Part shown: piece by piece, positions 1 to 49,598 of the stretch
How the letters are laid out: every line of letters begins with the position of its first letter
Position numbering within the stretch: position 1 is the stretch's first letter
DNA from: a virus
Reading direction: 5' to 3' (one strand)
DNA: 49,598 bases
Virus record (IMG/VR): IMGVR_UViG_3300010334_000086
Span: 1-49,598 of that record
Translations under genes and position numbers: made by a program
Notes under the pieces: generated by a model
Told to the model about the DNA's origin: nothing
Seen by the model: only the letters and a program-made list of their open reading frames with translations
Databases searched by the model: none

Positions 1-3000
1 ACACCTCTGTTATTGGTAACAGTACCTATCATTGCTCCACCTTCTATATAAACTTGGTCAAGATTGGTGGTTGTTGTTCCTGATTGTGTAGAGGAAACAA
101 GATATAGCACCCTGCTATTACTTAATACACTTCCTCCTGTTCTTTGGTTATCACTGCTAAATATAAATGATCTAGTTACTAATTCTGTACCTGTACCTAT
201 TCCAGATAATATATGACTAATGGTTATAGCACCATCACCTGTATCAGTAGCATTTGTACTATTCTGTGTTACAGTGAGACTATATGGACTACCACTTGAA
301 ACAGTTTTTGTACCTGTTAAATTGCCATATAAAGTTATATTACCATTAGCTGTAACATTAGTTGAAGTTAAATTAAATGATCCTAAGTTAACATTAGTTG
401 TAGCTCCTGTGTAAGGTACATATCCACTTAAGTCTGTACTATAGTTTGGTATGTTTAATACATTAGCAATTAATGTAGCTGCACCACTAGTACCTGTTGT
501 AGTGAGACTTGTTATTCTATTTGTATAAGCTGTGTTCCAGTTTGCACTATTGTCTGTGATTGATGTACCCCAAGCAGATCCTGTTGATACAGCTATACCT
601 GCTGATGGATAAACCATTGAATTGATTGTCCAACTTCTATTTGCACTTAAGTCATAAGTGGTACCATTAATAGTTAAAGTTCTACTAGTTGGAACATATC
701 CACTTAAAGCACTTGTCAAAGCAAGTGTACCTGTTGAACTTGGAAGTGTATATACATTCACACCATCTGATAATGTAGAACCAAATATTGCTGCTCCTGT
801 AGCATGGAAAGTTCCATTAACATCTAATAGATATGCAGGATTAACTTGTTTAATACCAATATTACCACCTGATTTTAAAGTCATTACAGGAGTAGCAACC
901 CCTGATTCATTAAAATTAATATCATTACCATAGGAAGAAAAATCCCATAATTTATTACCAGAAGAAGTATTTTGGAATATCAATCCACCACTTGCATCAG
1001 TGGTATTCATTAATATAGACCCATTGTAATTACCCACTTGTAATGCACCAAAACCACCTGCTGTAGTATTTATACTTACAACATTACCATTATCTTTTAC
1101 ATTACTGTCTCCTATTGAGCTTGCACTTGTAAACTTAGGCAATGTGTTTGTAGTTCCACTTAAAGCATTGGCTTTATTATTAAAAGTATTCCAATCAGTT
1201 GAACTTAAATATCCATTTACTGAATTTGTTGCAGCAGGAATAGATATTGCAGGAGTGGTTCCACCACTTGATACTATTGGAGATGTCCCTGTAACACTTG
1301 TGACATAAGTACCAGCAGCTTGATATTGAGGTATGTTTAATGTATTTGAAATAAAGGTTGCTGCTCCACTTGTTCCTGTGGTTGTTAAACTTATAGTTGC
1401 TTGTTTATTATTAAAGGTGGTCCAATCAGTTGATGATAGATATCCATTCACTGATGTAGTTGCTACAGGAATAGATATGGTATTGGTTGTCCTAACTAAA
1501 GGGGAAGAGAATGTTAATACAGATTCTTTACTATTAAAAGTAGTCCAATCTGTAGAGCTTAAAGCACCTCTATTTGTTGCAGAAGCAGTTGGTACATTTA
1601 ATGTTATAACAGGAGTGGTAGTACCATTGGCTACTGTTGAACTAAGATCAGTTCCACTTGTTCCCAGTGTTAAAGCTGCTACACTTGTTACAGTTCCACC
1701 ACTAGATGGACTAGTGTTAGTTATTGTAAAGTTTGGATAGGTTCCAGATATAGAAATTCCTGTGCCATTAGTTAATGCTACCACTTGATCAGGGGCTGTG
1801 TTAGTTACAGTGAAAGATCCTGATGTAGTGATAGGAGAAGTTGATCCCCCAATACTAATTCCTGTACCAGATGTTAATCCAACAGATGTTACAGTTCCTG
1901 TATAAGCATCATTTGATGTAATTGTAAATGATGGATAGGTTCCAGATATAGTAGTTGTACCACCACCAGTTAGAGAAACTATTTGATCTGGTGCAGTGTT
2001 GGTTATAGTGAAGCTAGGGTAAGATCCTGTAACAGATATTCCAGTTCCATTGCTCAACACCACTGTTTGGTCAGGAGCTGTGTTATTTATAGTGAAACTA
2101 GGATAGGTTCCTGTGATAGATATAGCAGTTCCGTTAGATAGTATTACAGTTTGATCTGGAGCTGAGTTAGTAATGATTCCTGTTGATGGAGCATAGCTAA
2201 TTCCTGTTCCTCCACTAATTGCATTTCTAGCCCTAGTGTCAGTGTAATATAAATTAGTAACCTCTGGAATATCAGCTGTAGTTAAACTAACAGCTCCTAT
2301 ATATCCATTTACTGATGTAACTGAATCTGTATTATCAATTAATCCCCAAATACTACCATCAAATACTGCCCAGTCCCCAATGTGCCAGTTGTTATTACCA
2401 TTAAGATTTGTAGTTCCTGCTACACTTACTATATAAAAATGTCCTTTAATTCCAACACTTGATGTAAGTGTAGGAGTATTTGTATTTGCATCCCAAGTTC
2501 CTTGATAAATCAGTCCTCCAACAAGTCCATTGATTTGATTTTGAACTTTACCAAATGCTACAAGAATATCATCTGTAGCTGCAATACTTCCACCTGTAAC
2601 ATTAAGTCCTGTCAACACCTTACCTATTACAGCAGAGTTAAGAAGGGTGGGGTTAGGATATGTACCAGAAAGTTCACCTCCAGCAGTAATCCCAGATATA
2701 GTGGTTAGATAGGTTGAGTTGTCATAAGATATGGTTGTACCAGAAGCTTTAACAAAACCTGTTCCATTCAATTGTGGTTGTTTACCATCAAATGTATTCC
2801 AATCAGTAGAACTCAAATAACCATCTGTAGATGTACTAGATTGTGTTATACCTACAGCTGTTCCTGTTAATGTAATTGGACTATTTGTTGAAATTATGTC
2901 TTGTTTATTATTAAATATACTCCAATCTGCTGAAGTTAATGCACCTCTATTGATAGCAGATGCATCTGGAACATTTAGTGTTATAACTGGAGTGGTTGTA

Positions 3001-5207
3001 CTATCTGCAACAGATGAACTAAGATCTGTTCCAGTAGTTCCTAATGTTAAAGCAGCAACACTTGTCACTGTACCTACATAAGTTTCAGTACTATTAACCC
3101 AAGAAGAACCACTATATCTTAGTACTTGTCCACTTAAAGGTGTAGCTATAGTTACATCTGATAACTGAGTTAAAGAATAATCTCCTTCTGTTGCTATAAC
3201 TGCTCCTGTTCTTCCAAATACACTAGAGACGCCTGTTGTTAATCCACTTATATTACCATTAAGTTTTTGAATAGCACTTAATATAGAATCAGCAGAACTT
3301 ATTATTCCTGCACTACTAATATATCCTGTTAATGTAGAACTAATTGCACGAGCATTAGTAAAATATAAATTAGTTAATTCAGGAACTACACTTGTATTTA
3401 ATGTTTGAAAACTTTTATCACCTCTCCAATATTCTGAAGTAGTACCTGAAGCTATTGCAGGTTCTTTTGAATTAAATGTAATCCAATCAGCACTTGATAA
3501 AGCACCTCTATTTGAAGCACTAGCTGTGGGAACACTTAAAGTTATTACAGGTGTTGTTGTCCCATTTGCTACTGTTGAGCTTAGATCTGTACCAACAGTA
3601 TCTAGAGTTAAAGCAGCTACCGATGTAACTGTACCAACAGTGTTAGATTTATTATTAAAAGTGTTCCAATCTATAGAGGTTAAATAACCATCTACAGAAG
3701 TGGTTGCTGCTGGTATTGATATATTAGGAGTAGTTCCTCCAGATGATAATATAGGAGAAGATGCTGTTACACTAGTAACATATCCTGCAATACTAGGGAA
3801 GGTTGCTAATGAACCATCACCACGAATATATTGAGCAGTAGTTCCTGCACCTGTTATTGATATTGTACCATCGCTTGTAAGTGGACTATTAGATACATTA
3901 AAAGCTGATGGCATACTAACTCCCACAGATGTAAGACCATAATCAGTCCAACTTGCAGATATTGTTCCTGCATCTTGTTGAGTTAATGTAAGTGTTTTAT
4001 TTGCTGTTCCTGTAACAATAGCACTAACTATTGAATGGTTATATGCTGTATTCCAATTACTTTGATTACTAATAGTAGGTATAGAATAACCTGAATCTAA
4101 ACCTAAACCTAATGTTCCTGATACAGTGATAGGTGATCCAGTGATAGTTAGTCCTGTAGGAACTGTCATACCAACAGAAGTAACTGTACCATAACCAGCA
4201 GTAGCGGCAATAGTAAAGTTAGGATAGGATCCTGTAACACTTATATTTGGTCCATTAGTAATACTAACTATTTGATCTGGGGCTGTATTAGTAATAGTTA
4301 TAATAGGAGCATTAGTAGGATCAGCTACACTAGCAGCAATACCAGTTCCAGCAACTACACTAACATTTGTAACACTACCAACAGACCAAGTTCTATTAGT
4401 AGAAAGGTCACGTGTTACTCCATTTATAGATATTGTACGAGTGGTTGGAACAGGTGTATATCCCAAAGCACCCATAATATCAAAAGCTGTAACAAGAGTG
4501 GCAGAAGTTACCAACCCTTTTGCATTAACAGCAAACTTTAAAAATGTATTAGGTCCATACACATCAGCATTCACTGGGTTAAGTGTAAGGGTTACAGGAG
4601 AACCTGTTAGTCCTGAACCAGTTACATCTCCTGTAAATATAAGAACTCCAGAGGGAACAGTGATGAGAGTGGTGGTTATACCTGTAATTAGCCCTTTACC
4701 ATTCACTGTAATTACAGGAACTCTTGTAGAACTTCCAAATGTACCAATATCAGCATTCACTGTAGCTAATGTAAAAACAGCAGATCCTGGACCTGTTGCT
4801 GTTCCATCTCCTGTAAGAGATGAAATATAATTACCAGAAGGTTGATATGGACCATTATCAAGAGAACCATCTCCTTTAACAAATTGAGAAGATGTGCCTC
4901 CTGTTGTTATTAATTTTGTAGCCTTTAAATTACCTGCAAAAGTTAATGTGTAATTTCCACCAATAGTAGTGTCATGAATTAAAGAACCACCAAGTCCTAC
5001 AGGTACACCTGGAGCAGTTTGTATGATTCCATTAACAAATACATATCCTAGTCCAGCATCCTCAAACTTAGCATCAATTTTTTGTAATGCAGTTTGGAGA
5101 TTGTCCCCAGAATTAATTCCTGTATATACTAAATTGTTACCTTCGTAAAATACGCAGGTAGCATTAAGTATAACTGGACAAGGTATGGCAGCACAAGAAG
5201 TATCCAT
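1..5207 (-). CDS. Very long repetitive tail fibre, 3' end outside window
   Basis: The frame is open from ATG 5205-5207 to the left edge, 1735 codons with no stop, so the C-terminus is missing. The N-terminus (MDTSCAAIPCPV) is Cys-rich, followed by the module YTGINSGDNLQTALQKID, which recurs in three other tail genes here. The rest is Gly/Thr/Ser-rich beta-type sequence of the kind seen in Bacteroidetes phage fibres: stretches like SLTGDGTATGPGSAVFTLA and about seven copies of the motif STDWNTFNNK (near 1170-1215, 1403-1450, 1530-1575, 2775-2820, 2900-2950, 3465-3510 and 3645-3700), plus two WNTAY variants. The likely role is a trimeric host-recognition fibre attached to the tail through its N-terminus. 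It lies 22 bases downstream of the 93-residue gene and probably shares its promoter. The receptor-binding tip or chaperone domain must lie beyond base 1. Fibre identity is confident; the precise subtype is not. Confidence 0.85.
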   Translation of the reverse strand, partial: MDTSCAAIPCPVILNATCVFYEGNNLVYTGINSGDNLQTALQKIDAKFEDAGLGYVFVNGIIQTAPGVPVGLGGSLIHDTTIGGNYTLTFAGNLKATKLITTGGTSSQFVKGDGSLDNGPYQPSGNYISSLTGDGTATGPGSAVFTLATVNADIGTFGSSTRVPVITVNGKGLITGITTTLITVPSGVLIFTGDVTGSGLTGSPVTLTLNPVNADVYGPNTFLKFAVNAKGLVTSATLVTAFDIMGALGYTPVPTTRTISINGVTRDLSTNRTWSVGSVTNVSVVAGTGIAASVADPTNAPIITITNTAPDQIVSITNGPNISVTGSYPNFTIAATAGYGTVTSVGMTVPTGLTITGSPITVSGTLGLGLDSGYSIPTISNQSNWNTAYNHSIVSAIVTGTANKTLTLTQQDAGTISASWTDYGLTSVGVSMPSAFNVSNSPLTSDGTISITGAGTTAQYIRGDGSLATFPSIAGYVTSVTASSPILSSGGTTPNISIPAATTSVDGYLTSIDWNTFNNKSNTVGTVTSVAALTLDTVGTDLSSTVANGTTTPVITLSVPTASASNRGALSSADWITFNSKEPAIASGTTSEYWRGDKSFQTLNTSVVPELTNLYFTNARAISSTLTGYISSAGIISSADSILSAIQKLNGNISGLTTGVSSVFGRTGAVIATEGDYSLTQLSDVTIATPLSGQVLRYSGSSWVNSTETYVGTVTSVAALTLGTTGTDLSSSVADSTTTPVITLNVPDASAINRGALTSADWSIFNNKQDIISTNSPITLTGTAVGITQSSTSTDGYLSSTDWNTFDGKQPQLNGTGFVKASGTTISYDNSTYLTTISGITAGGELSGTYPNPTLLNSAVIGKVLTGLNVTGGSIAATDDILVAFGKVQNQINGLVGGLIYQGTWDANTNTPTLTSSVGIKGHFYIVSVAGTTNLNGNNNWHIGDWAVFDGSIWGLIDNTDSVTSVNGYIGAVSLTTADIPEVTNLYYTDTRARNAISGGTGISYAPSTGIITNSAPDQTVILSNGTAISITGTYPSFTINNTAPDQTVVLSNGTGISVTGSYPSFTITNTAPDQIVSLTGGGTTTISGTYPSFTITSNDAYTGTVTSVGLTSGTGISIGGSTSPITTSGSFTVTNTAPDQVVALTNGTGISISGTYPNFTITNTSPSSGGTVTSVAALTLGTSGTDLSSTVANGTTTPVITLNVPTASATNRGALSSTDWTTFNSKESVLTFSSPLVRTTNTISIPVATTSVNGYLSSTDWTTFNNKQATISLTTTGTSGAATFISNTLNIPQYQAAGTYVTSVTGTSPIVSSGGTTPAISIPAATNSVNGYLSSTDWNTFNNKANALSGTTNTLPKFTSASSIGDSNVKDNGNVVSINTTAGGFGALQVGNYNGSILMNTTDASGGLIFQNTSSGNKLWDFSSYGNDINFNESGVATPVMTLKSGGNIGIKQVNPAYLLDVNGTFHATGAAIFGSTLSDGVNVYTLPSSTGTLALTSALSGYVPTSRTLTINGTTYDLSANRSWTINSMVYPSAGIAVSTGSAWGTSITDNSANWNTAYTNRITSLTTTGTSGAATLIANVLNIPNYSTDLSGYVPYTGATTNVNLGSFNLTSTNVTANGNITLYGNLTGTKTVSSGSPYSLTVTQNSTNATDTGDGAITISHILSGIGTGTELVTRSFIFSSDNQRTGGSVLSNSRVLYLVSSTQSGTTTTNLDQVYIEGGAMIGTVTNNRG

Positions 5208-5229
5208 AATGGTAAATTAGAATTAATCA

Positions 5230-5511
5230 TTAAGTGAGAAGAACCCAATCAGCAGCACTAGAGCCTACAGATTTAGCATAATATAATGCTGGGGCAGCTG
5301 TATTAACATACAGTTGTCCTATATAAACAGCACTAGTTGTAGGAGCAACCACTCCATGTATAGGCACTAGATTATTATTAATCTTAGTGATTGCAGTGGT
5401 TACAGAGTCTAATGGAGTTACACCTGTATTAGTAAGGTAGAGTCCATTATAAATTGCACATACAGCATTGGTGTATGTGGCACAAGTTGGGCAAATTTCA
5501 GCAGTACGCAT
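5230..5511 (-). CDS. Small tail-associated protein with the shared adaptor module
   Basis: This 93-residue protein opens with a Cys-rich segment (ICPTCATYTNAVC), then YLTNTGVTPLDSVTTAITKI, the same attachment-like module found at the N-termini of the long fibre, the collar-fibre and the DUF1566 protein. The C-terminal half (YIGQLYVNTAAPALYYAKS, then a Trp near the end) resembles short beta segments common in fibre proteins. It looks like a minimal fibre: the base module plus a short tip, perhaps an adaptor or decoy. ATG 5509-5511 lies only 5 bases below a -7 type promoter box, so the mRNA may be nearly leaderless. The long fibre gene follows after 18 bases. Function is inferred from the module and neighbours only. 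Confidence 0.7.
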   Translation of the reverse strand: MRTAEICPTCATYTNAVCAIYNGLYLTNTGVTPLDSVTTAITKINNNLVPIHGVVAPTTSAVYIGQLYVNTAAPALYYAKSVGSSAADWVLLT

Positions 5512-5516
5512 AGGGG

Positions 5517-5546
5517 CAAATTTATGTATTTTTAAGTGATATTCAA
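5517..5546 (-). promoter_or_regulatory. Bacteroidetes-type promoter before the 93-residue and long fibre genes
   Basis: Read on the minus strand, TTG (5544-5546), a 19-base spacer and TAAATTTG (5517-5524) match the Bacteroidetes consensus TTTG/TTG, 19-21 bases, TAnnTTTG. It is in the only sizeable gap between the cargo genes and the fibre genes. The start codon is 5 bases past the box, so the leader would be extremely short. Confidence 0.6.
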
Positions 5547-5551
5547 GGTGT

Positions 5552-5576
5552 TATATAAAAATATTAGATATAATAT
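5552..5576 (-). terminator. Weak AT-only hairpin with U-tract after the 1630-residue gene
   Basis: On the minus strand ATATTA (5571-5576), loop TATC and TAATAT (5561-5566) are followed by TTTTATAT. All pairs are A-T, so the hairpin is weak, but the place (15 bases past the cargo gene's stop and just before a promoter) fits a transcription end. Chance is possible in such AT-rich DNA. Confidence 0.35.
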
Positions 5577-5590
5577 AGCAATAGATGTAA

Positions 5591-8500
5591 TTATTTTATC
5601 CCACTTTTAGCTGGAATAGTTACATCATATTCTTTAGCAAAATCAGAACTTATTATAGATAACCATGATACAAGTTGAGTAGTAACAGGAGCCATCTTCA
5701 TTGCATACTTTATTGGTTGAGCTTTCTTTCTAACTTCTTCTGGTGTATTTGTACTTGAACTAAAGTCTTCTCCTGTTACTTCTGCCATGAAGTTATTAGT
5801 AAATTTAGTAAAGTCTGATACAAGACCTATTGCTGGAAACATTCCACCTTCTAATAACTTTTCAATTTCCAAAGGATTATAGAAGAACGAAAGTTCACCT
5901 ATAAATTTATCAACAACTTTTTGTGCAAATCTATGTGCATTCTTAGCAGCTTTATCTTTGTCATCATCAGGAGCTATAAAACCAAGAGATAACATTACAC
6001 CAATCATTGAAGCTAATATACCAAACTCTTTTAGTTGATTACGCAAGTTATTGATAATCATATCTTTAAAGTCTTCAGGAGTCATAGTTAATTTCTTTCC
6101 TGTACTATCTTCATATTTCTTAGCGTATTCCTCATACATTTTATCTAATTGGGCAATTCCTTTATCATTTACAGATAGAATATTTGCTAAATGAAATGAC
6201 TTATCATGTATCATATTCATCAACACACCTCCAAAAAGTCTAATTCTACCAACATCATATTTCTGTCCTTGGGAAACACCTTCATTATCTATTGTTACAG
6301 AGAAGTCATCACTTACTTTTCTAAATTCAGAGAAACGTGTATCCATCAATTTAGGAATCCATCCTTTAAACACCATCATGCTATTTGTCCATACAGAAAG
6401 AGCCATTCTATTTTTGTCTCCATCTGACATACCACCTGTTGCATTTCTAGCAATTGTTCTTGATAGATTTGTTAAACGTTGAATTTCTGTTTGATCAGTA
6501 AGGTCAAGTCCAGGGATAACTAATTTACCATTCTCTAATTTTTTAATAGCATCTATAGATCTTGTTCTCTTTAACTCTTCTACCTCTGTATCCATTTTCT
6601 TTTTAATCTCTGAATAGTTAGAACCAGAAGAATATCTATCTTTATATTTACTCTTAACAAACTCTCTTATATTAACAATCTTACCATTCTCTATTATTGA
6701 ATTTTGTAATAATGTCAGGAATATAGATTTCTCCATTAATATTTCTGGCTCTCTGAAAAAAACCATCAACATATCACCAAGATTTAAATTAGTGAATTTA
6801 GACATACCTGCTTTTTTATATTCTTCTGTAGCAGGATCATCTTTTAATGGCATGAATGTATTCATCAATTCAGCAAATATTTTTTTATCTTCATCACTAT
6901 TAAAGCTTTGAGATAATAATTTTTTCTCATTTTTAGCAACTTCTCTTGCTTTAAAATAGTTTCCAGCCTGTGTAGCTACTTGGATATTAGCACCAAATAT
7001 ATTTACAGCTCCAGATATAATGTTAAATCCTAATGCCTTCATTCTAAATCCTCTATTTACAGCATCTATTGTTTTAATTAAAGATTTAGGAGAAGCTTCT
7101 TCGTTAAGTTTAAAAACTTCTCTACCAACTAATTTATTAATTCCTTCTCTAATTCCTTTTAGAATTGGAGTGTCTGCATCTGATAGTACATATTTCTGAC
7201 CGTATAGTAAGGTGCGTAAGAAGTCATCATATATTTTTAAATTTGCTTCGTTACCTTTTTCTGGTTTAATTATACCATCTACCCTAATTACATTTCCAGC
7301 TTTATCTGTTTTTAAATGACCTTTAATTTCCTCAACATTTTTAACAAGTTTAAGCTGTCCTTCTATTTCAGATAGATATTTATATTTGTTTAATTGTTGT
7401 ACATATAAAATCATGTTCTTAAATATATCCTCACTTACATCAGAATAATCGTTAACACCATCTTTATATGTAAAGTCGTATGTGTAATATTTAGGAATAC
7501 TATTTTCTAACTCTCCAGTGATTTGGTTAATATTTCCATATCCCACTTCACCAGGTTGTAACTTTAAACTATCTGATATCTTGTCAGCAAATTTAGACAT
7601 AACAGTTAGAGAGTTATTCCAAGTTAATTCTTCTGCTAAATTTTTTCTAATAAATGGTAGAAATGTTTTAGAAACCATACCACTTATATATCCACTATCT
7701 TTAGCTTCAGAGTTAATCTCATTAATAAGAGTGTACAACTCAAATAAATCAGCATCATTTTTTACATCAAGATATTCCTTTGACTGCCATTTCTCAAGAG
7801 GATGTCTTTTGATTACATAGTTATTCCATCCATTGAAATTTTTACTATCAATATCATATTTATCTTTTACTAATTGTATTTCTTTATCTATTCTATTTTC
7901 TACTTCTTGTTGAGATCCAGGATACTGAAGTTTATTTATTCTATCTATTTGTGTTTTGATAAGTTCATCAGCTTCTTTTTTATATCCCTCTACATCAATG
8001 TTTTGAAGTAACCATTGTTTATCTCCACCTTCATCTGCTTTTTTATCAACAGTTTCATTAAACTCTTTTTGGTAACGATAAATTAATTTATTAACAATTC
8101 CACCCTTATCATCTTTTTGATATATTTTTTGAACTATACTTCTAATATCCCCTCCTCTTTCCATTAGTTTTTTTCTAATGTTCATTAATCTATCAACTGA
8201 TACTAATGATTCTTTAGATGCTTTTCCTTGAGCATTTCTAGTAAGTTTAGTTAACAATTCAAGAGATGCCATAGGTAGTTCACTCACTCCTCTAAATAAT
8301 GAAGCAAGTCCTTTAACCACAGCTTCAGCTGTAGTAAGTCCTGTTACAAGATTTCTTTGCCCAATATGTTTATCTGCAAATTCAAGCTGAGCTGCTGTGA
8401 GAGATGTTGCAGTTTTTCTAATATCTCTTGATTCTTTTTCTAAATTTTCTTTTATTTCTTTTGCATTAGCTAAGTATTCTTTTTGAGCTTCTGTCTTAGC

Positions 8501-10483
8501 ATCTTTTATCATGGACTCGTCATATATTAGATCTCCTATTTTATCTGATATAGGTCCAAAAATTTTAGCAGCATCTAGATAGTTTTGCATTTCTTCTGAA
8601 AACAAAGACAATTCTTTGTTAGTAGAATCTTCAGATGTAGCAGGTCTATCTTTATAGATGGCATTATAATCATTTAATATAGCTTCACCACTTTTTCTTG
8701 TAGTTTCAATTACATCAATTAAAGGCATTAAGTTATTAGTTCCTTGTATAATACGAATAGCTTTTCTGATTTCATTCATACGAGCAAACTTAAATTCTCT
8801 ATCAGTTTCATCTGTAGCTTCTTGCTTTTCCACTTGAGCTAATAAGGCATTTAGATTTGATATAACTTCATCTAAAGCTTTTTCTCCTGTAGATTCAGTT
8901 TCTTCTGATACAGGAATAAGATATAGTTCGTCAATAGGATCTAATTTAGATTTGTCCACAGAACCTATAGCAATTCCACTAAGAATAAGTTTAGAGTTTT
9001 CAACTTTAGGGTTCTGTTTAGAAAACTCCATAGAAATAGGAATAGCTCTTATCATTCCAAATTCTTTTATACCGTAGTTTTCTTTTAACATTTTTTTATA
9101 TGTACCTAATTGGATGTTAAATGCTCCTTGTTTAAACCAAGCAACATCGTCTCCTTTTATATGCATAAATTTCCAGTCTAGAATATGAGCCTTTCCTGTA
9201 TGATCAATAGCTAAAAAATCTATAGTTCCAGCTTCTTTCTCTTTCTTGTCATATATAACTACTTCTGAATATACAGCAGGGTTTTCTCCATTAGGACCCT
9301 TAAGACTTTCTATAAGATCTACATAATATGTCTCAAGTTTATCATACATTGCTTGAGATTCTAGTTTAAATTTCTTAGGTCTAGGTAATGGGTTCTCTCT
9401 TCTTGTTCCATCTGGATTGTAATACCTACTATGAATTTCTTCAAGATCAGCATGTCCTGCTATTCCATAATCTCTTTTTAGATTATTGAAAGCTTCTTCT
9501 TCTTTGGAAAATATTTTACCTGGAAATCTTTTTTTATACCATGCTTTAACTCTATCAGTAACCCTATTTACAATTCTAGCATATGTTCCATCTGGTTGTT
9601 GAATCTCATACCAGTTGTTAGCTTCTTCAGAATCTAATAATATAGCATCTGGTTTTTCATCATTGTATACTTTTTTTACAAGATTGTCCGTTTCTTCTCT
9701 TTTCTTATTGAATTCAGATTGTTCTGGTGATAGTTGATAATATATCTCTCCACTTTTAATGTCTTCTATTGTACCAGCCTCACCTGCTATTATCTTAGCT
9801 CCAGCTTCTTCAAATATATTTATATTAGATTTTCCATATATACCACTAAAGAAATCCATCATTCTATTCCACATTCTTCTAAGGAAAGATTGATTTTCTT
9901 CTAGTCTAAGTTCAGGGAATTCTGTAGATCCTTCATTCTCATATACAATAACTTCAGCTAATAGTTTACCTATAGCTTCTATTTTAATCTTACGTATATC
10001 TGGTTTACCATTAGATAATTGATAGTTCTTATTATCTTTATATTCCTCTAATGTCTTCTTATATATCTGGAACCTATCAATCTTACCTATCATTTCTGTA
10101 ACCATTTTAGGATTGGTTTGCTCTAACATACCAAAACCTAAATGCACCATTTCCTCTGTAAGAGCTACATCTTCTTTTCCTGTAGCTACAGCAATCACTC
10201 CCTTAGCAAGGTCAGCTACAGCATTAATACCCTTAGAATCAAGTCCTGTAGCTTTTGCATACGCAGCTAGTTCTTGAATATCAATTCCCATTTTCTTAGC
10301 AGCTTCTTTAATCTTTGCTATAGTTTCTGGAGAAGCTTTAGAACTTTCTGTTCCCTTTAGTTGTGCATATTCTTCTGATGGAACTTCTCCTTCATATCTA
10401 TCCCATAGATAGTAGGCTCTGTCTGTTCCAACAGATGCTTCTAATGTTTTCCAAGATTCTAAGTTTATATTAGGACATGTCAT
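5591..10483 (-). CDS. Giant virion cargo protein with PD-(D/E)XK nuclease domain
   Basis: This 1630-residue protein directly follows the giant RNA polymerase gene (1 base between stop and start). Near residue 90-120 is a zincin-like segment, LTEEMVHLGFGML, with EExxH where metallopeptidases have HExxH. Residues 400-465 hold a complete RecB/Cas4-type PD-(D/E)XK core: E407, D422 in GTIDF, D436-W-K438 in ILDWKF, and Q458/Y462 in QLGTY. The middle is charged and helical, with coiled-coil-like stretches. The C-terminal third carries WTNSMMVFKGWIPKLMDTRF (about residue 1400), of a type I know from very large internal proteins of gut and aquatic phages, and a hydrophobic helix (LASMIGVMLSLGFIAP). 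It is probably packaged and injected; the nuclease might act on host or phage DNA. Nuclease assignment is confident from motifs; injection is inference. Confidence 0.8.
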   Translation of the reverse strand: MTCPNINLESWKTLEASVGTDRAYYLWDRYEGEVPSEEYAQLKGTESSKASPETIAKIKEAAKKMGIDIQELAAYAKATGLDSKGINAVADLAKGVIAVATGKEDVALTEEMVHLGFGMLEQTNPKMVTEMIGKIDRFQIYKKTLEEYKDNKNYQLSNGKPDIRKIKIEAIGKLLAEVIVYENEGSTEFPELRLEENQSFLRRMWNRMMDFFSGIYGKSNINIFEEAGAKIIAGEAGTIEDIKSGEIYYQLSPEQSEFNKKREETDNLVKKVYNDEKPDAILLDSEEANNWYEIQQPDGTYARIVNRVTDRVKAWYKKRFPGKIFSKEEEAFNNLKRDYGIAGHADLEEIHSRYYNPDGTRRENPLPRPKKFKLESQAMYDKLETYYVDLIESLKGPNGENPAVYSEVVIYDKKEKEAGTIDFLAIDHTGKAHILDWKFMHIKGDDVAWFKQGAFNIQLGTYKKMLKENYGIKEFGMIRAIPISMEFSKQNPKVENSKLILSGIAIGSVDKSKLDPIDELYLIPVSEETESTGEKALDEVISNLNALLAQVEKQEATDETDREFKFARMNEIRKAIRIIQGTNNLMPLIDVIETTRKSGEAILNDYNAIYKDRPATSEDSTNKELSLFSEEMQNYLDAAKIFGPISDKIGDLIYDESMIKDAKTEAQKEYLANAKEIKENLEKESRDIRKTATSLTAAQLEFADKHIGQRNLVTGLTTAEAVVKGLASLFRGVSELPMASLELLTKLTRNAQGKASKESLVSVDRLMNIRKKLMERGGDIRSIVQKIYQKDDKGGIVNKLIYRYQKEFNETVDKKADEGGDKQWLLQNIDVEGYKKEADELIKTQIDRINKLQYPGSQQEVENRIDKEIQLVKDKYDIDSKNFNGWNNYVIKRHPLEKWQSKEYLDVKNDADLFELYTLINEINSEAKDSGYISGMVSKTFLPFIRKNLAEELTWNNSLTVMSKFADKISDSLKLQPGEVGYGNINQITGELENSIPKYYTYDFTYKDGVNDYSDVSEDIFKNMILYVQQLNKYKYLSEIEGQLKLVKNVEEIKGHLKTDKAGNVIRVDGIIKPEKGNEANLKIYDDFLRTLLYGQKYVLSDADTPILKGIREGINKLVGREVFKLNEEASPKSLIKTIDAVNRGFRMKALGFNIISGAVNIFGANIQVATQAGNYFKAREVAKNEKKLLSQSFNSDEDKKIFAELMNTFMPLKDDPATEEYKKAGMSKFTNLNLGDMLMVFFREPEILMEKSIFLTLLQNSIIENGKIVNIREFVKSKYKDRYSSGSNYSEIKKKMDTEVEELKRTRSIDAIKKLENGKLVIPGLDLTDQTEIQRLTNLSRTIARNATGGMSDGDKNRMALSVWTNSMMVFKGWIPKLMDTRFSEFRKVSDDFSVTIDNEGVSQGQKYDVGRIRLFGGVLMNMIHDKSFHLANILSVNDKGIAQLDKMYEEYAKKYEDSTGKKLTMTPEDFKDMIINNLRNQLKEFGILASMIGVMLSLGFIAPDDDKDKAAKNAHRFAQKVVDKFIGELSFFYNPLEIEKLLEGGMFPAIGLVSDFTKFTNNFMAEVTGEDFSSSTNTPEEVRKKAQPIKYAMKMAPVTTQLVSWLSIISSDFAKEYDVTIPAKSGIK

Positions 10484-10484
10484 G

Positions 10485-13400
10485 TTAACACTTTGATTTT
10501 ATTTGTTTACCTAATTCTGTTTGTAATTGTGCAAGGGTAGCCATTTCTGATGGACTAAGTCCTTTTGATTTCTTCTTAGCTTCTAATGCTTCTATTTCAC
10601 TCTTAACATCATCACTTACAGCTTGTGTAGGTTTAGAAGATGATATCTTTTTTCCTAATTGTTCTTCTACATGTTTACCAATTATATCTACAAACGTATT
10701 TGCTAACTGATTAGTAAGTTGAGCAAATCTTTTTTCTACAGCAACAGTTCTTCTATCAGTAGAAGATATATCACTAGTATTCATCTCTCTCAACTCTTCT
10801 GCTAAAGACCTTAAAGTATTTAATCTTTTTTTATCTTCCTCATTAATAAAATCAAATTCATTAAGATTTAAATCAGCAAGTATTTGTATATTACTAGATA
10901 CACTAATAATACTAGATTTAAAAGAATTTAATCTACCTTTAGGTCTAGGACCCTCATTAAAATCAGATGACAATACTACTTCAGCATAGCCATATTTATC
11001 TAATCTTTCCTTAAGTCCTTCTATAGGAGTCCTTTCTTCATTATTCATAACTGGTTCAGCTTCTGCCAAAGGTACAACTTTTTTTGCTGTTTTATCAATA
11101 GATTTAAAGAAAGGAACAATTGTTGCATCAGAAACTTCACCAGAAGTAAGCTTCTTCTTCTTTTTATCAAATGTTTCTTCCACCTTTATAAAGCCATTGT
11201 TTATCTTAGAAGCTTTGGCTACATTATAAAACTCATTAGCTTTGAAAGAATCACCCCAAGCATTAATCATTTTATATACAAATTGTTCTCTTATTTCTCC
11301 CTTACTATCTACATAAGAAGATATTAATGGAACTCCCTCACTTTCATAAACCTTTTGGAAAAGTCCCTTATTTATATAAGAGTAATCTCCAATTCTTTTC
11401 ATCTCTCTAATCTTTTGATCCCTGGTGATTTTATTTTTTATATCCTCTGGTGTTAATATTGAATCTTTACTCCAGGTATATACAATTACATCAGATGCTG
11501 ATTCTTTACTATACATGGATAGTGTCATCACTTGAGGAATCTTACCATCTGATATTGCACTTTTTATTTTCTTATCTAAAAATTGCATATTACCATTATA
11601 GTATCTCTCTCCTTTTGATACAAAAGATGTTGCTTTCATATTAGGAACAATGTCTGAATTATTCCAATTGTTTCTCTCAAATACTTTTAATGTTAAGAAA
11701 TCTGTCAGATTAACTTTACTTTCTATATTTGCTATTGTATCATTATACACTTCTTTGAAATCTTCATAAGGAAGCAATGATGTAAATGATATTGGAGAAT
11801 TTTCTAGTCCTGATTGTAATACAGAAAGAGCAACTAGTTCTTTGTAAATATTTGCGTCTTTTGTATCTTTTACATATTCCTTTATATCTTCAAATGCAGA
11901 AATGATTTGATTTTGGTCATAAACCTTATTGTCTTTATTTTTAATTTTAATATTATTAACTCCTCCTTCTTTTTGTGAGAAGTCTGGTTTTATTAAATTA
12001 ATAACTTGATTCTCATATAAAGCATGACTTTTATCTTTTAAAATATCTTTTACAAATGTATTAACTTTTTTTGCAATATTTGTATCCTTGTTTACTAGAT
12101 AGTCTTTTACAAATCTACTTAGAGGAAGTCCCTTTACATTATTTTCATTTGTCTGTACAGCCCAGTCAAATACATTCATTACAATTTTTTGAGCAAGCTT
12201 TACAAAATCTCTATCTGGTTCATCAATAAAATCATACAAGATTTTCTGTACCACTTGTCTCATTGGTTTTTGATCTGATACAAGTATTTCAGAATATGCA
12301 TCTCTAACATCATGTATCTTTTCTGATAAATCTCCTATGTGTGAGTTTTCAAGAAGTTCTTCTACTCCAGAAAATATTGTATTAAGTGCTTGTTTTAATT
12401 GTTCTTCTTTCTTAAATACTAAAGTTCCATCATTAAATGATGCAGTGTCAAAGTTAGTTCCTTGTGTAACTTTAAACATTTGCTCAGCCATCTTAGCATA
12501 TTTCAAAAACTCATCTAATATATAATGTTGCTCAGCAGCTTGTATTGGAGTAAACTTTTCTTGTCCAATAGATTTATAAAGACTTGTTTCTGTAGGAAGA
12601 GTTTTTATTTTATTAATATCTGCTTTAGTAGTTCCATAATCACCTTTTACAATTTCTACAAACTTATCCATAAATAAATAAGAGTACCCAGCATTTTCAA
12701 TGGTTTTTAAATAATTACGAATAATAGGTTGATTCATAAAATATCCTATTGTATCAATTGGAACTCCAACTTTAGCTAGGAACAAGAATGTACTTGCTAC
12801 ATTTGGTGTAGCACCTAATTCCATAATCCAAGCTCCTTTTGATATATCTACATATCCATCAATAAACTGTCCTATAATATCTGATATAGTTTCTCCATTT
12901 GTATTTTTAATCATAGAAAGAGTGGCTTTGCCATCAATCATATTATATGCAGGATTACCATCTTTATCTCTAAAGTTAACAATAGCATCACCTATCCATT
13001 TCTGATCTTGTGCACTTAATATTTTAATTCTATCTCTATCAATACTAATAAGTTGACGTTGGTTTAATGAATGATTTGTTTGATTTACAGCAGCAATGCC
13101 CACTGCATATTTACCTGTAACAAATGCATGTCTAACTCTTGACATGAATTCCCTATGAAGCATGTTTGATGTAGCAGTTGATTCTAATGATTCTATACCA
13201 AGTTTCTTTGTAATTTTTTCAGATAGAGTCTTTAGCTGGTCAGAAGAGTTTGGCTGAATTAATCTATCAAAATTCATTTTGTTAGAAATTAAATTTTGCA
13301 AAGATTGCACATATGCATTTTCAAGAGACTTTCTAGTATTTTGTGCATTTATAGAAAGCTTTTCAAAATCTTCTATAGGCATAAGCTCATCCTTACTAGC

Positions 13401-16400
13401 TATTTCTTGAGCAACTTCAAAACTATTTTCAGTTTTAGCATCCTCATATATATCTGCAAGACTTTTAAACTCAGGAGACAATTCTAAATTAATAGCATTT
13501 GTTAAAGCTTTCTTATTCTTACGGAATTCTGATATAGCATTTTTTCTAATTTCATCAATAATCTCTTGCTTCATCCCCATCATTCTAAGTTCCTCAGAAT
13601 AAATATTAATAAGAGATTGTAAACGGTTCAACTCTTCATCATTAATAGTAGAATCTTCAGACATTCCTACAGCAAGAGCCATGTATCTTCTAATCTCTTC
13701 AGGTCCTTTGATTTTTCTAAGACTCATTTCATTTTTCAATTGCCAGAAAGGTGCTTGAGTTTCTTCTCCTAATCTAAAGAATACAGTGTGACCCATATCA
13801 AACAACTCCTGTAAATAGTCTTCTTGTGCTGTAGTTTTTAATAATCCTTCTTCACCAACTCGAAGTTTCATTTCATCATACATCTCATTAGCACGATCTT
13901 TTCTAATGTTTTGAACCTTGGCTTTTATTTTAGAAAGCTCAATTTCAAAATTAGATTTAATATTAGCAACCATTTGCTTAGAAAGAAACTTAACATATTG
14001 TCTAGTGTCTCTGTTTGAGTTCTCTCTAACCCAATGAACATATCTTTCTTTAGCTGTAGAATTTTCTTCTGTTAAAAATTTAATAAGACTAGGCTTACCA
14101 AAACGATTAACAAATATATTTTTTAAATATATAGATAATTTATCAATATCAAAATCCGATCCAGCCTTTTTAACTAATGCTGAAGGAACTACAACAGAGT
14201 CACCAAATTCTGTAGGAAGGAATTTTTTAATTCTAAATGCATCAATAGAGTTTTGTTTTTGTGTAGGAATACGAAATGCTATTCCAGCTAATATTTCTTT
14301 TCCTTCATCTGTAGTATTCAAATATTCAAGAAGAGCCTCATCTGTCATGTCACTTTCAAACCATCTAGCAACCATAATTTCACAAACTCTTTTACCATCT
14401 TCATCTACATAAAAATCAAGAATGTCAGATTTAAATGCTTTTTTCCCACTTGCAGTTGTTACAGCAGCCATCTTATTATCTTCTAAGAAACTAGAAGAAA
14501 CCTGAACTTTAAGTCCACCAGGCATTTTAGGACGAACAACTCTACTATCTGCTATTGAATATAATATATCTCTAATTTGTCTGTATGCAGGAGTAGCTTC
14601 AATTACCACTTCTCCACTAAGAAATCCAGCTAATGAATCTTCTATATTATCATTAGTTTCTCTTTTTAAAACCTCTTCTCTTAATAATGTAGCAGATTTT
14701 TCAAAGTTAGTTATCTCAAAAGTTTTCTCACCTTTACTATTAATAGTGTAAGTGATACCCATATCTTTCAAGAGAGTGTTAAAACCATGTTGAGTTAAAG
14801 ATTTTAACAACTCATGGTTAATAGAAATTTCTTTATATAAAGGAGACTGTTCTTTCTTTTGCTCTTCAGTTAGTGCTATCCATTTTGTATACCTATCATT
14901 GTATGTAAGCTTTTCATCATCTATAGAAAAATCTATTGGAACACCAGCTTCCATAAAATCTAATGTTGCAAGCTTTGTCATCTGAGAACCTCTTGTTAAA
15001 AACGAAGCATCCTTAGAAGGAACTTCTGATTGAACACTCATTATTGAAAAAGGTACAATCACTTTTCCTTTAAATAAAGTGTCATTAAAAGAACCATCCT
15101 CATTATAAACAGAATGTTTTGTTTCAGCTCCCACCTTTCTACCACTAGCAAATATTGCATAATCAATATCTTCTTTCTGCATTTTGTTATAAAGCTTCAT
15201 AGCAGTAGTTGGAATTGCTCTACCGTTCTCATCTTTTTTTGCAAGTTTATATAAAATTCTATACGACAAAGGATAGAGAGAATACTTATCCAACATTGCA
15301 TAATTTCTTCCATCGTTGTTTAACTTACTACCTGCTACAATTGGTTTACTAGGAGTGTATGCACTTCTAATCTCAGGATTTTGTTTGTCAAATTCAGCTA
15401 GTTCTTCAACACTTGCTCCAGATTTTTCAAGAGCTTCCCAAGCCATATCATACTTGTATTGAGCTTCTTCATTTTGATTCCAGTTTCCAGAACGAAGTCT
15501 AAAGTTTTTATGAGCAGATTGTATTATCATACCCCCACCATCTCCTTCTTCATAAGGTTTTTCATTATACCCTGGAAGATCATGTATAGTCATTACATCT
15601 TCCAATGTAACTGTATCAAATGAATCTTTATTAAAATCAATATATCCAGCATCTTTTTTATCAAATCCTTCATTATATACTTTATTTGCAGTAGAATTCC
15701 AACCTGAACTACCATGTACAATTGCTTGACGAGGAGAGTTAAAGTTTTTAATACGTTTTAATTCATCAGTATATTGATAAGGATCAGCATATAATAATTT
15801 ATGAAGCTCTATATTGTTAATCATAAAATTTACATTCATCACTTTGATATACTTAGTGATGTTGGCATCATCCATTGCTTTATTTTCCACATCTTTTATA
15901 TTATTCAAAGTCCAACCGCCTTCAACAGATTGTAATATATTATATTCTTTTAATGTTTGTTTAAATGTAGCTACATCAGCATTAATGAATTTACTAACAG
16001 CTAAATCAATTGCTGTCTTGTTTGCATCATACACCTCTTGAGGAGTTCCTTTTTCTCTAATAAGTTTATTATGCAGAGTGTCTCCTAATATGTCTTTAAA
16101 GAAACGAAGATCTGTATTCTTCTTTCCTTGATCTTTTACCTTTTCTGGAATATCTCTTTTCTCTCTAGAAAGTTCTAATTCAGATTTGAAATATCCTTCA
16201 AATACACCATGTATTCTTTTATCATTTAATAAGATTTGATCAAGAGTGATCTCGTTACCCATGTACATCATCCATTCTAATGAAGCATCTCCAGGTACAA
16301 GATTATTATAATACCCTTCTAGATTTAAGTTAAGTTCTTGTATAAGTCTTTGTCTGTATTTAAGTTTAGATGAAGGTGTTTGTTTTCCTGTTTCTTGATT

Positions 16401-19400
16401 CACTGTACCATCTACCCAACCAGGTTTCATAAAACCAGCTGCTTCTTTTATTTTATCTCCTAACTTAGATTTTGCATTAAACATTCTATCTAAAAGTACA
16501 GAGTTTTTAGAAAAAGAATCTGTAAGTAAATAAGCAAATGGTGTATTTTCTAACTCCTGTTTATTTTTAGCTTGAGATAAAGCATCAAAAAGATCACTAG
16601 CAGGATTACTTCCTATAAATGATTGAGTTCTTTCTCCTTTAACATTAAAAAATGTACTAGAGAATTCAGGATTTTCTATCTTAGCTTTAACTAAAGATAG
16701 AGATAATAAACGATTCTCTATTTCTAATGTTTTACCAGAGATGGTAGTTATTTTTGCAGCCTGAGATATACTTCTTCTAAGACCAGCAACAGCATCATTA
16801 AATGTTGCACGTTCATCACCTGGTAAATTTTTAATATCTTTTTCTTTAAATTGAATTCCTAATGTTTTTAAGAAGTCAATTTTTTGAGTGATAGTAGGAA
16901 GTTCAATTCCTTTTATAGATGATGGTTTTCCTACATAAGCTTTCTCCTCTTTTGAAAATTCAAAATAAGGATTTGTATTTTGAACAACTTCAACTAATGC
17001 ATTTTTAAATTCATCTTTAATTTGTCTTGCTGCACTAGCTAAATTAGAATCTCCAACTTGAGCAGATCCATCTTCAAATATATAAACATTCTTTACATCA
17101 GGACTTTGTTTCTTAAAGGTTTTCCATAATGCACTTAAAAGATCAAGCTCATGTTTTTGTTCTATTTCAGAATAGTTGAATTTAACATTAACGTCTTTAA
17201 TTCGTGTTAAACGAGTGTATAATAATTTATAATCAGGATTAACCAAAGCTAGTTGCCTAATTCTCTCAACCATTACATCAATATCTGGAGAAGTGTATGT
17301 AACATTCATTACTTTAATAAATGCTTCACTATCAGGAACAAGTTGTACACCACCAATAGAAGAAAGTGTATTATCATTACTATTTGCTGCTTTTCTTGGA
17401 AGTGATGCTAGTAATATTTTAATAGCTGGAGACGCTTTTCTAAAAGCATCTAACTTAATAGCTTCTTGTGCAACAGTATCTTTACCATTATTATCTTCAT
17501 CAGTAAGAACAATTATATCATTCTCATCAAATTCTATAGAAAACTTTTTAAGATATTCTGCATGTTTTTCTTTTAATGCCTCCCAATTCTTATTTATATT
17601 CTGATATAAAGATTTATATTTTATAATATTGGCTGCAATTTTTTCTTTCTGTTCTTTAGTATCACTCTTTTGTTTTTGAGCTACTCCAATATTTGCAAGA
17701 ACAGTTGCATCAAGATTTGCTTTTAATCTATCATATAGTTGTTTTCCATCAATATTTTCTACATTAAAAAGATTAGTCTTTTCTGAAAATACACTACGTA
17801 TTGTTTCATAAGTCATCTGATGCATTACATCATGTACAGTTTGACTTGGAAGTTTGATACGAGCTTCATCTTCAGCAGAAGCTGTAGCATTTTCAATATC
17901 TATAATTCCTCTATTAGCAAAAGCTAACTTAGAATTATAAGGAGAATATTGTTTATAATATCCAGTTCCTATTTTTTCAAATAAGGTTTCTGTATTATTT
18001 TTTGCAGATTTTCCAGTGAAGAAAGTTTTTATTGCATTCACTAAATCAGCAAATAGTCTGAGTATAATATTCTTCTTACCCTCTTGTTTAGCTGGCATTT
18101 TTTTGTAAAGAATATAATCTCTAAACTCTTCAGCCAATTGCTCTTTAACCTCTTGTGCAGAAGCATCACTATAAGCTATAGTTTTTCCTGTAGGTCTATC
18201 TACAAAAGTTCCTTTTCTTTCATTAAACTCTTTAACTACACTAGCTTGTTCTTCTGGAGAAGAGAACATTTTCCATACAGCCTCAAACACTTCATGATAC
18301 ACTGTACCTACTTCTGTTTCTTTAGATAGATAGATTGCTCCATCTTTTAACATTCCCCATAGTTCTTTACCATTAGAGTTTGTAATAGCATTCTTCACTC
18401 TATATACAGGTAGTAATGGGAAGTATGTAGATAACCACTTTTCAACATTTGCCCAATTTTCAGGAACTATTTCTTTATCAAGAAGATTTAATTTTATTCT
18501 AGCTTCTTCTTCACTAGATTTAGTGTTTGTAGCAGCATCAATTAACTTCTGTAACTCTGGATCTATCTCAGAGGATGCAATTTCTCCACCAAGATCTTCA
18601 AGATTTCCTTCTTCATATTCTTCTCCTTCCTCATCTTCAACAGAATAAGTCATGTTAGGTGATATAACTTCTGACTCACCTTCATCTTCATTCTCATCTT
18701 CATCCTCATCATCAACAGTAAATTTCATATCAGGTGATATAATTGCTGATTCTTTATCTAACTTTTCAAATTCTGGTTTTATTAAACCTTGTATTTTGTT
18801 ACCTATATTTTTTAATATTTTTTCTCTATCAACATTATAAATAGACATTAATTGCTGAATGATTTCCTCATTGTCTTCTGCAAATTCTCCTTTTGTAAAA
18901 GTTGTAATTGTTCCTCTTGGTGTTAGTAAAAATTTAATATTTCCTACCACCTCTCCTTCTTTATTTACAAAAGGAACACTGTTTTCTGTTTTAGAATCAA
19001 ATACAAATTTGCTAGATTTAGTTGTTGTTTTTTTTGCCTCTTTAATTTCTTTTGGTCCACCAATAACAACAACTCCTTTCTTTGGACTTTTGTTTATCTT
19101 TGGCATAACAAAGGTATCTTCATCATAATCTATAGTGAAATAAATTCCTTCTCTATTAGTTTCTCCCTCTTTGATAGGTTTCATTCTTGTTGTAAGAGGA
19201 ATTTCTTCTGGCTTTCTTCCTTCTCCAGATAATAGAAATGATTGATAGTTATCCCATTCTTTTGTTTCTATTTTACCATCTTTAGATACGGAAGTTATTT
19301 GTTCGTATGGTGCATTCCAATTAAGATTTTTACCACCTTTGATTAATGTAGCGTTAGTGTTATTATACATGTTCTGTAATAACTTTACAATATCATCTTT

Positions 19401-22400
19401 GTTATCTCTCATAGATGAGGGAGTAAAAGGATAACTAGCTCCTAGTCCAGACATGAATAATTGTAATCCATTTCCAGTGTTTTCAAACCAAACACTATTA
19501 AATCCAGCATCTTTCTTTTCAAATTTACCATTAACTACAGCTCCTGGAGTTCCCCAATATATAACAGATTTTAACCAATTGGTAAGGTATTGTCCTTCAT
19601 CAGTAATTTCTCTTTTGTTATGTATAATATTAGCAAGTCTTTCTATAGCCTGTTGTATAACAGTGGCTTCACTCTTATTTAACTTTCTGTTCTCTAATTT
19701 AACAATACCATTCTCTGTATATAAAAATGTTCTACCAGAAGCATTATTAAATGTAGTAGATCCATTACTAATAGTATTTTCTGTAGTAGGAATAGTAATA
19801 ATATTTCTTCCTGTTAATTCTCCTTCAGTAATTAATCCAGCATCTTGTACAGATGTGCGAGCATCAAAATCTTGCACCTCCTCACCCTTATCATTTAATG
19901 TAGTGACATTTTGAGGAATACCAAAAGATGCAGTGATGTTATATGGAATAGGTGTTTCATTTGCTAACTCTTTAGTTCTCCATTCTTCATACTGTCTAGT
20001 TAGATCTTTTATAATGTCTTTACGATCATTATTACTTGCATCTCTGAACATACTTCCACCCTTTTTCCAACCAAGTGTTTTAGGCATCACTTGGTAAATA
20101 GAAGCATTTAAAAGTTCTTCTCCTTCAATACCTTTTGCAATTCTATTACCTTCTACATCAACAAGATACATCTCATCACCATCTTGTTCAACCATTACTA
20201 ATACAATAGTTTCTTCAGTATTAACAGCTATTGTAGTGTCACCATCATCTTTTAATTTTTGAGTGAGTCCAGATAATCCTAATTTTGCTTCATTGCCTTG
20301 ATGTACTAATACACCTCTGATATTATCTCTATTAGGAAATGAATCTAAGTTAGCACCAAATAAATTAGAACGTACATGATGAGGTGCTAAAGGTTCATCA
20401 TTTTGATTTGATGATGGGGCTTTAGATGATTTTACAACAGTCATGTCATCTTTCTTCTTCTCTGGTTCAAATACTTTATCAGAAGTGACATTCTGCATAC
20501 TACGATCTAATGTACCAATAACTGCATTAATTAATGCTGTATCTTTCTTTAGTAATTCCTCTTCAGCTTTTTGTGCTTTATACTTTTCTGCCACTGCTGC
20601 AAACTTTTGTAGTATTGCAGTTTTTCCTTGTAATTCTTTCTCAGCTTCTTTAAGTTGAGTGGTTAATTCATCTAGTTGTGTACGTAATTCATTTACTGTA
20701 CGTTCACCAGGAACCACATCAAGATCATCCACTTGAGAAATAATATCTTCTACAGTGGCTAAATCTTTTTTAAATGAAGTGTTAATCTTTAAGAAGTTTG
20801 GATTAGCTTGTAAAAAGTCTACCCAAGCTTGTCCAACAATAGCTGTAGGAGCTTTAGGATAACGTTTCTCAAACTTCTCTATAAGTTCTCTTACAAGCTC
20901 AACTGCACTTTCTAATGCTTTTTCTGTGTTATCTAAAATACTAGAAAGACCATTTATTTGTTTTCCTATTTCTTGATGTAGTATTTCTAAATCTAACACT
21001 TGATCATTAAGCTCTTCTAAGAACTCCTTACTATCTGTAGGAAGTACATCAATATTTTGAGCCATGTCAGTGATGTATTCCTGATTAAGTTCTAGAGATT
21101 CTAAATCTGCTTCTAGTTCTTGTATTTCTAAACGCAATTGTTCTTGCATTCTAGAAAGTCTATTAGCAGCTTTAATAGCTTTCATTGTGGTAGACTTAAA
21201 GTTATTTCTACCTGTAAGTTCTCCAGCTTTTATTTTATTTTCTAATGTTTGTAATTCATTAGAAATCTTTTCAAACTCTGTATATTTTTGTTGTAACAGG
21301 GCTTTACTCTTTTCTACACTTGCAGAAGTTTCTTCAAATAATTCTTCTAATATAGCAAGTCTAACTTCTCTCTTTTTATCAGCTCTTTCATCTTTTTCTA
21401 CTGAATATTCTTCAAGAGATTGTTGTTGCACAGCAGTTAATGTTCCAACATTCTTAATCATTGGATTTGCAAAACCTTGTTTAGCAACAAATTGATCTCC
21501 ACTAACCTCTAAAGTTTTTGTTTTTCCTTTATCATCTTTATAGATAAAATTTAAAATTCCTTCTTTAGGACTATATTCTAATCTTCCTGCAACTTTTTTT
21601 CCTTTTCCAAAGTTAAATTCAAATATAGTGTTAGCATTGTTCATATAGAACTTTGCTTTTTTATTCTTATTTGTATCAGATACTTTTCCTAATTTATATG
21701 TTGCTAATTCTGATTTAGATATATCTCTTTCATTACCATTAGCATCTCTAATTTTAATAGTTCCATTTTCATTTTCTCCAAGAATAGTAAGTCTAGGAAA
21801 GTATACTACATCTTTACCTTCTTTTGATTTATGTATTGTTTTTCCAAGATAGTATTCTGTACCTATTTCTAAGTCTTCTTCACCATCTTTAGTTTTAACT
21901 TTAACAGTTGTTGGTAGTTCATTTTCTTCTGTAGGTTGTTTTAATGTTTCTGCTTCTACAGCTTTATATTTCTCAGGAGTTTTAACAACTTTATTTAGTT
22001 CTTCCAAGAATGTTTTTCTACGCAAAGAAATATCCAGGTAATCAGAGAAATCATCTTTTAACTCTTGTTTAGTAACTTCATCAATATCTAGAGAATTTAT
22101 ACTTGCTACAGCTCCAGTGATGTTTGATACCACTGCTTCTTCGCGTACAGAATCTTCTAGTTTACCTTCTTGCCAAGCAGCAGATTGTTTTAAGGATTCA
22201 TTAATCCCTAATGTATCCACTCCATGTTTAGCAATATTATTACTTATTTCTATAAGTCTATTATCATAATCATTAATTTTATATGACGCATAAACCATTT
22301 TATCAATCACTTCATCGTTATATTTTCTTGATCCATCAGGATTTAATTGTCCTTGATAACGAAGTTTTGTAGACTCATACATAGAAGCAACAGCTTTTGT

Positions 22401-24299
22401 ATATGCTTCAAACTCATTTAACTTCTTTGCATAATCTTGACGAGATAGTTCCATTGGAGCACCACCACTTGCTTGAAACTTTTTATAACTTTCATCAGAC
22501 GATGATTGTAATCTACGAGCAGTGATCTCATCTTGTATCATATCAGCTCTACCATATTTAACTCTAGTAGAAATATAGTTGTGAATCTGATCAGCTTTAT
22601 TATCTAAGAATCCAAGTTTATCACCATTTTCTACAAGAGAGTCTGATTCATTCTGCAATGTTATACCTCTTTGTAAAGAGTTTGCTCTATCAGCAAAAGC
22701 ATTAGCAAATGTACTTTCTGGAACATTTAATTCAGCTAAGAAAGAATTAGTATTTGCTTTTTTATATTTTTGTTCTTGAAATTTACCTTTTGCTTGCATT
22801 AATCCTCCAGACAAACCCCCAAGAAAGAAACTTTCTCCACCTTCTTTAGTAGATATATTATCTCTTAAAACATTAAATCCAATATCACTAGCAGTAATAA
22901 ATGCATCTATATAATCTTTTCCTTCTTTTCCTTCATATGCTTTATCATAATATTTGTTTACACCTACATCAATAGATGTTTGTAAATATTCTTGTAATGC
23001 TTCTTTAGGATCAAATATATATGTTGATTCTCCTTTTAATAATTTTTTTGATAATCCTTTAGCTCCTTCATATAATTTACCTGTTAGTGTAGTTGCTTTA
23101 GCTCCTGCTGCTACAAATTTACCACCTTCATCAACAACCACTTCTCCAGCAGTTTTAAATGCATTAGATGCTGCCTTACTTGCTTTATAAGAACCTCCCA
23201 TTAAATATGGAAGCTGTGTAAATTCTGTAGCAGATAACACTGCCATATTAGCTAAGAATGATGTATTACCTACACTCTTAGACATATCATCTATTTTAGC
23301 AAGATCTTCTGCTCCTGGATCATATCCCCATTTATTTTTAAATTCTTCTATTTTTCTATCACGAAATGCACCAGCTGTACCAATAGATTCAAAAGAAGCT
23401 TCACCTGCTGATGAATATAATGCCATTATAGATTTTCTAGTAAAATCTTGTGCTCCTTCTATACCAAGAAATTGATTAGAAATTTTTAACATTTTAGCAC
23501 TTGCTTCTTCAGCATCTGCTACTGTCTTAATTCCTTTTCGTAAAACTTCTGCTGCTTCTATATTCTTACCTTGAGAGAATAATCTAGCAGTGTATTTATT
23601 TACATCAGAAAAAGTTTTCCAAGCTTCTGTATATTTACCAACATTACTAAATGCTGCACCTAATCCTTTACCTGCAATTCCTATTCCTTTTGCTGCAAGA
23701 TTACCTCCATATATTGCACCTACAGCAAATCCTGCATTTTTAATTAATTTATCAAATAAAAAGTTAGCAGTAAATAAGTTGTCTGGAGAATACCAAGATG
23801 CATTAGTTTCTTGATTTGAATAATAGTTTGGAAGATATTTATTATCTATCTCTTTATTGATTTCATCTAGTTGTTCAGAAACCTCATTATTCCAAACATC
23901 TGAAAGTTTTCCAGATCCCATTGCTTTACCTATTCCATATATAGTACCTAGACCTCCAACAAATGTAGTTGCTGCAAGAGCTACACCTTTTGTTATACCA
24001 TTAGCAGCTTTATCTAAAATACCTTGATTTCTACCATGGATATCTTCATTATCAGCATCATATATAACTTTATCATATCTTCCTGAAAGCATACCATCTA
24101 CATCAGATTGAAATACAGTAGATTGACTTGCTCCTGTATCAACAGGAACTCTTGCAAATAAAGATTCTAGTGTATCCTTAGATTGTCTATATGCATCATT
24201 ACCCCTTAAAGGAAGAGGACCAGATGGATTACGGTCATCCATTATAACTTTAGGTGCTGATGGACCAGATAAGTTTACAGGTAGTAATTCTTCAGGCAT
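10485..24299 (-). CDS. Giant (4604-residue) virion RNA polymerase polyprotein, crAss-like
   Basis: DNA-dependent RNA polymerase of the two-barrel type in one chain. The second barrel has FRIPTQ (3342-3347) and GSDFDID (D3382, D3384, D3386), aligning with the RNAP beta-prime blocks RAPTLHR and NADFDGD and with DFDID of phi14:2 gp66. The first barrel precedes it, with candidate NTP-contact lysines in FASGRKVG (K3055) and GSQMTK (K3109), the order seen in single-chain relatives. Upstream are Gly/Ala-rich hydrophobic segments (about 90-115 and 185-220), possibly membrane-active during ejection, a long coiled-coil region (about 960-1240), an acidic linker (about 1850-1900) and a zincin-like HEVFE (H2002-E2006) with LAEEF downstream. 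About 1200 residues follow the active site. At roughly twice the length of phi14:2 gp66, it probably fuses cargo, protease-like and polymerase parts. It is likely packaged and injected to transcribe early genes. Starts 4 bases after the 890-residue gene. Confidence 0.9.
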   Translation of the reverse strand: MPEELLPVNLSGPSAPKVIMDDRNPSGPLPLRGNDAYRQSKDTLESLFARVPVDTGASQSTVFQSDVDGMLSGRYDKVIYDADNEDIHGRNQGILDKAANGITKGVALAATTFVGGLGTIYGIGKAMGSGKLSDVWNNEVSEQLDEINKEIDNKYLPNYYSNQETNASWYSPDNLFTANFLFDKLIKNAGFAVGAIYGGNLAAKGIGIAGKGLGAAFSNVGKYTEAWKTFSDVNKYTARLFSQGKNIEAAEVLRKGIKTVADAEEASAKMLKISNQFLGIEGAQDFTRKSIMALYSSAGEASFESIGTAGAFRDRKIEEFKNKWGYDPGAEDLAKIDDMSKSVGNTSFLANMAVLSATEFTQLPYLMGGSYKASKAASNAFKTAGEVVVDEGGKFVAAGAKATTLTGKLYEGAKGLSKKLLKGESTYIFDPKEALQEYLQTSIDVGVNKYYDKAYEGKEGKDYIDAFITASDIGFNVLRDNISTKEGGESFFLGGLSGGLMQAKGKFQEQKYKKANTNSFLAELNVPESTFANAFADRANSLQRGITLQNESDSLVENGDKLGFLDNKADQIHNYISTRVKYGRADMIQDEITARRLQSSSDESYKKFQASGGAPMELSRQDYAKKLNEFEAYTKAVASMYESTKLRYQGQLNPDGSRKYNDEVIDKMVYASYKINDYDNRLIEISNNIAKHGVDTLGINESLKQSAAWQEGKLEDSVREEAVVSNITGAVASINSLDIDEVTKQELKDDFSDYLDISLRRKTFLEELNKVVKTPEKYKAVEAETLKQPTEENELPTTVKVKTKDGEEDLEIGTEYYLGKTIHKSKEGKDVVYFPRLTILGENENGTIKIRDANGNERDISKSELATYKLGKVSDTNKNKKAKFYMNNANTIFEFNFGKGKKVAGRLEYSPKEGILNFIYKDDKGKTKTLEVSGDQFVAKQGFANPMIKNVGTLTAVQQQSLEEYSVEKDERADKKREVRLAILEELFEETSASVEKSKALLQQKYTEFEKISNELQTLENKIKAGELTGRNNFKSTTMKAIKAANRLSRMQEQLRLEIQELEADLESLELNQEYITDMAQNIDVLPTDSKEFLEELNDQVLDLEILHQEIGKQINGLSSILDNTEKALESAVELVRELIEKFEKRYPKAPTAIVGQAWVDFLQANPNFLKINTSFKKDLATVEDIISQVDDLDVVPGERTVNELRTQLDELTTQLKEAEKELQGKTAILQKFAAVAEKYKAQKAEEELLKKDTALINAVIGTLDRSMQNVTSDKVFEPEKKKDDMTVVKSSKAPSSNQNDEPLAPHHVRSNLFGANLDSFPNRDNIRGVLVHQGNEAKLGLSGLTQKLKDDGDTTIAVNTEETIVLVMVEQDGDEMYLVDVEGNRIAKGIEGEELLNASIYQVMPKTLGWKKGGSMFRDASNNDRKDIIKDLTRQYEEWRTKELANETPIPYNITASFGIPQNVTTLNDKGEEVQDFDARTSVQDAGLITEGELTGRNIITIPTTENTISNGSTTFNNASGRTFLYTENGIVKLENRKLNKSEATVIQQAIERLANIIHNKREITDEGQYLTNWLKSVIYWGTPGAVVNGKFEKKDAGFNSVWFENTGNGLQLFMSGLGASYPFTPSSMRDNKDDIVKLLQNMYNNTNATLIKGGKNLNWNAPYEQITSVSKDGKIETKEWDNYQSFLLSGEGRKPEEIPLTTRMKPIKEGETNREGIYFTIDYDEDTFVMPKINKSPKKGVVVIGGPKEIKEAKKTTTKSSKFVFDSKTENSVPFVNKEGEVVGNIKFLLTPRGTITTFTKGEFAEDNEEIIQQLMSIYNVDREKILKNIGNKIQGLIKPEFEKLDKESAIISPDMKFTVDDEDEDENEDEGESEVISPNMTYSVEDEEGEEYEEGNLEDLGGEIASSEIDPELQKLIDAATNTKSSEEEARIKLNLLDKEIVPENWANVEKWLSTYFPLLPVYRVKNAITNSNGKELWGMLKDGAIYLSKETEVGTVYHEVFEAVWKMFSSPEEQASVVKEFNERKGTFVDRPTGKTIAYSDASAQEVKEQLAEEFRDYILYKKMPAKQEGKKNIILRLFADLVNAIKTFFTGKSAKNNTETLFEKIGTGYYKQYSPYNSKLAFANRGIIDIENATASAEDEARIKLPSQTVHDVMHQMTYETIRSVFSEKTNLFNVENIDGKQLYDRLKANLDATVLANIGVAQKQKSDTKEQKEKIAANIIKYKSLYQNINKNWEALKEKHAEYLKKFSIEFDENDIIVLTDEDNNGKDTVAQEAIKLDAFRKASPAIKILLASLPRKAANSNDNTLSSIGGVQLVPDSEAFIKVMNVTYTSPDIDVMVERIRQLALVNPDYKLLYTRLTRIKDVNVKFNYSEIEQKHELDLLSALWKTFKKQSPDVKNVYIFEDGSAQVGDSNLASAARQIKDEFKNALVEVVQNTNPYFEFSKEEKAYVGKPSSIKGIELPTITQKIDFLKTLGIQFKEKDIKNLPGDERATFNDAVAGLRRSISQAAKITTISGKTLEIENRLLSLSLVKAKIENPEFSSTFFNVKGERTQSFIGSNPASDLFDALSQAKNKQELENTPFAYLLTDSFSKNSVLLDRMFNAKSKLGDKIKEAAGFMKPGWVDGTVNQETGKQTPSSKLKYRQRLIQELNLNLEGYYNNLVPGDASLEWMMYMGNEITLDQILLNDKRIHGVFEGYFKSELELSREKRDIPEKVKDQGKKNTDLRFFKDILGDTLHNKLIREKGTPQEVYDANKTAIDLAVSKFINADVATFKQTLKEYNILQSVEGGWTLNNIKDVENKAMDDANITKYIKVMNVNFMINNIELHKLLYADPYQYTDELKRIKNFNSPRQAIVHGSSGWNSTANKVYNEGFDKKDAGYIDFNKDSFDTVTLEDVMTIHDLPGYNEKPYEEGDGGGMIIQSAHKNFRLRSGNWNQNEEAQYKYDMAWEALEKSGASVEELAEFDKQNPEIRSAYTPSKPIVAGSKLNNDGRNYAMLDKYSLYPLSYRILYKLAKKDENGRAIPTTAMKLYNKMQKEDIDYAIFASGRKVGAETKHSVYNEDGSFNDTLFKGKVIVPFSIMSVQSEVPSKDASFLTRGSQMTKLATLDFMEAGVPIDFSIDDEKLTYNDRYTKWIALTEEQKKEQSPLYKEISINHELLKSLTQHGFNTLLKDMGITYTINSKGEKTFEITNFEKSATLLREEVLKRETNDNIEDSLAGFLSGEVVIEATPAYRQIRDILYSIADSRVVRPKMPGGLKVQVSSSFLEDNKMAAVTTASGKKAFKSDILDFYVDEDGKRVCEIMVARWFESDMTDEALLEYLNTTDEGKEILAGIAFRIPTQKQNSIDAFRIKKFLPTEFGDSVVVPSALVKKAGSDFDIDKLSIYLKNIFVNRFGKPSLIKFLTEENSTAKERYVHWVRENSNRDTRQYVKFLSKQMVANIKSNFEIELSKIKAKVQNIRKDRANEMYDEMKLRVGEEGLLKTTAQEDYLQELFDMGHTVFFRLGEETQAPFWQLKNEMSLRKIKGPEEIRRYMALAVGMSEDSTINDEELNRLQSLINIYSEELRMMGMKQEIIDEIRKNAISEFRKNKKALTNAINLELSPEFKSLADIYEDAKTENSFEVAQEIASKDELMPIEDFEKLSINAQNTRKSLENAYVQSLQNLISNKMNFDRLIQPNSSDQLKTLSEKITKKLGIESLESTATSNMLHREFMSRVRHAFVTGKYAVGIAAVNQTNHSLNQRQLISIDRDRIKILSAQDQKWIGDAIVNFRDKDGNPAYNMIDGKATLSMIKNTNGETISDIIGQFIDGYVDISKGAWIMELGATPNVASTFLFLAKVGVPIDTIGYFMNQPIIRNYLKTIENAGYSYLFMDKFVEIVKGDYGTTKADINKIKTLPTETSLYKSIGQEKFTPIQAAEQHYILDEFLKYAKMAEQMFKVTQGTNFDTASFNDGTLVFKKEEQLKQALNTIFSGVEELLENSHIGDLSEKIHDVRDAYSEILVSDQKPMRQVVQKILYDFIDEPDRDFVKLAQKIVMNVFDWAVQTNENNVKGLPLSRFVKDYLVNKDTNIAKKVNTFVKDILKDKSHALYENQVINLIKPDFSQKEGGVNNIKIKNKDNKVYDQNQIISAFEDIKEYVKDTKDANIYKELVALSVLQSGLENSPISFTSLLPYEDFKEVYNDTIANIESKVNLTDFLTLKVFERNNWNNSDIVPNMKATSFVSKGERYYNGNMQFLDKKIKSAISDGKIPQVMTLSMYSKESASDVIVYTWSKDSILTPEDIKNKITRDQKIREMKRIGDYSYINKGLFQKVYESEGVPLISSYVDSKGEIREQFVYKMINAWGDSFKANEFYNVAKASKINNGFIKVEETFDKKKKKLTSGEVSDATIVPFFKSIDKTAKKVVPLAEAEPVMNNEERTPIEGLKERLDKYGYAEVVLSSDFNEGPRPKGRLNSFKSSIISVSSNIQILADLNLNEFDFINEEDKKRLNTLRSLAEELREMNTSDISSTDRRTVAVEKRFAQLTNQLANTFVDIIGKHVEEQLGKKISSSKPTQAVSDDVKSEIEALEAKKKSKGLSPSEMATLAQLQTELGKQIKSKC

Positions 24300-24303
24300 A
24301 TTG

Positions 24304-26976
24304 TTATTTTGATTTTTTTAATTTTTCTAATCCGTTTTTTATCATTCCTGGAGTTATATTAGGAATTTGTCTTTCCAATGCGTTATAATCAGTAAAATAT
24401 AAACCTGCTTCATTTTTTGGAACAAGTTCTATCAGTTGATAATCTTTCATTGTTTTATCTTTTGCATAAATCTGTAAAGATAATCCTACACCAGGAACAG
24501 GTTGTATATCAGCTTTAGCTGTGTAATCTGTTCCATTAAGACTTTCAAATCTACCACTATCTATAGCAGCACTTTGATAAGCATTGGGATCTGTTACATA
24601 AGTTCCTAAATTTGTAGAGCCATAATCACTGTAATTTGCTCTTGCTCTTAAACCATCTTCTACATATGCATTAAATTTTCTTCCTGTTATAATTTCTAAA
24701 TTTGCTTGATTAACATCAGCAGAATGTGTTTTACCATTTGTATCTGTTATAAAAATAGTTCCAGTCCAAGGTTGTCCTTCTGCTATAGGTCTACGTGCAT
24801 CATATGTAATCATTCCTCCTCCAGGTGCAGCTAATATTTTTTTAATTTCTACCTGATCTTCTTCTTTAATTCTAGAAACATTAAACAATGGAGCAATACG
24901 TGCTTTTGCTTCTTTTAATTCATCATCACCTCCCATTAATGTGCTTGAGAAATTATCTGATACAACATTAACTTTTTTGAATTTTTCTCCCAATAATTTT
25001 TGTGCTTTTTGAAAATTTTTGTCAGTTCCTAATGCTTGATATTGTCTGTAATTAAATCCATTATCTTTAAATAAATTAAACATATCAGAATTAGAACCAA
25101 ATTTTTCACGTAATCTTTTTTCAGCAGCATCACTTCTTGCACCAGAATTTTCCCAAAGTATTCCAAGATCTACTTTATCTTCAGGAGTAATTGCAACCAT
25201 TTCATTTCTACGATTTTTTAAATATTCTGTTGAGTATTGCTTTTGAACTTTTTTAATATCATATCCAGTCTCTCTTTTTACATCATCATAAATTTGTTCT
25301 GTAACAGCAAGTCTATTAATAACATCATGATTTAACTTATTCATATTATTAATAAGAGCCTTATCTGCTGCACTCAAAGGGATATTCTGACTTTCTGATT
25401 TGTTTTTAATATCTCCTGCAAATCTAGTGATATATCCATACTCTGTTTCTCCATTAGCTTTTGCGTATGTTTGAATAGCTATTTTTGTATCTTCTCTACT
25501 ATACGGTTTACCATTCTTATTAACTCCACCACTTAATTTATTCAGATATGTATGAATTAATTCAATTCCTTGTGCTTGTGCTTTTACTTGTAAACCTGAC
25601 GTTCCTTCAGAATAACTAGATATAGCATCAATAGGTGCTCCTGGATTTTCAGAATTAATTTCAGAATTAGTTGTTGTATTTACAGCTAATCTCTTTTTTC
25701 CAGCAGCAGTAGTATCTAGTTTTGTACGTAATCCAGTTACTGGATCTATTGGAAATTCTACGTCAAATTGTGCAGCATCTCTTTTATTCTTTTCTTCTGC
25801 TATACGATTTGCTGCCCAACCTCTAGCAGATGCATCTCTTTGCATTACTCTGTTAAAATTTTCTTTATTTTGATCAAAAGCAAAATTCTCTTCCCAGTTA
25901 ATTTGCTTTCTTAAAGGGCTTTCTTTATTTTCTTTTTTAACTTTATTAGTAGCAAGACTTAATAAATTATTTTTATAGTTATCTTCGTAATACTCTTGTT
26001 TAAATTGTTCAGGACTTTCAGTTGCCTGTTTTCTTAATCCTTGTAATTTTTGATCATTACTCTGTATTGTTCTTTTTATGTTATTTTGTTCATTGATGAT
26101 TGCTTGTTTTTGATCAACAGTCAAACTATTAGAATCTGCAAATGCTTGTAATTGTAACAGTCTTTGAGTACATTCAGCGTCTCTTACATTAAAGTCATTC
26201 TCAAATGTACGATATACAGATTCAACAGGTATATATCTTGTATTAGCCCAACCATCTATTTTAATTTGTTGCTGAACACTTCCTTGACTAAGAAGATTTT
26301 CAACTATTGCTTTAACTTTTGGAGCATTTGTTTCTACATCTTCAGTAACCATATATTTAGAAGGAATAGGATGACCATCTTGACCTATTACTAATTTACC
26401 TCTTGCATCAGTCTCATATAAATTTTCAATATGTGTAGCATCTAATCCAGCATCTTTAATACTATCTCTGACAAGTTTCATTACATCAATATGTTCCATA
26501 TATGATCCAGAAAATGACTCTCCTACTTTTGAACTTGTCAACCATTTATTTGCATCATTTAAGAAATATTCTTCATTATTCTTATCAGACTTGCCTGCTT
26601 TTCTAGCAGCTTCCATATCCTTCACTTGTTTTCTATAATTTGCAGTGGCACTCACAGCATTTTGAATGGTTGGATCTTTAATAATTTGAGAAGCCATACC
26701 TCCAACAGAGTTAACTAATTGAAAATTAGAAAAGTCTGAGGCTGCCACCTTCTTTAAATCTGATCCTAGTTGGTTAAGTTTTGATTGTAAATTAGCTCTA
26801 TCAACATCTTTTATAATATCCATACCAGCAACATTATCTATTTGCCCCTGGATTTTTTGTATTCCTTGGTCATACTTAGCCTGTCTTTCCATGCCCACTT
26901 TGGACATCTCCTCTATAACAGGGAGCTGGGAAACGTAAGGATTAAAGGTTGATATTGCGTCTGTAAATGAAGCCAT
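24304..26976 (-). CDS. Internal virion (cargo) protein upstream of the RNA polymerase
   Basis: This 890-residue protein is mostly helical and charged, without an enzyme motif I can recognise. Its first 70 residues (FNPYVSQLPVIEEM, AKYDQGIQKIQGQIDNVAG) follow a pattern I associate with cargo proteins encoded just before the virion RNA polymerase in crAss-like phages. The C-terminal quarter turns to beta-type sequence. It is the first gene after the 27.0 kb promoter, with a 16-base leader and no Shine-Dalgarno, and is followed after 4 bases by the giant polymerase, so the two are probably made and packaged together. A role as capsid cargo or ejection protein is inferred from place and N-terminal pattern. 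Confidence 0.75.
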   Translation of the reverse strand: MASFTDAISTFNPYVSQLPVIEEMSKVGMERQAKYDQGIQKIQGQIDNVAGMDIIKDVDRANLQSKLNQLGSDLKKVAASDFSNFQLVNSVGGMASQIIKDPTIQNAVSATANYRKQVKDMEAARKAGKSDKNNEEYFLNDANKWLTSSKVGESFSGSYMEHIDVMKLVRDSIKDAGLDATHIENLYETDARGKLVIGQDGHPIPSKYMVTEDVETNAPKVKAIVENLLSQGSVQQQIKIDGWANTRYIPVESVYRTFENDFNVRDAECTQRLLQLQAFADSNSLTVDQKQAIINEQNNIKRTIQSNDQKLQGLRKQATESPEQFKQEYYEDNYKNNLLSLATNKVKKENKESPLRKQINWEENFAFDQNKENFNRVMQRDASARGWAANRIAEEKNKRDAAQFDVEFPIDPVTGLRTKLDTTAAGKKRLAVNTTTNSEINSENPGAPIDAISSYSEGTSGLQVKAQAQGIELIHTYLNKLSGGVNKNGKPYSREDTKIAIQTYAKANGETEYGYITRFAGDIKNKSESQNIPLSAADKALINNMNKLNHDVINRLAVTEQIYDDVKRETGYDIKKVQKQYSTEYLKNRRNEMVAITPEDKVDLGILWENSGARSDAAEKRLREKFGSNSDMFNLFKDNGFNYRQYQALGTDKNFQKAQKLLGEKFKKVNVVSDNFSSTLMGGDDELKEAKARIAPLFNVSRIKEEDQVEIKKILAAPGGGMITYDARRPIAEGQPWTGTIFITDTNGKTHSADVNQANLEIITGRKFNAYVEDGLRARANYSDYGSTNLGTYVTDPNAYQSAAIDSGRFESLNGTDYTAKADIQPVPGVGLSLQIYAKDKTMKDYQLIELVPKNEAGLYFTDYNALERQIPNITPGMIKNGLEKLKKSK

Positions 26977-26991
26977 AGTAAATTAAGTTAG

Positions 26992-27022
26992 CAAATTTAA
27001 CTTAAACTATTATATTTACCAA
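26992..27022 (-). promoter_or_regulatory. Promoter for the 890/RNA polymerase/nuclease cargo genes
   Basis: On the minus strand TTG (27020-27022), a 20-base spacer and TAAATTTG (26992-26999) match the Bacteroidetes promoter form. The sequence starting at the -33 element, TTGGTAAATATAA, is identical to that at the 42.7 kb promoter. The start codon is 15 bases past the -7 box. Confidence 0.65.
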
Positions 27023-27044
27023 GAGATATAACAGTTTAAGTTAA
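26997..27044. repeat. 12-base inverted repeat overlapping the 27.0 kb promoter
   Basis: TTAACTTAAACT (26997-27008) and AGTTTAAGTTAA (27033-27044) are perfect inverted copies separated by 24 bases. The loop holds the -33 element and one arm overlaps the -7 box. It could be an operator, a hairpin promoter or a terminator stem for the preceding 1175-residue gene. Confidence 0.6.
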
Positions 27045-27063
27045 TTTGGTGTAATTGAATTAA

Positions 27064-30000
27064 TTATAAATTTTTGATTGCTTTAACAATTGAGCCATTT
27101 CTAGATTTTATTTTACCGCCATTTTTAGAATCTTCATCTTTTTTCAAAGCTCTAGTTCCAACAATTTTACCAGCTCTGTTATATGTAAAATCTTTTCCCT
27201 CTTCTAAATCATATCCACCCATTGATGGTTTTCCTGATCCATAAGGATTAAACATAGCTAAAGGGTTTACGTTAATGGGTCTTCCATTAGCATCAAATCT
27301 ATAGTTATATCTCTGTTGTTCAAGATTGGATATTCTTTGTTCTTTTTTAGCTTGTGCTAGCTTATCAGATATAGATTTAGCTATCTCTATAGATTGTTGT
27401 TTAGTCTTAGACTTAGCTGTTGCTTGTCTTTCATATTGCTTATCAAGGATTCCAAGGTTACCTAACTGAGCTTGATCTAATAGTTTTCTATTCTCTTCGT
27501 ATGCTCTAGCTTGTTCAGCTTGGTTAGCTCTAAATTGTCCAGATAATATAGCAGAGTTGGCTGCATATTTCTGAGCTGCAAGAGCTGATTGAGCAGCAGG
27601 GTTATATCCTGTCATTCTCTGTAAAGAATTAAAATCAGCTTGATTAGCATTCAGTTGGTCTTGAAAAGATACATTATAAGGCTGTGTTAAGTTTGGTGTA
27701 AACAATTGTGCCTGTACAGGATCCATTTGATTCATTCCAGCTGCCATCATTTCAGATGAGAAGTCTGGTTGATCTATTTTATAATTAGGTCTTAGATATG
27801 GTAAAACTTCATTATATGCCATCATAGCTGTATCTATCAAATTATCTTTTTTAGGAGATAATTGAGAAGGAGCAGTAAATGCAGGAACTTTAGTTTCAGT
27901 AGGAACAAGATTTTCATGTCTCATTCCTGATGTATTTAATTCATTTCTAGGATCAGCTAAATAAAGATTTCTATTCATTGTATCTCTTTTATCTTTAAGC
28001 TGCTGCTCTAGGTAACCTTCTGGAATATCCAATGGAGAAAGATATCCTGGTTTCATTGATTCAAATGCAATTTTTTTGTAAGGTGTTAATTTTTCTTTTT
28101 TACCTTTATTTTTACCATTTTTAGCTTTCTCAAGACTTGCACCAAATTTAGCCATATTGTTATTACTTTTTTCTTTTGTAATCTTACCTTCAGAAAGATT
28201 ATAGGCAACCAATCCATGTTCAGCAGCTGTGTCATTTAAAGCACTTTGAAGAGATGCAGCATTCTGTTTCTTTTCAGCAATCTCTTTTAGTTTCATATTA
28301 GCTCCTTGATTCATTGCTTTAGCAGTGGCAAATGCTAATTGACCAAAGGCTGTGCTATCATCACCATCATCAATCATCTTAAGACTCTTTTCCATAATCT
28401 TATTTTGTCTAGCTTCCACTTTAGATAAATCCTTTATATAGTTCTTGAACTTCTTACCTTTAGCTTTGTCATCACCTATTACATCTAAATATTGATTAGG
28501 TATTTTTAAGTTACCATATACAACAAGACTGTCTTCTCCAGATGTACCATCTTTTAATTTAACTGCTGGTTCATTACGTTCAACTTCTACATCAGCTTCA
28601 TTATCTCCTCCATATTCAGCATAATCTGTATATGAATCTTTTTGTTTATCACCATAAGTTACACCAATACCTGTTCTTCCTTTACCATCAGACTCATCAT
28701 GTGATTGTCCTCTAAACATTACAGTTTCTCCTCCATCAGGTAGATAAGGATTGTAAGAGATGGGTTCTGCATATCCACCCCAATGAGTTTGTAATTCTCC
28801 ACCCATAGCATATGTTTCCATAGCTCTTTCACTAGGAGGTGTATAATTTGTTAAATGTCCACCAGCACGTAAGGAATCCATTCCTTCATGTCCAGCATTA
28901 TAATAATCTTGTGCAGTGTGATCACCAAATTTAGCTATTACTTGTGGCTGCCAATCATTACTCACCCATCCACCATCTTCTCTTGTTGCTAATCCTGGTT
29001 TTTCAATTGCACTATATTGTAAATCATCTGCAACTTTTGTTAAGCCCATACGATTAATATCTGTTTTTTGATCAGGTTTTTCATTAGTAAGAATACAATT
29101 AAAACTACCTTTTCCATCACTATATTTAGTGTAACCAGGAGGGCAATCCCAACCACCACCTTGTTTAGGAAAAGTTGTAACTACATTTGGTATAGTGTAA
29201 CCTGTTTTAATATCTTTACGATAAGCAGAAGGATATTTCAAAGCATCAGCAGCATTTTGTTCAATTGCAGAAAGACTTGAAGATGGTGGTAATAGTTCTC
29301 CACCCATTTGCATAAATGCTTGGTTTTGTGCTTGAAGTCCTCTAGCTCCAGATGTAAATGCTATGTTTTGTGCATTAGCTTGTGTTTGTGCATTAAATGC
29401 TGCTGTCTTTTTAGGCTTTTTATCAAAAAGTCCACCTACTAAATTAGCAATAGGTTTAATTGCAGCAGATGCAATTGGTCCAATTCCTGGAATAAATTTA
29501 ACAGCATCACCAATAGCATCACCAAATTGTGAACCAGCATTGTTACCACCTGCTAATGTACCTGCTTGATTAAGAACATTTCCTCCTTGAGGAGAAGTAG
29601 CAAACTTAGAAAATTGATTCATAAACCCATTCTGTGCCTGAACTAGTCCACCTCTTCTATATTGTTTAACTTGTTCAGAATCTTCTAATGGTTCATATCC
29701 AAGATCATCATATAATGTATTATTTGGAGCATATGTATTTTGTATTTCTGTTGGATTACCACCAATCACACTACCATTTCTAGCAAGATAATTAGTTCCT
29801 GTTCCATAAGCACTTCCCATTTCTTGTGTACCAAAAGCCATATCTTCTGGTCTAACATACCTACGTCTAGTTTGTTCTGGTCTTGTGTCAGCAGCTTGTC
29901 TAGAAACATTACTAACTTTAGCAGTTTGTTCTGCCATTTTCATAGCTTTCTTTTCTGCTGCATTTGCTTGGAATGCACCAACTAATTTTCCAACTACAGG

Positions 30001-30591
30001 TATACCTTTTGCAATGCTAGCAAAAGGATTTTGATTTGAACTTTGACCTGCCATTTGAGATTGATCATAAGCTGGTAACTGACCATAAGGATTTTCAGGA
30101 GCTGATGATTGTCCACCAATTGAAGGATTTCCAAATGCATAAGGATTAGGATTTGGATTAGCCATGCTTCCACCACCAACACCATTTAAACCACCTTGAG
30201 CTTTTTTAACCCTCTTACCATTTTTACCCATTGCACCAGCAGCACTACCAATACCTTTAATTATGTCTTGCAGACCTCCTCCACCTTGACCAGTCTTTGC
30301 TGCTATCTCTCTTTGGGCATCAAGATTTTGTGCTTGCATTCTTTTTGCTTGATTCATTCCAGTTATGGAAAGATCTACATCATCATACAACTGACTATAG
30401 TTTATATTGGCAGGACTACTAACTCTTTCTCCTCCCATATAACTACCAATTTCTGGAGCCATAGAAGCACCAAGCTGTGCTTTCTTTAATTCCTTACCAT
30501 GAGCTTTCTTAAAAGATGCTTCTGTTGGAAACTTCTTATAAAATGCAGCTTCGCTTTTAACACCTGCAATCTTTAAAATCTTATCTTTCAT
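27064..30591 (-). CDS. Repeat-rich internal virion protein (1175 residues)
   Basis: It opens with a short basic segment (KIAGVKSEAAFYKKFPTEAS) of the type seen in large Bacteroidetes phage cargo proteins. The body is low in recognisable domains, rich in Gln, Asn and Gly, with scattered tags such as KKAQGG, VQAQNG, LARNG, EKAKNG and SRNG that also occur in the neighbouring 1023-residue protein. Around residues 620-710 is a module (FRGQSHDE, then VEVERNEPAV and VVYGNLKIP) that I think recurs in giant virion proteins of these phages. Residues 335-390 contain Gly-rich, moderately hydrophobic helices. Start ATG 30589-30591 lies 10 bases after the 1023-residue gene. It is likely packaged; enzymatic function is not evident. 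Confidence 0.7.
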   Translation of the reverse strand: MKDKILKIAGVKSEAAFYKKFPTEASFKKAHGKELKKAQLGASMAPEIGSYMGGERVSSPANINYSQLYDDVDLSITGMNQAKRMQAQNLDAQREIAAKTGQGGGGLQDIIKGIGSAAGAMGKNGKRVKKAQGGLNGVGGGSMANPNPNPYAFGNPSIGGQSSAPENPYGQLPAYDQSQMAGQSSNQNPFASIAKGIPVVGKLVGAFQANAAEKKAMKMAEQTAKVSNVSRQAADTRPEQTRRRYVRPEDMAFGTQEMGSAYGTGTNYLARNGSVIGGNPTEIQNTYAPNNTLYDDLGYEPLEDSEQVKQYRRGGLVQAQNGFMNQFSKFATSPQGGNVLNQAGTLAGGNNAGSQFGDAIGDAVKFIPGIGPIASAAIKPIANLVGGLFDKKPKKTAAFNAQTQANAQNIAFTSGARGLQAQNQAFMQMGGELLPPSSSLSAIEQNAADALKYPSAYRKDIKTGYTIPNVVTTFPKQGGGWDCPPGYTKYSDGKGSFNCILTNEKPDQKTDINRMGLTKVADDLQYSAIEKPGLATREDGGWVSNDWQPQVIAKFGDHTAQDYYNAGHEGMDSLRAGGHLTNYTPPSERAMETYAMGGELQTHWGGYAEPISYNPYLPDGGETVMFRGQSHDESDGKGRTGIGVTYGDKQKDSYTDYAEYGGDNEADVEVERNEPAVKLKDGTSGEDSLVVYGNLKIPNQYLDVIGDDKAKGKKFKNYIKDLSKVEARQNKIMEKSLKMIDDGDDSTAFGQLAFATAKAMNQGANMKLKEIAEKKQNAASLQSALNDTAAEHGLVAYNLSEGKITKEKSNNNMAKFGASLEKAKNGKNKGKKEKLTPYKKIAFESMKPGYLSPLDIPEGYLEQQLKDKRDTMNRNLYLADPRNELNTSGMRHENLVPTETKVPAFTAPSQLSPKKDNLIDTAMMAYNEVLPYLRPNYKIDQPDFSSEMMAAGMNQMDPVQAQLFTPNLTQPYNVSFQDQLNANQADFNSLQRMTGYNPAAQSALAAQKYAANSAILSGQFRANQAEQARAYEENRKLLDQAQLGNLGILDKQYERQATAKSKTKQQSIEIAKSISDKLAQAKKEQRISNLEQQRYNYRFDANGRPINVNPLAMFNPYGSGKPSMGGYDLEEGKDFTYNRAGKIVGTRALKKDEDSKNGGKIKSRNGSIVKAIKNL

Positions 30592-30601
30592 GTTGTATAT
30601 T

Positions 30602-33600
30602 TTAATTGTATTTTTCTAACCAACCTTTGGTTTTTAATTTGGTTCCTAATTTAGCGTACGATAATTCTTGAGAACTATTATCATTTTGTGCAATTGTATT
30701 ATTTAATTTTATAATATCCTCATCTGAAAAACGTTTTTTCAATCTTTGAAAAAATTCATCATTTTGTATATTTTTATTCTGTTGAGCTTTTTTTAAAGTT
30801 TCTGGTGTAATGTCTTCACCATACTTTTTTGTAATACCTTGTTTTTTAAGTAAATATCTTACAGCATCAAGATCCCCTTTTGCTTCTCCTGAACCAATTG
30901 AATGTTCATCAATACCTTTCATTGTTGCATAGGATGATCCCAAATCTGTATCATAAATTGCACCATAAGGATTAGAAATATTACTACGAACATTTTTATC
31001 ATATAAAGCAAGTGCCCCTTTTTTAAATTCTGGTTTAGCTTTTGAAAGATTTAAAAATTCTTTAGCCTCTGTAGGACTCATTGTTTCTCCAGTTCCTGTA
31101 TATGGGGTGCTCACAAATCTATCTGCTTGACTACTAGTTACATGTCCTAACTCATGAGCTGCTGTAGAAGGTGTCCATCCCACTCCTAAACTAATTGCAG
31201 GATAATCACCTATAGTTTTTCCTTCCTTATCACTTCTGAACATTTTGTTTGTTCTAGATGGTTCAGACTTTTCAACATTTGCATTCATCCTAGGATCGTA
31301 TGATGAAAACTCTATTTTCTTTAACTCTTGTAATCTATCTTTTACAACTTGTTTAGGATCTTTTTCTCCCATACCAACTAATCTTTTCTTATATAATGGA
31401 GAATTAATATACTCTGCTTTTTCAGCAATCATTGGTGCTAGACTTTTCTTAAGTATTTGATTAGCTTGAGCAAAAGTCATTTTTTCTCCAGATCTAGTCT
31501 CCATCTTTCCTTTACTAAGAAAATCTCCATTCTGTGCTCTAGGTGTATTGTAATTTGTAAAGTTAGTTAATTGATCTATGTTTTGCAAACCTTTTTGTTC
31601 TTGTCTCAATCCATTCTTTGCTACAGGATATTCTCTTACCCTCTTTCCTTTAAATTTATAATTCTTTCCAGGAGTCATATATTGTTGATCTCCTTCATCT
31701 GATATTCCTATTAGTGGTTCATCCACTCCTTCCATTGTAATATATGGACTATCTATCTCCACCACCTTACCACGATTATCTGGATTCCAATATCCCATAT
31801 CATCTTTGATTACTCCTCCTTGTTTTAATTCAATTGTACCAGAAGTTCCATTATCATAATGTGAAATTATATCATTGTACATTTCATCTCCAGTAAGTTC
31901 AAATAATTCTTGTCTACTTAAACTTGGTGCTCCAATATTATCCCAAGCACTAGTAGTCTCTCTGGCTCTAGATTTTTTACCAAATCTTGAAAAGTCTTTA
32001 ACCCCTTCAGATAAAATATTTTTTATTCTTGCATTTGGATTTTTGATATTTATTCCAGTTGGTACATTATATCCAGCAAATTTTGTTTCTGTCATTGGAA
32101 AATTTAAACCAGAAGCCTCATTACTTGTACGAATAAATCTATCCATAGAAGGCTTGTAGTTAGTAAGAAACTGATTAGCTGCTTCAGGTGATTCATGATA
32201 AATATTTTCTAAAATTTTTTTAGTAGGATCTTGATCAATAAGACGTTTTAATCTTTTCTTTATAAAACTTTTGTGTTCATCATCAGTTACTCTTTTTAAT
32301 TCATTTTCAAGACCATTTTTTTCTTTTGCAAAGTTTTGAAGCTCAGTAGAATATTTACTTTTTACTTCTTCAGGAATAGCATTGTATATACTTTTTCCTT
32401 TCCAACCAAATTGATTGGTAGGTTGAAATTCTCCTGTACGAACTAATGGAAACTTTTTCAGATCTCTTGAAGCACTTGCCCAGTATAAAGGAGATGAGTT
32501 AAGACTCATGTTAAGATCTCCTAATGCATCTCCTGGTTTTGCATATAATTTTTCTTTTGATAACGCTTCAGAAACTTGTTCAGGAGTCATATTAAAAAAA
32601 GAATGATGAAGTCTATCACCTGGTAATTCTTCTGCCAATGAACCAGAATAGATAGCATTTTTTAGTCTCAATGCTTTGTTCTCAATATCAGAAGTTTTTT
32701 TCCATGTATCAAGACCTTTTTTAAAATATGGACTTAGTCTATTTATTTCAGACATTGCACCATGTGCTACTGGTAAATTTTGTAAAATACTTCCTGCTAA
32801 TGGTAAAACCTTATTCAAATTAGGATCTCTAATCATGTCAGCAGTTTGAGGAACAACACTTGCTACACTTTCTGCATATGTAAAAGGGTTAACTATATCA
32901 ACAGCTAGTTCATAAGGATTGGTTTCTCCTCTTGAAAAATAATCAGGTATCTCTTGACCTTTAACCTTATATGATAAAGCTGTCATAGGATGTGTAAGTA
33001 CATCCCAACCTTTAGACGTAACTGATTGTTTAGCTTCTGCTGGTCTTACAGATTCTTTATTTATAAAGTTTTCACGATATGCAGTTTCTTTTTTAGCAGC
33101 TTCTTTATTTATAAATTCATTTTTTAAAGCTTCTGGACTTTTAAAACTATCATATCCACGTGTGTACTCTGGAGTAATGGGAGCTTTGAATATACTATTA
33201 CCTCTTTGTGCTTGTGGAATATCTAACCATCCACCATTCTTCATTCCTTTTGTTTTGAAATCAAGACCATGTTGATAATAAGACATCTCTTGTCCATTCT
33301 GTGCAGAAGCTTTTGTCTTTTTTGTATACTTACCATTAGCAGGAGCAGATCCCTGTGTACGTGCGTATGTAAATCCTACAGCACCTGGAAGACTTCCTCC
33401 CATTTGAAATTGTCCACCCCATGCTGGAGAATAATCTCTACCAACATTACTATATCCATCACCTTGCATTCCTTCTGGAGCAGATACACTATAATCATTA
33501 TAGTTTTCTTGATGCTCTTGCATTGTGCCACCATCATCATATTTGTCTAACCATCTTTCACTCTTATTACTATTATCTCTTCCACATTGATGGCATACAT

Positions 33601-33673
33601 ACATATCTTTTTTACTGGAATCTGATTTATTCCAAGACCATCCACAATTTGAACATGTTACTTTACTAGCCAT
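30602..33673 (-). CDS. Virion cargo protein with zinc ribbon and HELGH metallopeptidase domain
   Basis: This 1023-residue protein has an N-terminal four-Cys zinc ribbon (C7-x2-C10 and C27-x2-C30), then SERWLDKYDDGG and low-complexity sequence. Around residues 640-690 a beta segment (VEIDSPYITMEGVDEPLIG) resembles modules of large crAss-like virion proteins. The C-terminal part holds a textbook zincin signature AAHELGHV (H840, E841, H844) with GEAKGDLDAV (E930) as a plausible third zinc ligand. It ends KGWLEKYN, echoing the N-terminal WLDKYDDGG. Its start overlaps the previous stop by one base (TAATG), suggesting translational coupling. A reasonable inference is that it is packaged and processes the large neighbouring virion proteins or a host target on entry. 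The metallopeptidase motif is strong; the substrate is unknown. Confidence 0.8.
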   Translation of the reverse strand: MASKVTCSNCGWSWNKSDSSKKDMYVCHQCGRDNSNKSERWLDKYDDGGTMQEHQENYNDYSVSAPEGMQGDGYSNVGRDYSPAWGGQFQMGGSLPGAVGFTYARTQGSAPANGKYTKKTKASAQNGQEMSYYQHGLDFKTKGMKNGGWLDIPQAQRGNSIFKAPITPEYTRGYDSFKSPEALKNEFINKEAAKKETAYRENFINKESVRPAEAKQSVTSKGWDVLTHPMTALSYKVKGQEIPDYFSRGETNPYELAVDIVNPFTYAESVASVVPQTADMIRDPNLNKVLPLAGSILQNLPVAHGAMSEINRLSPYFKKGLDTWKKTSDIENKALRLKNAIYSGSLAEELPGDRLHHSFFNMTPEQVSEALSKEKLYAKPGDALGDLNMSLNSSPLYWASASRDLKKFPLVRTGEFQPTNQFGWKGKSIYNAIPEEVKSKYSTELQNFAKEKNGLENELKRVTDDEHKSFIKKRLKRLIDQDPTKKILENIYHESPEAANQFLTNYKPSMDRFIRTSNEASGLNFPMTETKFAGYNVPTGINIKNPNARIKNILSEGVKDFSRFGKKSRARETTSAWDNIGAPSLSRQELFELTGDEMYNDIISHYDNGTSGTIELKQGGVIKDDMGYWNPDNRGKVVEIDSPYITMEGVDEPLIGISDEGDQQYMTPGKNYKFKGKRVREYPVAKNGLRQEQKGLQNIDQLTNFTNYNTPRAQNGDFLSKGKMETRSGEKMTFAQANQILKKSLAPMIAEKAEYINSPLYKKRLVGMGEKDPKQVVKDRLQELKKIEFSSYDPRMNANVEKSEPSRTNKMFRSDKEGKTIGDYPAISLGVGWTPSTAAHELGHVTSSQADRFVSTPYTGTGETMSPTEAKEFLNLSKAKPEFKKGALALYDKNVRSNISNPYGAIYDTDLGSSYATMKGIDEHSIGSGEAKGDLDAVRYLLKKQGITKKYGEDITPETLKKAQQNKNIQNDEFFQRLKKRFSDEDIIKLNNTIAQNDNSSQELSYAKLGTKLKTKGWLEKYN

Positions 33674-34539
33674 TATTTATATGATATTTGAGCAGGTGTA
33701 ATAATAAATCCAGAAGTAAGATGTGTATCACTACTATTATCTAATATGTGTCTAACAAGAAGAAACTTAGATCTAAGAGGAGATTTTTTAAAAGAACGTT
33801 TACCATAGTCCATATTAGATTGATTTAATACTTTGTCTATAGATAAAGATTCACAGCTTACATTAAACATAGGGATTTGTGAACTTTTTATTAATGACCA
33901 AAATGTATTGTATTGATAGAAACTATCACTCTTAGTATAAGTGATGGTTTTGCTTTCTTCATTGTACATTGGGTATTTTAAATAGTCTTTTAAATTGTGT
34001 GCTGGTTTTGGTACAAGTTCTAATAATCCAGAACATTGTTGACCATTATAAAGAATAGCTTTATTAAACCATCTATCATTTGTTTCTACACGTGCATTGT
34101 AATTAAACACTCCATCTGGAATAGGTAGGTATTTATAAGCTTTAGTAAAGTCTTTTACATTCTGCAAAATCTCATCATGAAATTGATAACTAAATGGATA
34201 TTCAATTACATATGGTTCTATATTACCATAGTATGTATTATATAATATGGTGTTAGTTAAATGTCTCCATATAGAAGCTGTATTAGTTTCTTCAAACTTT
34301 ATAGCTGCTATTTGTATTACATTAAGACTTGTTATAGGAAGCATTTTAGTCACCTTACACCTACCTGTAGATTGGATAATAATTACACTAACAAGATCAT
34401 CTACACTATAACTGATTCCAGATATAACAGCACTTTTTGGAATATTAGTTCCAAGTACGTTTCCTAGATTATCAGATATAGTGAAAGGACCAGTTCTGTT
34501 TCCAGCTTTTGTTAATTTTACTATTATTGTTTTTGCCAT
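33673..34539 (-). CDS. Tail-associated structural protein (288 residues)
   Basis: The N-terminal 70 residues (VKLTKAGNRTGPFTISDN, later IPKSAVISGISYSV and a Cys near the end) share a pattern with the N-terminus of the fibre-type protein at 42835-43446, so they may be one small beta domain used twice. The remainder (about 90-288) is a mixed alpha/beta region I do not recognise. It sits between the tail stabilisation protein (9 bases upstream) and the metallopeptidase cargo protein, overlapping the latter by one base. Place suggests a virion tail protein, perhaps a tail hub or nozzle component; no enzyme motif is visible. Confidence 0.65.
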   Translation of the reverse strand: MAKTIIVKLTKAGNRTGPFTISDNLGNVLGTNIPKSAVISGISYSVDDLVSVIIIQSTGRCKVTKMLPITSLNVIQIAAIKFEETNTASIWRHLTNTILYNTYYGNIEPYVIEYPFSYQFHDEILQNVKDFTKAYKYLPIPDGVFNYNARVETNDRWFNKAILYNGQQCSGLLELVPKPAHNLKDYLKYPMYNEESKTITYTKSDSFYQYNTFWSLIKSSQIPMFNVSCESLSIDKVLNQSNMDYGKRSFKKSPLRSKFLLVRHILDNSSDTHLTSGFIITPAQISYK

Positions 34540-34548
34540 TTTATTTTA

Positions 34549-37500
34549 TTATGGTAATATAGTTGTAGTTGTTGTAGTTGTAACTTGTAATGCCATTCCT
34601 GCTAAATTACAATCAGATTGTTTAATGGCTGTTCCTGATAAACGACAATCTATCTCTGTTCCAGTTCCTGTTAAACGACAATCACGTGTTGTACTAGTGG
34701 TTGTAGTTGTAGGTTCTGGAGGCAATGGTTTACGAGTGGTAGTTGTAGTACTAGTAATAGGCACTTCATTAATAGCAAGTGCTTCAAGATCACATCCTTC
34801 ATTAAGTCCAGAATAGAAGAAATTATTCTCAGCTATATAAAAATTAGGAATATAACTATGAAAAGAAATCCAGCTCTGTGTATTCATGTTGAACGAAAGT
34901 GTCCAAGATTTATTACAGAAGTATTCAGAATCAGTGAGATTTACAATTTTTATAAGTGGTGCTGTTGTAGGATTTTCAATAATATAAAAGTCTCTAGTAA
35001 CACTATTGTATTTAATTTTATCATTTAATGGAATATAGTCAAGTTTTGATATTATAACTCTATCATATTTGGAATCATATACACCATGTAAACCACAGCC
35101 ATTGAAATGATTATCTGTATCCACTCCCTTAGTAACTATTCTTTCATTGTTTATAATCTCTTCTCTATCAGGGAAATATCTAAGAATCTCAAATGCTAAA
35201 TGATCTGTAAAGAATCTATTAAGTCCAGATCCAAATGCAGAAAGATCTTGTGCTTGATTACCTGATATTAAAAAAACTTGTCCTCTTTTAGCATCTATTG
35301 TTATTTGTCCTTGAGGAATCTTTAATAACATTTTGTTTTGACTTCCTACATATCCAAGATCAGTTTCAGCAAAATCAATTGGAGGAGCTGATCTAAATAA
35401 ACTATCATTACCAAGATAGGCAGCTTGAGGATTACTAGTTTGAACAGTGAGCATTGTATTATACAAAAGACTCTTATTTTCAAATCTAGCAAGAATAGCT
35501 TTATTTTGAATACCATCTAGTGATGTTAGTTTTCCATAGTTCTGTGGAAAATCAAACATTGCCACTGGAGAATATGATAACCAGTTATTAACTCTGTTAT
35601 CAGCATTCACTTCTTGCGTATCAGAATAAATTGCTCTAAATGGATAATTTGTAAAACAAAGTTGTGCTTTCCAATCTGGAGGAAGATGTGAGAAAAAATC
35701 TTCTTTATTCTGTTTAGAAAATGTTATATTATAATAATATGTATTATCAAAAGCAATAGGCACAACACTTTGTTGAAACCAGTTATCTGGAATACCTGTA
35801 CTTACATGTGGAAAGAAATCTCCCTCTTTATTATTAAATGCTTGTCTAAGATCTACATTAATAGAAGACTCACAATAGAATGAAGGAATACCATATGCAA
35901 ATAAATAAAACTTTCCATCATAGAATGTCCTGCCAGGATTATTATCTTTAGGTTCTTGAGTGTTAGGACAATCAAAATTATGAGCCTTGTATGAAATGAT
36001 ATTTTTAAACTCAACTGTACCAGATGGATTAGTACTAGTTGTAGTAAAATCACTTAATACAGATCTAGCAGAATGCCAGTATTTTGGATAGGCAACATTA
36101 CCTATCTCATCATAAAATACATCTGAATCATCAGGAGCTCCCACTCTATTATCTATAAAAAAAGGAAGCTTTGTTTTAAATGCAAATCTACTAATAAATG
36201 TATCACCACCAAATACTACATCAGTGGAATATTTAGTAAGTGAATTTAAACTTCTCTGAAAGCCTGTATCAATTGTATTATAAGAATACATCTGTCCCCA
36301 TTGGTTAACAAATGTATTTTTTAAAGATCCATAATAAGAGACAACCTTTATAGGTTGTTCTTGTTCAGGAGTTAAACAATTAGCTGTTTCAGAAATAGTA
36401 AATCTTGAATAATCAGAAATAACACTAGTTCCTCCAGGTGCAAGTGTTGGTGTATCACTAGGAAAAGGAAGAGCAGGATATGAAGTTTTAAATCTTTCTG
36501 TAGCTGTCTTTAAATAAACAGAAGATTCTCTACTAAAGTTATTAATATTATAAGTGTCTCCTACATTCTGTACACCTGGAATAAGATATTGATAAAGATC
36601 AAGTTCTCTTTGTTTAATACCACTATTAGCAATACTTGCAGAATAGTCATAACTAGCTATTGAGTTAAAAGAATAAGCATAGTTTTTTCTTGTTATTCCA
36701 TTTACATATATAGTGAGATAGGCTTGATATGCAGTGAACATTGCTCCTGCATTAAATGGATTAGTAATATTTGCTAATGCAGCACTAGATGTTAATGCAT
36801 CACTTTGAGCTTCCTTAGTCAGTAATTTATAGAATGCATTCTTTTGAACTTTTACAAAATGAGCATTTCCTGCACCAAAAATAGCACTCTCTAATTTAAG
36901 AACACCACCTAAGAATGGTTGTCCAAAAGAAGTCTCTGGTGAATTAAATACCATTCTATATTTAGAACCATCAGTGAATCCACTTAAGTTTCCACCATCT
37001 GTATTGCAAACAAGCTTTCCTGTAGTTTTAGAAACAAAATCAACTCCTGATCCAACATTGTTTGATATGTTTATAGGAACAGTTATTGAGTTTACTTGTG
37101 GAGTTGAATTAGCATCAACCCATTCTGTATGTAGTCCATCTACAGGACTCACCCAAGAATACCTATTTCCTTTAAGAAATGCTGTATTAAGACGATATGT
37201 ACTATAATTAGATAGAGAGATAGTTCCTGATGGGTCAGTAGTTTGAAAACTTGGTTTTCCTAAAGAACATATTTCAAATGAACCAGCTGAAGCAAGATAT
37301 GTACGTGTTGCAGGTTGGTTAGTATTACAATCTATATAAAGTAGAGTGTTGTTAATATTAGGAGTTATTGTATAAGTTTGACATTGTGCAGTGTATGAAT
37401 TACTGTCTGAAAGAAGAAATGGATCTTTTTTAAGATCATTGTATGGATAGTTGGGATAGAAGAAATTAGTTTTCTCTCTTGTATATTGACCAACATTTCT

Positions 37501-39252
37501 TAATATACCTTTAGCAACAATAGATTTATTTGTACTTCTATCTCCTCTTACAATCTTATATGCAGCAATGTCTGCTTTTTGATCTGCTGTTAAATTTGAT
37601 GAGCCAATTAATTGACTTATTTGTTGAGGGTTTATTCTAACACCAATAGGATAGACAGCATCAGCAGTTTGTATCACTGGTGCAAGTTGACCTCCACTAT
37701 ACACTAATGTAGGAGTTTCAAATATAGGACTAACTAAAACATCAGGAAATTTATGATGTCTAATAGGAGTGTTAGCAAGAGTTCCCCAAACATCTACATT
37801 ACATGGATAAAGTTCTGTTGATTCCCAATAAGCAAATTCACCATACTGATATGGTGTGGCATTTCCAATTGGATCTCCTAAAGCAGCTCCAGTTACAGAT
37901 GCTGTATTATATATTTTCCAATACGGACTATATCCTGTATCTCCTTGATAGTAAGTTGGTTCACCTATAAAGTCTGGATTAGTTGTAGGAACGTCTGGTT
38001 GAGAGAATTCGTTAAATCCCATCACTCTTCCTGGAATATGAAATCCATCAGTTTGTTTACCATTTCTTAAAAGAAAAACAATCTCAAATGCATACACCTC
38101 ATCTCTAAGATAACCTCTTAGATTTGTAGCATTAAGAGCATTTGAATAATTTTCTGTAGCTGGAATTTTATAAGTTTCCCATTGAAGAGAAATCTGATTT
38201 GCAATACCCTGATAGTTAATTCTATCTATAGAGGTAAGTTGATCCCATACAAGTATGTCTTGAACAGCTGTAAGATCTTGAGCAATTTCATAATATGGAT
38301 ATTTTTCAAATATATCATTAATAGTCAGTTTTATTTGTGTTACATTCTGACCAGTGTATGTAATGTTTCTATTAGCTTGATCAATAAAATATGTGCCTGC
38401 TAATTCTACAGAAGAAATAGCATTAACAGTTTTAATTACTGCTAAATTAAAATATTGCCATTGTCCTGTAACATCTAAATTGCTGACATTTAATACAATA
38501 GATCTACCCACTTGATAATTAAATTCAAGTGTAGTTATCTGAGGATTAGCAATAGGAGTTGGATTAGTGACAGAATAATAAGAAGTGTATGGATTACCAG
38601 CTGCATCAGAATATTGTATAGCAAATTGATAAGTGCCAGCAGTGAGATCTCCCCCAGTGTCAATATGTGTAATAGCTAAATTAGGAATACTGAAATTAGG
38701 TTGCATCTTGAGTTGATTACAATCAATTTCATTTAAATAAGATGGAGTACAGAGAGTGGCCCCAGGAGCTATTATATATGGAATGTTATTAAGATCTAAA
38801 TATCTTCTAGGATTAAGTCCATCAGTCCAGTAGATTTCTGTTGTACAATTGGTAATCTTGTGTACAATTTTATGTATAGGATAATCTATATTAAATGCTA
38901 AACAAGGAGCATCTATGTAAATATGATAGATGCAATCATTGTTATCCATATATCCAATTTGAGATCCTCCTGTTCCAGGATTCACTAAAAAGAATATATG
39001 TTTATTTTGTTCAGCAATAAAATGCTCACCTATCAAATGATAATTTGTAGGAAAGAGTAGGCAAAATTCATTCCCTGGCTCATTCTGATAATTAACAGAG
39101 TTTGAGTCAAAGTTTTCAACAGCAGCATTTAATGCATACGTGAGTTTACCTTTAGGAATCTGATTAACAGTTTGATCTAAATTTAAACCTGTAGTAGCAT
39201 TATTATATTCTGGTATAACATTGCCAGCTTGATTATTATCTTCTCCAGCCAT
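34549..39252 (-). CDS. Tail stabilisation (P22 gp10-like, muzzle-type) protein with Thr-rich tail
   Basis: This large (1567 residues) beta-rich protein follows the gp4-like and IHF-like genes, the place of the tail stabilisation or muzzle protein in crAss-like phages. The N-terminus (GLNLDQTVNQIPKGKLTYALNAAVENFD) has the form typical of that group: a short lead-in, then a statement-like NYQNEPGN strand as in P22 gp10-like proteins. The middle is propeller-like. The last 70 residues are unusual: two runs of threonines and prolines flank three short repeats beginning DCRLTGT, DCRLSGT and DCNLAGM, and the protein ends TTTTTTTILP. The start overlaps the previous gene by 17 bases. Such a C-terminus probably projects from the tail; its role is unknown. 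Assignment rests on size, composition and order rather than a catalytic motif. Confidence 0.7.
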   Translation of the reverse strand: MAGEDNNQAGNVIPEYNNATTGLNLDQTVNQIPKGKLTYALNAAVENFDSNSVNYQNEPGNEFCLLFPTNYHLIGEHFIAEQNKHIFFLVNPGTGGSQIGYMDNNDCIYHIYIDAPCLAFNIDYPIHKIVHKITNCTTEIYWTDGLNPRRYLDLNNIPYIIAPGATLCTPSYLNEIDCNQLKMQPNFSIPNLAITHIDTGGDLTAGTYQFAIQYSDAAGNPYTSYYSVTNPTPIANPQITTLEFNYQVGRSIVLNVSNLDVTGQWQYFNLAVIKTVNAISSVELAGTYFIDQANRNITYTGQNVTQIKLTINDIFEKYPYYEIAQDLTAVQDILVWDQLTSIDRINYQGIANQISLQWETYKIPATENYSNALNATNLRGYLRDEVYAFEIVFLLRNGKQTDGFHIPGRVMGFNEFSQPDVPTTNPDFIGEPTYYQGDTGYSPYWKIYNTASVTGAALGDPIGNATPYQYGEFAYWESTELYPCNVDVWGTLANTPIRHHKFPDVLVSPIFETPTLVYSGGQLAPVIQTADAVYPIGVRINPQQISQLIGSSNLTADQKADIAAYKIVRGDRSTNKSIVAKGILRNVGQYTREKTNFFYPNYPYNDLKKDPFLLSDSNSYTAQCQTYTITPNINNTLLYIDCNTNQPATRTYLASAGSFEICSLGKPSFQTTDPSGTISLSNYSTYRLNTAFLKGNRYSWVSPVDGLHTEWVDANSTPQVNSITVPINISNNVGSGVDFVSKTTGKLVCNTDGGNLSGFTDGSKYRMVFNSPETSFGQPFLGGVLKLESAIFGAGNAHFVKVQKNAFYKLLTKEAQSDALTSSAALANITNPFNAGAMFTAYQAYLTIYVNGITRKNYAYSFNSIASYDYSASIANSGIKQRELDLYQYLIPGVQNVGDTYNINNFSRESSVYLKTATERFKTSYPALPFPSDTPTLAPGGTSVISDYSRFTISETANCLTPEQEQPIKVVSYYGSLKNTFVNQWGQMYSYNTIDTGFQRSLNSLTKYSTDVVFGGDTFISRFAFKTKLPFFIDNRVGAPDDSDVFYDEIGNVAYPKYWHSARSVLSDFTTTSTNPSGTVEFKNIISYKAHNFDCPNTQEPKDNNPGRTFYDGKFYLFAYGIPSFYCESSINVDLRQAFNNKEGDFFPHVSTGIPDNWFQQSVVPIAFDNTYYYNITFSKQNKEDFFSHLPPDWKAQLCFTNYPFRAIYSDTQEVNADNRVNNWLSYSPVAMFDFPQNYGKLTSLDGIQNKAILARFENKSLLYNTMLTVQTSNPQAAYLGNDSLFRSAPPIDFAETDLGYVGSQNKMLLKIPQGQITIDAKRGQVFLISGNQAQDLSAFGSGLNRFFTDHLAFEILRYFPDREEIINNERIVTKGVDTDNHFNGCGLHGVYDSKYDRVIISKLDYIPLNDKIKYNSVTRDFYIIENPTTAPLIKIVNLTDSEYFCNKSWTLSFNMNTQSWISFHSYIPNFYIAENNFFYSGLNEGCDLEALAINEVPITSTTTTTRKPLPPEPTTTTTSTTRDCRLTGTGTEIDCRLSGTAIKQSDCNLAGMALQVTTTTTTTILP
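34552..34760. repeat. Thr-codon repeats and three DCxL repeats in the muzzle gene
   Basis: Plus-strand GTAGTTGTAG-type triplets near 34560-34580 and 34692-34755 encode poly-threonine. Between them, three imperfect copies of about 36-39 bases, each ending in ACAATC on the plus strand, encode DCxLxG repeats. The similar triplet tracts at 43.2, 44.0 and 46.6 kb could allow recombination between genes. Confidence 0.7.
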
Positions 39253-40207
39253 ATCTATTAGTTCTGTTTGGTAATTCGTACATGTTCAATCTATTCAAAT
39301 CTTGTGTAACTCTTCTTTGTTTAGCGTACACATCTTGCTTCTTAATTTCAATATCTGCCATAATAAAGGCTTCTTCTGAAAGTTGTTTATAATAAACTAG
39401 CTTCTGCTGAATCTGTTGAAATGTTTCATCATTCACCTGATTAGATAAAGTCTCAAACATTTTATATTTAATAAATGCTTCTATATATTCCCTTACACGA
39501 AAATTATCAGGAATCATTTGATTACCTGCTGTGTCATATTCATTAGCATAAAATATAATTTGAACTACACCTCTTTGAAAGTTTGTAACAAATTTGTTAT
39601 CTCTAATGTCAAATGAATCAACAGAAGAAGATCCTGGAGATGATGAGTTATTAGCAACACCATTGTATCCATAAGCTTCTGGATTATTGTTATAATCTAA
39701 AGAACAATTTCTTCTAGCAGATATGTTTCCTGGCTTAAGTAGATAGGACTGTGTGAAAGATCGTGCTACTTGATTATTTGTTTTATATACAGTTTGAATT
39801 AATTCAGGCATACATTCTCCACCACACTGAGGATCGGTACATCCAACATTAGAACAAGCAGGTCCCCCATATGTAATTGGAGAAACTTGTATTGTTGTTT
39901 GGGATGCAGCTTGAGAATAAAATGAATTTGCTGATTGATATGGATATTGAGGAACTTCTGCACACATCCATGCTTCTCTCATAGCAAAGAAGTTATCTGG
40001 AAGTCTAGCCTCATAACCCTCTATATAAAGAATTTGTTCAGCTATAACATATGAACTTCTGCCTAACTTCCTAAGACATTTGTCTGCATAAGTTGGGAAC
40101 ATTAGATCATCTATTGCTCCAGTGTCAAAATAACTTTTTAATTCTTCCTTTACGGTTGAATAAACTATTTCAGGAGTTGTAAAATTGTATTTGTAGTAGT
40201 ATGACAT
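39236..40207 (-). CDS. Tail tubular / head-tail adaptor protein (P22 gp4-like candidate)
   Basis: This 323-residue protein begins with a helical segment (TPEIVYSTVKEELKSYFDTG, then ADKCLRKLGRSSYVI) followed by YEARLPDNFFAMREAWMC, the helix-then-strand pattern of gp4-like adaptor proteins. A Cys-rich insertion lies near residues 118-130 (CSNVGCTDPQCGGEC), possibly a metal-binding or disulfide loop. The C-terminal half is helical with a basic end (RVTQDLNRLNMYELPNRTNR), plausible for contact with neighbouring ring subunits or DNA. It sits between the IHF-like and the stabilisation genes, as in crAss-like tail modules. A ring or tubular role is inferred from order and general form. Confidence 0.65.
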   Translation of the reverse strand: MSYYYKYNFTTPEIVYSTVKEELKSYFDTGAIDDLMFPTYADKCLRKLGRSSYVIAEQILYIEGYEARLPDNFFAMREAWMCAEVPQYPYQSANSFYSQAASQTTIQVSPITYGGPACSNVGCTDPQCGGECMPELIQTVYKTNNQVARSFTQSYLLKPGNISARRNCSLDYNNNPEAYGYNGVANNSSSPGSSSVDSFDIRDNKFVTNFQRGVVQIIFYANEYDTAGNQMIPDNFRVREYIEAFIKYKMFETLSNQVNDETFQQIQQKLVYYKQLSEEAFIMADIEIKKQDVYAKQRRVTQDLNRLNMYELPNRTNRYGWRR

Positions 40208-40214
40208 TTATATA

Positions 40215-40691
40215 TTATTTTCGCCATTCAGAATAAATATGTTGATATTTTTCATCAGTGTTAATGTAATGTGCCAAGAGTCTTGAGGTGGTACGAGAGG
40301 GTTTAAAATACCAAAACTCTAAATGTTTTATTCTTGCACGTTCTTTGAACCAAACCCATCCAAAGAAATAACCTTCAGTGTGGTAATTAAAATTATATAT
40401 CACTTTACCTTTTGCTTTAGTCTTTTGCCAATCAATAGGAAGATTAATGAATTCTTTTCCATTATTTGTTTTTATCTTCTTTCTCTTCTTCTTATTGATT
40501 GAGAATTCTCCAAAACCAAAAGGGAGCCTTGCTCTCTCTCCAGTTTCTAATATATAATTTTTGAAAGACTCATTGAAAGAATAAACGATATTCTTCCACT
40601 CATCAAATGTAATTTTAATTGATGGATGCTTTTTGCAGAAATTGTTGTAGTTTTCTTTACTGGAACTTCTCCAGTCAGTTTTTACTCTCAT
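40215..40691 (-). CDS. IHF/HU-fold structural protein of the tail module
   Basis: This 158-residue protein has the IHF/HU signature: a helical N-terminal part (about 28-50, FDEWKNIVYSFNESFKNYIL), then ETGERARLPFGFGEFSI (49-65), matching the family's G.xV.L..FGTF.V, followed by a strongly basic strand region (KKKRKKIK). The C-terminal half (YFFGWVWF, then basic HLEFWYFKPSR) is longer than in host HU. In crAss-like phages, IHF-like proteins are encoded next to the tail ring genes and have been assigned to the tail structure, so DNA-packaging or ring roles are both possible. Its start overlaps the previous stop by one base (TAATG). Fold assignment is good; position in the virion is inferred. Confidence 0.75.
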   Translation of the reverse strand: MRVKTDWRSSSKENYNNFCKKHPSIKITFDEWKNIVYSFNESFKNYILETGERARLPFGFGEFSINKKKRKKIKTNNGKEFINLPIDWQKTKAKGKVIYNFNYHTEGYFFGWVWFKERARIKHLEFWYFKPSRTTSRLLAHYINTDEKYQHIYSEWRK

Positions 40692-41407
40692 TACTGTTTA
40701 CTTACTTGATCATCTTTATTATCAGATGTTTTATCATCATTGATTCTAAAATATGTAGCAAGAAGCTTTTGTGATGTGAGAGCTAACACCTGGTTTTGCA
40801 AATATCCAGGTAGGGCATATTCTTTATCAAGAGGATTTTTACAAAAGTCTTCAAGATTGGGTTCATGTCCACCACAACCACATTCAGGATACATTACTTC
40901 ATTAGGAACATCTTCTTCAAATAAAGCAGAAATTCTTATTGCTTTTAATAAAGGATTGTTAATATATAGATAATCATTCTGAATCCAATAGTATTCTTCA
41001 TTCTTAATGATGGGAAGTTTTATTAGATTTACATATCTATTGATTGTAATTTCTTTTAATTTCTTACCAACACCACTTAATGCATTTATTGAATAAACTC
41101 CTTGTATAATATATTGATAGTTTCCCTCAGCTATACGTGGAAGTTTAAATCTACTTCTTCCAATTGAACAGGGATCTACATATTCACAACATTCAGAAAT
41201 AGAGACTTCCACCATCTCTAAACAAGGAATGGTGGTAAACAATGTATCAGTAGCCCAAAGCTTTCTGAGATTTGTTTCTCTCTTAACTAATAATAAAGTG
41301 TTATTTCTAATCTCAGATGCCACCACTCTATCAGTGATGAGGTTATCTGTTGATAACAATTTGTGCATTGAACGCACATCTGAAACTACTTTTCTTAATG
41401 TTGCCAT
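40691..41407 (-). CDS. Putative tail ring / connector protein (238 residues)
   Basis: The protein has a mixed alpha/beta N-terminal body with ISECCEYVDPCSIGRSRFKLP (Cys-containing loop), a central beta part (YYWIQNDYLYINNPLLKAIRI), a Cys/Gly loop (YPECGCGGHE) and a C-terminal helix (LPGYLQNQVLALTSQKLLATY). That ending, an acidic stretch leading to a long helix, also occurs in the 243-residue protein at 47706-48437, suggesting both are connector or ring-type proteins. One-base overlaps join it to the metallophosphoesterase before it and the IHF-like gene after it. No catalytic motif is visible; function is inferred from place. Confidence 0.65.
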   Translation of the reverse strand: MATLRKVVSDVRSMHKLLSTDNLITDRVVASEIRNNTLLLVKRETNLRKLWATDTLFTTIPCLEMVEVSISECCEYVDPCSIGRSRFKLPRIAEGNYQYIIQGVYSINALSGVGKKLKEITINRYVNLIKLPIIKNEEYYWIQNDYLYINNPLLKAIRISALFEEDVPNEVMYPECGCGGHEPNLEDFCKNPLDKEYALPGYLQNQVLALTSQKLLATYFRINDDKTSDNKDDQVSKQ

Positions 41408-42657
41408 TATAAATATTGTTTGAATATATTTGTCATTCCATCAAATTCATCTATTAGGAATGCTGTAACTTCTGCTTTGGACATTGTGTGACCGTTCTTA
41501 TCATCCCAAAGACTTTTAGCGTTTGAGAAAGAAGGAATTTGATAAAACTTAATTCCATTAAAATCATGACTCACTTCATGATGTTTATCTCCAGTGAATA
41601 TGTAGAAATTGGAATGATCACTCCAAGAATCTCTATATTCCATTGGAAACAATGCTGCAAGTTTAGCTGGTTTAATTGCATCTCCATGATTAAACATTAA
41701 TGCTGATTCACCATAGCTTACGTATTTTCTATATTTAGGAGAACCATCAAATGTAACTCTAGGTTCATTTCTAAAATATGTTTGTAACCAACTAACTAAA
41801 TGCCATCCTACATATTCATCATGATTTCCAGCTACATATATAATTTCTACATCATTTGAGTATTGTAGCAACAGTGATGTCATTAACACCTCATGTTCAC
41901 AGATTAGTTTAAATGAATCTTGATATGAACATATGTTCTGTTGAGGAGTTCCTTTGGTGGTCATATTTGTCCACTCACTATTAAACTCATCAGAACCAAT
42001 TATATATTTAATTTGAGAAAGATTATTAGACATATTAGCTTGTGCTAATATAACTTCCACCTTATACATGATAGTTGCAAATCTATCATAAATATTATTA
42101 TTTCCATCTATATCATGTTTGTTTAGATGGCTATCTTGTTTATTGATAATAATACAACCATTTCTTTTTGCTGGAGTATATTTTACCTCAACCATTTCTG
42201 GAGAGACTGGTTCATATGTAGATAGGAATTCTACAAATGCATCCTGAAAAACTTCTTCTGTTTTCTTCTTACCTAACCAAGCTTTAACTTGCCAATGAGG
42301 TGTTTCGCCATTACCCCAATAGTTCTGGACATATTTAGTTATTTCCCATTTAGATGTATCAATATTACATTTTTCAATCAATTCATCTAGACTCTTAATT
42401 TCATTCTTGGAATTGATAACAACTTCTCCTGTTCCCTTTATAAGATCTTCTTCATATTTTAATATCTGTTCCTCTAGTTCATTAATATAAACTCCAACCT
42501 CAGCATCATCTTGTACAGTTTCTCTATTTCTTAATTCATTTAATAATTCATCAACCTCATTTTCTGTAATTCCAAGCTTTTCAGCATAGAACTTTTTACT
42601 TTTTTTCCAACCTAAAAGTTTTTCAAGTTGTTGTAACAGTTGTTGATTTTCTGACAT
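41407..42657 (-). CDS. Calcineurin-like metallophosphoesterase
   Basis: This 416-residue protein has a helical N-terminal part (about 1-75; KKFYAEKLGITENEVDELLN looks like a helix-turn-helix) and a metallophosphoesterase core. Visible metal-ligand motifs, in order: D175-S-H177, G221-S-D223-E, G277-N-H279-D-E in VAGNHDEY, H324 in MFNHGD, and GDKHHE (H359/H360). All five blocks of the calcineurin-like family are present, so it is probably active as a phosphodiesterase, nuclease or phosphatase. It is the first gene after the 42.7 kb promoter and heads the tail-connector operon. Why a phosphoesterase sits there is unclear; it may act on DNA during packaging or on host nucleotides. The substrate cannot be told from sequence. 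Confidence 0.85.
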   Translation of the reverse strand: MSENQQLLQQLEKLLGWKKSKKFYAEKLGITENEVDELLNELRNRETVQDDAEVGVYINELEEQILKYEEDLIKGTGEVVINSKNEIKSLDELIEKCNIDTSKWEITKYVQNYWGNGETPHWQVKAWLGKKKTEEVFQDAFVEFLSTYEPVSPEMVEVKYTPAKRNGCIIINKQDSHLNKHDIDGNNNIYDRFATIMYKVEVILAQANMSNNLSQIKYIIGSDEFNSEWTNMTTKGTPQQNICSYQDSFKLICEHEVLMTSLLLQYSNDVEIIYVAGNHDEYVGWHLVSWLQTYFRNEPRVTFDGSPKYRKYVSYGESALMFNHGDAIKPAKLAALFPMEYRDSWSDHSNFYIFTGDKHHEVSHDFNGIKFYQIPSFSNAKSLWDDKNGHTMSKAEVTAFLIDEFDGMTNIFKQYL

Positions 42658-42671
42658 ATTTAGTTTAGTTT

Positions 42672-42728
42672 AGTTAAATTAGCCCAAAGATACGTATTAA
42701 TTTTTATATTTACCAAATTAATTTAACT
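42672..42728. repeat. 10-base inverted repeat enclosing the 42.7 kb promoter
   Basis: AGTTAAATTA (42672-42681) and TAATTTAACT (42719-42728) are perfect inverted copies with 37 bases between them. The whole promoter lies in the loop. A similar arrangement surrounds the 27.0 kb promoter, but AT-rich DNA makes chance pairing possible. Confidence 0.5.
42685..42717 (-). promoter_or_regulatory. Promoter for the tail-connector operon
   Basis: On the minus strand TTTG (42714-42717), a 21-base spacer and TATCTTTG (42685-42692) fit the Bacteroidetes consensus exactly. From the -33 element the sequence TTTGGTAAATATAA repeats that of the 27.0 kb promoter. It lies between a terminator and the metallophosphoesterase start, leaving a leader of roughly 20 bases with no Shine-Dalgarno. 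Confidence 0.75.
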
Positions 42729-42761
42729 TATTTAGTTATATAGTTTAATCAAGTTGGTTAT

Positions 42762-42794
42762 AAATAAAAACTCCCAGAGTAGAAACTCTAGGAG
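42762..42794 (-). terminator. Rho-independent terminator closing the fibre gene group
   Basis: On the minus strand CTCC-T-AGAGT (42785-42794), loop TTCT and ACTCT-G-GGAG (42771-42780) form a hairpin of nine pairs with one mismatch, followed by TTTTTATTTAT. It lies 40 bases after the stop of the 203-residue fibre-type gene and before the next promoter. Confidence 0.85.
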
Positions 42795-42834
42795 ATAAAC
42801 CCTGTAAAACCAATAAAACAGAGTTTTTTATTAT

Positions 42835-43446
42835 TTATAGAGTCTCACAAAGACCATATCCTGTTATTGTATATGTGTTACCACCCACTATTATATCTTG
42901 TGGATTAGTTACTATTGTCTGACCTGCTATTACTAAATTTGAAAATTTTCTACTTTGCCAGTCATTATGTGGATTACCACTAAGAGCTACAAAGACATAA
43001 CCAGGAAATCCAGTATTTAGTGTAGTTGCAAAGGTGCCTGTATCAGACATCACTGAACATCCTGTATCAGTGTATCCTTGAACAGTACCACTAACACTTA
43101 AAGAATCAAGTAAGGTTCCAGGGAACACTACATCTATGTATGCTGTATAATCTGGTTTATCTTGTGTACGAACGTTTATTGTTGCTTGAACAGGTGGTAG
43201 AGTAGTGGTAGTTGTTGTAGTGATAGTTGCCAATGATATATCTATATAATTTGTACACGTAGCATTAGATTTAACTCTTATAGTTGTAGTGGAATTTGGA
43301 ACTAAATACGATGTATATCCAGCTACAAGAGAAGATTTGGCTATACCTGTTTCAAAGGCTGCTGTATATCCATCTACATTTGAATATAGATTAAAGTTTC
43401 CTGTATCTGCCCCAGCAGTAGTTAGTGTTATTATAGCTGTTAACAT
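42835..43446 (-). CDS. Fibre-type protein with Thr linker (203 residues)
   Basis: The first 70 residues (IITLTTAGADTGNFNLYSN, then GIAKSSLVAGYTSYLV) match the pattern of the N-terminus of the 288-residue protein at 33673-34539. A poly-threonine linker (ATITTTTTTTLPP, about 72-85) follows, then a beta-type C-terminal domain (VQATINVRTQ, YIDVVFPGTL, with Cys residues near 129 and 200). This base, linker and tip layout suggests a small appendage on the tail or head. It is the last gene before a strong terminator, in the fibre group. No known domain is recognised for the tip. Confidence 0.65.
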   Translation of the reverse strand: MLTAIITLTTAGADTGNFNLYSNVDGYTAAFETGIAKSSLVAGYTSYLVPNSTTTIRVKSNATCTNYIDISLATITTTTTTTLPPVQATINVRTQDKPDYTAYIDVVFPGTLLDSLSVSGTVQGYTDTGCSVMSDTGTFATTLNTGFPGYVFVALSGNPHNDWQSRKFSNLVIAGQTIVTNPQDIIVGGNTYTITGYGLCETL

Positions 43447-43471
43447 ATTATTTATTTATTTATTTGGTTTA

Positions 43472-44386
43472 TTAAAAAGAACGAATAGCACGAACATTTA
43501 ATGGATTACCTTTACTAGCATAATTTTGATTACCGCTAGAAAAATTCTGGAAAAACGCTTGGGTAAATCCACCATCAATAGTGTTTTCTTGTGTAGAACT
43601 CCAATATGAATCAAGAGTAAAACCACCAATTGCCACTCTATTTAAATAAAGTTTATTCAATTCATCTTCACTTGGTAAGTACCAATCGGAATACCCTCCT
43701 TGAACCAAGTCTCCACAGAGTCTAGCAGCAATTCCTGCTGTTGAATCCACAGCTATTATATTAATTGTGTTTTGGTTTCCTGTTCCTATTAGATTGCTAG
43801 TAGTTACATGACTACCAACTCCAGATGTCCATATAGCAGAACTAGAAATATCAGCAACTGTTGCAATTAAACCATGTGTTTGTCCTGAAATATATCCAGG
43901 ATCACTAGGTTGTAAAATATATGCTAATTTACCCCCTCCATAAGCATCTCCTATTGTATAAGGAAATATTGTACTAGTTGTAGTTGTAGTAGTAGGAGGT
44001 ATTGTAGTAGTGGTTGTAGTAGTTGATGTACTAGTTGTAGTTGTAGTTGTAGAAGAAGTAGAAGAAGTAGAGGATGTTGTTGTAGTTGTAGGACCATATG
44101 CACACTGCTGCACTAATGCACAAAAAGCAACTTGTAATGCTGGATTAGTAGCAATACCTGTTAAAATTGTATTTATTAAAACATCACTACTGAGAGCTAC
44201 GTCTATTTTCTGTAATGCTACAGTGAGAGAGTCGTTAGTGTTAATTCCTGTACTTGGTAAGTTTGGTCCTGAATATATAACAATATCAGAATTAACTGGA
44301 CAAGTCAAAGATTCACCACAACATCCTTTTGGATAAAATGCATAAATCTCTGGACCATAACAAGGCATTCCTGGTAAACAAGACAT
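43472..44386 (-). CDS. Receptor-binding type protein: adaptor, poly-Thr linker, DUF1566 (Lcl) domain
   Basis: The 304 residues fall in three parts. Residues 1-70 are Cys-rich (CLPGMPC, GCCGESLTC) and end in YSGPNLPSTGINTNDSLTVALQKI, the adaptor module shared with three other tail genes. Residues about 98-140 are almost all Thr/Ser. Residues about 145-304 are a DUF1566/Lcl-type domain: YTIGDAYGGGKLAYIL at its start, GGYSDWYLPSEDELNKLY, YWSSTQ and a final NVRAIRSF, which is that family's hallmark order. This C-type-lectin-related fold commonly binds surface ligands and is found in variable proteins of diversity-generating retroelements, with variability at the C-terminus. No template repeat or reverse transcriptase is in the window. 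Probable host-recognition protein. Confidence 0.85.
   Translation of the reverse strand: MSCLPGMPCYGPEIYAFYPKGCCGESLTCPVNSDIVIYSGPNLPSTGINTNDSLTVALQKIDVALSSDVLINTILTGIATNPALQVAFCALVQQCAYGPTTTTTSSTSSTSSTTTTTTSTSTTTTTTTIPPTTTTTTSTIFPYTIGDAYGGGKLAYILQPSDPGYISGQTHGLIATVADISSSAIWTSGVGSHVTTSNLIGTGNQNTINIIAVDSTAGIAARLCGDLVQGGYSDWYLPSEDELNKLYLNRVAIGGFTLDSYWSSTQENTIDGGFTQAFFQNFSSGNQNYASKGNPLNVRAIRSF
43971..44090. repeat. Triplet repeat encoding a poly-Thr/Ser linker
   Basis: Plus-strand GTAGTTGTAGTAG-type triplets, with an AGAAGAAGTAG insert near 44050-44070, encode about 40 Thr/Ser residues in the DUF1566 protein. Similar tracts occur at 43200-43225, 46560-46610 and 34552-34760. The length of such a tract could change easily by slippage. 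Confidence 0.8.
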
Positions 44387-44398
44387 AGGAAAATTAAT

Positions 44399-45505
44399 TT
44401 AAGGGGTAACTGTAGGAATGTACATTATGTAATAACAAGCAAGAGCAGGTTGAGCATTACTATGTGCAAGTCCACCACCAAAAGAACTATTAACTGTTGT
44501 TGTAGCCACTGTTACTCCTGTAGTAGATGTAGTAGTTTGAACATTATATGGACTCTCATTAGTAATTCCTATAGTACCAGAAGCACCCCATTGTTGTGGA
44601 GTATGTCCTGCAAAGTGATGGTGACCAGGGTCTGTTACAACACTTGTACTAACTGCATTGTGTGTATGTGCAGGAATTTGTGTACCGTCTAATGTAATAG
44701 AATTTGAACCATACGTATTTCCTACAGCATAATTAAAATTATATACAGAAGATGCAGGGTTGACAGCAGCAGATAATGCAGGTCCAGGAACTAATTGTAT
44801 AGCACCTACAGGAACACGTCCTCTTTTATCAGGAGTTCCATTTAAACCATTACATAAATAGATATCTTGAAAACCAAGTAGTGGATTACCAACACCTGTA
44901 GAATTAAAATAAGAAAGACTTCCGTAATATTCCACAACTGTATATGGAACCATTCTTGTATAATATTGTGTACTAGTAGTTGTACCATTAATGTAAGCTT
45001 GAATTAATGCATCAAGATCCGAAAGCTTTACATAATTTGTAGAAACGTTTAAAGCAAGAGCTGTAAGACTAACATCTATTTGACAAAGCTTTGTAATTAT
45101 AGCTTGAACAACTGCATGTGTATCAGAAGAACTAGTTACACCTGTAAGACAACCAACTGAATAATCAGCATTTAAGATAGCAATATCAGCAGCAACTGCA
45201 TTAACTTGTGTTTGAAGACTACAAGCAGACTTAATTAAAGCCTCAAATAAAGAAACAGCAGTGATATCACCACAAGTTGGTAGGAAGCTATTAACTAATG
45301 CACAATAGCTTGCTGGAGGTATAGTGATGACAATACCTGTTCCATCTAATGTAGATGTTAGAAAGGTAATCAATGCTTGTTCAACATATGATAGAGAGTC
45401 ACCAGTTTTAATTCCTAAAACAGGAACATCTAGTCCTGTATATCTTACACATTGATCTGAGACAATCTCAGTACATCCATTATAACAGTTCGAACAATTG
45501 CTCAT
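44399..45505 (-). CDS. Tail collar-domain fibre protein (368 residues)
   Basis: The N-terminus (SNCSNCYNGCTEIVSDQC, then YTGLDVPVLGIKTGDSLSYV) is the Cys-rich adaptor module shared with the other fibres. The middle (about 70-210) is helical and probably forms a coiled-coil shaft. Residues about 222-368 are a phage tail collar-type domain: LCNGLNGTPDKRGRVPVG, ITLDGTQIPAHTH, a His cluster PGHHHFAGH, and SNAQPALACYYIMYIP at the end. The collar pattern is common in short fibres that bind cell-surface receptors, with His residues placed for metal ions. It lies 10 bases after the 89-residue gene and 12 bases before the DUF1566 protein. Assignment is firm for the C-terminus. Confidence 0.88.
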   Translation of the reverse strand: MSNCSNCYNGCTEIVSDQCVRYTGLDVPVLGIKTGDSLSYVEQALITFLTSTLDGTGIVITIPPASYCALVNSFLPTCGDITAVSLFEALIKSACSLQTQVNAVAADIAILNADYSVGCLTGVTSSSDTHAVVQAIITKLCQIDVSLTALALNVSTNYVKLSDLDALIQAYINGTTTSTQYYTRMVPYTVVEYYGSLSYFNSTGVGNPLLGFQDIYLCNGLNGTPDKRGRVPVGAIQLVPGPALSAAVNPASSVYNFNYAVGNTYGSNSITLDGTQIPAHTHNAVSTSVVTDPGHHHFAGHTPQQWGASGTIGITNESPYNVQTTTSTTGVTVATTTVNSSFGGGLAHSNAQPALACYYIMYIPTVTP

Positions 45506-45515
45506 TTATTATAGT

Positions 45516-45785
45516 TTATTTATTAATTAAAAGTTTTACTTTACTTGCTATCATCTTCACTGAATAATGAACAGCATAATCTGGGTTACAATACTTGTAT
45601 GTTAATATTCTTTTGTAGTTTAGTAAATCACCAATTACTACATCAGGAATAGGTCTGTTCAATATAAATACAATATTGTTATATGCATCATTAGCAAGAA
45701 TTGATAATTTGCAATCAATGTCTGCAAGAAGTGCAGGTATACTAGAACATTCTATACAATTCGTAAGCCTTGGTGATAACATCAT
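45516..45785 (-). CDS. Small protein of the fibre group (89 residues)
   Basis: A mixed helix protein with a CIECSS motif near residue 10-15, a helical stretch (LLADIDCKLSILANDAYNN) and a basic C-terminus (VKMIASKVKLLINK). No enzyme motif or membrane segment stands out. The likely start (ATGATG at 45780-45785) lies inside the last 44 bases of the preceding 50-residue Cys-rich gene, so the two are probably translated together. Its place between head-type and collar-fibre genes suggests a structural or assembly role, perhaps a fibre chaperone. Function is not known. Confidence 0.6.
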   Translation of the reverse strand: MMLSPRLTNCIECSSIPALLADIDCKLSILANDAYNNIVFILNRPIPDVVIGDLLNYKRILTYKYCNPDYAVHYSVKMIASKVKLLINK

Positions 45786-45894
45786 CTTTAAATCTTTTTA
45801 TTTGATTAGCAGCATAATTACATGCTGAACACATTCCATTTACTAGTTGACATCCACAGCCAACTTGAACTCCACATGCTGTACAGTTTGCCAT
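45742..45894 (-). CDS. Cys-rich 50-residue protein
   Basis: ATG 45892-45894 to TAG 45742-45744. Of the first 25 residues, six are cysteine (CTACGVQVGCGCQLVNGMCSAC), spaced like a small zinc-binding or disulfide knot. The rest is basic and helical (YAANQIKRFKDD). It fills the gap between the 203- and 89-residue genes, starts one base before the 203-residue gene's stop codon region and overlaps the next gene by 44 bases. Too short for homology judgement by eye, but the spacing, start and Cys pattern support a real gene. Confidence 0.6.
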   Translation of the reverse strand: MANCTACGVQVGCGCQLVNGMCSACNYAANQIKRFKDDVITKAYELYRMF

Positions 45895-45895
45895 A

Positions 45896-46462
45896 TTAAT
45901 ATAAATTATTGTTTACGTAATTATTACCTGTGCAATAACAGTTATTTTTTATAAAGTTATTTAACATATTATTTGCTTGAGTGTATAACTTATTTGATGT
46001 ATCTACAGCACAAGTATTAGCAGCAGCAATAGATCCTTGTATGAAATAATAGATGCTGTTAAGATTAATTTTTTGTTGTTTCCTAATAGCAAGATCACAT
46101 TCCATCATATCCAATTTCATAAATGCATTATCGAACTTTTCTTGAATAACTTCAGTACGCATAATTGTTCTCTCTACATAATTTACATATGCAGGAGTAA
46201 CAGAATATCTTAAATAATATACACCATCTGGTAGAGGTAGCAAAGGTTCACCCACTGCTGTAAGTCCTAAAGATGTAGAATTAAAAATATTAAAGTCATT
46301 AATATTAAAAGGAAGAGAAACCACTTTAAAACCTGGAACAGTTATTTCAATAGTGGGAGATGTTACAGCAGGGACAACTGGATAGGTAGATGCATCAGCA
46401 ATACCTAATGTTAAAGTATTATAAGTAGGTACTACTAATATTTCTAATTTGAGATCTGCCAT
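45896..46462 (-). CDS. Structural protein after the abundant virion protein (188 residues)
   Basis: I place the start at ATG 46460-46462 (MADLKLEILVVPTYNTLTLG), not at the upstream GTG at 46505-46507, because the earlier start would lie within the terminator hairpin. The N-terminal half is beta-type (PTIEITVPGFKVVSLPFN, then GVYYLRYSVTPAYV), the C-terminal half helical (IQEKFDNAFMKLDMMECDLA) with a Cys-containing end (NNCYCTGNN). Start and form suggest a tail or head accessory protein. Neighbours are the candidate capsid gene (after a terminator) and the small Cys-rich gene. No known family was recognised. Confidence 0.65.
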   Translation of the reverse strand: MADLKLEILVVPTYNTLTLGIADASTYPVVPAVTSPTIEITVPGFKVVSLPFNINDFNIFNSTSLGLTAVGEPLLPLPDGVYYLRYSVTPAYVNYVERTIMRTEVIQEKFDNAFMKLDMMECDLAIRKQQKINLNSIYYFIQGSIAAANTCAVDTSNKLYTQANNMLNNFIKNNCYCTGNNYVNNNLY

Positions 46463-46517
46463 ATTTTTTAAAATAATAATGCCAGAGGAATTTGAGTTTC
46501 CTCTCACCCTCTGGCAT
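46463..46517 (-). terminator. Hairpin terminator after the 379-residue gene
   Basis: On the minus strand ATGCCAGAGG (46508-46517) pairs perfectly with CCTCTGGCAT (46479-46488) across a 19-base loop, followed by TATTATTTTAAAAAAT. It lies 29 bases past the stop and only 16 bases before the next ATG, so partial read-through or attenuation is likely. It supports high, separately tuned expression of the gene before it. Confidence 0.8.
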
Positions 46518-46546
46518 AGGTTATATGATATTAATTACCTTTCTTC

Positions 46547-47686
46547 TTATGGAATCAAAGTAGTTGTTGTTGAAGTAGAAGGCCAAACAGTAGTTGTAGT
46601 ACTAGTAGTTGAAGTGATAGGAGCACTATCATTAACTGGAGTACCTAAAGCAACTGACAACAAAGTTTCAATTGCACCACTCAAAGATTGAGGAGCAGCA
46701 ATAATAACCATTGAATCTTCATGAATATAATCTCCCCATTGATAAAGAGATTTATCCCAGTTGTTAAATTTAATGTAAAGAGTGTTGTAAGTGGTACCAT
46801 CGGTAACCCAGCTTTCAAAGTTTTCGTTGTAACCAACCATTCTGTAAAGATGCTTCAAATAACCAGCTTGGTAGCTATAGAAGTTCTTTTCTAATTGTTG
46901 AATTTCAGCAGAAGTACCAGCAACATAAGAAGCACGTTGTGTGATAACAGGGTTAGCGATAATATTGCAATTATCAGCAACAATGAAATCAGCAGTAGTT
47001 GCAGGTCCAGGATAGATGAATGTACGGAAGTACATACGATCATATTCCCAAGGGAATGCAGCAACATCACAAGGTTGACCATACTTAGTTAAAGGTTTAC
47101 CAGAGATAACTAATTTAGCACTAGCATCATTACCAATACGTTGGAATTGATAGAAAGTACTGAAAGAAATGTTGTCTGGGTTGTTACCTGGAGCTTTCAA
47201 ATTTAATTGATAAATCAATCTGTCAATCAAAGCAGGAACATCAACCTCAGCACAAGGATCAGCACCACATGCAAGACAAGGAGCTTTCACAGTTACTGAA
47301 CGAGTGAAACCATTGAAATACAAAGTGTCAATGTAACTAGAATGAGCACGTAAGGTTAAAGTTACATCAGTACCAGGAGTAACGTGAAAGTTAATAACTT
47401 CAGTTACTTGGTTAGAAGCAACAGGAGAACCTGTAACCTTATACCATTCAGTTACGTTAGCAGCAGAAATCTTATCAGATCTTTTGCTTCCTTGTAAGTA
47501 AGTATTTGTTCTACCTTGAGCTAAGTAGAAATAAGGACCAGTTGCTATATTACCAGCATTGGCAACAGCATAGGTGTTAGTGAAAACACCAAATTGACCA
47601 GCGGTCAAATTCTGAGTAGAACCAGAGCTAGGGAGTGTGTTTCCTACTGGAACTACGAAGAGGGTAGTTAATGAAAAATCAGCCAT
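46547..47686 (-). CDS. Abundant virion protein, candidate major capsid protein (379 residues)
   Basis: The codon use differs sharply from neighbours: arginines I checked are CGT, with frequent AAC, TAC and TTC, as in highly expressed genes, and a strong hairpin terminator follows. The protein is beta-rich at the N-terminus (TAGQFGVFTNTYAVANAG, YFYLAQGRTNTY, GSKRSDKI), has a Cys cluster near 136-143 (CLACGADPC), a long helix about 260-290 (EIQQLEKNFYSYQAGYLKHL) and ends in poly-Thr (STTTTVWPSTSTTTTLIP), similar to the muzzle and fibre proteins. It sits after two head-type genes, so major capsid or another major structural protein are both plausible. I do not see a clear HK97-fold motif by eye, so capsid identity is tentative; a tube or decoration protein is the alternative. 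Confidence 0.6.
   Translation of the reverse strand: MADFSLTTLFVVPVGNTLPSSGSTQNLTAGQFGVFTNTYAVANAGNIATGPYFYLAQGRTNTYLQGSKRSDKISAANVTEWYKVTGSPVASNQVTEVINFHVTPGTDVTLTLRAHSSYIDTLYFNGFTRSVTVKAPCLACGADPCAEVDVPALIDRLIYQLNLKAPGNNPDNISFSTFYQFQRIGNDASAKLVISGKPLTKYGQPCDVAAFPWEYDRMYFRTFIYPGPATTADFIVADNCNIIANPVITQRASYVAGTSAEIQQLEKNFYSYQAGYLKHLYRMVGYNENFESWVTDGTTYNTLYIKFNNWDKSLYQWGDYIHEDSMVIIAAPQSLSGAIETLLSVALGTPVNDSAPITSTTSTTTTVWPSTSTTTTLIP
46560..46610. repeat. Thr-codon tract at the 3' end of the 379-residue gene
   Basis: Plus-strand GTAGTTGTTG and GTAGTAC-type triplets encode the Thr/Ser tail of the protein (two short Thr runs ending in LIP). The same kind of tract ends the muzzle protein (ILP). Confidence 0.6.
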
Positions 47687-47705
47687 TTTATTTTAATTTA
47701 ATTGT

Positions 47706-48437
47706 TTACTCGTTTGTTTGTATTCTATATTGTGCAGACTGTACAGCAGGAGCATTCTCTGTATACATTGCAAGATTTTGTACTGTAAGGTCTAGAAGTT
47801 CATCTTCCAGATATAATTCTAATTCACAGTCTTGATCAAATGATGGTTCACCATCTAACATTATATATCCTTCTTTATTTATATATTTAGGATATCTCAT
47901 GTAGCTCAAATATATTTTAGTTGGTGTAAATGTACCATCTGTAAATATACTTATCTCATCTGAAGAAAGAAAGTTAAATGTTTCTTGATATTCAAATGAT
48001 GGTTTATAATGATCATTTGTTAATATGAGAGAAAGATCACCATGCTTTGCTAATTCTCTATTAATCCAAAGTTTCCTATCTTTACATCTTCCTTTATCAG
48101 CCAATACATAACTATCTATATAGAACATGTATTTAGGTACTAAAACATTTGTTGGAGCAAACCATTGATTTAACTCAAGGTTCTTTATCTTTAAATCTAA
48201 AGGTTGGTTATTGTAAGTAACTACAAGACTTTGAAGATCTTCATAACGCTTTTTAAAAGCGTCAAGTCCTAATCCTGAAATTGTACTTTGACCATCAACC
48301 TTTTGTTTTATCAGCTTTATCTGAGCTTCATTTAAAGCTAAAATTTTATCTTCTAAAGGAATTTGCTGATGTTCGTTTGTTGATAGTTTATTTAATTTCT
48401 GATCGATCTTATATAATAAACTATCTACTGGTATCAT
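47706..48437 (-). CDS. Head/neck connector-type structural protein (243 residues)
   Basis: This helical N-terminal protein (KIDQKLNKLSTNEHQQIPLE) turns beta-type in the middle (PKYMFYIDSYVLADKGRC) and ends with IYLSYMRYPKYINKEGYIM, then an acidic stretch and helix (ELELYLEDELLDLTVQNLAM). That ending, a strand followed by an acidic stretch and long helix, resembles connector and adaptor proteins and is seen again in the 238-residue ring candidate. Its start overlaps the previous stop by four bases (ATGA), so they are co-translated. A role between portal and capsid or in the neck is inferred; no enzyme motif is visible. Confidence 0.6.
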   Translation of the reverse strand: MIPVDSLLYKIDQKLNKLSTNEHQQIPLEDKILALNEAQIKLIKQKVDGQSTISGLGLDAFKKRYEDLQSLVVTYNNQPLDLKIKNLELNQWFAPTNVLVPKYMFYIDSYVLADKGRCKDRKLWINRELAKHGDLSLILTNDHYKPSFEYQETFNFLSSDEISIFTDGTFTPTKIYLSYMRYPKYINKEGYIMLDGEPSFDQDCELELYLEDELLDLTVQNLAMYTENAPAVQSAQYRIQTNE

Positions 48438-49402
48438 ATCGAAGCGAGTTTCTTTGTTTTAAGTTTTCCTTCTAATGTGAGCAACTCATCTTGGTTATCA
48501 TCATCAGCAAGGAATTTAATCAATGCATCTTCGTCAACAGCTATTTCATAATCACCCTCATAAATTCTACCATTAGGTTTTACTCTATATACAGAATGAG
48601 TGACAGCTTGTTTAACAAGATCTCTAATATGGAGCAAGTTCTCTTTCATGTCTGCAAATCTATTAAATACTTCTACAGTTGAAAGTCCTTGGAATTTACC
48701 ACCTTTGAATTCTGTTTCTTTCAAAATATTATCCACTAGGTTGTATACAACTTCTTCTTTACTATCATCTGATATTGGAAGTCCAAGAAGTCTTGCAACT
48801 TTCTTTTTCTTCTCTGGAGTCATTGCATCAAATTTGCTAATTGCTTTATTGATCAATTGTTTCTTCTTAAATAGAATTGCATTTTCAATCTCATCGTCTG
48901 CAACATAAAACTGAATGTCAGCAGGATAGTCACCTCTTTCCCAAGCCTGATAGCTAGAAGCAATAGTTGGATGAACTCTCAACCATGCAAATGCTAGTTC
49001 TTGGAAAGGATTACTTAAATCATAATAATTATCACCATCTGTAAGTTTAACAGCTTGTACATGTAGTACATCTTCTGTTGAAGTAGACATTCCGTAATTC
49101 CAGAAAGATGATCTAGGTCCTAGGTTAACATCACCAAGAGCTGTCTCTAACTTTGCTTTTAATTCTGTAACTCTTTCAATTTCCATCTCTCTTTCAAGAG
49201 GGTCAGAAATACGTCTAATATATCCAGCATTAGCATCTAATCCTGTTCTATACTGACCATCAAGTTCTTTGTAAGGATACTTAAATACTCCTGTACCAGG
49301 AATTCTTGTTAAGCCTTTGGTAGCAAGTCCACCTTGCATAGTTTGCAGTTGAGAGTTATTATACTCTTTTTTCAGCGTTGAGATTTTTCCAATCTTGCCC
49401 AT
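48434..49402 (-). CDS. Conserved-looking structural protein (322 residues)
   Basis: The protein starts MGKIGKISTLKKEYNNSQ and contains GVFKYPYKELDGQYRTGLD, RRISDPLEREMEIERVTELK, LGPRSSFWNYG, then a helical middle (FKKKQLINKAISKFDAMTPEKKKKVARLLG) and an acidic C-terminus. It is charged and helical, without signal peptide, membrane segment or catalytic motif. It is the first gene after the 49.5 kb hairpin and overlaps the next gene by four bases (TGA stop, ATGA). Its place at the head end suggests a head-assembly or scaffold-like protein. I do not recognise a named family. Confidence 0.6.
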   Translation of the reverse strand: MGKIGKISTLKKEYNNSQLQTMQGGLATKGLTRIPGTGVFKYPYKELDGQYRTGLDANAGYIRRISDPLEREMEIERVTELKAKLETALGDVNLGPRSSFWNYGMSTSTEDVLHVQAVKLTDGDNYYDLSNPFQELAFAWLRVHPTIASSYQAWERGDYPADIQFYVADDEIENAILFKKKQLINKAISKFDAMTPEKKKKVARLLGLPISDDSKEEVVYNLVDNILKETEFKGGKFQGLSTVEVFNRFADMKENLLHIRDLVKQAVTHSVYRVKPNGRIYEGDYEIAVDEDALIKFLADDDNQDELLTLEGKLKTKKLASI

Positions 49403-49430
49403 ATGTAGTTATTTTATTTGGTTTTATTAG

Positions 49431-49489
49431 CAGGTAAATTCTCATCGAAGAGCCAGCAATTAGGAAACATATCCTAATTCAATTACCTG
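49431..49489 (-). ncRNA. Folded leader between the upstream gene's hairpin and the 322-residue gene
   Basis: CAGGTAA (49431-49437) pairs with TTACCTG (49483-49489), and inside it AATTAGGA (49458-49465) pairs with TCCTAATT (49472-49479) around a six-base loop. On the minus strand this gives a two-part fold in the leader of the 322-residue gene. It does not match a tRNA or a hammerhead ribozyme. It could be a processing site, stabiliser or regulatory element. Confidence 0.35.
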
Positions 49490-49495
49490 TAGTTT

Positions 49496-49538
49496 AAGGA
49501 GGGCTCCCTAAAGGTGGGAGTTAAAGGGAGCCCTTCTT
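49496..49538 (-). terminator. Strong hairpin after the upstream gene
   Basis: A stem of about 14 pairs with one G-T pair joins 49496-49509 and 49525-49538 (core GGGCTCCCT and AGGGAGCCC) across a 15-base loop. It lies 11 bases after the upstream stop. The U-tract is weak (TCCTTAAAC on the minus strand), so it may end transcription inefficiently or mark an RNA processing point. Confidence 0.65.
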
Positions 49539-49549
49539 GGTAGGATTTA

Positions 49550-49598
49550 TTAGAACTGAGGTATTTCCTCAATCAAAACTGTACGAGATAAATCTTCA
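49550..49598 (-). CDS. C-terminal end of an upstream gene (probably portal or capsid)
   Basis: Reading the minus strand from the right edge, the frame EDLSRTVLIEEIPQF ends in TAA (49550-49552). Only 15 residues are visible, so the product cannot be named. The following hairpin shows the gene ends a transcript segment. By gene order in crAss-like phages it could be the portal or the major capsid protein. Confidence 0.45.
   Translation of the reverse strand, partial: EDLSRTVLIEEIPQF

Follow-up and report, generated by a model that had tools for sequence, protein, structure and literature searches.

The locus raises two questions: what kind of protein is encoded by a single ORF of 4604 codons, and, if this protein travels in the virion, how would such a giant chain leave it together with its neighbours? 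The window, i.e., the whole stretch of DNA that was analysed, is a virus contig of 49.6 kb. The ORF runs uninterrupted from its ATG, as the original prediction had it, but on the minus strand; the plus-strand frame across the same positions is full of stops. It is not a chance ORF, since tblastn finds matches to crAss-like virion RNA polymerases (vRNAPs) and the same single ORF is present in relatives, the first four of which share 52-55% identity with it. The ORF and its parts are:

10485..24299, minus strand: virion RNA polymerase ORF, 4604 aa, gp47-like leader followed by a gp50/gp66-like catalytic RNAP
18900..24299, minus strand: leader part, residues 1-1800, hydrophobic near 100-200 (HMM E 1e-60 to 1e-16, alignment)
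18480..18899, minus strand: acidic, poorly conserved linker, residues 1801-1940 (identity 11-16%, occupancy down to 50%)
17895..18467, minus strand: zincin-like part, residues 1945-2135, counterpart of the crAss001 gp47 C-terminal region (HMM E 1.8e-15 to gp47 2087-2293)
18282..18296, minus strand: HEVFE, residues 2002-2006, an altered HExxH
11160..17852, minus strand: RNA polymerase part, residues 2150-4380, homologous to phi14:2 gp66 and crAss001 gp50 (tblastn, HMM, AF2/Foldseek)
15135..15137, minus strand: codon of K3055, counterpart of gp66 K1065 by alignment
14973..14975, minus strand: codon of K3109, counterpart of gp66 K1119 by alignment
14259..14276, minus strand: FRIPTQ, residues 3342-3347
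14142..14156, minus strand: DFDID, residues 3382-3386, metal-binding loop of the beta-prime-like barrel
13335..14042, minus strand: insertion after DFDID, residues 3420-3655, mostly missing in relatives (occupancy 28-50%)

The C-terminal 2000 residues match crAss-like RNAPs in tblastn, including phi14:2 gp66 and crAss002. Clade HMMs were built from 37 relatives of the giant ORF; the one for the core detects gp66 and gp50 as well as most of the remaining crAss RNAPs sampled. The proposed likeness to gp66 is also borne out by structure prediction: when residues 2900-3960 are modelled with AlphaFold2 (pLDDT 76, pTM 0.69), the sole significant PDB match in Foldseek is 6VR4, i.e., phi14:2 gp66 (E=1.4e-18, prob 1.00, TMq 0.49). 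Judged from this overall model match, the predicted fold is that of a gp66-type RNAP with two double-psi barrels. The motifs claimed earlier (K3055, K3109, FRIPTQ, and DFDID) are all found at their residues. K3055 (GRKVGA) aligns with gp66 K1065 (GVKVGA) and K3109 (GSQMTK) with K1119 (GSQIQK), the spacing being 54 residues in both proteins. In the 37 relatives, K3109 and DFDID, a DxDxD metal-binding loop, are invariant, and K3055 is at least 90% conserved. By alignment to gp66, the two residues are the conserved barrel lysines, with a putative catalytic role. K3258/K3264, weighed as another possible pair of barrel lysines, were rejected, as K3264 is not conserved in gp66.

The N-terminal 2100 residues match annotated RNA-polymerase subunits in tblastn, including that of crAss001. 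The HMM of the leader homology region (residues about 100-800) matches crAss001 gp47 (E 1e-60), phi17:2 gp39, and Lbo-JY46 XAI97382, as well as csAssE-Sib WOZ57301 and phi14:2 gp67. According to the clade HMMs, the first ~2130 residues thus correspond to a gp47-like cargo protein, within which the acidic and variable stretch foreseen at about 1800-1940 is indeed present. Searches of the giant protein with Pfam, PHROGs, and phmmer against the PDB bring up nothing useful; its homology is established only by tblastn, the clade HMMs, and comparison of folds. Homology and fold show the ORF to be a crAss-like virion RNA polymerase combining a gp47-type leader (HMM) and a gp50/gp66-type polymerase (6VR4 match) in one polypeptide, as anticipated in the suggestion of a polymerase fused with other cargo. 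No relative of the giant ORF is found in the searched genome contigs, and hence no host link is available.

The zincin-like part had been named as such in the original prediction. It is zincin-derived as judged by alignment, but its HExxH motif is altered to HEVFE in the window. The site reads HExxE in 26/37 clade members and HExxH in 11/37; HExxH is also present in crAss001, cr108_1, Dulem 41, and cr50_1. An AEEFRDY stretch downstream stays conserved despite the change to HExxE in those 26 members. The AF2 model of this part (pLDDT 75, pTM 0.49) has no PDB match at E <0.001. The position of the zincin-like part, exactly between leader and polymerase as in crAss001 gp47, and the HExxH domain of N4 vRNAP (PMC12633501) could suggest that the 4604-aa chain is processed as a polyprotein, with cleavage near this point yielding gp47-like and gp50-like products and the fusion then being restricted to the gene level. 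However, the window and most of the clade have HExxE at this site, no cleavage motif has been identified, and the zincin part remains with gp47 in relatives where the genes are split. Given the HExxE motif and the lack of a fold match, cleavage is a minor alternative with a slim chance of being right.

The giant ORF is flanked by the following genes:

5591..10483, minus strand: gp49/gp65-like protein, 1630 aa, third member of the proposed chain (clade HMM)
24304..26976, minus strand: 890-aa protein at the cargo C2 (gp46) position, without terminal Cys
34549..39252, minus strand: muzzle protein, marking the crAss-like virion module (PF25731 crAss_MUZ, 120 bits, cut-off 27)
39236..40207, minus strand: tail ring protein 1 (PF24228, above cut-off)

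A Crassvirales-type virion module, with muzzle and ring proteins above Pfam cut-offs, therefore adjoins the RNAP block. The muzzle is closest to those of Lbo-JY46, phi17:2/phi4:1, and csAssE-Sib. Leptolyngbya phage Lbo-JY46 (PP438436) is recorded from a cyanobacterium and possesses a crAss-like muzzle, a gp47-like protein, and the terminal Cys; its host assignment is worth checking. The HMM made from the window clade for the 1630-aa protein matches crAss001 gp49 and phi14:2 gp65. Part by part, the HMM matches therefore identify the ORF as gp47 joined to gp50 in a single chain, with gp49 as the next gene. Residues 401-492 of the gp49-like protein show a weak PHROG exonuclease match (E 3.6e-4), and its cr4_1 homologue is annotated as an exonuclease. 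In crAss001, gp47, gp50, and gp49 have been detected in virions by mass spectrometry (PMC10172136). By analogy with phi14:2 and crAss001, the product of the giant ORF would be carried in the virion and leave it either before the DNA or together with it.

The gp47+gp50 fusion is clade-wide: a single ORF of 3755-4725 aa is found in 55/55 relatives with both gene ends visible, the search patterns for relatives being placed in the core, so that the leader was not selected for. The same fusion occurs in annotated Suoliviridae genomes, i.e., cr118_1 (4946 aa), cr50_1 (4774), cr55_1 (4551), cr4_1 (4491), and cr10_1 (4460), and in Flavobacterium phage FPSV-S29 (4419 aa). Intestiviridae display an alternative fusion, gp50 with gp49, and some IMG/VR phages harbor triple gp47+gp50+gp49 fusions of 5220-5639 aa. 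The triple-fusion loci L126, L128, L132, L145, L222, and L244 are Cys-free and longer than 4604 aa. These fusion states were assigned by iterated-HMM domain classification; a length-based classification was dropped as unreliable, L130, L131, and L099 being gp50 with long insertions. Fusions of this sort in crAss-like phages have been noted in the P23-45 paper (PMC10770324), and crAss RNAP genes of up to ~6000 aa have been reviewed (PMC10136315). The fusion as found here adds one more lineage to a design already known. The window protein is no record in length, and length was rejected as a novelty in view of the annotated 4946-aa and unannotated 5639-aa relatives. It is true that phi14:2 gp66 is half as long, but the reason is that gp67/gp47 is a separate gene in Steigviridae. 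The earlier observations on motifs and ORF thus hold, while the interpretation holds in part, for the fusion and not for the length.

The ends of these proteins reveal a second feature. At the junction between the giant ORF and the gp49-like gene, two Cys face each other:

10488..10490, minus strand: C4604, final residue and proposed coupling Cys, the only other Cys of the ORF being C3306
10475..10477, minus strand: C3, the only Cys of the 1630-aa gp49-like protein and proposed partner of C4604

The 37 non-redundant clade members have a mean of two Cys per about 4350 residues, and yet 37/37 have one among their last seven residues, in a segment (the last 60 residues) only about 20% identical. 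The gp49-like protein of the clade has a Cys at residue 3-5 in 33/33. In phi14:2, where the members are separate, gp67 possesses only C1797 (of 1797 residues), gp66 only C3 and C2179 (of 2180), and gp65 only C3; phi17:2, Dulem 41, FPSV-S29, and Lbo-JY46 share this arrangement. In crAss001, the Cys are at 2339/2341 in gp47, 5 and 2404/2412 in gp50, and 5 in gp49. Additional middle pieces follow suit, with C4 and C516/517 in phi17:2 gp38 and C4 and C519 in a 525-aa piece of L012, the internal Cys pair being absent from the fused homologues of the latter (L030, L064). Intestiviridae, with gp50 and gp49 fused, retain Cys only at the ends facing the 47|50 junction. The fused RNAPs of Suoliviridae and FPSV-S29 carry a C-end Cys, and the next gene an N-terminal Cys where seen. 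Cys depletion is general among ejected proteins, and the pattern could be regarded as a consequence of such avoidance in an ordinary giant crAss vRNAP, with no mechanism attached. But with a Cys frequency of 0.047% in the clade, 37/37 in the last seven residues is unexpected, as is retention of the Cys in such divergent tails; the counts and tree pairs given below speak strongly against this reading as well, and we give it next to no credence.

Two further IMG/VR scans yielded 160 loci, and the Cys test set comprises 187 non-redundant loci with domains assigned by HMM. Split 47|50 junctions display Cys at 52/54 C-ends and 51/53 N-ends, and split 50|49 junctions at 154/158 C-ends and 157/158 N-ends. 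The outer ends and the C2 neighbour served as controls. A Cys is found in 1/145 free gp49 C-ends, this one being a middle piece that precedes another member, in 0/55 N-ends of 47-50 fusions, in 0/13 C-ends of 50-49 fusions, and in 0/50 C-ends of the neighbouring C2 cargo. Triple fusions have zero Cys. A raw control of other large ORFs (N-end 26/128, C-end 41/171) was left unused, as it includes spurious ORFs along with chain members that had escaped detection. In a first HMM-based count, most of the apparent exceptions at the gp49 C-end were gp47 cross-matched on the other strand. Residual exceptions are an interrupted DFDID gene (L002), recoded stops (L072), and apparently truncated ORFs (L092, L207, L226). 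The gp47-like protein of L213, lacking the C-end Cys though its neighbour has the N-end Cys, is an unexplained exception. In L002 (cr108_1), about 290 bases (17449-17740) interrupt the RNAP gene inside DFDID and are probably an intron.

On the core tree, at least 8 and at least 6 changes of fusion state are counted, and Cys tracks the split state in the supported independent pairs (4-0 with one tie, and 5-0). Each trait alone stays below formal significance, as supported pairs are few, the direction being uniform. As a pattern, the result is strong: Cys are present at the facing ends of split members, rare or absent at outer ends, and lost on fusion.

We consider that the Crassvirales transcription machinery is probably a covalent protein train, in which Cys-poor giant proteins are disulfide-joined end to end and threaded in gene order. 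The proteins of the RNAP block would form one head-to-tail chain, gp47 - gp50 - gp49. Separate members would be joined by pairing the Cys close to the C-end of one with the Cys close to the N-end of the next. The leader, threaded through the narrow tail, would pull the polymerase and then gp49, and the reducing host cytoplasm would uncouple the members after entry. In fused genes, where the Cys are lost, the peptide backbone would substitute for the coupler. In the window, the train would consist of two polypeptides of 4604 and 1630 residues with a single coupler, C4604 to C3. A leader-RNAP fusion that replaces one coupler in such a chain is, on balance, the best explanation of the locus.

Several observations bear on this proposal. 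Ejected proteins, i.e., gp15/gp16 of T7, gp7/gp16/gp20 of P22, and that of N4, are almost or entirely Cys-free, and against this background two facing Cys per break look like couplers. Tail constrictions below 50 Å imply that ejected proteins need partial unfolding. Disulfides between crAss001 tail subunits have been seen by cryo-EM (PMC10172136), indicating that such bonds can form in these virions; those proposed between block proteins, which the crAss001 maps do not resolve, are deduced from Cys placement, and the order gp47-gp50-gp49 and the release by cytoplasmic reduction are likewise inferred. The terminal Cys persist in crAss001, where gp47 and gp50/gp49 are encoded on different strands, and in csAssE-Sib, where members are about 8 kb apart, so that no nucleotide signal explains them. 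A nucleotide-level cause (stop/start overlap, translational coupling) is rejected on these grounds, cr116_1 and cr128_1 being further opposite-strand cases. An intramolecular N-to-C bond in gp50 is rejected too, since one Cys per protein is the usual number in gp47 and gp49. A difficulty is that virions assemble in a reducing cytoplasm, and many hosts are anaerobic; oxidation would then have to occur later or be assisted. Furthermore, no sequence feature was found to explain why gp47 would pair with gp50 rather than with gp49, which counts against couplers, as do the L213 exception and the Cys near the C-end of Intestiviridae cargo C1, for which no partner is known.

The Cys may also serve without linking neighbours, by forming homodimers or hexamers, binding metal, or attaching to capsid or portal, fusion then being neutral. 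Each protein is thought to be packaged in several copies, and a single Cys per terminus could pair with that of its own copy; moreover, as fusion removes free ends, Cys loss does not separate junctional from homotypic use. However, Cys are essentially absent from the outer ends (gp47 N-end, gp49 C-end), the inserted middle pieces all carry them at both ends, and a lone Cys per end makes a poor metal site. This reading is rather unlikely, without being negligible. Another role might be exerted at entry, the terminal Cys reacting with host periplasmic thiol-disulfide enzymes and so serving as brakes or hand-over points during the periplasmic passage of the unfolded chains. The absence of Cys from N4-like vRNAPs has been attributed to passage through the tail and the oxidising periplasm (PMC3715699, PMC3915230), and the T7 and P22 proteins cited above are Cys-free too. 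Such a role predicts neither the restriction of Cys to chain-facing ends nor their paired loss upon fusion, and appears quite improbable.

Compared with known systems, the window resembles phi14:2, where gp66 (6VR4), accompanied by gp67 and gp65, has two barrels in one chain, DFDID, and the matching lysines; the gene order after the muzzle is the same, and the phi14:2 proteins are annotated in virion proteomics. In contrast, phi14:2 has three separate proteins (1797, 2180, and 1421 aa) and two predicted couplers, whereas the window has the gp67 and gp66 equivalents fused, a single predicted coupler, and a long insertion downstream of DFDID. The Suoliviridae listed above and FPSV-S29 have the window's fusion (4419-4946 aa), but their sequences are very divergent, cr50_1 has an HExxH, and they are associated with the human gut or with fish-pathogen hosts. 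crAss001 possesses the same three components, but unfused. The N4 virion RNA polymerase (Schitoviridae) is a T7-like single-subunit polymerase. It is also a giant, ejected, Cys-free chain with an HExxH domain, but no N4-type vRNAP is among the tblastn and Foldseek matches listed for the window. The tape-measure-fused vRNAP of P23-45 (5002 aa, PMC10770324) likewise joins a two-barrel RNAP to a giant virion protein, larger than that of the window; its RNAP occupies the N-end of the tape measure of a siphophage, whereas that of the window comes after the crAss leader.

The terminal-Cys rule matters more than the fused polymerase. It addresses the ordered ejection of giant proteins through a tail too narrow for them in the folded state, and makes this a yes/no question that can be put to existing virions, possibly to existing mass-spectrometry data. 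For crAss001, the facing tryptic ends CNS and CITTNSTIEELAAK of gp47-gp50 would give a computed disulfide-linked mass of 1812.8233 Da, and ICGANTLYEL and CAIIPQVR of gp50-gp49 one of 1992.0172 Da. If true, coupling would explain the avoidance of Cys elsewhere in these proteins, the free re-splitting and re-fusing of the RNAP block, and the role of the accessory giants gp47 and gp49. No mention of the rule was found in the literature searched; the primary phi14:2 RNAP paper and the first crAss genomics papers, outside that scope, may mention it.

Applied to annotation, the rule further puts start codons right and picks out members of the chain that have diverged too far to be annotated. The annotated start of L073 (crAss002 gp33) is apparently 32 codons too far upstream, its cr107_1 homologue beginning with MSC. 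Cargo C1 of Intestiviridae (L082, L083, L073) carries a Cys 7-10 residues before its C-end, and this Cys has no obvious partner. In csAssE-Sib (L077), WOZ57322 and WOZ57323 resemble one frameshifted gp49-like gene, the first piece starting with MTSTC, the expected N-end Cys. Finally, the window proteins at 3-5207 and 5230-5511 (both minus strand) start with a three-Cys motif (C5, C10, C18 and C7, C10, C18, respectively) that recurs downstream of the gp49-like gene across the clade, and is perhaps a tail-fibre anchor.
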